DNA of 64,000 bases, taken from Nautilus pompilius. Its lineage: Eukaryota; Mollusca; Cephalopoda; Nautilida; Nautilidae. Of this stretch, positions 1 through 64,000 are shown piece after piece (position 1 is the stretch's first letter; every line of letters starts with the position of its first letter). The notes below the pieces were generated by a model. The model ran no database searches, had not been told where the DNA came from, and saw only the letters and a program-made list of their open reading frames with translations. The stretch is taken from assembly GCA_018389105.1 (NCBI GenBank), contig JACATO010002216.1:1-64000 (forward strand), written 5' to 3'. A program made the translations under genes and the position numbers.

Positions 1-56
1 GTAAAGATAGGAAAAAAGCTTTCTACCGACAGTACAAGGGCGGACACTGTTTCCAG
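1..56 (+). CDS. Possible 3' part of a coding exon cut by the window edge (unrecognised)
   Basis: From base 3 one frame reads without a stop into a CAG|GTAATC splice donor at 56/57, giving a short basic/aromatic peptide containing AFYRQYKGGHCFQ. The frame is open and the composition is protein-like, but only 18 codons are visible and the acceptor lies outside the window. I do not recognise the family. It could equally be chance. Confidence 0.2.
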
Positions 57-139
57 GTAATCAATGATGTTGGTCTGATTCCGTTACTATTTCGTCCCCA
101 TCTTTCAGTGTAGGCACAGTTTCCTTTTGAACTACTCTC

Positions 140-157
140 CTCTCTCTCTCTCCCCAA

Positions 158-214
<57 letters not shown>

Positions 215-262
215 GTTTTATTTTTTTTAAAATCCTCTCTGCTCTTCAAAAAAAAAAAAAAA
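140..262. repeat. (CT)n microsatellite and poly-A tract
   Basis: CT dinucleotide runs interrupted by CCT occupy about 140-213, followed by a T run and a 15-base A run at 248-262. The Arg/Glu-rich open frame on the minus strand here is only the translation of the repeat. Confidence 0.9.
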
Positions 263-384
263 TTGCCTAACCTCTCCTCAGTTTACTATTTTAACTTGTG
301 CTTCTGTAGCGCATTGCGATCTTCTCCCTTCTCCCCCCCCCCCCTGCGAGCCGCCGGATGGGATGAGATCATGTAGATGGGTAC

Positions 385-539
385 CTTCTCGGCCGGAAAT
401 ATACACTGTTCGGATCCTTCAGGACACCGACCAACATATTTCTTCTTCCAGCGCAAACTCCCACGCACCACGATCCAGACTACAAGAGGACCCGGGTCCA
501 CCCGACTCAGCATGAGCCCCAACTCCCAAAAATAGCCGC
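385..539 (-). CDS. Candidate internal exon (unrecognised)
   Basis: On the minus strand a 155-base open segment lies between a TAG acceptor (540-541) and an AAG|GTACCC donor (383-384). It needs two bases to complete its first codon and ends in phase 0. It encodes a segment rich in aromatic and basic residues (RGSLRWKKKYVGRCPEGSEQ). It lies downstream of, and on the same strand as, the candidate coiled-coil exon at 2906-3010, which ends in phase 0, so the two cannot be joined directly. No family recognised. There is little polypyrimidine before the acceptor. Confidence 0.2.
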
Positions 540-1010
540 CTAGCGACGTCTCTTAAGAATTAAACACAAATTTAAAATAAATAAGTAAATAAGTAAATAA
601 ATAAACGCCACTTTCGTCTGATGCATCTGGGTTTTTCCTAACTTAATAATTAATAAATTCTGTGTTTTTATATTTTCATTAGTGTTGCCATGGTATAAAC
701 CAATCAATGGAATCAATCTTTACGTTTTATTAAATTGATTGGTACCCACCCCAGTCCACTTTTATAAGTGGTTCAGACCCAGAACGGTAACTCATTCATC
801 GGTAAATTAATTGTTAAAAAATCTATTAATCTTCTCGTGTTCGCTGCGCGTGTATTGATATACCACCGTCGGGCCTGCGGTTTATTGCCACCTTAATTAT
901 ATCTGGACATACAACCGGTCCATTCGCGCCTGCAGTCGCCCGTCGTTAACGACTGAATAAAGTGCTTAACTGTGATGTTGCGTTGTTAATTAACACTCGT
1001 CGGGGAGAGG

Positions 1011-1177
1011 ATGGGGGAGGAATCGTCGCGGGAGTCGATAACAATGAAGATCGAGAGTCGCGACTTTCTCTTCTCCCAGCAGCCCCCTGTCGGCGAGGAA
1101 GGCGACGCCATGGACCCCTACACAATCAGGTCTAAAATCCCACGCGTTGTTGGTTGCTTATGTGATTACACAGCGAG
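1011..1177 (+). CDS. Candidate first coding exon, plus strand (unrecognised)
   Basis: An ATG in good context (A at -3, G at +4), with an in-frame TAA about 8 codons upstream, opens 55 codons. They end exactly at a consensus donor, GCGAG|GTAAGT (phase 2). The peptide is acidic at its start and contains PPVGEEGDAMDPYTIRSKIP and VVGCLCDYTAR. The DNA around it is CpG-rich, as expected for an unmethylated promoter, and a TATA-like palindrome (CCACTT-TTAT-AAGTGG) sits at 756-771. I do not recognise the protein and could not find its second exon convincingly. It conflicts with a simple reading of the minus-strand exon at 2906-3010 unless the two genes overlap. Confidence 0.35.
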
Positions 1178-1763
1178 GTAAGTGGATGGTGACTGCCATG
1201 CGGGTAATGAGGTGGCGAGGTAACCAACAACCAACCCCACGTTTAGCTGCGTTAGAAGCGTGTGAATAAGTAGCAGGAAGCAATGAAATATGCCGTATCG
1301 TTCTCCTCATGGCTGACCGGAAGTCAAAGGTGCGCCCTCGGGCGGCGGAGGGCGTCATCCCCGTGAACTGCTACACAAGGAGAAGAAATGCTTGTCACCG
1401 GACTGATTTCCTCCCACTTCAGTCTACTTCCCCCATGGGACGCCTCGATTTAATCACGATGCAATATTTCTTCTTCTCCATCCCCTTCAACACCACCCTC
1501 CGCCACGTGCATTTCCCCTCGTGAAGTGCCGGAAGGGGGTGGGGTGGGGGAGGTTCTTGTGACGCGGATACCGGCAACGTCCTCTAACGGAGAGCCGCGG
1601 CACTACTGGTAAGAGCCAGGGTTGCAGAGACTGTCGTACGACAAACAACTACGCGGCGGTGAAGCGGCACTTCCGTCCGCCATGAGTCTCACTGCAAGTA
1701 GGAAGCGGGGCTGCACGCGGTAGGCTGCTACAAATAATTGGGTGTATTGAACGTCCCCTCCCC

Positions 1764-1764
<1 letters not shown>

Positions 1765-1828
<64 letters not shown>
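1765..1828. repeat. (CA)n microsatellite
   Basis: About 60 bases of CA repeats with a single CCA interruption follow a C run. The Val/Cys open frame on the minus strand is the repeat itself. Confidence 0.95.
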
Positions 1829-1831
<3 letters not shown>

Positions 1832-2680
1832 AATTAAAATTAATTATTACCGCTGAATATGCGGATGTACGTTTTTACGGTGAAATTACAAATAAATGGA
1901 AAACACTGGTATGGTAACGAGGCTTCTGTTCCTGGTGCTGCGGATGAATATAGTCAACGATTGGCGCAAGGGAGTCTGTTTGTTTGTTGTTGTTTTTTTT
2001 AAAAAAGGGGGGCATCAATTTTAAAATATTTCCCCGATGTCATCTGAGTTTGCGGTTGAAAGATTCTCCTCCTCTCTTCCTTTGTGGAGTTTAAGTGTCG
2101 TCGACGTAAAGTTGTATATTAAGGGGGTCAGGTGGTCCACACTACAAAGAGGTGGTGGCTCAGTATGGCGAAGATGTGGTTTTCCGGAGGGCTTCCGGTG
2201 TTCAAGCCTATCACCCTAAACACGAGCTTGCAGAAAGCAGCTACTGACCTAACAGCTGTTGCTGGCTGGCTGCTGCCCCCTGTAAGAGACCGTGGCACCC
2301 CACCTGGGGGGGGCCAGGCGCTGAGCAGCGAAACCCCACTGAAGCTCTTCATTCTTTGATGTGAGAAAGAGAACCATGGTCGTGTTCAGGGGAAGCTCGG
2401 AGCGAACTCGGTTCACCAGCCTCGGCAGTCCAGTTACCCGACCGTTTACGTCTTCCGCCGGTAGGTGGCGGCCGTTTAGATTTATCCGCTAACTGATAGC
2501 AAACGACGTCGCGATTCGGCGATACGCAGATCTGATCGCATCGCGGTTGTCTCCCCTTTCGTAGGGACGCTCTCCGGTTAATCATACGAATTTTTTTAAA
2601 AAAAACAACAACAATACAACACCCGGGCAACAAAAATAAAATGAATTAAAACCAGAAAACCCCGTGCGAATTGTTTAAAA

Positions 2681-2696
2681 AATAATAATAATAATA

Positions 2697-2739
<43 letters not shown>

Positions 2740-2754
2740 TAATAATAATAATAA
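2681..2754. repeat. (AAT)n microsatellite
   Basis: Trinucleotide AAT repeat of about 74 bases with two small interruptions. Two similar AAT repeats occur at about 10263 and 23428. Confidence 0.95.
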
Positions 2755-2905
2755 AGGGGAGGGCGATTGGCCATTTCTGTCCTCCGAAGGGGCCGCATTT
2801 CTGCACCTTTTCAGGAACCGTAAGAAGCTGTTTACCACAAACTGTAAACAGGAGTTGCGTCCCCTTTTAAAAAGCAACAAACAGAATAGAGCGATGGAGT
2901 TTTAC

Positions 2906-3010
2906 CTGTGACGCTGCCACCTCTTCGTGTTCCAGTCGCTTCCTGGTCTCCCGAAGGCTCTCCTCCTCCTCCTGTCTGTTCGTCGGTAGTGCGCAGCCGA
3001 TATTGAGCAT
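2906..3010 (-). CDS. Candidate first coding exon of a coiled-coil protein (unrecognised)
   Basis: Reading the minus strand, an ATG at 3010-3008 (G at -3), with an in-frame TAA three codons upstream, opens exactly 35 codons. They end at CAG|GTAAAA, phase 0. The second half is strongly helix-forming and charged (RQEEEESLRETRKRLEHEE), typical of a coiled-coil start. An alternative reading is an internal exon with an acceptor at the CAG before GAGGAGGAG, but no polypyrimidine precedes it, so the initiator reading is preferred. The gene would run off toward position 1. I found no confident second exon. Confidence 0.35.
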
Positions 3011-3171
3011 CGCTTTTTACTTGGCACCGGTGTATAATCTCATCAACCGAAAATGATTATTCCACAGGTGCCAAATAATTAGCAAGCATCGTGTGTCCGT
3101 GCAGCACTGTGCGGTAGAATCCTGGCTGCTGCTCGCGTCATCATTCCCACCGGTTGTTTTGTCCTACGAGG

Positions 3172-3174
<3 letters not shown>

Positions 3175-3216
<42 letters not shown>

Positions 3217-3322
3217 GATGTGATGATGATGATGTGATGATGATGATGTGATGATGATGATGTGATGATGATGATGTGATGATGATGATGTGATGATGAT
3301 GGTGATGATGATGATGATGATG
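3175..3322. repeat. (GAT)n microsatellite with a 14-bp higher-order unit
   Basis: GAT repeats flank a central part made of several tandem 14-base units (GATGATGATGATGT). Both strands translate into His- or Ile-rich peptides, which are not genes. Confidence 0.9.
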
Positions 3323-4443
3323 ACGGCCTGTATCACTACGGAGTAGCGTTGTCAGGTCACTGAAAAACATACGCTTTTTAATAATGGTCAGGATTTCCAC
3401 AAGGGTCTACTGGGCCGAGGGCCCCCCCCCCTCCGCCCCTGCCTGGCCCCTTCTCCGGTTGCGTGGGCGTTCTCTCGAATCTACAAATTCCAGTCAGAAA
3501 TGCAAGGAGGGGCCATTTTTGTGGTTGGGGGGCAGGAAACGTTTGGCTATAGACAACGACAGCACGCGGCGTGTAACTATCCTGAAGGGGGTCGGAAGTC
3601 AGTGTAATTGAGGGGGTGGAGTATCTTTCGAGAGGTCTCCCTGTGCCTGCCATCCACCTGCTCCCCAGTTAAGGCGACCGTTGTACAGCGCACAACGGAC
3701 ACGGGAAGAGGGGGTGGTTTTCCCTGAAGTAAACCGGGGTCGGTTCCCGGGGAGCCGTCCCGTGTTTATAAACCGTCTCGGACTGACCCCTCGTTACGAC
3801 AGTCGCTGCTGCCTTGAGGGGCCGCCCACCGATGAAGCACCTGTCCCCTCCGTGGATTTTAACGTTGTTTTCTCTCTTTTTTTAAAAGGGTTTTAATTGC
3901 ACAACAACCGTAATATTAACCTAAAGTTTGCTGGTCCCCATGAGAGTATCCCTGCAGTGCTGCGTGCATCCCCACCGATAATCATGGAGTGGTGGTGGTA
4001 ATTCTTCATAAAAGGTATGCTACAACAAGGGGGTAAAGGGCACCGATCCGGGGAGTTCACTGGGATATAGGTAACTCTTCCTCTTTCCCTTCTCCTCACC
4101 GAGATCGAAAAGCAGATATTTTGCCAACAACCGTTAATCGATTAGCTTAGCTTAGTTTATACGTTAAAGGGGGCGGTGATAATTTACTCGCCGGGTATCT
4201 CTGACCTACCTGCCTGTCTACCTGTCTGACTTTTAAATGAAGTCGTCAGGGAATCCAAAAACCTGCTGCCGGATGGGGCTGCTGCTGGTCCTTTGTCTTT
4301 TTTTAATCCGTCTTAATTCAACAGCACGAAATAAAGTTTGATTATATGGAGAACTTTATACCGTGTAAAGGAAGGGTGTGATGTGGGATGAGATCTGTCT
4401 CCCTCTCACAGTCTACCCATTTCGCATTATCTTTCTTTCTGTC

Positions 4444-5830
4444 TCACACACATTCTCATACTCTCTTTCTCTCTCTCTCGTTATTCACACACTTTCCACC
4501 TCTCCCTATCTCTCACACAGTTTGGCATACTCTCTCTCTCTCGTTATTCACACACTTTCCACCTCTCCATATTTCTCTCACACAGTTTCGCATACTCTCT
4601 CTCTCTCTCGTTATTCACACACTTTCCACCTCTCCCTATCTCTCACACAGTTTCGCATACTCTCTCTCTCTCGTTATTCACACACTTTCTACCTCTCCCT
4701 ATCTCTCACACAGTTTCGCATACTCTCTCTCTCTCGCTCGTTATTCACACACTTTCTACCTCTCCATATTTCTCTCACACAGTTTCGCATACTCTCTCTC
4801 TCTCTCGTTATTCACACACTTTCCACCTCTCCCTATCTCTCACACAGTTTCGCATACTCTCTCTCTCTCGTTATTCACACACTTTCCACCTCTCCCTATC
4901 TCTCACACAGTTTCGCATACTCTCTCTCTCTCTCGTTATTCACACACTTTCCACCTCTCCCTATCTCTCACACAGTTTCGCATACTCTCTCTCTCTCTCG
5001 TTATTCACACACTTTCTACCTCTCCCTATCTCTCACACAGTTTCGCATACTCACTCTCTCTCTCGTTATTCACACACTTTCCACCTCTCCATATTTCTCT
5101 CACACACTTTCCACCTCTCCCTATCTCTCACACAGTTTCGCATACTCTCTCACTCTCGTTATTCACACACTTTCCACCTCTCCATATTTCTCTCACACAG
5201 TTTCGCATACTCTCTCTCTCTCTCGTTATTCACACACTTTCCACCTCTCCCTATCTCTCACACAGTTTCGCATACTCTCTCTCTCTCGTTATTCACACAC
5301 TTTCTACCTCTCCCTATCTCTCACACAGTTTCGCATACTCTCTCTCTCTCTCTCGTTATTCACACACTTTCCACCTCTCCATATTTCTCTCACACAGTTT
5401 CGCATACTCTCTCTCTCTCTCGTTATTCACACACTTTCCACCTCTCCCTATCTCTCACACAGTTTCGCATACTCTCTCTCTCTCGTTATTCACACACTTT
5501 CCACCTCTCCATATTTCTCTCACACAGTTTCGCATACTCTCTCTCTCTCTCGTTATTCACACACTTTCCACCTCTCCCTATCTCTCACACAGTTTCGCAT
5601 ACTCTCTCTCTCTCGTTATTCACACACTTTCTACCTCTCCCTATCTCTCACACAGTTTCGCATACTCTCTCTCTCTCGTTATTCACACACTTTCCACCTC
5701 TCCCTATCTCTCACACAGTTTCGCATACTCTCACTCTCGTTATTTACATAATTTCCACCTCTCCATATATTTCTCACATATTTGCTCTATGTCTCACACA
5801 GTTTCGCATACTCTCACTCTCTCTCCCTCT
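4444..5830. repeat. CT-rich minisatellite, about 20 units of 60-68 bp
   Basis: Each unit consists of a (CT)n stretch, CGTTATTCACACACTTTC, a CCTCTCCCTATCTCTCACA stretch and CAGTTTCGCATA. Unit length varies with the CT run. The consensus lacks stop codons in the plus-strand frames, which produces two overlapping artefactual open frames of about 460 and 525 codons of Ser/Leu/His-rich peptide. They show no codon bias beyond the repeat and no domain. The array ends by 5830 in degenerate units. Confidence 0.95.
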
Positions 5831-5839
5831 CACGCACAG

Positions 5840-5965
5840 ACTGAGCGGGTTCCTGTCGTCACGGAAGAACTACACGCGCTCACTGATGGTCTCTCTCCGG
5901 CTGTCGCTACTACACGAGACAATACGAAGTATATCGCGAGCGACAATGGCGAGTTATCAGTCTGA
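5840..5965 (+). CDS. Possible terminal exon after the minisatellite (unrecognised)
   Basis: Directly after the minisatellite, a pyrimidine tract ending in CACGCACAG forms a good acceptor. A phase-0 frame then reads 41 codons to a TGA and contains TEELHALTDG and TRDNTKYIASDNGE, which look protein-like. A second frame is also open for about 70 codons, so chance is a real alternative. No upstream partner exon is established. Confidence 0.18.
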   Translation, partial: TERVPVVTEELHALTDGLSPAVATTRDNTKYIASDNGELSV

Positions 5966-6809
5966 GATGGATGTTTGGGACGCTCAAAATTTGGAACTAG
6001 AAGGAGGGGGTACGAAACGAACTTCTGCGGTGCTGGCGAACCCAGGCTGTAATTAGGCGCGAAAATGGGCCCTTTATTTATTTTAACAACAACAGGACAA
6101 GGACGATTCTTTATGTGGGGTGGGTGGGTCGTTGGCCGCGACAGCGGTCTGTCTACTTAAAGACTACAAATGTCCGAAATCGAGAAAACTCATTAGAAAC
6201 GGAAAGTCGAGCGTTGATATCCGACAGATGCGCTCCGCGGATAAATACATCCCTGTATCCCTGATATACGAACAAAACACGAATTATCTTTACTTACTTA
6301 ACGCGTGCGTTCGGCAAACATTTGACGAGAATCGACGAGATCGGGAGGGGACAGGGGCTGGAGAGTGTCATTTGCGTCCACCAGGTGCGTATATTATGCC
6401 CATTGACACGCGGATGGGATACGAGAGTGGTATTACTCCGGCAACAGCTCCTCTTAGATTAAAGAGGAGATTGATTATTGGTCGGTTTTGTGTTCGGGGA
6501 GAAGTAAATACACCGATCTCTTTCCTCTGCGTGATACAAGCTTGAAAGGGAAAGTGAAAGTAAAATGTAGATGTCGCTGTTGTCATCCGAATAGTTTCTA
6601 ACATCGCATTCATATATAATTCCCCGTTCCCGGAGCACTGCTCTAGGTTTCGCCTTTAGAGATTGTCCTGCCACTGAAGCTTTTTAAAAGTTACACAACA
6701 AGAAGTTATTATTAGTCCTTTAAAAACCTTTAAAAGTGTCAATTCCAATACAAGGGTACTCATTCTTTTCTTTAAACGGTCATCTTGTGAAGTCGTCCAT
6801 GGTAACAGT

Positions 6810-7370
6810 TAACAGACCTCTAAAACTCTCCCGATCTGGGCGGGAGTCTCCCGAATTTGTACCTTTGACCCGATTTACCGATCAGGTTTTAAAAATCGAT
6901 CATTTCTACCGATTTTAGGAATGTGCACTGATTTTTTTTTCAAAGTTTACCGATTTGCGTAAGTATAATTAACTTTTTCGTATATTCAAAACTTAAATGG
7001 TGATCGTCAGCCAATCGTTTGTTCTCTATAGCAAAAGCAGTTGAGTAAACACGTGATTCATACTGGAAATCGGGCTTCACTTCTTGGCCAATGAAAACCA
7101 ATTATACAAATAAGACGACCAATCGTATTTATCGTTCTAAACCAAGTACATGATTGCTCACGTCATTAATCAAAATGGCTCGTTTGGCAACTAAGGCGAA
7201 GAGAAAACGCTAAGAGTGCACATTCCAGACGTCTTGGGAAACAGAATTTTCTTGGGTAGCCAAATATACTTCGAAAACAGATGCATTTTGCAAGGCAACG
7301 TTTATGAAATGCTTTAATTCTCCGACTGATTATGTTGTATTCACAATTAAGTTTATTGTTTTTATTTAAA
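6810..7370 (+). mobile_element. Probable transposon relic with a BED-finger-like ORF and a cluster of CCAAT boxes
   Basis: A hairpin-prone segment with repeated CTCCCGA motifs (about 6826-6855) and several ACCGATTT repeats precedes four CCAAT boxes (about 7011, 7088, 7096 and 7121). An ATG at 7173 follows. It reads a short basic peptide (MARLATKAKRKR), then a TAA, then in the same frame a stretch like the start of a BED-type zinc finger (FQTSWETEFSW..., then ...DAFCKATF). BED fingers often begin hAT-type transposase-derived proteins. The match is by eye and the finger is incomplete, so this is a decayed relic at best. Confidence 0.3.
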
Positions 7371-9012
7371 CTAAAATTATTTTCGATGGTATCTTTCTTT
7401 CATTCTCATTCGTGATTGTTACAGTAAATTATTTCCATCTATGTCCGGTGTTTGTGATTGAAATGTAATGATATAGTTTATTAAATAGTCGACACGATAA
7501 AATTTGATATAACTCTTTTTACTTGTGCATTTAATGTTTCCAATCAACACAGGAAATTGAACAACCTGTTCAGCAATTGAAAACAATATTTCAAGATGAT
7601 GTATGAGGTCTCCAGAAATGAAAACAAACATATATTTGAACTAATTCATCAACTGTATGAGTAAAACCATAAAAAGGACAGCCAAGGAAACTACTCCCTC
7701 AATATATATGTACATTTGGTGCCTCAACATCTGTTAAAAGTAAAAAAAAACAACAACAACATTGTGTGAAGACTAAGTCTGAGACTTACAAAAATGAAAA
7801 TATGATGATATCTTGAGACCTGCAGAATGGGAAACAAATGACAAAATCAAAGAACGCATGCAAACTGATGGGGCAAATATGAGTTAGGAATCAGCGAAGA
7901 AGACAATAACCAGTAGCCGGGCTGACCAGGGTTTGGGAGATTTTCCGATGCGACGATTCGTCGATTAGGGCACCGGGGCCAGCAGATACCGTTGTCCCCG
8001 AGATGTTAGCGAGATCTTCGCACGGAAAGAAGAAGTGGGTTCGCGACCACCAGCTGTCGATCCTATAGTTTAGATATTAATCAGAAAGTTAAAATTGATC
8101 ACAAAACGGTTTGTGATTATTTATTGAAGTCCCCAGGGTCCCGAACGCCACAAGGAGACAATGGAACTCGTAATGATGACGAATGTTGTTCGAATACTTT
8201 TTCATTCGTAGAATTACCAAGGCAACGACCGCTCTTCGAGATGACATCAATCAGGGAACCTTCAGTGGGCTGGTGAAAAGTAACAGAACCTACTGGCTAA
8301 GGATACAGGGGCGAAAAGGTGTTATCCAGAGAAATATAAATCAAAAAAGGGGGGGGAAGAAAAGCAGGCGGTCCAGATGCTGAGCTAATCCACGCTGCTC
8401 GATAGCAGATACGTGTCGCTGCACGCACCGACTGCCGCTAATCGATAGGAACGACGGTTCTCCCGCTTCTTGTTGTTTTCACCTGTGGGTGGTCTTCAGC
8501 TCCGATGGTTCCGCCAGATCTCTGGATCTCAGCGAAATAATATTACTGATGGTGGTGCCAGGCCCTCAGACACGAACAGCAGCCGCTTCCTGAGGTGGCA
8601 AGTTTTCACATTTGGGGGGGGGGTGTGGTGTCTGATGATAAAAATACTCGAATTTTCAGTACAGTTAATTTCAAGTAAAACCTGAGTAAATAATAATAAT
8701 AAATCAACATTTGTTGTAAAGCTTCTGAGAGGAGGCCCCGAGACTCTCGCCCTCGTCTACAGGGGGGGGGGGGTCCGCAATAACCTCACTGACCCCGAGA
8801 CCTAAATAACCGTTCCCTCTCGTCAAACGCCTCCAGTATTCCAATCGAACCTCGGTGGACCATCGCCGGGTTACCAGGGGGTTCGACCCTTACCCCCCCC
8901 CCCTGCGTCGTTCTACCAAGTTTGATGCCAAACTTCGGAACTCCCCCCCCACATCCGGGAACTTCACCCTTTCCCCGCACATATTAGCCTATCATTTGCC
9001 GCTGAGTTGTAA
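7371..9012. other. No gene seen
   Basis: AT-rich then mixed-composition DNA without a convincing exon. It contains short A, G and C homopolymers. Small open frames such as 8183-8383 and 8470-8685 show no recognisable domain or splice support. Confidence 0.6.
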
Positions 9013-9027
9013 CTGCGAAGAAACTTG

Positions 9028-9261
9028 GCAGACCCTACAGCGGCCCGTGATCGGTGGGAAGTCCCTCTCGACGCCGACGACTGCAGCGCCACCGATAGCG
9101 GTGACTATTATGGTCTATATACGAACACGTGCGTGCCCGACCGGCTTCCGCGCGGGACGAGCTATTATTATACTCCATCAAAGATGTACACCAAGACAGC
9201 AGGTTCCCCTCCACCGCCTCCCCCGACCAACTTCGGGAAACAGACAAAAATGCCAGAATAA
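9028..9261 (+). CDS. Candidate exon with Tyr/Pro-rich peptide (unrecognised)
   Basis: After a possible acceptor (TTGGCAG), a frame stays open to a TAA at 9259-9261. It encodes acidic then Tyr- and Pro-rich sequence (CSATDSGDYYGLYTNTC, later SYYYTPSKMYTK and a run of six prolines). The opposite strand and a second plus frame are also open across the same GC-rich stretch, which weakens the coding case. If real it would be a last exon entered in phase 1. Confidence 0.2.
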   Translation, partial: ADPTAARDRWEVPLDADDCSATDSGDYYGLYTNTCVPDRLPRGTSYYYTPSKMYTKTAGSPPPPPPTNFGKQTKMPE

Positions 9262-10262
9262 CAGACAATCATCACCCCGACCCCCAACAAGGTAATCGTT
9301 ATTCGGCCGAATTTTTTTTTCTTTTCCTTTCCAACATTTTTGTCTACTTCAGCAAGGACGTGACCCCCTTACCTTCCAACCTTGCGACTTGCCGGTTAAC
9401 TCCGCCATCAGTAGGGTTGTCAAGGCAACGGAACACTACCGCCATTAAAAAAAATTTAAAAAAATCGTTCTCTCGCAGCTATTGTCACTGCGCTCCGTCG
9501 GTCCGCATAATACATCCTCTCTCTCTTAAATTCTTCTCCGAAAGCAGAGTCAAAATTTAAAAAAAATACAAAAAAAAACAACAGAAAACAGACCCCTAAT
9601 AACTTCTGTCCGTTCTGGGGCGCACCTGACCGGACCCCATCTCCGGAGAGCGGCTCCACGCTCGCCCACCAGGTAGACGCACGCACCTGGCACGCATTAG
9701 TTCATATTCCGGCTTTCACCAGTATTTAAGCGATGGTCATAAAATAATCATTGCATTTGTCGCATGGCCACCTGAAGGGAAGCGTGAAATATTTAAAAAC
9801 GATATTTCTGTATTCTCGAGAAGCAGCGGACCGTGGACAATTTATGCTGATCCCGCCTTCATGTCTTTCTGTCCTGACGCCAGATCGACTTCGCCGAGGG
9901 AGGAGTGTATTGAGCGGGGCCGAATCCTTCAGCACTTTTCAACATCATCAGCAGCAGCATCATCATCATCATCATCGCCATTATTATTATTAGTGTGTAC
10001 CTGCTGTATCATTGCTGCCGCTTTCGCTCTAACTAAACCACACCCACTGACCCCTATTAACTAACGCGCACTCCCTATTTCCGATTATACAACCAACGGT
10101 GCTTCACGTTAATTGTCCTCTCGCGAGATGTAAACACCGGCTCCTCTCGGCAGCGGGGTTAGTGGTTAATCCCTAAATATCTCGCTCCCCTGTCTCTGCA
10201 GGCCAGAGCGCCGTAATCATTTGGAGGGAGGGACACAAAAGTCTGATAGAATGGCATATGCA

Positions 10263-10322
<60 letters not shown>

Positions 10323-11100
10323 GTCATGACCCTTTAAAAAACAGAGGGAAGCTACTTTTTCTTCCGAAGGGACAGAAGTGACCGTGCGGAAGTAAGTCAA
10401 GAATCACCTCGGCCAAGTGATAGATGAGAACTAATTAATTAATTAAACGAGAACCGGCTGATCAATAGAAAATACAAAGCCGAGAGAGATGTTTGGGATC
10501 GATAGAGGGAGCTCCTCAGACCTGTTGCAGCATGTAACGGGGGAGTTTAGAAATATTTTAACAAATGCTGGGTGATGGGATGGCGATAGACTTGGATGGA
10601 GATCACCGGTGCGCCCGAGTTCCACACGAACGTTGCCAGGTCTGCTTCACATCTGATGGGATCGGAGCGATTGTTTCTTTTCACGTCCCCATCCCCTGAT
10701 ATCCATATATTTCTATTGAAATTTCGATATAAGAGGAGTAACGTCGGCCGGGGCAGTGGTATCGTGAGGGTAAACGGGGGCTGCCATAGAACAGGGGTGT
10801 GTTTGTGTGTGTGTGGGGGACTGTATCCAAAGGAATAAAAAGAAAAAAATTGTAATTATTTATTTTACCTTCGCTCATGACGACTTTTTAGGGAACTGCC
10901 CGTTAGGGACGAGGCCCCGGTCGTCCGGGTGATTAGGAAGCCCTTAGTTTCTGGACAAGGGATAAGAGCAGACCCGTCTACTAGGGCCGTTCGCTGTACG
11001 CTACCTTAAACAGTCGGAAAATTGTTTTTAAAAAAAAAAAGAAAAGAAAAATTAGGGGGCCAGCTTTCTCACCTGGCCCCAGCCTCCACACTCGTGACCG
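9262..11100. other. No gene seen; (AAT)n microsatellite inside
   Basis: Mixed-composition DNA with ATC/CATCAT repeats near 9945-9990, an AAT microsatellite at about 10263-10323 and short GT runs near 10800. No open frame here has splice sites or a recognisable domain. Confidence 0.6.
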
Positions 11101-11130
11101 GCTGTCGCCATCACCCTGACGAGGAAGCAG

Positions 11131-11800
11131 ATGATGATGAGCCAGAGCTTTATTCCTGCTTCAAGCGCCCGTTCCTCCATTTCCTGGTGTCGCCCAGTGC
11201 AGATATTACCAGGAGAATTTCCATTACGGAATCCCAGCACCGTCATTCTACGACATATGAGTGTTTTGAAGAATCGAAGGATTCGACCAAGTTCGACATG
11301 GACCATGTCCATTGGACTCCGGGAAATGTGGGCCAGTGCGATCTGGTCCGATCAATTATGGCTTCGGGGGTTTGAAACAGATGGTCGGACTTACGCACCA
11401 GCAAAGATTCGGCAATAAGCCTACCTGAAATGTACCGAACCGACGATCAATGGTGGGCATGGGCTGTTTCCCCCACAAAAAGAGGCAAGTCTCATTCATC
11501 GTATTCAAGGGATGATGGATCTGCTTGTTTATCTGGACACTTTGACCAATATGCTAAAACCATATTCTCCAGACTGCTTCCCACTCACCTGGATTTTCCA
11601 ACGTGATACTATCCGAAACATTTGGCCGCCATCATCAAGCGGCGTCTCGCAGATGAGAAAATTCCAGTTTTTTAAGGTGGCCGGATCAAAGCTCTGATGC
11701 GAATCCAATAGAGAATCTATGGAACGATCCAGAAATCAGGATCAACTGTTCCAAATTATTCAGTCGACCTGGGCCAACATTTTTATAGGGCCGGCGTAAT
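11131..11800 (+). mobile_element. Tc1-like transposase fossil
   Basis: Fragments in shifting plus-strand frames follow the order of a Tc1-family transposase: an N-terminal stretch with HMSVLKNRRIR, a central ...DGRTYAP... block, GMGCF (usually VWGCF), ADEKIPVF and then WPDQSSDANPIENLW. The last corresponds to the family's SPDLNPIE motif, in which the catalytic Asp/Glu region lies. Frameshifts and stops separate the pieces, so it is inactive. I did not find its terminal repeats. Confidence 0.65.
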
Positions 11801-12518
11801 TAGTCTTGCGGGCTCCGCCAGGTGTAGTCGATGTTTACGGCTTTGGACCAAATAACTGATACTTCCTTGGTCTGTTTATCTCAGACGATTGTGGATGAAA
11901 TTCCGCCATAATGTAAGGAATGAATATTTACCACGGACATCTGTTGACGTGTTTGTCAATCGAGCGAACGAGGAATCGCTTTCTCTGTCAGTGTATTCCG
12001 GAAAGTTTATTTTACATGTCAATGTATCTTTGTTCTGCTATCGTCCTTAAGCTGTTTTCCACCATTGTCTCTCTCTGTGTGTGTATGAATGCAACTTAAA
12101 GGGAAGTGTTATGAGATTTTCGATGCAGTCATCAATGTAGTAATGGCGAGTTTACTGCCTGTGCTACCTGCATAAAATGGCTGTTGGTAAATCGACGGGG
12201 GAGTTCAGAGAATGGCGTTGGCTTCCGTCCACAGACTTCAAAGCTGGAAGAAACCCGTCTCCAGTCGCAGCTTTACTCTTAGCGGATGAAACTCTGCAGG
12301 TGCGTTATAAATCACCGCCGAAGAACACGTGTCGCAAGCACCGTGCCATCACGTGATCTACCTGTTGATCTTCGGATCCCCCGTTAGATTTCCCATGATT
12401 CAGTGCTAAAAGATCCAGCTGTAGCCGAGAGGATTTTGAGAGATGCTTGGTTCTTTACGTCACACGGAAAACGTTCTCTCGGTCTGCTTTTGTCGAAAAC
12501 AAACTAATGGCGAATACA

Positions 12519-12592
12519 TTGAGAGAGAGAGAGATGGGGCAGATTAAGAGAGAGAGAGAGAGATGGGGCAGATGAAGAGAGAGAGAGAGATA
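12519..12592. repeat. (GA)n microsatellite with GATGGGGCAG spacers
   Basis: Three GA runs separated by near-identical spacers containing ATGGGGCAGAT, a short minisatellite built on GA repeats. Confidence 0.85.
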
Positions 12593-12741
12593 CCCGGGGG
12601 AGGGGGGGGTGGTAATCTTTGTCGGCGTCGGAGACACACAAACCCGCTTTATTTTCTCGGATATCACGAAAGAAAGAGACGACTCTACATCGATAGAACA
12701 AAGCGAGAATCGATAGGCGTCTGTATTTACGCAAATAAAGG

Positions 12742-12983
12742 ATGGATATCACTTCCAGATTTATTGTGTTCACGGTCGCAGTCCTCGCAGATCGCTGGAC
12801 CGAGCCGGCGGTCGATGGAGGAAACATTTCGTCCACGAGAACCCTTTCGTTTTTGCTCGTTTACAATACTCACATTTTAAATCATTCTCTACCCTTTTGT
12901 TCTCCACCACCGAGAATAACGGCGGGTTGCACCTCCCACACCGGAGAGGAGAGATGGCAGTCGGGTTATAGTTACGGCCCCTG
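12742..12983 (+). CDS. Candidate first coding exon with signal-peptide-like start (unrecognised)
   Basis: An ATG in good context (A at -3, G at +4) opens 80 codons to a GTAAGC donor at 12984 (phase 2). The N-terminus (MDITSRFIVFTVAVLADRW) looks like a short secretion signal. The rest has no domain I recognise. It lies just beyond the 3' end of the AHI1 gene and points toward it, so a real gene here would run antisense through AHI1, or its next exon would have to be close. No partner exon was found. Confidence 0.22.
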
Positions 12984-13287
12984 GTAAGCTCGATAATAAG
13001 AGGGAGATGATGTTGCTGCTGCTGCTGCTCTCCTCCCGCCCTCGTACACCTAGCAGGGCTGTGTCCGGATTAAAACCATCAGTGGTACTCCAAGAGTGTG
13101 CGGCTAATCGTTCTGGACGAAATTTACTTTCGATTTACAGATGGAACAACAACAGCCTCGTTTGAAATCTTCTGGCATAGCCATTACACCGTCAGTTCTT
13201 GTTTCTCAATGAATTTCGGAATATACATTTTTTTTAAAATAAATTAAAAAAACAGTAACACAACTTTAAATTATAAAAAAGCTTAAA

Positions 13288-13293
13288 TTTAAT
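13288..13293 (-). terminator. Possible polyadenylation signal ATTAAA for AHI1
   Basis: On the minus strand ATTAAA lies about 235 bases past the proposed AHI1 stop codon, in very A/T-rich DNA. AATAAA itself is not seen between the stop and here. The choice is tentative. Confidence 0.3.
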
Positions 13294-13527
13294 TTTAAAA
13301 AACTTCTCTTTTTTTGTTGTTTGTTTCTCTTTACAAAACTGGAACTTGCACAGAAAATTATCGGGTATGTAAACTGAGAGAACACAACTGTAGCTTCTTT
13401 TGAACAGAGTCCCTACATCAAACAGAAGCTCAGGCGTGTGACAGATTTTTGTTTTTTCCCTGCAGTTGCCAAAGGAAATATAGAATTCTAATTACTAGAA
13501 TGTTTAAGGCTGAAATGTTATAGTAAG

Positions 13528-13730
13528 TTACAGAGAGGGGGAACTCTGTTGTCCTTTCAAGCCATAAGTATCCAAATAAACTGAACCATTACATGGGACA
13601 AGTGTGCAAGCCCCCCAACCGTTCCATGTCTTCGCCACTCTGCTGGTGGGAGAGCACAGACAAATAACACTTGGGTCTGATCTAACAAAAACCTGAGGTT
13701 CTTCCGATCTCGATGTAATCTTTGATGTGG
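13528..13730 (-). CDS. AHI1: AHI1 last coding exon with stop
   Basis: Acceptor TTCTTTGTTAG at 13731-13732 (phase 1), then 66 codons to a TAA. Begins ATSKITSRSEEPQVFVRSDP, serine-rich like the tails of other jouberins. The distal part is less protein-like, so a donor inside this exon with a further exon downstream remains possible. Confidence 0.5.
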
Positions 13731-16700
13731 CTAACAAAGAAGTTACATTTTTTCTAATCACTCCAGTTAACTAACCAAAGTCTTTCATTCCTCTCACAAT
13801 TATTCGGGTGAAACCCCAACATCTTAGGAAGACACACTACTATTGGTGGGAATGTGCAAAAACCCCTTAACTTTTTTATTCTTCCCAGACACAAATTGTT
13901 CAAATCTGTAGTTGTTAGCCCTTCTCCACACAGAGAGACAGAAAGGCAGTTAAATTCAAGCTGTTGGAGAGGCCATTTTTCAACTAGGCTTATCTTTTAA
14001 ACTAATGTAAAATAAAATATTCTAGTTTTAATTTAATTAAGGGTCAAACTACATCAGATCTCTTCTACATACAAGTGTGTATTGGAAATTGAAGCTGAAT
14101 AGGAAGTTGTTAAACACTCTGGAACCACAAGAGAAGGATGCTAGACTTTCTTGGGAAGAAGAAAGATCAGTGCTAAACGAGCATAATTCTTCAACTGCAT
14201 GTTCAAGGTTATGATAACTGTGTCAAGTATTTGTTGATTGGATTATTTTCAATTTCCAAACAAAGCAAATATTATTAGTAACTCGGCAGGAGGTTAGCAT
14301 AGCATGTCTTCACTGTTCAGAGGAGTGGTAACAGTTTGGGTTTTCTGGTCTTGGTTTCTCCTGTATCAGACCTGCTGTATATGGGCTTCCCAAACAGTTT
14401 GAATTGAGCTTGGACAGCTTCCTCCAGCTTTTCTAGCCATGGATTCAGAGAGGAGCAGGTGATTTGCTATATACTGTGGTTACAAAAATAAACGTATTTT
14501 CAACCTGATCACTCTTTTAAAGTTCCTGCTGATAATGGACTGGACAGATCTAAAATGCCTTTTGCTTTGCATTATTAACAACTCATTCACCACCGCAGGA
14601 GATTCTCTCTCTTTTTTTTTCTTCCTAAAAACCAAGTAAGTGATGAGATTTCTCTTTCGTAAGTTCTTGAAGGCACAAGTTAAAGCCAGGCACATGCGTG
14701 AGCAGATGAGTTTGAACTCGGTTTCTTCTTTTAGTATTTACAGAATCCATTTACATGAAACGAACAAATGTTTGCCCCATTTCTTCAAGATGAAACACTT
14801 TCAGGGGTATATTTTAAAAAAACAACAACACAAACCACACTGGTGGTAACACGCACACACACACGCACAAAATTCTCCCTTACCTGAAGTTGGCTGTGAA
14901 GAAACTCGTCTGGATTTCCTAACATGCAAAACACATCTCAACAAGTGTTTGAATTATACACGTAACAAATAAACGGTGATGTTCTGCTGGTACCAGACAA
15001 CACAGCGTGTTTGCCTTCTGTCAGTTTCTATAAGGTCAAAGTTTAGGAAAAAATGAGGGAAAACAATCAATACTTTTCCAAGAACAGATTGGGGGGGGTG
15101 CTGTAAAATTGTTACAGGGATATTTCTTTTTTTGTTTTTGTTTGTTTGTTTCCTGTTGTTGTTGTTGTTATTGCATCTGCACCAATGTGCCAAGTGAAAC
15201 CCTGAATTACAGATTCATGAACAATCAACTTGTAAACCCTTCACCCCTTTTTTCCCCCCAATTACATTAAAAACTCTTTAAAAACTCTTAAGTAGATGTC
15301 AGTTAACCCTTGCAATGCCAGGCTGGTTTAAAATACCAAAGTTAGTATTCAAAACTAATCTTATATATATATAAAAAGAAACAGAAATTTCCATCCCTTC
15401 AAATTAACCTTACAAGCCCGGACTTTAAAAAAAAAACAGGTTCCATCGTTAACATTTGTCCAGGTTTATGTTGTAAAACTACCAGACAAAGGGACTCCAG
15501 CAAGCACCTGCTCTGCATTGACAAAGGGCCAAACATCGCAGCTTCTCTGTTACCTTGAAATTTAGCGTTGCTGGGAAAAGTACAGACAAAATCTTCATAG
15601 TGTTGACTCATCAAATGTCAGACTTTTTCTGAATAACTTAGGCTTGTTGTGATCTGAACTGAGCAACACCGATCTTGGGGATGGATGCTGTTTATTTCTG
15701 AAAAAAAAAACAACAACAACAAAAAAGAGTTAGTTGAAGATGCTTGCAGCCCCAGATCTTCTCTAACTTAGAGGCTATGACTGTAATTAGAAAAGAAAAG
15801 AAAACAAACTTTTACAGCAACAGAAATTACTACAGAACAGAGCAGGATAAATGCTTCAGGAAAGCGAAAAACAAAGAAACCACTGATTGGAATCAGAAGA
15901 AAACTAATTAGGAAAACAATCGATCAAGAAAGGCAGGTGACACAGGAAGGGGGAGATAACCTGCTAAGCTCAAATGAACCCACTTGTGCCAGTTTTCATT
16001 CCATTACCCCTCTTCCTAATCCTGCATAATAACAGAATAGCCAACAGAACACAGGTAAATAAGAAATGACCAGAATAAACTGACTGATTCATTCTGTAAC
16101 AGCAGCCAGTAACCGTGGGGTGGGGATAACTATGACAGAACTTAGTGACCATCAGAGTCAGTTCACTGTTCATTGTGAGTGTTAGAAAAGAAAAACAAAA
16201 AAGGAATTTAAAATGCCAGAACAATCAGAAAATGCCCCACCCCGACAAAGCAAACAAGCCCTGGTGTCTAATTTAGATTCATAATTAAATAAAATAATCA
16301 CATTTTTAAAATACTATGGTTGTTTTAGAGTGGTTATGGGCAGCGGTTAAATTTCCTGATCTTTGTGAAGATCTCTGTTAAGTCAGTAACTTTACAGAAG
16401 ATTTTTAAATAATCTATAATTGATCCTGAAGAATTGAAAAGTGCCATGACAGCAGGATGAAAGTTATACCTGAGTGGATAATATAAAATAAGAGAAATAA
16501 TGTGCATATTACAAAAGTCTGAAGATTCTATATCAATGTTATATAATACAAAGACTTGGCGTAAGTTAATAGACACCACCATAAGACACCTTTACTTTTA
16601 TCAACTATGTATGTATACTTGCAGGTATATAATACCATGTTATTACATTACTTTTCAATTGATCCCAAGATGTAATGTCATTATTTTACAACAAGAAACA

Positions 16701-19700
16701 TTAGTATACTTGAAATCCAAATTTAGAATTAGTGTCTCTACAGGACTTGCTATGTAATCTCTTGGATGCCAAAAATTCACTGAACAAGTTCTTGGAAACC
16801 TGTAAATGACTTAATTTTTATAGGTATTTCGTCTTCTATGTTGTCTGGTAGCTTCTTGTATAAACTAAAGCGAGCTGAGACAACATGAGATAAGTTTCTG
16901 CTGGTCAAGACTATAGAGAGAAATAAATTCAGTCCCACTGGCTGAGCAATGATAGGAAACCTACCGGTCTGCACTGGGGCTTGGCAGAAATCAGTCTCAA
17001 GTTATTAATTCCGTGCATGTATATACCTCTCTCTCTTGTAGCCATGTGGACTGGCTGCTGATAGATGTTTAAGTAGCCTTGAAAGAAAAATAAAAATGTG
17101 ACAAAAAAACCAACCACCAACCTTTTTCCGAAAAAGGCTTCATCTTCAGATTCTTCTGTCCCTGATAAAAACTTCAAGTCATTATCTTTACCCTTAACAG
17201 CTGTAATCTGGAGAGAGAGAGAGAAAAGAAATGACTATTAATCTATTTACCACCATGTAGGACAATTGCTTTCATCTTGTTTTTTTTTTATTTTCTGGAT
17301 TTTCTGATGAGTGTATTCTTCTGTACTGGACTAGATGGCAGTAGGCATGCCAACATCCTAAATGGTACAGGAGAAAAATTGGAGTTGCTTCCCAAAGAGC
17401 ATTTGTTTGGAAAAGGTTAATAATAATACTTTACAAGTGATTCCAGTCATTATATTCTCCTTAGTTTTATTACATGGAAGGTTTGGTTTGATGATGGAAA
17501 TTGTAATCTAGTTAATGGTGGAATATTATCTCTGTCTTTGCAATTAATTTTTATTGTAAAATTGTAATGATGGAGGTAAACATCTCCTTAGTTAGTTGCT
17601 TCTTTTATTTTTATTATTGTACAGTCTGAAATCCAGCAGCCTGTTGCTGTACTGTAGCTGTAAGCTAATCAGTGACCTAAGAAAGTTCTTTCTCATCAAT
17701 GGAAAACCATATGGTTCCTGGCCAAAATAATAAAGAATGTCCTCAATTCATCTTCTTTGGCCTAAAGGGAAGTATCATCATATCATGGCATGGATTCTAC
17801 AAGATGGCATCTACGTGGCATTTGTAGCCATTCGTTCAAGAGCACACTTAGTCCAGAGAAGATAGCTAGGGATGGGCTTTGTGTTGTTGTTCCAAGATAT
17901 CCCACAGATGCTTGATGGAACTGAGATCAGTAGATTGGGCTGACCAGGTAAAGTGCGAAGCCACATTAGCATGTTACAAAGAATCCTAGTAAATACCAGC
18001 CTGATGAATGGTAGTGGTGATATAATAAACTATCCCATCTCGCCTGGATACAGGATTATGCCAATTAAATGTACCCTAAGCCATGATGCCACAAACTCCA
18101 AGAGTCTGGACTGATGGAATTATGCATGTAGATTGGGTCCAGCATTTCCTCACGACCTTCTTCCATTGGTTGGTTCTCCAGCCATAATGCTCCATGCAAA
18201 AGGTCTTCTTTTTTTTGTTCTTTGCACTGAGCAGCAATGTGCATGTGTGTGTGTCTGTCTGTGTGTGTGTGTGTGTGCTGCTGTTGCTGCTGACACCCTA
18301 ACATGCAGCTCCAGGACCATATGTCGAGCAGACTCTTGTCATTCGCTGTTGAAGATTCTGCTATTTTAGCCACTGTAAGCATGGTCTGTTACCTGTCACA
18401 GTGTGTTCCACAAGTCTGCAGGATACACCTCCCATGACCTGTCAGTGACCAGAGCTGGGGGTTTTCCATGACACCGAGAAGACTAATTAATGTCTCGATG
18501 GACCCCAGCAGCCACTGTGCTTGGCGACTTGACGGACTGCCGCCATTCTCCCTGTAAAGCCACAGCACAGAACCTCTCGCAGCTTTCACGCGAGATCCAG
18601 CAGATCGTGTGTCATCTCACAACCACACGAGTTTTCCCACGACACAGACTAGAGAATCTCCTATTTTCGTTTCAATTCTTTAATACTTTTGGCCAGGTGG
18701 AATAAATGTGTAGTGCAAAAATTATAAAATATTTATTAACCCTGTCTGCGTTTAATGTAAGTAAGTGAACAGATATTAAAACTTACCATCATAAGCATTT
18801 ATTTATCAAGACAAAACAAAACACTGGCATCACTTCAGGGTACCTTCCCTCTGCCACACATTCCAGCCCAGAAGCACCAGTTCATATTTGAGTTGAACTG
18901 GCTGCGTATTTAGCCCCGCACAATTGCAATGCAAAGCATGTGGGGTTGGAGCAATAAATGGATTTGTTGTCACAAAGGATGATTAGATTAACAAGGGATT
19001 TACTGTGTGTGTGTCACAGCCCTTACGGTCTAACTTGTGCAGAGTAATGCAAGTTTGACGGAGCACCCCCTAGTGGTTGGTATACAGAGAGTTAAAATGA
19101 CAACCACAGCTAGTGCCCCCATCAAATAAGGCTAACAAAGATACAGACCTGCTTTCTCTTATCTTCCATCTCCCTCATCCCAACATCTGTAAGATCCAGA
19201 ATTGAGTTCCCTTTAGAAAAAATAATAAAATTTTAAAAAATTTTTTAAATATGCAATCTTTACCTAATTAATTATGAGTTTGGTCAGTTCTTCATTTTCC
19301 TTCGAATGCAGCAACTGTTTGTGTGATCTTTATTTTTAAGGCGGTCTGTGGTGATAAGCAAGATCACTATCTGTTACCAGCCCTCATATATATGTGGTTT
19401 TTTTTAAAAATTTATTTTTATCATGGAACTGGTTTGAGTGAGAGAGATAGGAAATTCTGGTGGGACTCATTTGTTATTGTGGCGCCTGGACACTGGGAGG
19501 CCAGGTTTGGTCATCATGGCATCAGGGATCTTTTATAAATGTTGACCAGGTACACTGACCTCTGTCCATTGTCCTGCTGATACCACCTTAATAGACAGTT
19601 GACCAGGTACACTGACCTCTGTCCAGGTACGTCCATTGTCATGCAAATGATACTCTATAAAAGAAGACCTACAGGAGGATCCTTTCTCAGAAGAACTGTT

Positions 19701-22700
19701 AACCCACAAGTGAATATCAAGCAGTACCTGTAAACAACAGAAGACAACAGATTTCTCAACCAACCAAGCAACCAGAGAGACCATATCCAGAGCAGCTTCA
19801 GATAAGTTTTTGTGTTGGCTACCCTATTTACTGTATTGCAGTGTTGGATTGAGTTTAGTTACCCGTGAGTAACATACATCTGGATTTAACTGTATTAACT
19901 GTCCGTGATAGGATTGTAATAATATCACTGCTGGGTATAGTATATTTTTTGGAAGTCATTAGTATTTGTTGTTTGTTGGTTTCACTCTCGCTGTTGCGTA
20001 ACATAGTTCCTCTAAGGTGTACGCACCAGCCACCCTTGAGGTGCAGTTACAGCAGCCATACCTAAAAGGCTGTTTGAATTCTGCTTCAATTACCTACATG
20101 CTGATGGTACAAAGATGGTTCTGACATCATGTGCTCTACAATAGAGACTAGTTACAAACACCAACTTTTCAAAAAAATTATTAAAAAGGTAAACAACATG
20201 AAAGTTTATTTACAGTTTTATGTTGCTTTTTAAAATTATTTAATTTGACCCTGACCTCCACCACCAGAGGCCATTAATCTGACCATGACTCCCACCACCA
20301 GACTAGGCCATTAATCTGACCCTGACCATCACCACCAGAGGCCATTAATCTGACCATGACCCAACCACCAGAGGCCATTAATCCAACCATGACTCCCACC
20401 ACCAGACTAGGCTATTAATCTGACCATGACCCAACCACCAAAGGCCATTAATCCAACCATGACTCCCACCACCAGACTAGGCTATTAATCTGACCCTGAC
20501 CACCACCACCACCAGAGGCCATTAATCTGACCATGACCCCAACCACCAGACTAGACTATTAATCTGACCGTGACCCTCACCACCAGAGGCTATTAATCTG
20601 ACCCCGACTCCCACCACCAGAAGCCATTAATCCGACCCTGACCTCCACCACAAATGGTGCCAGCTTATAGTTTAGTCCAATACACTGAACAGGAAGGAGT
20701 CTCCAAAAACACAAACATCAATAATAGCAACAAACAACCAACCACTTCCTCCTACTCTCACTTTATAAGAAACAAAAAACAGAAACCATAAGTGGTGGAT
20801 ACTTTACAGTTGGTAATTTTTGCACTGAAACTCAGTAGTAAATGGTAGTAACCAACACACGTTAAAAGCAAAGCGTGTGAACATTAGTGTTCCCTATGCA
20901 CATTTGCAGGCGCACCATCTTTCCTTCAAGATGGCTCAGCAGTCGAGCCTTGGCAAAGAGTGCTAGTTACAATCACTGGAAACGAGATTCAACAAGGCAA
21001 AGATTAAGAACTGTTTGGCTACAAAGAAAAAAAAAAATCTCTCCCGAGTTATTAATTAATTTGTGCCTAACTATGGCATTCTAAAAGTCCCCGCCAGTAC
21101 CAGAATGGCCTGCAGTCCAAAGTATGTTTGTTTTTTTAAGGTGGAGAAAATTTTTTCTTGCACAATTTGTCAAGAGTTTCTGACCTTGGCTCACCCCTAA
21201 TTAATTTCCGCTTCCCCACCCCTCTTTTCCAACCTTATTGCCTTGTTGATGGTTGAGTACAACACAGGTAAAACCTTAGAACGAGAAAGTGATTTGCTCC
21301 GGAAGACAACAATGACAAGCTTTTAATACCAGCGTGTTCAGGAGCAACAACTGTGACAGTGTCTCTGTGGTTTTAGCAATGCCTCGATAAACCAACTGAT
21401 GAGGTTTTTATTCGGTGGCGCGTGCAACTGGCATCGTGCTGAACTTTAATTAATGGCCAGAAATGATGTGGAAATAATAGCTTATAAGTACAAATCATGG
21501 AGTCAACCCAAACTGGAACCATGAATTGGTTCAAACTGTTTTTTTATCCCTTCTTTCTTTAAGCCAGAACTGAAGCAAAGTTGGGGGGATCCAAAAACGC
21601 AAAACCAGATCCATTAAAAACTACCACCAGCTGCTGCTTTTTGTTCTCCATGCTGACCTGGAAAAAGCCTGTGTCAGTTCCTTCCAATTCTATGGCTTCA
21701 CACACAATGGGGTAGATCTGGGAGAGGACAAAAGCTTGGTTTTGGTTGGCTGGCCAGCTATGGATATTTTCAACTATTGTGTGTGGGAGTGCCCTCTCCC
21801 TCCCTCCCAGGTTTGCACAGAAACAGAGATGAAAAGTCAGTGAACCCATGGTCTGGTGTAAACTCTAAACAATGGAAAAGATCCCAGATGGTAATGTGTG
21901 AGCATAAAAGCACAGGAGAAGAAAATCTGGAAAAGAGAGATACCATCAGCACATAAAAGAAGAGTTTTCTCCACTGCTGTAACAACCAGTTCACATCCAG
22001 GTGCAACACATTTGGTATTGAAAGAAATGAGAGAGAGAGAGACACACACACATCCCAGAATCTCAAAGAAATGCTTCTTGAAGTACTTTACTATGACATC
22101 AGTGTATCTAACATATAAATGATGATGATGATAAACAGGGAACTGAGGAAATCTTGGATATTGGAGAAGAAACAGTTGATGTTGTTAACAAAGGAGAATG
22201 GACACAAAGAAACAGTTTGGTAAGATGCATGGACTGAAAAAAGCAACACCCAACTGAATAAATCTGGCACTAGCAGTATACCATCCAACATCTCTTTCTT
22301 TCAGTTTACAATTATTATTCCAGACTGACAGTTGCACTATTTTACACTGCTGTCATCCATATGCCATTTTAAAGAGAAACAGATTCACATCTGGCTAGTG
22401 AATGCTAGAATGTCTCTAAAAAAAAAAAAGGAAAAAGAAATAGTATTCACACTTTTAGACATGATGGATAAACCTCATAATGGCAAAGATGCCCATATAG
22501 TGCTTTCTTCAAGGTATAATCCTGAGAGCTGTTCTGGATTGCAATGATGTTAATTTGTATTAGGTGTTTGCAGTAGTCATTTTTATTTTCTTGACAGTAC
22601 AAGCATTTGGAGCTGGATTTAAATCTGCAAACTGCTGTTTGACTGCCAAGTCTCCATCACTATTTTATGTAAATTAGGTGGCCCATACAACACAATAGCA

Positions 22701-25700
22701 TGTTGCTAAAAAATTCAGCAATTTAAAAAAAAAAAATTTGTGATATTTTCCTAGATTAGATGGTCAGTATGCAGAGCTCCAACTGAAAGTAGATGAAAAC
22801 AAGGAGCACATTCTTTAGAGAACCCAAATGTTTGTTAAATACAATATACTGGCTAAACGTCATCCTGTTTTTCTTTCACTCATTCTTGGAAATTCATGGA
22901 ACTGTAATTTGCTGTGTTTATCAAAGAGGTTTTTCTTGGATTCTTCATGCAAAACCAACTCTCTTCATTAGACATTTTCAACACAAGATGAACGTATTAC
23001 AGTAGAATAGAGATTTTACACAGGAACAGAAATGAAGTTGGCTTAAATCGACCAATTTAATTGGTTAAAACTATACACAGCAAACAAGCCATATAATGAG
23101 AGGTTCTACTGCAGAGGAGAGACAATCGGGAGAGTTGGAGCCTAAGCTACACATTTATCTTTTAACCATTTACAAATTCTTAGCTGGGTGGGAGTTACTT
23201 CCAGTAAAGCACAGTTTTGGACCATGATAATTTATATCAAATGTCCCCAAACCAGACTCCCCATCTATTATTATATTTACTAACAACATTATAAAAAAAT
23301 CTTTCACTTCATCAAGATCTAAAAACAGAATGACAACAACATTTGGGTATAATGCATCCTTGAGGGAAACAATGCAAAACATTTGAAAGGAAAGCTGTAC
23401 CTATAATCAGCCTAATTTTAAAAATAAGATAATAATAATAATAATAATAATAATAAAATTTTTTTTTTTTTTTTGTATTTAAAAAAAAAACAGATCAATA
23501 AAATAAATTTCCATTGTGAACATCAAGGCAAATTGCACATAAATAAATAAATACACTGAGGGTGAGAACAATGATGAAGTAACAAGTGCGTTACATGCAA
23601 ACATAAGATCACAGGGCACTTTTAATAAGTTTGGGATTGTTAATATGATCCTTTTTTTTTGATTGGCACAAAACTCGTTATCATAATGGCTTTGCCAATA
23701 ATCATTTCATAACAGTTAATGAGTGTCATGCTAATGTACATGTACACATCCAGCGTTTGGGAAGTGCACATAATGTCTGAATTTTATTAAATTTAGGGAT
23801 CCGTTTTAAATGTAAATGTAAGAATCAGTACACGATTTAGCTTATTTCTCTAAAAAAACAACAAAAGGAAAAATAAAACTATTCAGATGCTTTTCTCATA
23901 GAAATTATTATAAAAGGTAGTAATTTTTTTAATGTAATCACTGGAGAAACTGGTATAATTCAGGCAGTGGAGTAGTAAACCTAGGGGAGGACAGTTAGAA
24001 TGTGGCCTGCTATGGGTGAGGGCCCCAGTTCACATACTGCCTGGAGCTGGCTCAGTTTGATGTAACTCCCTGGCATCTTTGGTTGCTTCCCACATCTAAA
24101 AATAAAGGGTTCCAGTCAAGACTAATGTCACTGTTCAGTGCACTTGCACATCAAAGATGTCACCTCTCACATGTCAGAAGTCAATTCTATTATCATTTGA
24201 AGATTAAGAGCAAACCAGCAAGAGTTAGCTCCCTCGTTTTGAATTCAAAATGGTTAAGGAAAACAGTTTCTATCATGCAATTTAGATTAAATGTTTCCTC
24301 TGTTGCATGCATAGTACACAGTGACTAAAGAACTGGTGTTAACTAAAGACGCTATTGCGCTACAGCCACCACCAATAGGGAAGCAGAAACTGTTATATGT
24401 GAGATTATCAGAAAGGTAAATAAGCTTCCCTTACAAAAAAACTGCTCAAGTGGCCCAAATAGAAGTTAGAAGCTACATATCTGCTAAAGTTCCATACTTA
24501 TCACATATTACCAAGGCTAAACATACTAAAATATGCATCAAAAGTACCATGGATTAACATACTACATATAGCCATAAACATCTGCAGGGTTTTTTCTGGA
24601 GGGGTCACACCTTGTATGTATTGCTAGTCTCTTTCAGCCCCTTGACCTTTGGCCTTTGCCTGGTTGTGGTCAGACTCCTTATATCTTCCCAGCTTCTCCA
24701 GGCACCAATGAGCAGGAAATGCCATGGATACACTACCCCCCCCATAACTAAGAGCAGGAAAAGGGGGGGATAACACAGTAAAAAGTAGGAGTGGAATGGA
24801 ATTTAAAATTAACTCTTGTCTTGGCAGTAATTGAAGCAGCATTCCCACAATGCAATAGTACAAAAGCTGACTACCTGCAGAAACTAAACAACAGCAAAAC
24901 CCTTCCTTTCTGATTGTTAGCAGCCAATAATTAATGCAGCTGCTTGTCTATGTCGCAAACTCCTAACAGGTCAAGTAACTTTTAGCTGGCTTCTCTCATG
25001 TCAACTTCAATAGCAACACATTATGGAAACAACCCCCCCCTTAATTGTCAGTAGCAAATTTCGTTTCAGATTCTGTACAGCAGCTTTAAATTTCTACCAT
25101 CACTTAAACTCTATTTACTGAAATAGCCCCCATATAATGTGGCTACCACTAACATGAGAACTTTCCGAGTTTCGCTTATTATCTCATTAGTTATGCTGCC
25201 ACTTCCATATCTGATGCAGGCACCTGTAACACTTCTGAAAGAAAACTCGAAAGTGTCTGCATAACAACAACATTTGAACACATCATGGTTCATCCAGACA
25301 CTTGATAAATGTTCGTACACAGTGATAAATCACCTTAAGTGCATGTCTGCTGATGTAACAGCACAGGCATCGTACTTGTCCATGTTAATGACCGAGATTA
25401 TATCAGCTATGACCCACACATATAATTATGCATCCAAAATCTAAAATGTATCTATCAATCTCTCACATGGGTAATCTGAGAAGACTGTGTGCATGTGTAT
25501 CATGTAAACCAGAATAATTCCAGATCTACAGGTGTAAGCAGTATTTTCTCTGTAGTGACAGAAGCTCCAAATCAATATCCCACATCTGTCTAAAGCAGAA
25601 CTGGCATCACCAACCAGCTTCGTCCAAGCTTTTGAATTTGTTCAGGGACGATCATAAAGATTTGTGAACTTTTCTCGGTTGTCTGGATTAAATTAAACTT

Positions 25701-28700
25701 ACCGACGAGAAATGCACAAGTTTTTTTTTTTTTTAAATAAATAAACATCAAAGCTTCGTGGAAAATCAACCATACCTCGCTCCACGACATAACTGGCGGG
25801 TAAAAAGCCTTGCTGGCCGTCACATGACTCTCCCATCCACCAGTTCTCGCTGTCCTTGTACAAGATTAAGATTATATCCCCTTGGATAAGTGACAATTCG
25901 TCTGCCCTTTGAGCTTGGTAGTCATATAGTACTTGAGCCTAGGAAAAAGACCAGTAGTTTTTTCCTTTCTTACACAAAATTGTAAGGAATTCTTTTTATT
26001 TTTTTTAAATCTCAGGAAATTCTAAGACTGTTGGGCCAGACCTCAGTCAGAGTTAAAACAAGGTGCAGCACCTAACTTTAACATGCAGAAAGCTACATTA
26101 TTAAATGACAAATTCAGAACCAATTCAGCCTGTCTGTCTGGCAGAACACCATCATATCAAAGTCTAAGTGGAGATTTAATTGAAGAGTAATCATCAAACA
26201 CTACAACAAAGTCTCATTGTTTTTCCTTCATTCTCACATTTATCATGGCCAGGTAAGAACACTGTGATACATGCTAACAAAATTCATGGGATGGCATATA
26301 ATTAAAAAAAGACAGAGAATTTGAGGTGTTGTGTATAAAAGTATCAGAAGTATTAATTAGAATCAAATCTCTCAGTATACATCACATGAGCATGTTTCCA
26401 GTTGAAGATTCCACAGATCATGAAGATACCTTATGCACCAGTGCCCCAGTGGTTAGACTACTAGACTACAAGGGATGAAACTCCAAGTTTAGTTTGGTGC
26501 GTTTCCATAGCATGGTTTCTTCTCACTATTCAACACCAAGCAGCCAGCCAACACATAAATCCACCCCTCCCATCTAAAAATTGAAAACAAATCAAGCTTT
26601 TTCCCTGCTAAAGTTGGAAGTGCCAAGACCCACATGGTAACATAAGCAACACTTTCTAGTGGATAACAATGGCACCCCATTTCTCACCAGAGTTGTCTCC
26701 CACATAAAGCAGTTATCTCCATTGATAAGACTGGTGTAAGACACAACAACATACAAACACAAAACTGTGCCAATGATAACACAATGTATTAAATCATCAA
26801 AATGGCAAATAAGCAGTATTACATCATAATGCATAATTATGTGTATATGTATGTGTGTGTGAGCATGTGTATACAAAATGTCACAGAAAACAAGACAAAC
26901 ATGTTTGCACACCTATTATCAGTTGACAGACAAATAAATGCAAGACATGTGACACATGCATGAGAGCACCAGCTACTGCTATTTGCAATCAGCAGCCAGA
27001 GACCAAGATTATATGGTCAAGTGATGAATGAGTCATTAAAATTCAAAGATTTCTATTAACAAAACAGATATTCACACTAAAGGTCAAGTTTTTAAAGAAA
27101 CCTAAAACTGCCTACATTTGAAAATGTACTCAAAGATCCTGTTATTTAGAAAATGATTAGAAACTCCTACCCATCCAATCAACCTTTTAGAAATCTTTCA
27201 TAACCCTAATGTAAGGGAGTAAAATGCACAAACTAATCATGCAGTGTAATTTTTGGTTTTTTTAGGCAGATAACAGGAACTTTACTTTACAGCTTTAAAG
27301 GATCCTTAGTAAATTCAGAAACTGTTGATAGGATGATGGAGATTGTCTGAAATAGCCCTGTACTCTCTAGGTTGGTTAGTTAGTTAGTTCAGTAACTGTT
27401 GATAAGGTGACAGAGATTGTCTGAAATAGCCCTGTACTCTCTAGGTTGGTTAGTTAGTTAGTTCAGTAACTGTTGATAAGGTGACAGAGATTGTCTGAAA
27501 TAGCCCTGTACTCTCTAGGTTGGTTAGTTAGTTAGTTCAGTAACTGTTGATGAGGTGACAGACATTGTCTGAAATAGCCCTGTACTCTCTAGATTGGTTA
27601 GTTAGTTAGTTCAGTAACTGTTGATAGGATGATGGAGATTGTCTGAAATAGCCCTGTACTCTCTAGGTTGGTTAGTTAGTTAGTTCAGTAACTGTTGATA
27701 AGGTGACAGAGATTGTCTGAAATAGCCCTGTACTCTCTAGGTTGGTTAGTTAGTTAGTTCAGTAACTGTTAATAAGGTGACAGAGATTGTCTGAAATAGC
27801 CCTCTACTCTCTAGGTTGGTTAGTTAGTTAGTTCAGTAACTGTTGATGAGGTGACAGAGATTGTCTGAAATAGCCCTCTACTCTCTAGGTTGGTTAGTTA
27901 GTTAGTTCAGTAACTGTTGATAAGGTGACAGAGATTGTCTGAAATAGCCCTCTACTCTCTAGGTTGGTTAGTTAGTTAGTTCAGTAACTGTTGATAAGGT
28001 GACAGAGATTGTCTGAAATAGCCCTGTACTCTCTAGGTTGGTTAGTTAGTTAGTTCAGTAACTGTTAATAAGGTGACAGAGATTGTCTGAAATAGCCCTC
28101 TACTCTCTAGGTTGGTTAGTTAGTTAGTTCAGTAACTGTTGATAAGGTGACAGAGATTGTCTGAAATAGCCCTGTAGTCTCTAGGTTGGTTAGTTAGTTA
28201 GTTCAGTAACTGTTAATAAGGTGACAGAGATTGTCTGAAATAGCCCTGTACTCTCTAGGTTGGTTAGTTAGTTAGTTCAGTAACTGTTGATAAGATGACA
28301 GAGATTGTCTGAAATAGCCCTCTACTCTCTAGGTTGGTTAGTTAGTTAGTTCAGTAACTGTTGATAAGGTGACAGAGATTGTCTGAAATAGCCCTGTACT
28401 CTCTAGGTTGGTTAGTTAGTTAGTTCAGTAACTGTTGATAAGGTGACAGAGATTGTCTGAAATAGCCCTGTACTCTCTAGGTTGGTTAGTTAGTTAGTTC
28501 AGTAACTGTTGATGAGGTGACAGAGATTGTCTGAAATAGCCCTCTACTCTCTAGGTTGGTTAGTTAGTTAGTTCAGTAACTGTTGATAGGATGATGGAGA
28601 TTGTCTGAAATAGCCCTGTACTCTCTAGGTTGGTTAGTTAGTTAGTTCAGTAAATGTTGATGAGGTGACAGAGATTGTCTGAAATAGCCCTGTACTCTCT

Positions 28701-31700
28701 AGGTTGGTTAGTTAGTTAGTTCAGTAACTGTTAATAAGGTGACAGAGATTGTCTGAAATAGCCCTCTACTCTCTAGGTTGGTTAGTTAGTTAGTTCAGTA
28801 ACTGTTGATGAGGTGACAGAGATTGTCTGAAATAGCCCTCTACTCTCTAGGTTGGTTAGTTAGTTAGTTCAGTAACTGTTGATAAGGTGACAGAGATTGT
28901 CTGAAATAGCCCTCTACTCTCTAGGTTGGTTAGTTAGTTAGTTCAGTAACTGTTGATAAGGTGACAGAGATTGTCTGAAATAGCCCTGTACTCTCTAGGT
29001 TGGTTAGTTAGTTAGTTCAGTAACTGTTGATAAGGTGACAGAGATTGTCTGAAATAGCCCTGTACTCTCTAGGTTGGTTAGTTAGTTAGTTCAGTAACTG
29101 TTGATGAGGTGACAGAGATTGTCTGAAATAGCCCTCTACTCTCTAGGTTGGTTAGTTAGTTAGTTCAGTAACTGTTGATAGGATGATGGAGATTGTCTGA
29201 AATAGCCCTGTACTCTCTAGGTTGGTTAGTTAGTTAGTTCAGTAAATGTTGATGAGGTGACAGAGATTGTCTGAAATAGCCCTGTACTCTCTAGGTTGGT
29301 TAGTTAGTTAGTTCAGTAACTGTTGATAAGGTGACAGAGATTGTCTGAAATAGCCCTGTACTCTCTAGGTTGGTTAGTTAGTTAGTTCAGTAACTGTTGA
29401 TAAGGTGACAGAGATTGTCTGAAATAGCCCTCTACTCTCTAGGTTGGTTAGTTAGTTAGTTCAGTAACTGTTGATAGGATGATGGAGATTGTCTGAAATA
29501 GCCCTGTACTCTCTAGGTTGGTTAGTTAGTTAGTTCAGTAAATGTTGATGAGGTGACAGAGATTGTCTGAAATAGCCCTCTACTCTCTAGGTTGGTTAGT
29601 TAGTTAGTTCAGTAACTGTTGATGAGGTGACAGAGATTGTCTGAAATAGCCCTGTACTCTCTAGGTTGGTTAGTTAGTTAGTTCAGTAACTGTTGATAAG
29701 GTGACAGAGATTGTCTGAAATAGCCCTCTACTCTCTAGGTTGGTTAGTTAGTTAGTTCAGTAACTGTTGATAGGATGATGGAGATTGTCTGAAATAGCCC
29801 TGTACTCTCTAGGTTGGTTAGTTAGTTAGTTCAGTAAATGTTGATGAGGTGACAGAGATTGTCTGAAATAGCCCTCTACTCTCTAGGTTGGTTAGTTAGT
29901 TAGTTCAGTAACTGTTGATGAGGTGACAGAGATTGTCTGAAATAGCCCTGTACTCTCTAGGTTGGTTAGTTAGTTAGTTCAGTAACTGTTGATAAGGTGA
30001 CAGAGATTGTCTGAAATAGCCCTGTACTCTCTAGGTTGGTTAGTTAGTTAGTTCAGTAACTGTTGATAGGATGATGGAGATTGTCTGAAATAGCCCTGTA
30101 CTCTCTAGGTTGGTTAGTTAGTTAGTTCAGTAAATGTTGATGAGGTGACAGAGATTGTCTGAAATAGCCCTCTACTCTCTAGGTTGGTTAGTTAGTTAGT
30201 TCAGTAACTGTTGATGAGGTGACAGAGATTGTCTGAAATAGCCCTGTACTCTCTAGGTTGGTTAGTTAGTTAGTTCAGTAACTGTTGATAAGGTGACAGA
30301 GATTGTCTGAAATAGCCCTCTACTCTCTAGGTTGGTTAGTTAGTTAGTTCAGTAACTGTTGATAGGATGATGGAGATTGTCTGAAATAGCCCTGTACTCT
30401 CTAGGTTGGTTAGTTAGTTAGTTCAGTAAATGTTGATGAGGTGACAGAGATTGTCTGAAATAGCCCTCTACTCTCTAGGTTGGTTAGTTAGTTAGTTCAG
30501 TAACTGTTGATGAGGTGACAGAGATTGTCTGAAATAGCCCTGTACTCTCTAGGTTGGTTAGTTAGTTAGTTCAGTAACTGTTGATAAGGTGACAGAGATT
30601 GTCTGAAATAGCCCTGTACTCTCTAGGTTGGTTAGTTAGTTAGTTCAGTAAATGTTGATGAGGTGACAGAGATTGTCTGAAATAGCCCTGTACTCTCTAG
30701 GTTGGTTAGTTAGTTAGTTCAGTAACTGTTAATAAGGTGACAGAGATTGTCTGAAATAGCCCTGTACTCTCTAGGTTGGTTAGTTAGTTAGTTCAGTAAC
30801 TGTTGATGAGGTGACAGAGATTGTCTGAAATAGCCCTCTACTCTCTAGGTTGGTTAGTTAGTTAGTTCAGTAACTGTTGATAAGGTGACAGAGATTGTCT
30901 GAAATAGCCCTCTACTCTCTAGGTTGGTTAGTTAGTTAGTTCAGTAACTGTTGATAAGGTGACAGAGATTGTCTGAAATAGCCCTGTACTCTCTAGGTTG
31001 GTTAGTTAGTTAGTTCAGTAACTGTTGATAAGGTGACAGAGATTGTCTGAAATAGCCCTGTACTCTCTAGGTTGGTTAGTTAGTTAGTTCAGTAACTGTT
31101 GATGAGGTGACAGAGATTGTCTGAAATAGCCCTCTACTCTCTAGGTTGGTTAGTTAGTTAGTTCAGTAACTGTTGATGAGGTGACAGAGATTGTCTGAAA
31201 TAGCCCTGTACTCTCTAGGTTGGTTAGTTAGTTAGTTCAGTAAATGTTGATGAGGTGACAGAGATTGTCTGAAATAGCCCTGTACTCTCTAGGTTGGTTA
31301 GTTAGTTAGTTCAGTAACTGTTGATAAGGTGACAGAGATTGTCTGAAATAGCCCTGTACTCTCTAGGTTGGTTAGTTAGTTAGTTCAGTAACTGTTGATA
31401 AGGTGACAGAGATTGTCTGAAATAGCCCTCTACTCTCTAGGTTGGTTAGTTAGTTAGTTCAGTAACTGTTGATAGGATGATGGAGATTGTCTGAAATAGC
31501 CCTGTACTCTCTAGGTTGGTTAGTTAGTTAGTTCAGTAAATGTTGATGAGGTGACAGAGATTGTCTGAAATAGCCCTCTACTCTCTAGGTTGGTTAGTTA
31601 GTTAGTTCAGTAACTGTTGATGAGGTGACAGAGATTGTCTGAAATAGCCCTGTACTCTCTAGGTTGGTTAGTTAGTTAGTTCAGTAACTGTTGATAAGGT

Positions 31701-34700
31701 GACAGAGATTGTCTGAAATAGCCCTCTACTCTCTAGGTTGGTTAGTTAGTTAGTTCAGTAACTGTTGATAGGATGATGGAGATTGTCTGAAATAGCCCTG
31801 TACTCTCTAGGTTGGTTAGTTAGTTAGTTCAGTAAATGTTGATGAGGTGACAGAGATTGTCTGAAATAGCCCTCTACTCTCTAGGTTGGTTAGTTAGTTA
31901 GTTCAGTAACTGTTGATGAGGTGACAGAGATTGTCTGAAATAGCCCTGTACTCTCTAGGTTGGTTAGTTAGTTAGTTCAGTAACTGTTGATAAGGTGACA
32001 GAGATTGTCTGAAATAGCCCTGTACTCTCTAGGTTGGTTAGTTAGTTAGTTCAGTAACTGTTGATAAGGTGACAGAGATTGTCTGAAATAGCCCTCTACT
32101 CTCTAGGTTGGTTAGTTAGTTAGTTCAGTAACTGTTAATAAGGTGACAGAGATTGTCTGAAATAGCCCTCTACTCTCTAGGTTGGTTAGTTAGTTAGTTC
32201 AGTAACTGTTGATGAGGTGACAGAGATTGTCTGAAATAGCCCTCTACTCTCTAGGTTGGTTAGTTAGTTAGTTCAGTAACTGTTGATGAGGTGACAGAGA
32301 TTGTCTGAAATAGCCCTGTACTCTCTAGGTTGGTTAGTTAGTTAGTTCAGTAAATGTTGATGAGGTGACAGAGATTGTCTGAAATAGCCCTCTACTCTCT
32401 AGGTTGGTTAGTTAGTTAGTTCAGTAACTGTTGATGAGGTGACAGAGATTGTCTGAAATAGCCCTGTACTCTCTAGGTTGGTTAGTTAGTTAGTTCAGTA
32501 ACTGTTGATAAGGTGACAGAGATTGTCTGAAATAGCCCTGTACTCTCTGGGTTGGTTAGTTAGTTAGTTCAGTAACTGTTGATAGGATGATGGAGATTGT
32601 CTGAAATAGCCCTGTACTCTCTAGGTTGGTTAGTTAGTTAGTTCAGTAAATGTTGATGAGGTGACAGAGATTGTCTGAAATAGCCCTGTACTCTCTAGGT
32701 TGGTTAGTTAGTTAGTTCAGTAACTGTTGATAAGGTGACAGAGATTGTCTGAAATAGCCCTCTACTCTCTAGGTTGGTTAGTTAGTTAGTTCAGTAACTG
32801 TTGATAGGATGATGGAGATTGTCTGAAATAGCCCTGTACTCTCTAGGTTGGTTAGTTAGTTAGTTCAGTAACTGTTGATAAGGTGACAGAGATTGTCTGA
32901 AATAGCCCTCTACTCTCTAGGTTGGTTAGTTAGTTAGTTCAGTAACTGTTGATAGGATGATGGAGATTGTCTGAAATAGCCCTGTACTCTCTAGGTTGGT
33001 TAGTTAGTTAGTTCAGTAAATGTTGATGAGGTGACAGAGATTGTCTGAAATAGCCCTGTACTCTCTAGGTTGGTTAGTTAGTTAGTTCAGTAACTGTTGA
33101 TAAGGTGACAGAGATTGTCTGAAATAGCCCTCTACTCTCTAGGTTGGTTAGTTAGTTAGTTCAGTAACTGTTGATAGGATGATGGAGATTGTCTGAAATA
33201 GCCCTGTACTCTCTAGGTTGGTTAGTTAGTTAGTTCAGTAAATGTTGATGAGGTGACAGAGATTGTCTGAAATAGCCCTCTACTCTCTAGGTTGGTTAGT
33301 TAGTTAGTTCAGTAACTGTTGATGAGGTGACAGAGATTGTCTGAAATAGCCCTGTACTCTCTAGGTTGGTTAGTTAGTTAGTTCAGTAACTGTTGATAAG
33401 GTGACAGAGATTGTCTGAAATAGCCCTGTACTCTCTAGGTTGGTTAGTTAGTTAGTTCAGTAACTGTTGATAAGGTGACAGAGATTGTCTGAAATAGCCC
33501 TCTACTCTCTAGGTTGGTTAGTTAGTTAGTTCAGTAACTGTTGATAGGATGATGGAGATTGTCTGAAATAGCCCTGTACTCTCTAGGTTGGTTAGTTAGT
33601 TAGTTCAGTAAATGTTGATGAGGTGACAGAGATTGTCTGAAATAGCCCTCTACTCTCTAGGTTGGTTAGTTAGTTAGTTCAGTAACTGTTGATGAGGTGA
33701 CAGAGATTGTCTGAAATAGCCCTGTACTCTCTAGGTTGGTTAGTTAGTTAGTTCAGTAACTGTTGATAAGGTGACAGAGATTGTCTGAAATAGCCCTCTA
33801 CTCTCTAGGTTGGTTAGTTAGTTAGTTCAGTAACTGTTGATAGGATGATGGAGATTGTCTGAAATAGCCCTGTACTCTCTAGGTTGGTTAGTTAGTTAGT
33901 TCAGTAAATGTTGATGAGGTGACAGAGATTGTCTGAAATAGCCCTCTACTCTCTAGGTTGGTTAGTTAGTTAGTTCAGTAACTGTTGATGAGGTGACAGA
34001 GATTGTCTGAAATAGCCCTGTACTCTCTAGGTTGGTTAGTTAGTTAGTTCAGTAACTGTTGATAAGGTGACAGAGATTGTCTGAAATAGCCCTCTACTCT
34101 CTAGGTTGGTTAGTTAGTTAGTTCAGTAACTGTTAATAAGGTGACAGAGATTGTCTGAAATAGCCCTCTACTCTCTAGGTTGGTTAGTTAGTTAGTTCAG
34201 TAACTGTTGATAAGGTGACAGAGATTGTCTGAAATAGCCCTCTACTCTCTAGGTTGGTTAGTTAGTTAGTTCAGTAACTGTTGATGAGGTGACAGAGATT
34301 GTCTGAAATAGCCCTGTACTCTCTAGGTTGGTTAGTTAGTTAGTTCAGTAAATGTTGATGAGGTGACAGAGATTGTCTGAAATAGCCCTCTACTCTCTAG
34401 GTTGGTTAGTTAGTTAGTTCAGTAACTGTTGATGAGGTGACAGAGATTGTCTGAAATAGCCCTGTACTCTCTAGGTTGGTTAGTTAGTTAGTTCAGTAAC
34501 TGTTGATAAGGTGACAGAGATTGTCTGAAATAGCCCTGTACTCTCTGGGTTGGTTAGTTAGTTAGTTCAGTAACTGTTGATAGGATGATGGAGATTGTCT
34601 GAAATAGCCCTGTACTCTCTAGGTTGGTTAGTTAGTTAGTTCAGTAAATGTTGATGAGGTGACAGAGATTGTCTGAAATAGCCCTGTACTCTCTAGGTTG

Positions 34701-37700
34701 GTTAGTTAGTTAGTTCAGTAACTGTTGATAAGGTGACAGAGATTGTCTGAAATAGCCCTCTACTCTCTAGGTTGGTTAGTTAGTTAGTTCAGTAACTGTT
34801 GATAGGATGATGGAGATTGTCTGAAATAGCCCTGTACTCTCTAGGTTGGTTAGTTAGTTAGTTCAGTAACTGTTGATGAGGTGACAGAGATTGTCTGAAA
34901 TAGCCCTGTACTCTCTAGGTTGGTTAGTTAGTTAGTTCAGTAACTGTTGATAAGGTGACAGAGATTGTCTGAAATAGCCCTGTACTCTCTAGGTTGGTTA
35001 GTTAGTTAGTTCAGTAACTGTTGATAAGGTGACAGAGATTGTCTGAAATAGCCCTGTACTCTCTAGGTTGGTTGGTTAGTTAGTTCAGTAACTGTTGATA
35101 AGGTGACGGAGATTGTCTGAAATAGCCCTGTACTCTCTAGGTTGGTTAGTTAGTTAGTTCAGTAACTGTTGATAAGGTGACAGAGATTGTCTGAAATAGC
35201 CCTGTACTCTCTAGGTTGGTTAGTTAGTTAGTTCAGTAACTGTTGATAAGGTGACAGAGATTGTCTGAAATAGCCCTGTACTCTCTAGGTTGGTTAGTTA
35301 GTTAGTTCAGTAACTGTTGATAAGGTGACAGAGATTGTCTGAAATAGCCCTGTACTCTCTAGGTTGGTTAGTTAGTTAGTTCAGTAACTGTTGATAAGGT
35401 GACAGAGATTGTCTGAAATAGCCCTGTACTCTCTAGGTTGGTTAGTTAGTTAGTTCAGTAACTGTTAATAAGGTGACAGAGATTGTCTGAAATAGCCCTC
35501 TACTCTCTAGGTTGGTTAGTTAGTTAGTTCAGTAACTGTTGATAAGGTGACAGAGATTGTCTGAAATAGCCCTGTACTCTCTAGGTTGGTTAGTTAGTTA
35601 GTTCAGTAAATGTTGATGAGGTGACAGAGATTGTCTGAAATAGCCCTCTACTCTCTAGGTTGGTTAGTTAGTTAGTTCAGTAACTGTTGATGAGGTGACA
35701 GAGATTGTCTGAAATAGCCCTGTACTCTCTAGGTTGGTTAGTTAGTTAGTTCAGTAAATGTTGATGAGGTGACAGAGATTGTCTGAAATAGCCCTCTACT
35801 CTCTAGGTTGGTTAGTTAGTTAGTTCAGTAACTGTTGATGAGGTGACAGAGATTGTCTGAAATAGCCCTGTACTCTCTAGGTTGGTTAGTTAGTTAGTTC
35901 AGTAACTGTTGATAAGGTGACAGAGATTGTCTGAAATAGCCCTGTACTCTCTAGGTTGGTTAGTTAGTTAGTTCAGTAAATGTTGATAAGGTGACAGAGA
36001 TTGTCTGAAATAGCCCTCTACTCTCTAGGTTGGTTAGTTAGTTAGTTCAGTAACTGTTGATAAGGTGACAGAGATTGTCTGAAATAGCCCTCTACTCTCT
36101 AGGTTGGTTAGTTAGTTAGTTCAGTAACTGTTGATAGGATGATGGAGATTGTCTGAAATAGCCCTGTACTCTCTAGGTTGGTTAGTTAGTTAGTTCAGTA
36201 AATGTTGATGAGGTGACAGAGATTGTCTGAAATAGCCCTGTACTCTCTAGGTTGGTTAGTTAGTTAGTTCAGTAACTGTTGATAAGGTGACAGAGATTGT
36301 CTGAAATAGCCCTCTACTCTCTAGGTTGGTTAGTTAGTTAGTTCAGTAACTGTTGATAAGGTGACAGAGATTGTCTGAAATAGCCCTGTACTCTCTAGGT
36401 TGGTTAGTTAGTTAGTTCAGTAACTGTTGATGAGGTGACAGAGATTGTCTGAAATAGCCCTGTACTCTCTAGGTTGGTTAGTTAGTTAGTTCAGTAACTG
36501 TTGATGAGGTGACAGAGATTGTCTGAAATAGCCCTCTACTCTCTAGGTTGGTTAGTTAGTTAGTTCAGTAACTGTTGATAAGGTGACAGAGATTGTCTGA
36601 AATAGCCCTCTACTCTCTAGGTTGGTTAGTTAGTTAGTTCAGTAACTGTTGATAGGATGATGGAGATTGTCTGAAATAGCCCTGTACTCTCTAGGTTGGT
36701 TAGTTAGTTAGTTCAGTAACTGTTGATAAGGTGACAGAGATTGTCTGAAATAGCCCTGTACTCTCTAGGTTGGTTAGTTAGTTAGTTCAGTAACTGTTGA
36801 TAAGGTGACAGAGATTGTCTGAAATAGCCCTCTACTCTCTAGGTTGGTTAGTTAGTTAGTTCAGTAACTGTTGATAGGATGATGGAGATTGTCTGAAATA
36901 GCCCTGTACTCTCTAGGTTGGTTAGTTAGTTAGTTCAGTAACTGTTGATGAGGTGACAGAGATTGTCTGAAATAGCCCTGTACTCTCTAGGTTGGTTAGT
37001 TAGTTAGTTCAGTAACTGTTGATAAGGTGACAGAGATTGTCTGAAATAGCCCTGTACTCTCTAGGTTGGTTAGTTAGTTAGTTCAGTAACTGTTGATAAG
37101 GTGACAGAGATTGTCTGAAATAGCCCTGTACTCTCTAGGTTGGTTGGTTAGTTAGTTCAGTAACTGTTGATAAGGTGACGGAGATTGTCTGAAATAGCCC
37201 TGTACTCTCTAGGTTGGTTAGTTAGTTAGTTCAGTAACTGTTGATAAGGTGACAGAGATTGTCTGAAATAGCCCTGTACTCTCTAGGTTGGTTAGTTAGT
37301 TAGTTCAGTAACTGTTGATAAGGTGACAGAGATTGTCTGAAATAGCCCTGTACTCTCTAGGTTGGTTAGTTAGTTAGTTCAGTAACTGTTGATAAGGTGA
37401 CAGAGATTGTCTGAAATAGCCCTGTACTCTCTAGGTTGGTTAGTTAGTTAGTTCAGTAACTGTTGATAAGGTGACAGAGATTGTCTGAAATAGCCCTGTA
37501 CTCTCTAGGTTGGTTAGTTAGTTAGTTCAGTAACTGTTGATAAGGTGACAGAGATTGTCTGAAATAGCCCTGTACTCTCTAGGTTGGTTAGTTAGTTAGT
37601 TCAGTAACTGTTGATAAGGTGACAGAGATTGTCTGAAATAGCCCTGTACTCTCTAGGTTGGTTAGTTAGTTAGTTCAGTAACTGTTGATAAGGTGACAGA

Positions 37701-40700
37701 GATTGTCTGAAATAGCCCTGTACTCTCTAGGTTGGTTAGTTAGTTAGTTCAGTAACTGTTGATAAGGTGACAGAGATTGTCTGACATAGCCCTGTACTCT
37801 CTAGGTTGGTTAGTTAGTTAGTTCAGTAACTGTTGATAAGGTGACAGAGATTGTCTGAAATAGCCCTGTACTCTCTAGGTTGGTTAGTTAGTTAGTTCAG
37901 TAACTGTTGATAAGGTGACAGAGATTGTCTGAAATAGCCCTGTACTCTCTAGGTTGGTTAGTTAGTTAGTTCAGTAACTGTTGATAAGGTGACAGAGATT
38001 GTCTGAAATAGCCCTGTACTCTCTAGGTTGGTTAGTTAGTTAGTTCAGTAACTGTTGATAAGGTGACAGAGATTGTCTGAAATAGCCCTGTACTCTCTAG
38101 GTTGGTTAGTTAGTTAGTTCAGTAACTGTTGATAAGGTGACAGAGATTGTCTGAAATAGCCCTGTACTCTCTAGGTTGGTTAGTTAGTTAGTTCAGTAAC
38201 TGTTGATAAGGTGACAGAGATTGTCTGAAATAGCCCTGTACTCTCTAGGTTGGTTAGTTAGTTAGTTCAGTAACTGTTGATAAGGTGACAGAGATTGTCT
38301 GAAATAGCCCTGTACTCTCTAGGTTGGTTGGTTAGTTAGTTCAGTAACTGTTGATAAGGTGACGGAGATTGTCTGAAATAGCCCTGTACTCTCTAGGTTG
38401 GTTAGTTAGTTAGTTCAGTAACTGTTGATAAGGTGACAGAGATTGTCTGAAATAGCCCTGTACTCTCTAGGTTGGTTAGTTAGTTAGTTCAGTAACTGTT
38501 GATAAGGTGACAGAGATTGTCTGAAATAGCCCTGTACTCTCTAGGTTGGTTAGTTAGTTAGTTCAGTAACTGTTGATAAGGTGACAGAGATTGTCTGAAA
38601 TAGCCCTGTACTCTCTAGGTTGGTTAGTTAGTTAGTTCAGTAACTGTTGATAAGGTGACAGAGATTGTCTGAAATAGCCCTGTACTCTCTAGGTTGGTTA
38701 GTTAGTTAGTTCAGTAACTGTTGATAAGGTGACAGAGATTGTCTGAAATAGCCCTGTACTCTCTAGGTTGGTTAGTTAGTTAGTTCAGTAACTGTTGATA
38801 AGGTGACAGAGATTGTCTGAAATAGCCCTGTACTCTCTAGGTTGGTTAGTTAGTTAGTTCAGTAACTGTTGATAAGGTGACAGAGATTGTCTGAAATAGC
38901 CCTGTACTCTCTAGGTTGGTTAGTTAGTTAGTTCAGTAACTGTTGATAAGGTGACAGAGATTGTCTGAAATAGCCCTGTACTCTCTAGGTTGGTTAGTTA
39001 GTTAGTTCAGTAACTGCTGATAAGGTGAAGAGGAAATGTCTTAGTAAACCCTTTGTCATCTGTAAATAACTTCTGTTTTATTTTGCTTTAAATCAAACAA
39101 AAAAATTAAAATTTACTTTTGGTATTTTTAAAATTAGATAGCTAATTAAATAATCTAGAAGGCTTTATAAATGCACACCTGTGAACTATTGATGAATTTA
39201 ACCTCTGTATAAAATAACAGGGGAAACTGTTAGCAAGAGAAAGGAAAGAATGTTCAAAGAACAAATAAAGCAAGCCTGATTTCTAGACAGAGTTTCCTGA
39301 CCATTTGATCACATATAATGTTCGAAACATTTTGAGTTCTCTTTCTTAAAAATCAAAATATTTGAACAAGTAAATGCTAATGGGATCCAGGTCTTTTTAA
39401 GCCAGGGTTTCTCTGGAGAGAGAGAGAGAGAGAGAGATGACCAATGGTGAACATCTCTAACTACAAGCCGGAGATGATTGTTCAGTACATTATGCCAGAG
39501 ACAAGGAAAACTTTAAGCTCTGCTGCTGTGCAAGATAAAAAAAATCATTAAACTGCTGTGATGGTAATCAATATCAGTGAAGTGTAACAGGGCCACTCTT
39601 TGTCCGTAAATCTTGGCTGGATGCTTTCATAAATGATAAATATGCTATGATTATTTGTGGCTGTCATTGAGTGAATACATTTTATGTTTTGAAGTAATCT
39701 ATTTTGTATGCAGAGTAAGTACCATATGTGCAGGATGACAACCGGTCTACCATCAATATGGCTATTGATTTGTCTAAAGACTTGCAAACTGGTGTCTTAC
39801 CTGCCCATTCTTGTTTAATCCAAAATACTTATCCTAATGGCCCGAAGAATGGAATCAATGTCTCATTGTGTTTTTGCATAATATCGCCTTTTTTCTTCTT
39901 CTTCTTCTTCTTTTTTTTAATCAAAAGATAACTTTACTTCGGTCTAAAAAGTGCAGAATAGGAGAGAAGCTACAATGGCAGAATTAATGCAGTTATCCAA
40001 GAGAGAAGATAATCCCCGTTCTTTGACACTCAATGATATGATGGTAATTTCTGGATTATCACAGTTCTTCCTGTCCAAGTAGGAGGGGGGAGGGAAAAAA
40101 ACGAAAACTTTATCAAATAATCTTAAACAAGAAATATTATAGAAAGCAGGGGGACCAATGACATTACTAGTAGTAACTGGCCTAGCAAACAACAGCCTAT
40201 GTTTCGTTTCAGAAAAATCCCCTCCCCCCCTGCTGCCATCATTAGAAAATCCACTTCTCCCTGAAGATGATGATGTTAATTCTGCAGAGTATTTTCTTTC
40301 TTTTTTAAACTATACAAGTGGTGTAGAGGCTAATCTTAAACCCATGGTCTTAAGCTGCTGCTGCTGCTGGTGTTCTGGTCCACTGCATCACTAGGGCATC
40401 AGTGTTTTAAATCAAATTTCACTTGTTTACTAAACTAAATATTTAAATTAAAAAAGAAAGAAAAACTGATTTCATCGAAATGCTTTTAACTACCATATTT
40501 CTGCCTTCTAATGAGAAAAGGGTTTATGCTAAAATGTGGGCTTCTATATGGGGGAAAAACAACAACAACATCATACAAAACGTCTGTCATTCGCATCTCT
40601 CAAATTGTTCATCTATTTGGCGTGGCATCAGAGGAAGACAGAAGGAGCACAACTAAGAATTACGCACTAGTTTTTCTGCTTTCTTAGAAAATCAATACCA

Positions 40701-41177
40701 AAAAATTTGATTCTACTTAGCAGAATGGCCACCAATTGCTCCAAAAAATTCATCTTATTTTATTTTTATAACTGCAAAGTAAACAAACTGGCCTCATTTT
40801 TCTCCTCACAGAAGGTAAAAACTTTGTTCCAAGGCAGCAAAATGCTGCAGAAGATGTGCAGAATGGGGCTAAACAAACATATCCTTTTTTCTTTCTACTG
40901 CTTTCTTATTATTCTGGTATATTGGAATAATTTTTTTAAATCAACTTACGTGTTTGAAATCAGACTTTGCTGATCTTGCTGCAGGTTGCTCAAAGGTGAA
41001 GTGAGGTTTTCCCTGTTCCTGTAATGTGAAAGTGAATAAAAGTAGTTATTGGATGATGCAAAGTATAAAGTTTAAAAAAAAAAAAAAACAAAAACTGCTT
41101 AAAATGACAAAGCCACAGCTAAAAGTCAGGTACAAACTGAGAGAGAGAGAGAGAGAGAGATGATGGAGGAGAGAGAT

Positions 41178-41215
<38 letters not shown>

Positions 41216-41354
41216 GGAGGAGAGAGATGGGAGAGAGAAGAGAGAGAGAGCGAGAGAGAGAGAGAGAGTGATGGCGGAGAGAGATGGGAGAGAGAGAGAG
41301 ATGATGGAGGAGAGAGATGGGAGAGCGAGAGAGAGGAGAGATGATGGAGGAGAG

Positions 41355-41389
<35 letters not shown>

Positions 41390-44300
41390 GGAGGAGAGAG
41401 ATGGGAGAGAGCGAGAGATGATGGAGGAGAGAGATGGGAGAGGAGAGAGAGATGCTGGAGGAGAGAGCGGGAGAGAGAGAGAGAGAGAGAGAGAGAGGCT
41501 GATGGAGGGGGGAGAGAGAGAGAGAGAGAGAGATGCTGGAGGAGAGAGATGGGAGAGCGAGAGAGATTGATGGAGGGAGCGAGAGGGAGAGAGAGATGAG
41601 AGAGAGAGAGAGAGATGATGGAGGGGAGAGAGAGAGAGCGAGAGAGAGAGAGAGCTACTCACCATATTTAAAGTAATATGAGGTTGTCTTCCAGTGAGAG
41701 ATGGACTTGAAATGATGCTGCTCCTGCACTGACCAACTGACAAAAAGCAGCAGAAAAAGAGAAGTGCAACAGTCAATGAATAATGAAACATTTGGCAAAA
41801 AGTTTACATTTCCTTGTTTATAAATTGTGCAAGCCATGAGGAATATCACTTGTCTTTAATTCACATTTCTTCCTCAAAGTGGCCGAAATTTCATTAACTG
41901 CTATAAGGAAAAAAAATTTGCAGCACTGTTCTGGGGTAAAGAAGAGAAGTCTTCTTGATAACAGGGGCTGCATAAGACTTCATCCCCTGAAACCACACGC
42001 ACACAGAATTTGGAAAGACGACTTGCAAACTATCCCATTTCCTTGTTGTTCTGGCCAAATTTTCATGTATAACAACTAGTTGGCAACTGCAGATTTTCAG
42101 AAAAAACTCAAAAAAGAAAGTCAGAAAGGTTTTGCATCCCCTCCAACTCCCTCAATCCCAACTGCCCCCCATTACTAAATGCCATTTCCTATCAAAGCAT
42201 TTTCAAAACTGCATAAATCACATTTATCAAATGCAGAAGATCCCAGATCATGTTCTTAACAGGCAAACGTTTAGGATCCACTTTTAAGGAAAAAACAAAA
42301 ACAAGTCTTTCTTTGGTTAAATGTGGAATATTAGATTTCTTTAAAAGTCCCAATTAACCAATTTCTACCTTTCTTTTCCTTTTACGCACCATATGCATTC
42401 CTGTTTTCAAATAGCTCTTCGCTCTGCAAAATAGTTGCCGTGTGACAGGTGTAATATACTTGTACCTATAGGAAATGTTCTTTCAGTAAATCTGTCTGGC
42501 TTGCTCTACATCTGACCCTGCATAAACTCACTGTGCCTGTTCAGTCTGATAAATAAGGCCCAGTATGAAAAATCATAAACGAGAGGGAACATTTCTAATG
42601 AAAATTTTGATGACTTCGACAGAGAAAAATGAGGCCTAAAGTATTTTTGGTGTGTATGTGCATAATAGTAAAATAACAAAAACATGTGCACATGTTTGTT
42701 GTATTTTTAAAAATGGGATGCTATGGTTTAGACCAATTTATTACCTGAATGGCAGTGTTCTATACAATAGACCAATACAACAACTAACTTATAATCCAGT
42801 GATACACACAAAACTAACATGCAATTTTAGTTGTGATAGTGTGTTACACACAAGACCAATAAGACATTTGACTTAGAGTGGTACACGAGACCAACATAAC
42901 GTCAGACTTATAACCCAGTGCGTTGACACGAGACCAATATAACATCAGACTTATAACCCAGTATGTACGAGTCAGTAGGCTATGTGCTAGACTAATCCTC
43001 TACCCATCTGTGTGTAACATATAAACAAGGTTGTTGTTTTTTTTTAACTGTGAAAGAATCAAATAACCGAATAACTACCAGACACCATAATCAAATTCTG
43101 CAAAAGTAGTGGTGTGTGCAGTATTTTCTTTGAAAATCTTCATTACATTCCTGGCATTCTAAATTAAAAAAAAAAAAAAACGGTCTCTTATGGTTAGTTA
43201 CCTGGACTGAAGCCAGGTCTCCATCCGTCGCTTTTCTTCAGATATTTGCTCTGAGCCATAAACTGCTGCTGCTTTATCATCAGATCGAAATCCTTCGAAG
43301 CATGCGGGGAGAATACAGATGGCATAATCCCCTGCTACAAGATTGAAGAAAAAAAGATGACAAAAAAGTTTTTTTTTTTTTTTTTATAGAACTCAAATTA
43401 CACTGATGTTGGTTATTTTTCAAACTCATTTAACAGGATGTACAACATTTGGCACTGTAGCCACCTGGATCTGCTCGATAGTGTGGAAAAACAATTTTTA
43501 CAAAACATACAGGTGGTAAACACGCATGAACTCCAGATGGAAGTGGAACTTTTCACATCTTGTACAGCAGTGATGGCAATATTGTGCTTATACATTTGCA
43601 GGACAAGCATCAATATGACATCACATTGCTATATCCCCAGTTATTCCACCTGGAGATTTGACAATAAAATTGTTCCAAGGAGCAGCAATATGCAGACTCA
43701 GTTTACATTGATAAACAAATAAAAACTTTCTTTTCTATAACATACTGATCAATGAACTTTCAAGTAAATGTACCCTGGCTGGCTACTTTATTAGGACCCA
43801 CGCCCAAGAACAAGTTGGGCCATCTTTTGCCTGAATAACAGCCATGATGCTAAGTGGTATAAGGAAGGTGTCTTGAGAGATAGTTACCCATTCAGTCATT
43901 AATACTGTACACAATGTAAGGAGTGAGACGAGCAGAGGATTGTGATGGCAAATGAGTCTTTTAAGTTCATTCCAGAGATGCTCAATTGGCTTAAGATCTG
44001 GGTATTGTGTTGGCCATGGGAGATGTCTTAAATCTCCATCTTGCTTCTTAAACCATGAATGCACCACAGGGGCAAGATGGATAGAAGCAGTGTCATCTTG
44101 GAAATATCATTTCCCATCAGAGTATGCAATAAGCATCGCTGGATGCACTTGACTGAAAATGATGCTGAGGTAAGCTTTAGCATTCATTCTGCCTTTCAAA
44201 GAGACCAAGAAGCCCAGGTCATGGCAACAAAACATTTCCCAAGCCATGACTCTACCACCAGAAAGGTCAAGTGATTCATGTGGCTTTCTCCAAATCTGCC

Positions 44301-47300
44301 TTCTCCCATATGTGCAAAAAAAACGAAGTTTGACTTGTCAGCCACATCACTTTCCATCCATCCTCCTTAGTCCAACATCTGTGCTCCTTACACCACACAA
44401 GATGTATTTTCATGTTGTTAACAGTGATCAGTGATTTATGTAATGATCTCTTACTGCCATAGTCCCATAGTCCATTTGTTGCAATGTTCTTCACAAAGCA
44501 CAGCTGAAGATGGGTGTGGATCACCTTGCGTTGATTGTTTGTCAGTTGGTCTGTTGTTTGATGATGGTTGGACTTTACTATCCTGTCTAACTGCCTCTCT
44601 CTTTAAGTCACTATTTTGCGGCCACATTTCCCCATTACAGCAGACATTTTCTTCACCTTTTGCCAATGCTGATAAATTCAAATGACCAATGTCTTGGAGC
44701 AGCCTACCAACAAAACTGTCTTGGCCACTGCAGCACCTGCTAGAAATGTACCCACTTTTGTGCCTTTTTTTGAGCACTGTAATGCCTTTGCCTTATCCCA
44801 TATGTTAGACTGACTGCACATGTGCTTATTCAAGTCTTATATAGTGCTGAAGGGATCACCTGATGTGGTCAACGTCATTTTTGCCCACAGCTCAGGCTCA
44901 GGTCTGAAAGGGTACATAAGTCCAAATAAAGTGACCAGCCAAAGTTTTTATGTACACACACACACATTTATACATAAAAATAGAATGTGGTATGCAAACA
45001 ATCAATAATATATTAAAACATATTGCATTTTTCACAATCAACTCTTAATAAAATAACAAAGGCTTTTTACCCTCTGTATACCACCTGGGGTATATCTGTA
45101 TCCCACTAACCTTCAAATCTGTATTACTCAGCACAGGTTGAGACATAGGAGCTGTGACACACAATACCTTCTTCTTTAATAACACCCTTTGTAACAAATC
45201 CATATCGCTCCAAAACCATATGTTTTACATTAAGAAAGTGCTAACTAAATATATTCACAGTTCAACACAAATACTAATGTTTTTAGGCTAGGGTACAAAT
45301 GTAGCATTGGTAGTATAAGGAAAAAAATAATGTGGTATATGGAGGGTTAATGATGGAATGGTTTTAAAAAGGAATCAAACACCAGGAAGAAAAGAGAAAC
45401 AAACAAACAAATGCACTAATACTATAATTCAAAGATTTTGCTAATTTGGAGAATACTGCAGTAGCTTTCTCAGAGATTTAAGCAGGATATAATGTTAGAA
45501 AAGCAAAAGTGCACTGATATCGTTAGCTGGGTGCCCTTTATAACCCAAGTGGCTTCAGTATCACGAGCGCATCAGCACTGGACACAGCTGCTGAGAGTGA
45601 GAAAAGAACAGGCCTTCACCATCAACCGACATGTTTTAGATAACCGCCTCTGACTTCACATAACCAGAATTAGTTAAACTTTCTTTGGAAGTTATGAGGG
45701 GCAGGAGTCTATTGTCACTTATGCAAGGCCCATACAAAAAAGAAAAGCCTATCGATATTATTAACCACATTGTTGGCAATAATTTACCCTGTTTGTTTAC
45801 AATTCTATTATTTAAAAAAATGGAGGAAATTTTGTTTCTTAATTAAAAACCAGCAAAATGTTACCGAATTTATAATCAGCATATCCTCAGAAGAACAAGT
45901 CCAGGAGTAGGAGGGAGAAGGCAGAGCCAACTCATTCACTCAGTTAAAACCTTGAGCAGTGCGCTCAAACTTCTGAAGACAATGCTTTAAAAAAGGACAG
46001 ACAATAGCTGTTGTTGTGAGTAACCAGTATTTTTAGTAGGCAAAATTCACAATTGGTTAATAATTTATAAATAATTAGCAAGTAAAGAGTTTCAGGGCTC
46101 TTCCAGTTCATTGACTACATGAATAAATCTGAGTGGGGGGGGGAAGATAACTCATCCTTCAATAGCAAATAGATAACACATCTGAAAATAAATGTGCACA
46201 CACTTAATTGTTACATTATTATTCCCTATCATTATGGCTTCTTGTATTTTCTAGCATCTTTCATTGGAGTGAAATTCGTTATATCACACAAACCTCTGCT
46301 CTTTTTGCTAAAGATTCTAGAATGGCAAACCTAGAAAGTATTTGATTTCTTGATGTTAATGCAATTTTTGAGTGCTTAGAAAAGGAATTAAGCATATACT
46401 CCACTGTAGGTAGGTAGGCTTATACGTCAGAATCATCCAGACATTTTTAACAGAAAGTGGTTTGGGCACGTGCTCCAGTATGCATGGGTTTATACCTCAG
46501 AATCCTCCTGACAATTTTACCTTTACAAAAACAACTCTGAAAACTTGTGCCCCGTTCAGCAAACCTATATTTCAAAATCCACCCCATTTCATTTTTACCA
46601 TTCCAATAATAATAAAAAAAAAAATGGCCTTACATGATTGAGGATATGGCGAACGACTGACAAGCAAAAGAAATGTTTCTGTCTATGCATTCAGAGCCCT
46701 TTATTTTAAAGGGGGGGGCCAAATCTTTAAGATAGTACATGCAGTATTTTTCAATTAACAACAGCCCAGAAACAAAGCAAGCAAAGGTTTTGGTTTTTTT
46801 TTTTTTAAAAATAAATTAAATTAAATTAAAAACAGGGAAATAACCATATACAAACCTTCAGTTCTTTGGGCGAATAAGATAGCCGCCAGCTTCCTTGCAG
46901 CACATTAATTGGAACTATAGGTGGTAGAGTTTGCAGGAATTCAAGTCTGGCAGAAGCTGACTAGAAGTGCGAAAAGATGGAGGTTGGTGTGGGAGGAGAA
47001 AGCAACAGGCAGCGAGATGTGCATTCAGCAGAAATCAGCTCAGGTAACACAAAATAAAGCTACTTTACAAAGCGCCATCATGCATTTTAAAGATTTTTTT
47101 GAATGAGAAAAAAAAAAAAAAACAACATGAAATATTATTTGCTTTTGTACATAGAATTTTTAAGTTTTTTACAGCCAATCCTGAAGAATCAGAGAGGCGA
47201 CCATGCTATTTTCTAAAAAGGAAATTGAAATTTACCAAACTACAAAAAAATCATTCCTAATGTAGTTTCTTTCACAAGACAATTGGTGTACAGTATTCAG

Positions 47301-50300
47301 ATTTGTTTCACCCTGGTCCATCAATCAACAAACTTCATTTATCTGACAACTAAAAGATTTTAGTAAAAATCTTATTGCTGCCGCTAATTTAAAGGGAATT
47401 CCAGCAAATTCTTAATTTCTATATTTTTCAAACGAGTGAGTGTTTTGACATAGCTGTCCTTGTGTCATGGTTGTGCACGGTTCCAAATGCCATTGTATGT
47501 CAATTATGCGTTGCATTTGTCCACAATTCTAAATGTTGCGTCATATTTGTACATACTTCCTTGTCCTTAGGAGTGTGTCACAGTTGTATATACTCATGCA
47601 TATTTTTTTTTTGGGGGGGTACTTCTTAACAGTTATGCAGGATGGCAAGCTGCCTTTTGTTTGTGTAGCCTGCTACTTTTCCTATTCACCCTGCAAAAGC
47701 ACTCAGAGAAACAGAGGATAGCAGTAATCATTTTTATCAAAATTCCGGTTAGATATTTTAGAAATGAAACTAAATCAAAAATATTCTAAGTTTAGCCTGT
47801 GAGAAGCTGATTCTTCTGAATTCCATGCATTAAACATTATTATTATTATTATTACACTTCATATAAAAGATATTAAATGTTTCATGTCCAATTTAAAGGA
47901 CAATATGACAAATCAATTCACATATTTGTTTATGCTCCATATCTTACCAAAACAGTACCTTCACTTAATTACAATTATTCAATAAGTCTAGAAAATATCA
48001 AAAGCAGCCATTACTACTCAGAAAGTGTCACTCAATAATGGTGTGAACAAATTGATTCCTAACAAAACAAAACCGATAATGTGTGACATCCTCGGCAAAT
48101 ACACACAACAAGCCTTTTTATGTTCACCTGGTAGCTAAGTGATCACACTTTGTAACACCACAGTTCTGCTACCTTCTCCTTCACAGTTGGGAGACTTTAA
48201 TGCAGACCTGTATCATTGAGATGAAAAGGAGAAAAATGTTCCAACGCATCACCTTTCGCCAAACCCTTTTATTTTATTTTTTTCAATAAAACTAACAAAT
48301 TCCCCCCCCCAAGAGTTGCCTGTGTCTGTATTACAAAGAAATAACGATAATAGACGACAGATGCTTTCTTTTCCATCCCAAAACTGACTAAATGCTGCCA
48401 TGTTCTTACATGATGAATGCACACTTACAAAAATGTACAGTGGCAGACAAAAGTTTAAGAACAAAGGCAAAGCAAACATAAATTTACACATAAAATAATG
48501 TAAAAATACACATTCCAGCCATGAGCATTACCCTGACAGAAAAGCATTTTCCCATTCTTTCCACCAACATGGTCGGTAGTAAGCTTTTTTGCATACACTC
48601 GCTTGGTTTGATGCTTTTTCCCACTATCTCCTTCCTGGCCATGAAATAAAAATCCAGGAAAAAGAAAGCAGTTTTGTAAATCCACAAAAAAAAATTTTTT
48701 TTAAAAATCGAACAATAGCAAATAAATCAGACAAACTGAAACGAGGAATTCAGTACGCTAATTTCTGAACAAGAAATGGCAGATGGCTGTGGCCAAGGGT
48801 TTGATTTCTATCAGGATCAGACTTTGGTTTGCCGAGCTCCTGCAGCATAGCTTCTCGATCAGTCTGCCACTGGGCTTCCTTTGGGTCTCATGCCATAAAT
48901 ACATGGTAGGATCCAAGTATGGACTCAGCTGCCTGTTGCAACTCAGTAGCCAGGCTGGGTCTTTCATTGGTCAAGCAGCTGGCTACTAAAACAGAATTTA
49001 CCTGCTGGTTCCCTGCCCCTAGTACCAGATGGGACATGGTATATTTTAAAATAATGTCAAAAATTGACTAATCTTTTTTTTTTTTCCTGACAGCCCAGCT
49101 AATAAAACAAACAAACAAAAAAAAAGGTTTTACTGCCATTTAAGTTCTTTAATCACATGCACAACTTTTGCCAATGGACTATTTTATCTATCTGAAATGC
49201 CATTAGAGAAACAGCAGAGATAAGCAAATGCCAGTAAAATAGGCTAGTGTGTGATGATATCAGGCCTGGTTTTATGTTTTCTCTTTAATTTCTTGGAACT
49301 ATCATCAATATGCATATATATATATGCATTCAAAAGCCCCTTACTGCTGAAATCAATACATGGCAGCCTGACTCCAACAAACTCATAATCATCTCTTGTT
49401 CCTTCATTTCCTCAAACTAAAACATCAATACATCAGCTATATGCTAAAAAAACCCTTTCATACCAAGCTGAATGGGTTTAATCAGGTCTCTTCAAAGCTA
49501 ATATGCAATCTCTGGCTTCTTGGCACAAATAATTTATAACAACAAATATCTCTCTAGAATTGTTTTAACTCTTCAACCACCAAAACGACTGAACATCTAC
49601 TTTCACTTTAGATTTGTATTTGTTTGTTTGTTATTTAATCCTTAGCCCTAGCCACCAAAAGAAGCTATCAAGATATTTTAATAAAACAAATTTTTAAAAA
49701 ATAGTGGGAAATCAGTTTTGTACAGCTAGAATAGGCTTACAGCATGCTGATTTTCTTTTGGATGGAAGTATTTAACCTTAAATTTACTTGGGGCTTAAAC
49801 AGAAATACAAAATCATACCCACCAATACCAAAGAAAACATTCCCATAATGCAGTGCTATCATGGCCAACAAAATGGTCAGTTTCACTTGAGCCAAGATAA
49901 AACATTTCCAATAAAAAAAAAAACAACAACAGACATTTCAGGAAAGAAAAAAAAAGCTTTTCTATAAAGAAAATTGTAAATTAATGGAATGGATTGCTGG
50001 GATTAGCTGTCAGTAGCAGGACTGTATTGATACTTCTCTTCCACTGTTAGGATCTTGTATAAGCTACAATGGCTTCCCATCTTCATGTGAGCACTAAAAT
50101 GAACCAATGATCACTGGACATCAAAACTATGAAGAAATAATTGTTGTAATCCTGATTATTTTTGGAGGCAGAGGGGTCACTTCCTGTAGCACTGTATTGT
50201 GGGAATGTTTTCTTAATTAGTGGCACATAGAAATGTGTTTGACATTCCATACAAATCACGTTTTTAAGTGAAATCTAAAATTAAAAGTCAGGAATCAACT

Positions 50301-53300
50301 CCGGAAGAAAATCCACTCAGGAAATGTGTGGGGGGTTTATGGTGCAGACAGGTTCACCTAAAGGGTGATCTCATCACAAGCTTTTTTAACAAAACAGAAA
50401 AGAAACTACTTAATCATTGCGTAGTTCTAACCATGAAGGAATCCTTACAATTAAGCTTAATTTCAGTCACTTTACCCACTAAAAAAATTACAATGACAGC
50501 AGAAAATCCAAATATTTTTTTTTTCAATAAAAATCTATAAAAGCATTTATAATCTTCCTCTGTGAACATAAATGTTTACAACTACAGACGTGTTTCGATT
50601 AGTTTGTGTTGCATCAATGGTTACCGCTAACAACCACTGACATTCCTACACCTTCTGGAGCCTGACATTTCCATCTTTAGACTAGAATCCTTCTGCTTAG
50701 CTGAGGTCAAGGAACCAGCAGAAACCCATGCTGATAGAATTGGCGCAGAAGAGCAAGAGTAGACCATGCTGAGGTTGGTTCGTAAAAATCCAGATCAAAC
50801 TCAGGGCCCTCTACCATGGCAGGCTGCACACTTTGCCAACCATCTCCAAGCATTTATGTGGAACCCATTCTTCTTGATATACAAATTTTAAAATTGTCAA
50901 TACAAACGGAGCACTGAAGCAAAAATGGTGGCCAACGAAGACGCAGTATTGAGCCCCAGTGAAAATGCTCAAGGCCAGCCAGGTTCGTTTATTAATTTGT
51001 CCGAAATAAATCAGCAACAAAATTTTTAAAAAGGCAAACTCAGGTCTAAATAGTAAGAAAGAGTAATAAGCATATGAATATTTTAATGGACATTAGTGTG
51101 GATATTTTCTAAAAAAGAAAAATTACAATAGAACAGCATTCAAACAGGAGGAGGATTTTGCTTCCGTAGGTTTTTTCTGAACCTAAGGTCGCTCCAAGAT
51201 TTGGCCAACAACTCTCCGCACCATTAAGGGGGAAACTTCCGGGTTGAAAAATAAACTAGGGTCAGTCTGAAAATTTCCGATTTTGGTTTTCGTCGACATC
51301 ATAAATTTAGTTCTCTTATTTTTAACAGAAACAGAACATCATTTATAAGTTTGTTATGCCCCCCCAGTTTTTAATGTTTTTCTCTCCACCCACCACCCCC
51401 CCAATCTCCGGCTTGTGAGTTAATATAAACAGTTTTAGCTAAGCATCAGATGAGAGAAATGAGTGACCAAAGAGGAGTCTTCCAGATGGATGAGCAAGGA
51501 AGAGCTCTAACTGTGTGGACTGTGAAGATTTTGCATTGTTTGAAGCCTGCCCACCCCCCCTTTTTTTTCCTATTCATTACACGAAACTCATGTCCAAAAA
51601 TAAGGAAGCCCTTTCCTAAATCTGTCGTAAACTGTGTGGACCCTCTGGGTTCTTATCACATTCTGCAATTTTGTGACCTTTGACTCAATAAACCCACACT
51701 AACTAAAGCCACATGCATGTGTACTTTCACATCCGTATTTAATAAAAAGTCATAAATTTATATTTACATTTAATTAAAATGTTTCAAATCTGTAGTCTTA
51801 GTCTATACCCCAAAAATACATCCACGTATGCATGCAATGAAACCATATCCACATTTACATTACAATCTAAGCACCCGTACCCACGTACAGCGCTGTACTC
51901 ACAGAGACTGTGTTTAGCTTCCGCATGATTTTCTCATACCGGGCACCTTGCTGCACTTGAAACTCATCCTGGGTTAACACTTCTGGTGGCCCTGTGCTCT
52001 CTGATGATTCTCTGCATAAAACAAGAAAAATGCATAATTATGCTTAAACTGAAAATAAAGTGATAATTACAGAACGCTTAGCAACATATTTCCCACTACA
52101 TTATAGCTTTTTTTTTCTTCATCTGAAAGGCACAGCCATTGGCCATTTATAATTAGCTATCAATAGTCGGAAATTGAAAGTTACCTCCCCCTCTGAGATA
52201 TTGCAAAATCGAGACTTGTTGTAAACAGGGGTCTAGAAACAGTGCCCATAAATTACACCCAATTGGGGAAAATTTCAGACACATTTATTGCCTTTCTATC
52301 TCTGTAGTGTGGCCGATCCAGGATTTTCGGAATGGGCGGGTGTGGCATAGGCCATACCGAGCGCCGAATTCCAAATGACTACACCAGAAGTGAGCAAACT
52401 AGGGCCCGCGGCTTCATTTGAAAAAGGACAAAAAATGGGATGTTTACACCTTGTTCATCTACATCGCAAGGTATTTGTCAGATTGATGCCGTCCATTCAG
52501 AAATTTGTAAGCCTACTTTTGCAGTTTTCCGGTTTCATATAAAACAGGGAAATTCTTATGAAGTTGGCCCGAATTTTAGAAATACAGAAGTCAAAACAAG
52601 ACTCTGGGTTTCCACAGTTTTATGAGGAATGTGGCCGAGCAGCGATACAACAGGTGCTCTCATGCGGCCTCCATAGACAATGTTCTCCCACCCCTGGACC
52701 ACTAAACACAGAACATGCAATTCATTTCAGACAAGGAATCATCACTGATGTTATACACTGTCAGGTGTCATGTATCAATGCACCAATTTTGTAATATTTA
52801 TTCCGTCAATGGGTTGTTGAAAAGCATGCGCCTTGAGTACCTGCGCACATACATGTCTATGATCCTGTCATAGTCCAGGTGAATGTCCCTGTGGACTAAA
52901 AGTAGAAGCAAGGCATTGAATCACTCCTCTGTCATTGTTGAACAATAGGATGTCTTGATAAACCGCAACGCGGAATTGGTGCGTTCAACACTAGCAGAGG
53001 TGGTGGGGTATGTTAGAACGATCCTTAGTATGGTAGTGATGTTACTATAGAACGTTTCAATACTTTTGTCTGATATTATTCTGAGGGTATCTGCGAGAGT
53101 TGAAGGGAGATCTTTCCCAGGTCGACCTGACCAATTTCATCGCCATAAGCGGAGTTCCTGATGAAAATTTCCTGGAGAGGGGTGATCATCTTGATAATAA
53201 GACAATACTTTGGTTTCTGTTTCCTTATCGAGTTTTGTTAGATATGCCAGGGATTCTCTTTATGCAGGCCCAGGCACGGATCTAGAGGTGTGGCCGTGAC

Positions 53301-56300
53301 TCGCCCCTGCTCGACCCGCCAAAAAAATGCTTGTGAAGAATTCTGTGAACAACTGTAAAAAGGTCCACACATAAGAGATTACAGACGCACCGACAGATGC
53401 GCGGAAACAGCAGAAAAACAACGGCACACGCCGTTTGTCAGCTTTTTTTGCTCATCGTTTGTCTTGTACATTGGTATTTAGTTGATCTGAGGACGCCGGA
53501 GATCCTGACCAACCCCTGCAAAAATTCCTGGATCTGTGCCTGAGGTAGCGATTCCACCCGAAATTATAATCCTCTAAGGAAAACGTGACGTATGGAATCG
53601 CCAACATATCCTTGAGCCATGAGTGCCCTCACTGGGTTATGTGAGATAAGATTTTCATTCGAACACAAGACGATCATGTACACTTAAAATAATAAGTTAC
53701 CGTCTATGCCAAAAAAAAAGTATTTCTCAGAAACCGACCTTTCTTCTGCGCAAAAAGGTCAACCAAGGTCGGCTGTGATCTTTCCACAGTCGCGGCAAAC
53801 TGTAGTGTCAGTGTAGACTCATCTAATGATAATAAATTTACCTACATAATTAAGTTCAAGGAATTTTGGTAAGCATTAGAATTTAACATTTTTCAAGCAA
53901 CACCATAATTCTCCTCTCAAGCAGACTTCAGACAGTCGTCTGCCATCGTTGTGATCAATTCATGGTGTTCCATTTGCTATAGTTCGACAAAATGTGGTGC
54001 ATGATTTCTGATGTCGCTACTAATTATACTGTCACTTCAAAAAGAATGAATCTCCAAAGAATTAACCTAAAATTACTTTATTATTTCCTATATGCATTTA
54101 ATAATTTGCATTGAAGGATTAGGAATAGTAATAATATTATATAAAAACTGTGTAACATCAGCATGTAATGAATATGTTATTTTAATGTATCTCCTCTGCA
54201 CAATGTATTTTATATAACAGTCAGAAGTATGGGAAAGCACTATATATTAAATGTTTCTCTTTAGGTCTTCTCCTTCCCCTCCTTTCACTACATAGATATC
54301 TACACCTTGTCCAGCAAAACTTTCATAAAGATATTTACCTGTCACATATGCACATTTGTCCCACTCATGTGGCAACACTTAATGCCAGAAGCATAGAAAT
54401 CTCTATGTCAAGTATGCAGCCATTACATCCTCCTTATTTTGAAACTTTATCCCACTCGGATGTTCCTTGAGTGGTCCGAAGAGATAGAAGTCATGTTAAC
54501 AAATCCAGACAATGGAGGGAGGATTAACCATTTGGTATAACATCTCTTCAAGACAAATGTTATTATATTACAATGCAAAACCTTTGACCACAAACATGAC
54601 TAGTTCCAGATGTCCAAAAAATTGATAAATATTCTGTAGAAGACCAACAAAATGTTTCCAGTGCATACTTAACCAAAATGCAGTAATAAATCCTTGGTCC
54701 ATCACAGGTCACAATGTCCACATAAGGGTTTTTTTAGAACCCACCTGGTGCTTTACTGAATTTCTGGTACAATGATGCTCTCCACACTTCCAATAACGAT
54801 ACATAGTTCTGCAGCAATACCATACACCCTGTTCCAGTGACTGGTCGAAAATGGTAATGTTTTCAGGAGCCACAAAACACTTATGTTTCATATGAGCATG
54901 TTCAATCATCGATTACCAATTCACATCCATTTAAAACACTTCAGCAAACTGTTTGCTGCCATCTTGGAAAGACTCAGTGCACCAATTATGGCATCCTTTA
55001 ACACAGGACTGCTGACCCATACATGCCACAAACTTTCAGCAACTCCTATTCTTTTACAATTACATGAAACAAAAAGCATTGCTTAACCTTGAACAACACT
55101 TGTATTACAGTATGCTAGTTTGCACAGCTTTTTCATCTCCAAAAAGCAGTTAGAAAGCAATAGATACATTCTCTATATGTCTTAAAGTTTAATAATTAGT
55201 TACTAAATACATTTTATACTGTTAAGTTATGCTATAATAATAAAAAGACCACATATCTACATCTTTTTGGATGCTTCCATCTTGTTCAGAATTTACTGTT
55301 TACAATCTCTTTGGTATGATTAGAGATCCAAATAAGTGCAGTCCTTTTAATGTGTTCACTATAGCAAACATCCCACATGCATACAAAGGTAGGCATTTCA
55401 GCAGGTATCTCTGGTAGTGTGCTACAGGTGGGAAGAAAGCGAAGTAAGGTTATAAGGAGCATCACAGGAAGTAAAATGCTTAGACATTATCAGCAGCTCT
55501 TTTAGACCAAAGAAACCAGCTTTTGGTATATTTAATACCATTAAAAAGACCAGGCTTCCTATTTCATGAATCTTAATATTTTGTCATTTCTGGTATTTGT
55601 AAAAATTTGGTCAGCTTGCTAACCAAACCAAACAATACCATGCTGACTTGTCTGCTTTGGAAAAAAACTTGAAGACCTATCTGCTGATCCCAAAAATGGC
55701 AACACACCAAACCAGAGAGTTTCATTTATTTTAGACATTCTTAACTTCTTTGGTCATACAGGTAAAATGCCTCTGGACTTTTTCAAGATTATCTATATCC
55801 TCAACAAAGTAGAGATTTGCATGACCACAGTTCCTAAATGATCTGACCAATTTATAAACAGGTAAAAGTACTTACATCAACTCATGACTGATGGTCTCAT
55901 TGTGCCCAGAACTCATTTTGTCTTCATCACCTTGTTTCTGACACTTTTTATAAATTTCTTTACAATAACTGAGAGAACTTTTTTTGTTAAACATGTGCAA
56001 TACTGTACTCTCTCTCTCTCTCCTGTATGCATACCCTCTACAGAAGATATGGCAAAGTGATTGTTAAGGAATCACTCTTTTAGGCTATGGTGTAATAAGG
56101 TGAGAGTGGATAGTTCCCCTTCCTTACCACCTTAGCCCCTGGTTCATACCAGATACATATTTATTTTTGAAAGGTAAATAGAGTCAACCTGGAAGTGCTT
56201 TTGAACCTATGAAACCAATACAAGAAATTCACCTTATACCTCTATCATCTACTTCATAATTAGAAAAAAATAGTTATGCAAGAGGTGAACATATGCATGG

Positions 56301-59300
56301 AAACAGATTTGATTTGCCATTTATAAGACCAGCTGATTAACTGACTGACTGACCCTGTACATCCACTGTATTACTATCATCTGCTTTATCCAGATGAGCT
56401 GATATAAGAGCAAGAAAAAACAGAACCAAACTACACTCCAAACCGACCCCTTTGTCATAATAAATCCCTCAAGATCTGAATCCCTAAATCTGATGGATAG
56501 TTAGTTGAGATCAGCACAATATACCACCATTGGATTTATCACCATCCTATGCCAACCATTAATTCACCCCTATTTCCTATTTATTATCAGTAAAAATATA
56601 CTTTTTAAAAATTAATTCATTATTGTTAATTTTTAGGGTTTTCTGTTTTGAAAAATAATATTTTAAAGATTTTAAAAAAAAAAAAAAAGTCCAGAGTTAA
56701 CAGAAGGGGGAGAAAATCCTCTCAAATGTGGAGATAATGTGTAACTAATAAGATTACAGAATCACTTTATCCAGGTGCAATATTGTATTGGTGGGTCAGA
56801 TGAGGTGGAAGTGTATTTCATTCTGAAAATCAATTTGACAAATATTGTTTGGTATAATTTATGTATAAGCACTAACAGTTCATGCATTTCAAATAATTGT
56901 GTAGACTGATGGCCATCAAAAGATCAACATGATACATGGACCCGCTACTCCAAATATACTTGAGCCAGTCCTGAAAGAGAAAATATTTCTATTCAGGCTG
57001 GCAATGGTGGAGTCTACACAAGTAATGGAGCACAATGATTTTTTTATCAGCCCAGTGGGAACAATTCTAAAAGGGCCATCAGCAATTGGTTGGTTTGTGT
57101 GATGAAATAGGTTCTCCAATCCCAGAGGGATATGATAATTAATCAGCTACTTTCACTAATGGTAAAAGTGCTAAACTGTAGTGACTTGATTTCACTTGCC
57201 TTTCAATCATCAAGCTGTTTCTGGTTTACTTAAATTGCAGCCTGGTGTACAGAGAGAGAGAGAGAGAGAAAGTTGAACCAAGATGGTTTCCAAATGCACA
57301 TAAAACCAATACTTTGTGGCTAAAATAACCTAAAAAAAAAAAACCTTTCATCTTCTTGCAATTTTATTCAGTCTGAAATTACCACTAAACTCATAAAGAA
57401 ACTATACAACCTGGATTTCAAAATAACTGACAACTCTAATTAGGTAGGTGTAGCATCAAATTTCAGATCACATAAAAAAATTAATGCCTGACATTGTGAA
57501 AGAAAAAAATGACAGCCAGGCAGTAATTTGCACATAAATGGATCATAAACATCTGAATCCATTGCAATCTGTAACTACTATGGCACAACTATATATCACC
57601 TGTTGGGTTTTCATTTCAAAAGTGATGGCACTCTTCTGAATTTAGCAAGATCCTATTACTGGATCAGCAACTGTTGACTATTATTATTGTTGTTACCACA
57701 TCTTTCCCGTGGTGGGAATCATAAACAACAGACAAGTGTTTAAAAAAAGGACCTAAGCAACACGCTGAAATATTTTCCAGCACAAAATGCATATGATGTG
57801 CTCCAACTTTGACTCGCTTAACACAGAAACATACTTTTCTGATCAGAGACAAAGTTTCTGCAACATGAAGAACATCCAACCATAGCAAGAATAATGCTGC
57901 AAACAACAACACCAGCTAGATACCATTAGCAGCCTGGACCCTAGAGAAAATACCTGCTGCACCCCTTTGGTGATCACAGCATGCTGTTCCAGCAACTCTT
58001 CGTGGTCATCAAGAAATAAATATCTAACAATCTTAAAGTACAGTGTACTGTCTTACAGCTAGCGATGAAACTGGTGGGGTTATAAATTGAGATTTCCTTT
58101 AGTTTAGCAGTTGCAAAGAGGCAGGAAGCGATCTTGGCTTTTGCAACAGAAACGTAAATCAAAATGATCCATAAACTGTTTGATATCTGTCACTATTAAT
58201 TACGGTTTCTTGTGATTTATTCAATTCATCAACAATTCTGTTACTAGAAGGATATTTTCTGATGTTTAAATGTGCTGGAATCTGAACTAATTTGTAATTA
58301 TAACACCTTAGTAGTAGTAGTAAATGCTGATAGCTAATATAACCTGTCTACCATTCACAATCTCATCAATCCCTAATTATTTTGAAAGCCTCTATGAGGT
58401 CCATCTTGATTCCAAATGGTTAACACCTAGAAACATTCTAGTAAATGCAAGTTGAACTATCTCCAATACATGAGCATCCTCTCTCAAATAAGGATTCCAC
58501 GCCTGCACAGTGTATTCGGGATATGGTCAAACTAAGAATTTATACAATGAAGCTATAATTTCTCTGTTTTTATGTCAGGTATTCTGTTAATTACTCCTAA
58601 CATTCTCTTTGTGTTGTTTGCAGACGAAACCCGTTGTTCTTCACTTTTGAGATTTCGGTTAATAATTATCCCTAGGTCCTTTCCTGAAACTTCATTTCAT
58701 CTTTGTAATAATTACCATAACATTCTCTGCCACTGTAAAGATCAGAACAGAGACTTACTTGAATCTGTTTGCTGCAGCTCCCTGCAGTTTCTCATCATCC
58801 TCCGTAAACTCTGGACTTGGTTGATCCTTTGGCAAACAAGTGATGCCAATTTCTGTAACTATGGAGACAAACACCCACCATCAGGTACTAACAAAGTAGA
58901 ACAAAAAAAATTTTTTTTTTTTTTTTTTAAAAGTTTTCTAAAGTTAATAAAGTAATTTTTTGGACAATAATAAAAGGTGCCCATAATTATATGAAAAAGA
59001 AAACTGGAAACCAGTTCACCTCCCATGGTGAGTGGTAAACTTTAGTCTTCAGGGAGGAGTTATAAAGGTAAAACTCAACGTCACCTCGCGTGTACAACTG
59101 TTCCAAGATTTTCCCATAATTTTGTTTTGCTTTAAAAATATTTTACTTTTGGCTTCTGCTTGTGTAGACTCTGCAACATTGGATGGGCTGCTCAAGCAGC
59201 CACTGGTGGCTGGTAAGGATAAGGGCCACCGTCTTTCCTGATGCAACAAGTATATTGCCAATCCGTTCTCTTTCTTTTACAGAAGAATCGGACTTTCAAT

Positions 59301-60894
59301 AGCTCACATCTTCAGGACTTACAAGTTCAGAAGAAAGACTGCATCAACTATCAGGGAAAAGGAATCTGGCACAACATAACTTAATGTACATCTAAATTCT
59401 ATCCGTCACACATCCATCATTCAGAATATCCTCCTGTATTTGATCAGGGAATCTTTAACTAATCAGCATATCCTTGCAGGAAGATGGTGCACAACATGCT
59501 ACAGAGCCAGAACCACTGCAGCTGCTTTCTTGAACCCACACAGATCCCAGATATAAATCCAAAAGCATCTTAATAAATTAAGAGCTATTTAAAAAAAGGA
59601 AAAGAAACTAACCCAACAGTGGCAATCAGAAAAACGTCTGCAAACTTTGTGGGTAAACATGGATTAGATCACCACTGACAATCAATGGGATAGATTCCAA
59701 ACTCAGATGATCCTTTGGACAGCTATCGCACGTGCATCAGAGAACACACACACGCATGAGAAACCAACAACCCTCGTATGGAGAGATGCGTGTAAGCAAG
59801 AGTCAACTGCATGAAAGGTTTCTGTGGTACTGACCATAAGAAACAGGTCATACCTGCCATTGCTAGTTGTGTTGGCTGTTTTTATTCCTCTAACCATGCC
59901 ATCAAAACAGGCAGTGGTCCATTTTAATGGATAAAAGAAACAAGTAAAAAGATCTTCCAAATCAAGGTGAATTAACCCTAATCCCAACCAAAATTGAAAG
60001 TAAACCTACAAAATAACATGCAAAATAATCAGTTACCACTGCGAATTGGCATAAATTATTTTGATACCCAAAGAGTTAAGGCAAAGATCTGTTGACAAGG
60101 AGTTTCTAAGAAAAATGGCAATAAGATTCAAGCTTTTCCCGGAGTTAAGACAAATTTGCAAGAACGAGAGCTTCCCACTTACTTTTAGAATTGTATTTGT
60201 AGAGATAGATGGGGTGGTTTTCGCCAAGAGAGCAGACGGCCACAATGTGATCCCGAGGATGGTACTCCACACAGGTAACTGCATTCTGGTAGTTCATCCC
60301 AGAATAAACCACAACCTGGTCCCCTGAAAGAGCAAAAACAAAATACAAGCATTTTCCAGGGACAGAGAGTTTAAAGGGGAGATTAACTATGCTGTAGATA
60401 ACAAATCTTCTAATCAGAAACTCATTTTTTTAAAAAAAAAAAAAGCTCCCTTGGAATTTCTTAGTTGTTACAGAAAAGAAAGCTTCTATTTTAGTTCTTT
60501 TCTCTTTTAGGGAACAGACCCACTGTTTACCTAACAGCTTTTACTAACCTGATCTCATTTAGGTTGTCTCCCTTTTCAGGCTCTTAAATTAATAATTATT
60601 AAGTACAATGGTTGTCTGTTAGGTAAACTTTTTCAATAAATTTTACCAAATCACGAACATTATCAGCAAATTACAGCCTTCAAAAAAAAAACCATTCAAA
60701 TCTGTCGAATTCTTTAAAAGAAAATTTTTTCCCACCAAGATCAGATTCCAGAAGCGTTACCTGTGTCGGCATTCCACACATAAGCAGCCTGATCTTCGCT
60801 TCCGGAAAACACAAAACTGCCACAGGGAGTTATGGTGCAAAGGAGGTGCTGTCGAAAGTTCAGGGCACCAAAGTATCTCTGTATCACCCGCTGG
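13528..60894 (-). CDS. AHI1: AHI1 / jouberin orthologue, 3' part of the gene (14 exons visible)
   Basis: Jouberin is a ciliary transition-zone and basal-body protein; the human gene is mutated in Joubert syndrome. Fourteen minus-strand exons (listed separately) join with matching phases: the 1,498 coding bases contain one base finishing a codon, 498 codons and a stop. In order they give the last WD40 blades (ITPCGSFVFSGSEDQAAYVW; then VTCVEYHPRDHIVAVCSLGE), a divergent linker of about 250 residues, an SH3 domain (VLYDYQAQRADELSL ... ENWWMGE ... GFLPASYV) and a basic/serine-rich tail. WD40 followed by a single C-terminal SH3 is the AHI1 architecture, and the last blades closely follow the vertebrate protein. 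The N-terminal coiled coil and earlier blades must lie beyond 64 kb. Introns are large (up to 13.9 kb) and carry several transposons and a satellite. Identity is confident; the exact ends of linker and tail exons are hand-made inference. Confidence 0.9.
14884..14918 (-). CDS. AHI1: AHI1 tail micro-exon, 35 bases
   Basis: Acceptor GCATGTTAG, donor TTCAG|GTAAGG; phase 2 in, 1 out. Encodes KSRRVSSQPTS. Very short, but both sites are good and the phases fit on both sides. Confidence 0.55.
17122..17207 (-). CDS. AHI1: AHI1 tail exon, acidic
   Basis: Long TC-rich acceptor (CTCTCTCCAG) and AAAAAG|GTTGGT donor; phase 0 in, 2 out. Encodes ITAVKGKDNDLKFLSG then TEESEDEAFFGK. Confidence 0.7.
17717..18700 (-). 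mobile_element. Tc1-like element, decayed, with both terminal repeats
   Basis: Matching ends: CTGGCCAAAATAATAAAG at about 17718 and, inverted, CTGGCCAAAAGTATTAAAG at about 18678-18696. This is the common Tc1-type terminus. Inside, minus-strand fragments follow a Tc1 transposase, ending with WSAQSTDLSSIKHLWDILEQ (family: SPDLNPIEHLWD). Stops and frameshifts throughout and a (GT)n microsatellite at about 18242-18280 show it is dead. It sits in the intron between two AHI1 tail exons, in the same orientation as the gene. Confidence 0.7.
19149..19210 (-). CDS. AHI1: AHI1 exon after SH3
   Basis: TTTCTAAAG acceptor and AAGCAG|GTCTGT donor; phase 1 in, 0 out. Encodes NSILDLTDVGMREMEDKRKQ, a short acidic/basic helix. 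It continues directly from the Gly codon split with the SH3 exon. Confidence 0.7.
19541..19627 (+). repeat. Direct repeat, lag 57 bases, upstream of a TATA box
   Basis: GTTGACCAGGTACACTGACC followed by TCTGTCC occurs at 19541 and again at 19598. Such a pair upstream of an octamer and TATA box resembles enhancer repeats of an LTR or promoter. Confidence 0.7.
19641..19663 (+). promoter_or_regulatory. Octamer ATGCAAAT plus TATAAAAG, promoter-like
   Basis: A perfect octamer motif (19641-19648) lies 7 bases before a consensus TATA box (19656-19663) on the plus strand, antisense to AHI1 and within its intron. About 400 bases of non-repetitive sequence follow. It may be a solo LTR or a promoter for an antisense or small RNA. 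The terminal sequences and primer-binding site of an LTR element are not clear. Confidence 0.35.
20255..20655. repeat. Minisatellite, about 11-12 units of about 32-38 bp
   Basis: Degenerate tandem units of the type CCACCACCAGAGGCCATTAA followed by TCTGACCATGA, alternating with a CAGACTAGGC variant, giving a loose two-unit period. It lies in an AHI1 intron. Confidence 0.9.
21663..25702. other. AHI1 intronic DNA, no exon accepted
   Basis: AT-rich DNA with an AAT microsatellite and T/A runs at 23428-23490. One exon-like segment at about 21663-21720 was considered and rejected on phase. Elsewhere the segment at 23940-24115 may be another copy of the repeat at 26425, judging by the shared CATCTAAAAAT tail. 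Confidence 0.5.
25776..25938 (-). CDS. AHI1: AHI1 SH3-domain exon
   Basis: Acceptor TTTTTCCTAG, donor GCGAG|GTATGG; phase 0 in, 1 out. It encodes a complete SH3 fold: ALYDY-type motif (VLYDYQAQRADELSL), the RT-loop acidic residues, the paired tryptophans (ENWWMGE), and the closing GFLPASYV. Ligand-binding aromatic, Trp and Pro-Tyr positions are all present. A second, stronger-looking donor (CGTCG|GTAAGT at 25702) would extend the exon through an A-rich stretch, but its phase leads to a stop in the next exon. Confidence 0.93.
26425..26585 (+). mobile_element. tRNA-derived SINE-like repeat, degenerate
   Basis: GCCCCAGTGGTTAGACTAC resembles a Pol III box A in a tRNA-like head. A weakened box B-like stretch follows about 35 bases on, and the segment ends in CCCATCTAAAAATTGAAAA. 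Similar heads are typical of molluscan and other invertebrate SINEs. The match is by eye. Confidence 0.4.
27316..39028. repeat. Satellite array: 158 x 74 bp in the AHI1 intron
   Basis: The consensus begins CAGTAACTGTTGATAAGGTG, continues ACAGAGATTGTCTGAAATAG and CCCTGTACTCTCTAGG, and ends TTGGTTAGTTAGTTAGTT. Unit starts at 27316, 30054, 35086, 37158, 38342 and 38934 all differ by exact multiples of 74. So 158 units (11,692 bases) show no net insertion or deletion, and a 21-base partial copy follows. Composition per unit is A19 C10 G19 T26, with no CpG. Only about five unit variants recur (GATAAGGTGACAG; GATAGGATGATGG; GATGAGGTGACAG with CAGTAACTG or CAGTAAATG; TTAATAAGG), combined with CCCTGTAC or CCCTCTAC. 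No frame remains open for 60 codons. Confidence 0.98.
39414..39438. repeat. (GA)n microsatellite
   Basis: Short GA run in the intron beside the satellite array. A similar one occurs at about 57249-57270. Confidence 0.85.
39801..39833 (-). CDS. AHI1: Possible AHI1 micro-exon, 33 bases
   Basis: A CCATTAG acceptor and GGGCAG|GTAAGA donor enclose 11 codons in phase 0 on both sides (DKYFGLNKNGQ). It is optional: including or skipping it keeps the frame between the exon at 40950 and the SH3 exon. It lies 0.8 kb from the satellite array. Confidence 0.35.
40950..41018 (-). CDS. AHI1: AHI1 exon i (linker)
   Basis: Exactly 23 codons, phase 0 to 0. Acceptor TTCACATTACAG, donor AAACAC|GTAAGT. Encodes EQGKPHFTFEQPAARSAKSD. 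Confidence 0.75.
41137..41655. repeat. 0.5-kb homopurine (GA)n-GATGGAGGAG tract
   Basis: GA runs alternate with ATGATGGAGGAG and ATGGGAGAG modules over about 520 bases. Almost every plus-strand base is a purine apart from the T of GATG and rare C. It translates to long Arg/Glu or Ser/Leu open frames on either strand, which are artefacts. On the AHI1 sense strand it is a pyrimidine tract starting a few bases after the donor at 41661-41662. Confidence 0.95.
41663..41736 (-). CDS. AHI1: AHI1 exon h (linker) beside a GA/TC tract
   Basis: Pyrimidine-rich acceptor (CTGCTTTTTGTCAG) and donor ATG|GTGAGT; phase 1 in, 0 out. Encodes VGQCRSSIISSPSLTGRQPH and ITLNM. Two closer CAGs are alternative acceptors; one meets a stop and the other breaks phase with the next exon. 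The donor is followed within a few bases by the 0.5-kb (TC)n tract of the intron. Confidence 0.7.
42762..42975. repeat. Degenerate tandem repeat, about 50 bp
   Basis: Four or so imperfect units containing ACACGAGACCAATATAACAT and CAGACTTATAACCCAGT. Confidence 0.6.
43202..43331 (-). CDS. AHI1: AHI1 exon g (linker)
   Basis: Acceptor CTTGTAGCAG, donor TCCAG|GTAACT; phase 0 in, 1 out. Encodes GIMPSVFSPHASKDFDLMIK, a glutamine triplet, and KYLKKSDGWRPGFSP. Confidence 0.8.
43771..44952 (-). mobile_element. Tc1-like element, decayed, with terminal repeats
   Basis: Ends share an inverted repeat: GGCTGGCTACTTTATTAGGAC near 43777 and the inverse TTGGCTGGTCACTTTATTTG near 44925-44945. Minus-strand fragments include WCKEHRCWTKEDGWKVMW and, near the C-terminus, WPTQYPDLKPIEHLWNELKR, the Tc1 motif around the last catalytic acid. 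Stops and frameshifts break the frame. It lies between AHI1 exons f and g and has the same orientation as the gene. Confidence 0.75.
46856..46960 (-). CDS. AHI1: AHI1 exon f (linker)
   Basis: Exactly 35 codons, phase 0 to 0, between a CTTCTAG acceptor and AAG|GTTTGT donor. Encodes SASARLEFLQTLPPIVPINV then GSWRLSYSPKELK. Several other acceptors are possible, but only this one keeps phase 0 from the preceding exon. Confidence 0.65.
48432..48690 (-). mobile_element. Tc1-type terminal fragment (tentative)
   Basis: TACAGTGGCAGACAAAAGTT followed by TAAGAAC at 48437 resembles a Tc1-type terminal repeat. The adjoining minus-strand frame has only a faint resemblance to a transposase (GGKNGKMLFCQGNA). 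The other end was not found. Confidence 0.35.
51903..52011 (-). CDS. AHI1: AHI1 exon e (linker, helical)
   Basis: Acceptor TTTTATGCAG, donor GTCTCT|GTGAGT; phase 2 in, 0 out. Encodes ESSESTGPPEVLTQDEF followed by an amphipathic stretch QQGARYEKIMRKLNTVS. This matches in position the short helical segment that follows the propeller in vertebrate AHI1. Confidence 0.8.
52310..53560 (-). mobile_element. hAT-family transposon relic
   Basis: On the minus strand at about 53120-52790 a frame with one or two stops reads as the hAT C-terminal dimerisation domain: TYPTTSASVERTNSALRFIK, then STMTEE and LVHRDIHLDYDRIIDMY. The family form is a Pro-x-Ser/Thr-x-x-x-Glu-Arg-x-Phe/Asn-Ser-x-Leu-x-x-x-Lys pattern followed by a helical block. 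GGGCCCGCGGC near 52403 recalls hAT ends. The segment is also CpG-richer than the surrounding intron, as expected for a later insertion. The rest of the transposase is missing or decayed. Confidence 0.6.
54240..54910 (-). mobile_element. Mariner-type transposase fossil
   Basis: Minus-strand frames give FYLFGPLKEHPSGIKFQNKE then DVMAAYLT, and further on WDKCAYVTGKYLYE. These are the C-terminal landmarks of mariner-type transposases after the third catalytic Asp. The catalytic motif is broken by stops. Upstream fragments reach about 54.9 kb. No terminal repeats were found. Confidence 0.5.
55876..55968 (-). CDS. AHI1: AHI1 exon d (linker)
   Basis: Acceptor TTCTCTCAG, donor TTGAT|GTAAGT; phases 2 and 2. 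Encodes YCKEIYKKCQKQGDEDKMSS and ...NETISHEL. The upstream polypyrimidine tract is weak. Support comes from the strong donor, the open frame and phase agreement on both sides. Confidence 0.6.
58759..58852 (-). CDS. AHI1: AHI1 exon c (linker)
   Basis: Enters in phase 1 and leaves in phase 2 (TTCAA|GTAAGT). It encodes IGITCLPKDQPSPEFTEDDE and LQGAAANRF. A TAG acceptor six bases upstream (exon to 58858) keeps the same frame and adds two residues. A different frame is also open here and looks superficially helical, but only this one agrees with the neighbouring exons. Confidence 0.7.
60183..60323 (-). CDS. AHI1: AHI1 exon b (last WD40 blade)
   Basis: Acceptor CTCTTTCAG, donor AAAA|GTAAGT. It starts in phase 1, completing the Gly of the preceding exon, and encodes DQVVVYSGMNYQNAV and then YHPRDHIVAVCSLGENHPIY, the closing blade of the propeller. 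It leaves in phase 1. Confidence 0.92.
60761..60894 (-). CDS. AHI1: AHI1 exon a (WD40 blade)
   Basis: Acceptor GTACTTCAG at its upstream end, donor ACACAG|GTAACG. It encodes QRVIQRYFGALNFRQHLLCT and the blade FSGSEDQAAYVWNADTG, ending in phase 1. It corresponds to the AHI1 region with the TPCG-F-F-GSED-YVWN pattern. Confidence 0.9.
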
Positions 60895-61442
60895 CTGAAG
60901 TACAATGATGCACAATTTAAGACGGGATTTGTTTGTTGGGTCAATCATTTTGCACACACACACACAACAAACCCAGTAAAGTTCACATAATTTCAGCAGG
61001 CGGCAGCACTATTAATTCTGATTCTGCTTCTTAGATAAAAATTTTTTCCCCATAAATTGTCAAATGCAAAATTATTCTTAAAAATCGGTACTTCAGAGAC
61101 TGAAAGCTCTGACCTCACAGACTCTTTTCTAGCGATTATAAACGGTAGCAGCGGGGTCAGCATCTGTGTAAACGCCATACAACTTTTACGCACGTTTATA
61201 TTCACCTCCTTTACAAGACGTCCCACAGCGTCATGCTTGGGAAAGTATCCAAGGTTTCGATTTACTAAGATTTCCTCACTGTACAATATACGCATGGTGT
61301 CAGCTTTATAAAAAAAAAAACAGTTGGCGTGTCAGATGGAACCCTGAACCAAAGGACAACGGGCTGACTGGCTGGTACACAAGGTGTTTCCCCAAATCGG
61401 TAGCATCCTTAGCTCGTCAGTGTGGTCAATAGTTGACAGCTA

Positions 61443-62759
61443 TATGAGGTGTAGTCAAAAAGTATCCAACCTTGAATTTGTTTGAACAAAATAATAATGC
61501 GTGAGCAAAATCCACATGGGTATTAGGTGGCCGTGTCCTTCTTGAGCATGCGCAAAAATTTTCGTGTCTGTAGGTTGCGCCAGTTGCCCGCAGTGACGCG
61601 TTGAGTACAGACGTGAAGAGTGTGCTGTGCGATTTTTCTTTTCGAGTCAAGATGACCAAGCGCATTGAGCAAAGATACTGTATCAAATTCTGCCAAAAAC
61701 TTGGTGATATGCAGGCCCAGACTATCGAGAAGATTCAGAAGGCCTTTGGAGATGATGCTATGGGAAAAACACAAATAAAGGAGTAGTACAACCGGTTCAA
61801 AGATGGCTGCACCTCAGTGGACAGTGAGCCATGTTGTGGCAGACCATCGACTAGCAGAAACAACGAAATGATTGCAAAGGTTCGAGGAATAGTCTCTGAA
61901 GACCGTCGTGTGACTATTGAGGAGATTGTTGCCGAAGTTGGAATCAGCCATGGGTCAGTTCAGTCAATTATAACAGAAGATTTATGCATGAGGAGGGTGT
62001 CGGCCAAATTCGTACCAAAGTTGCTGTCTGACCAGCAGAAAGAAAACAAAGGAAATCTCCCAGGACATGCTGGAGTGTGCTAGCCAAGATCAAAACTTCA
62101 TGAACACTATCATCACTGGCGATGAGACATGGGTGTACGGCTATGACCCTGAAACAAAATTGCAATCATCCCAATGGAAGCATCCATCCTCGCCAAGACC
62201 AAAGAAAGCAAGACTGTTGACCTGTTTTTTTGACTACAGAGGTATTGTGCACCATGAATATGCACCACAAGGTCAGACAATCAACAAAGAATAATACCTG
62301 GGGGTTCTTCATCGCCTTCGTGAAGCTGTGCGGCGAAAACAACCTGACCTGTGGGCAGCAAAAAACTGGTAACTTCACCATGACAACGCACCTGCTCATT
62401 CCGCCCATGTCGTCCAAGCATTCCTCGCCAAGTATAACACACCACTTGTTCATCAGGCTTCCTACTCCCCAGACTTGGCTCCGTGTGACTTTTGGCTATT
62501 CCCAAAGCTCAAAAAAAACACTCAAAGGGAGAAGATTTGAGTCAACCAAGGACATTAAGCAAAATTCAATGGCACAGCTCTACAGCATTCCAAAAAGTGA
62601 TTTCCAGAAATGTTTCCAGCAGTGGCAGGAACACTGGCAGAAGTGTGTAGACTCCCAAGGCGAATACTTTGAAGGAGACTAAATCAAAATGGTGAGTTTT
62701 TTGGTATTACTTGTTTTTTTTTTGGCCAAAGGTCGGATACTTTTTGACTACACCTCGTA
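61443..62759 (+). mobile_element. Full-length mariner element, inactivated
   Basis: Both ends are present: TATGAGGTGTAGTCAAAAAG on the left and its inverse (…CTTTTTGACTACACCTCGTA) on the right, flanked by TA, the mariner target site. In between is one transposase on the plus strand (see next entry). The length, about 1.3 kb, is standard for mariner. It lies upstream of AHI1 exon a, opposite in orientation to the gene. Confidence 0.9.
61652..62682 (+). pseudogene. Mariner transposase pseudogene (DD34D type)
   Basis: From the ATG in MTKRIEQRYCIKFCQKLG the frame encodes the paired helix-turn-helix N-terminus with GRPSTSR, and then the catalytic domain: ITGDETWVYGYDPETK (first Asp), HHDNAPAHSA (second Asp) and YSPDLAPCDFWLF (third Asp). 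All three acids are still present. It is broken by a TAG at 61784, a frameshift near 62060-62080, and stops at about 62292 and 62368. It relates to the family that human SETMAR and similar proteins derive from. Confidence 0.9.
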
Positions 62760-64000
62760 TAAGGTCTATCTTTTCCAGTGAAAGTCATGTAAAGATGGAC
62801 TTCCTTATCTCTATTGTGGTCATATGAGAATATTTCCAAGATAAAACACATGGGAAATTTTAAGAGGAAACTGATCTTCTTTTTTTCTATAAAAGATAAA
62901 CGATCAACTGGAGTAAATTGCTATCTATTTATAGAATCTGGTGTAATCTGACTATATTCACTATTAAAAAACCTGAAATCTCATATTGTCAAAAGATATG
63001 GTTGGGTGCATGATCCTTGTTAATGGTCATAAACATAAAGTTAGCCCATAAATGGGGGCCACTGAATATTTAATGTCTAACATTTCCAATATTAGGTTGG
63101 AAAGACTGGTATGTTTAAAAGTTGTGGTTTTTCAAACATTTGTATATTGGCTTAATATTTCAGGTATTTCAGATAAGAGGATCTCCTCAATATTAGCAAT
63201 TTACTTTACACTCTGTATGTATACTAGCTAGAGAATGATGCTGAGAGCAAAAACATCTGGGCTGTCAAGTTCTTTGTGGTGTAATTATGAGTATTATCCA
63301 AAATTAATCACATCAGCAGTTACAACAAAAACAAAAATTGTATTTTATCCTTGTACATCCAAATCAGATCAGCAGATTGAGAGCCAACTGTCAGGGCCAA
63401 GAATCAATTTTTTGGTTTGATTTATGGCTCATTGTAAAATAATGCTGTGAAAGTCACAAAGCACTTCCATCCGTAATCAGTGGATGATCTCAAGCCTACA
63501 GAAGGATAGGTAGTATTGATGGTGAATAATTTAAAGCTGTGTGAGTGAAAATAAGAGGTTTGCATTAACTGCATAAGAGCCCGCATGCACAGTTCTAATA
63601 GCATTCAGGTGTATGTCAGCTACACTGAACAGTATTCCAGCTTTTCTACTTTTGGTACAGAAAAGAAGAAGAAACAAAATGGTGGTCTCTGAAGTGTCGA
63701 TACAAGAATATCTAATGTGCATCAGATAATTTGTGACATTAATTTTGGCAATGAAATGGAATCATAAACAGTAACAAGATATTATGAATGTATGTGGATT
63801 AAACTGTTCTGTTAAATCTGTATAGCATGAATTTTTTATTTCCAGAAATGTGAATATTAAAAGGCTAAAGTGCTTCTGTAACAACATTCATGGTGAGTTT
63901 CTTGTTAGCTTAAAACAGTCTACATTATCAGTTTGATGCATGCATGATTTTTAACTGGGAAAGATTTAAATAATTATCATTTATTTTTTTGGAGTGCATA
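62760..64000. other. AHI1 intronic DNA, no exon seen
   Basis: AT-rich DNA. I searched the minus strand for the preceding WD40 exon, which should end just before QRVIQRYFGAL, and did not find it. The next AHI1 exon therefore lies past the right edge. Confidence 0.6.

Follow-up and report, generated by a model that had tools for sequence, protein, structure and literature searches.

How could an intronic array of 158 copies of a 74-bp unit come to hold not a single insertion or deletion? This question is raised by a 64-kb stretch of Nautilus DNA (the window, taken at its full length throughout), for which an earlier note, made from the letters alone, had offered recent expansion by unequal exchange, insertion of a rolling-circle product, or selection on the spacing of the units. 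Here, we describe the setting and composition of the array, the order of its units and the number of mutation events that they represent, and we weigh these explanations against each other.

Genomic setting of the array

The array lies within a predicted intron of a gene on the minus strand (Table 1), which judging from its protein matches is likely AHI1. The predicted exon that follows the array in the direction of the gene matches the Pfam family SH3_1 (E 1.9e-16), and among the best 60 of its 65 PDB matches Jouberin (4esr, 56.9 bits) is the best with one whole SH3 stretch. Three GRB2 entries score above Jouberin among these best 60 of 65 matches (63.1-63.2 bits), and in the one GRB2 alignment available the score comes from two domains (29.4 and 31.6 bits). 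Elsewhere in the window, weak matches to WD40 near 60.8 kb (E 0.0034) and to a beta-propeller near 60.3 kb (E 0.0047) both fall below the Pfam cut-off, and a piece near 59.1 kb has no Pfam match. The homology of the SH3 exon and the predicted splice sites thus support the setting inside an AHI1 intron that had been proposed earlier; the share of the intron taken up by the array, previously put at about 84%, is corrected to 78.1% (11,727 of 15,011 bp, for the intron as predicted).

Table 1. Coordinates of the predicted exons, the intron and the features of the 74-bp array in the window.
Feature	Position	Strand	Remarks
Predicted SH3 exon, 3' of the array in gene sense	25776..25938	-	Best one-domain PDB match Jouberin (AHI1)
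Predicted intron around the array, 15,011 bp	25939..40949	-	78.1% taken up by the array
Exon of 69 bases predicted upstream of the intron	40950..41018	-	AG acceptor, GTAAGT donor, frame open into the SH3 exon
Predicted 74-base exon	41736-41663	-	Acceptor and donor, frame open toward the SH3 exon
74-bp tandem array	27306..39032	.	158 complete units and a partial one; no indels
Left edge unit	27306..27379	.	7 substitutions from the consensus
Units 19-37	28638..30043	.	Recur as units 46-64 at an offset of 27 units; 1406 bp with 6 differences (99.57%)
Units 46-64	30636..32041	.	Second copy of the 19-unit run
Units 101-110	34706..35445	.	Matched by units 129-138 at an offset of 28 units; 0 differences in 740 bp
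Units 129-138	36778..37517	.	Second copy of the 10-unit run
Units 141-158	37666..38997	.	Near-uniform end; on average 0.33 pairwise differences per 74
Partial terminal unit	38998..39032	.	

Composition and limits of the array

Tandem Repeats Finder (TRF) reported, for the 11.7 kb of the array, a period of 74 with 158.5 copies, 96% matches, 0% indels and a score of 21837, and an array of such a score is not a chance match. When the array was cut every 74 bases from its first position, all 158 complete units could be compared with the consensus without any gap. Both results bear out the description of a 158-unit satellite without net indels, and the second excludes compensating indels inside the units, a finding by which the earlier note's claim would have been refuted. 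Substitutions are also few, namely, 0 to 4 from the consensus in 157 units, 47 of the 158 being identical to it, and 7 in the left edge unit, the most divergent of the array, four of which (columns 26, 28, 32 and 33) are common as a set to 20 internal units. Altogether, 18 distinct unit types occur among the 158 complete units. Variation affects 17 of the 74 columns, and where the earlier note had seen substitutions tolerated at a handful of fixed sites, they represent a small number of haplotypes common to several units, not hits that arose independently.

At the opposite end, likeness to the unit is lost at around 39029. Collinear similarity past this point was not significant (62, 106 and 157 of 1000 shuffles were as good, at three lengths), nor were decayed units in the left flank (169 and 342 of 1000 shuffles, at two lengths) or free alignments of the flanks to the unit (193 of 500 shuffles on the right and 166 of 500 on the left). 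Within the array, only 3 CpG were observed, compared with 410 expected from its base composition, because the consensus unit contains none.

No significant copy of the unit was found elsewhere in the window, where the best match was one of 12 exact bases at 25118-25129 (E 0.43). An exact core of 24 bases had no match among viral, bacterial and archaeal contigs, a result of little weight, as the Nautilus genome may be outside this set; a core of 19 bases was absent from the paper texts searched, and the array was not reported in the titles returned by literature searches on the topic. Several candidate roles were also rejected. First, no known RNA among 4227 Rfam families matched the window at its gathering score. 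Second, no stop-to-stop frame of at least 40 amino acids overlaps the complete units. Third, a two-unit stretch (29004-29151) folds less stably than the mean of its shuffles, whether taken as sense RNA (z 1.19, with 178 of 200 shuffles equally or more stable) or as plus-strand DNA (z 1.41, 184 of 200).

Order of the units and growth of the array

The 18 unit types recur in an order that shuffling does not reproduce. Over 79 offsets and 2000 shuffles, unit-type identity peaks at offsets of 4 (z 6.5), 27 (z 6.1) and 8 units (z 4.6), reaching 0.31, 0.31 and 0.27, respectively, against about 0.15 expected. At 28 units, enrichment over the whole array is weak (0.21; z 2.2), yet one run at this offset is still well beyond shuffles. 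Scoring of ordered run pairs, for which 300 shuffles reached at most 14.7, gave the following results. First, the best pair, units 19-37 and 46-64, scored 31.2. Second, units 101-110 and 129-138 scored 20.2. Third, two further pairs without any difference, units 28-36 and 83-91 (666 bp) and units 132-141 and 148-157 (740 bp), scored 18.6 and 17.6, respectively. Since ordered runs of unit types recur beyond shuffles, the copies are not independent of each other.

Variation inside the units follows the same direction. For nine chosen columns, all four allele combinations were found in 6 of the 36 column pairs, the rarest combination being carried by a single unit in three of these six. Such pairs fit exchange inside units, although recurrent mutation may have given some of them, which is a point against this reading. 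Furthermore, mean pairwise differences in the seven other 20-unit blocks are of 1.71-3.13 per unit, the first five blocks showing no steady trend, and since units 141-158 are nearly uniform the right end of the array was probably the last to expand. The recurring runs and mixed alleles point to in-register exchange together with block duplication and, with the near-uniform right end, they lend support to the earlier suggestion of expansion via unequal exchange.

Arrays of around 11.7 kb are hard to assemble, and an error in copy number or unit order has to be considered before these patterns are read as history. The length would be most uncertain in the last 18 units, which are almost uniform, and the exact duplicated runs could be assembly duplications. 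However, 18 types in a long-range, non-random order do not resemble a collapsed consensus, and the window contains no N, so that we regard misassembly as unlikely.

A different origin, also put forward in the earlier note, is that rolling-circle copying produced a tandem circle that was inserted once at this site. This would yield an indel-free array at once, and tandem circles appear as a proposed route for satellites in a review (PMC8122249). Nevertheless, a single-unit circle inserted once would leave copies that are all alike, unlike the 18 types in ordered runs and the divergent unit at the edge that are seen here. Also against it, no other part of the window has a significant copy (best E 0.43). 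Having found no positive evidence for such an insertion, we consider it distinctly improbable, even if it could have been the first step of the array.

The explanation that we favour, with a probability of roughly 85%, is that of a large intronic minisatellite, or small satellite array, which homology-directed events built up from a unit of 74 bp. The routes would be unequal sister-chromatid exchange, gene conversion or break-induced copying between copies, which the same review describes for satellites (PMC8122249). Because near-identical units would pair in register, whole units would be gained or lost while the period remains stable and does not drift, and rare new mutations would either spread in blocks or disappear. 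Length invariance would then be a by-product of homogenised, probably young DNA. We infer both recombination as the route of growth and the recency of the expansion. The array is in need of no function; as a repeat of a common kind it is unusually clean, with no sign of a new mechanism. Its 18 unit types provide a readable record of how it grew, and the locus could serve as a good long-read marker.

Absence of insertions and deletions

A count of n copies without an indel does not amount to n independent tests, as copies duplicated in blocks carry few mutation events. The minimum spanning tree that links the 18 unit types has 22 substitution steps and, because only about 22 steps link them, few indels are expected. 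Assuming indel to substitution ratios of 0.05-0.125, the Poisson probability of zero indels is 0.33-0.06; at an assumed ratio of 0.2 it drops to 0.01, which counts against the neutral explanation. We also simulated neutral gain and loss of blocks under eight settings of 300 runs each (2400 arrays), in which block sizes, growth bias and indel ratios are assumptions. Segregating substitutions numbered 12-22 in 720 of the 2400 arrays, and 166 of these 720 were free of indels (10-43% depending on the setting). Two of the settings gave on average as many unit types as the 18 observed, and in these the indel-free shares were 28% and 15%.

These estimates bear directly on the idea that spacing is under selection, for instance through nucleosome phasing or helical register. 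A length of 74 bp is close to 7 helical turns, and two units, or 148 bp, are close to the nucleosome core. In agreement with this idea, the AA/TT/TA power at 10.57 bp exceeds the mean of the shuffles (25.4 versus 15.6), but not significantly so (P 0.197, 5000 shuffles), and the harmonic at 8.2 bp is stronger (32.7) and that at 5.3 bp about equal (25.9). Since 166 of the 720 matched neutral runs are indel-free and helical phasing is not significant, selection on spacing is unneeded: zero indels, unsurprising with some 22 substitution steps, are already covered by the neutral expectation. The proposal is left unsupported, and we see hardly any likelihood in it.

The earlier note had also contrasted the 74-bp array with a CT-rich minisatellite at 4.4-5.8 kb. 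Length does vary in the latter (4468-5768), whose 17 spacings are of 65 (nine), 63 (five), 69 (two) and 95 bases (one), but the contrast is weak because a dinucleotide run of 13, 15 or 17 bases (7, 8 and 2 units, respectively) explains much of it. The remainder of the unit measures 41 (12 units), 43 (four) or 71 bases (one), and one 30-base gain and a 2-base variant fall outside the CT run. This variation would be partly as expected of slippage in the CT run, a kind of sequence that the 74-bp unit does not have.

ACUAAC motifs on the sense strand

The sense strand of the array contains 471 ACUAAC sites (40.2 per kb), including 155 clusters of three overlapping sites, compared with 0.42 ACUAAY per kb in the rest of the window; the other strand of the array has none. 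Only 0.28% of 5000 shuffled units reached three sites, but the motif was noticed after the fact and stems from one TTAG run. ACUAAC is the type of site recognized by SF1 and QKI, whose binding to the array is putative, and these two proteins are competitors at ACUAA branch sites in mammalian cells, according to one study (PMC13004596).

On the basis of the motif, the transcribed array might form a platform beside the SH3 exon to which SF1 or QKI, a STAR protein, would bind, so that splicing of this exon is altered or QKI is sequestered. In that case the sites would be kept in step by homogenisation, and the locus would represent a satellite that affects the splicing of a gene through a protein-binding motif. 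We find this very unlikely. The full branch motif UACUAAC does not occur in the array, which counts against such a platform, and the stretch that carries the sites shows no sign of selection: variable columns are 3 of 16, versus 14 of 58 elsewhere (P 0.75), and 1 of 16 versus 13 of 58 without the edge unit (P 0.28). As for splice-site-like strings, the array has 157 copies of the acceptor-like TTTCAG, and the donor strings GTAAG and GTGAG are absent from it.

Comparison with known repeat systems

Minisatellite units are roughly 10-100 bp long, and the array belongs with minisatellites or VNTRs both by unit size and array length (74 bp x 158.5, 11.7 kb) and by an internal variant pattern shaped by block duplication. 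Its likeness to vertebrate euchromatic minisatellites and VNTRs extends to its tandem arrangement inside the intron of a gene, to a variant pattern that fits block duplication, and to a length inside the 0.5-30 kb that the review gives for mean array length (PMC8122249). In contrast, its unit is of 74 bp versus about 15 bp in that review (PMC8122249), and it combines a high copy number with no indels, as seen in one assembly only.

With higher-order repeats of the alpha satellite type, the array shares multi-unit runs that are 99.6-100% alike, versus 97-100% in higher-order blocks, whereas its unit types are mostly a few bases apart, versus about 30% (both values as in the review, PMC8122249). 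Moreover, the offsets that stand out are patchy, unlike the one regular multi-unit period of a higher-order repeat array.

Other repeats and remnants in the window

A minisatellite at 20240-20651 was reported by TRF with periods of 34, 37 and 70, 78-85% matches and 5-8% indels, and at 42754-42962 diverged repeats of 34-38 bases form three families that overlap, each copy being 61-95% identical to the reference copy of its family. Two matches to transposases are found on the minus strand. The first, at 43783-44106, is to Pfam DDE_3 (E 5.9e-06), with 26.6 bits where the cut-off is 28.6, and is likely a remnant of a Tc1/mariner-like element, the Tc1 label being one that we presume for this match. 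The second, at 52924-53136, scores above the cut-off for Pfam Dimer_Tnp_hAT (E 5.2e-05) and is a remnant of the dimerisation region of a hAT transposase. Last, a 516-bp GA-rich array (41139-41654), CT-rich in the sense of the gene, starts 8 bases into the neighbouring predicted intron (41662-41019) and fills about 80% of it, and is possibly a binding tract for polypyrimidine-binding proteins.
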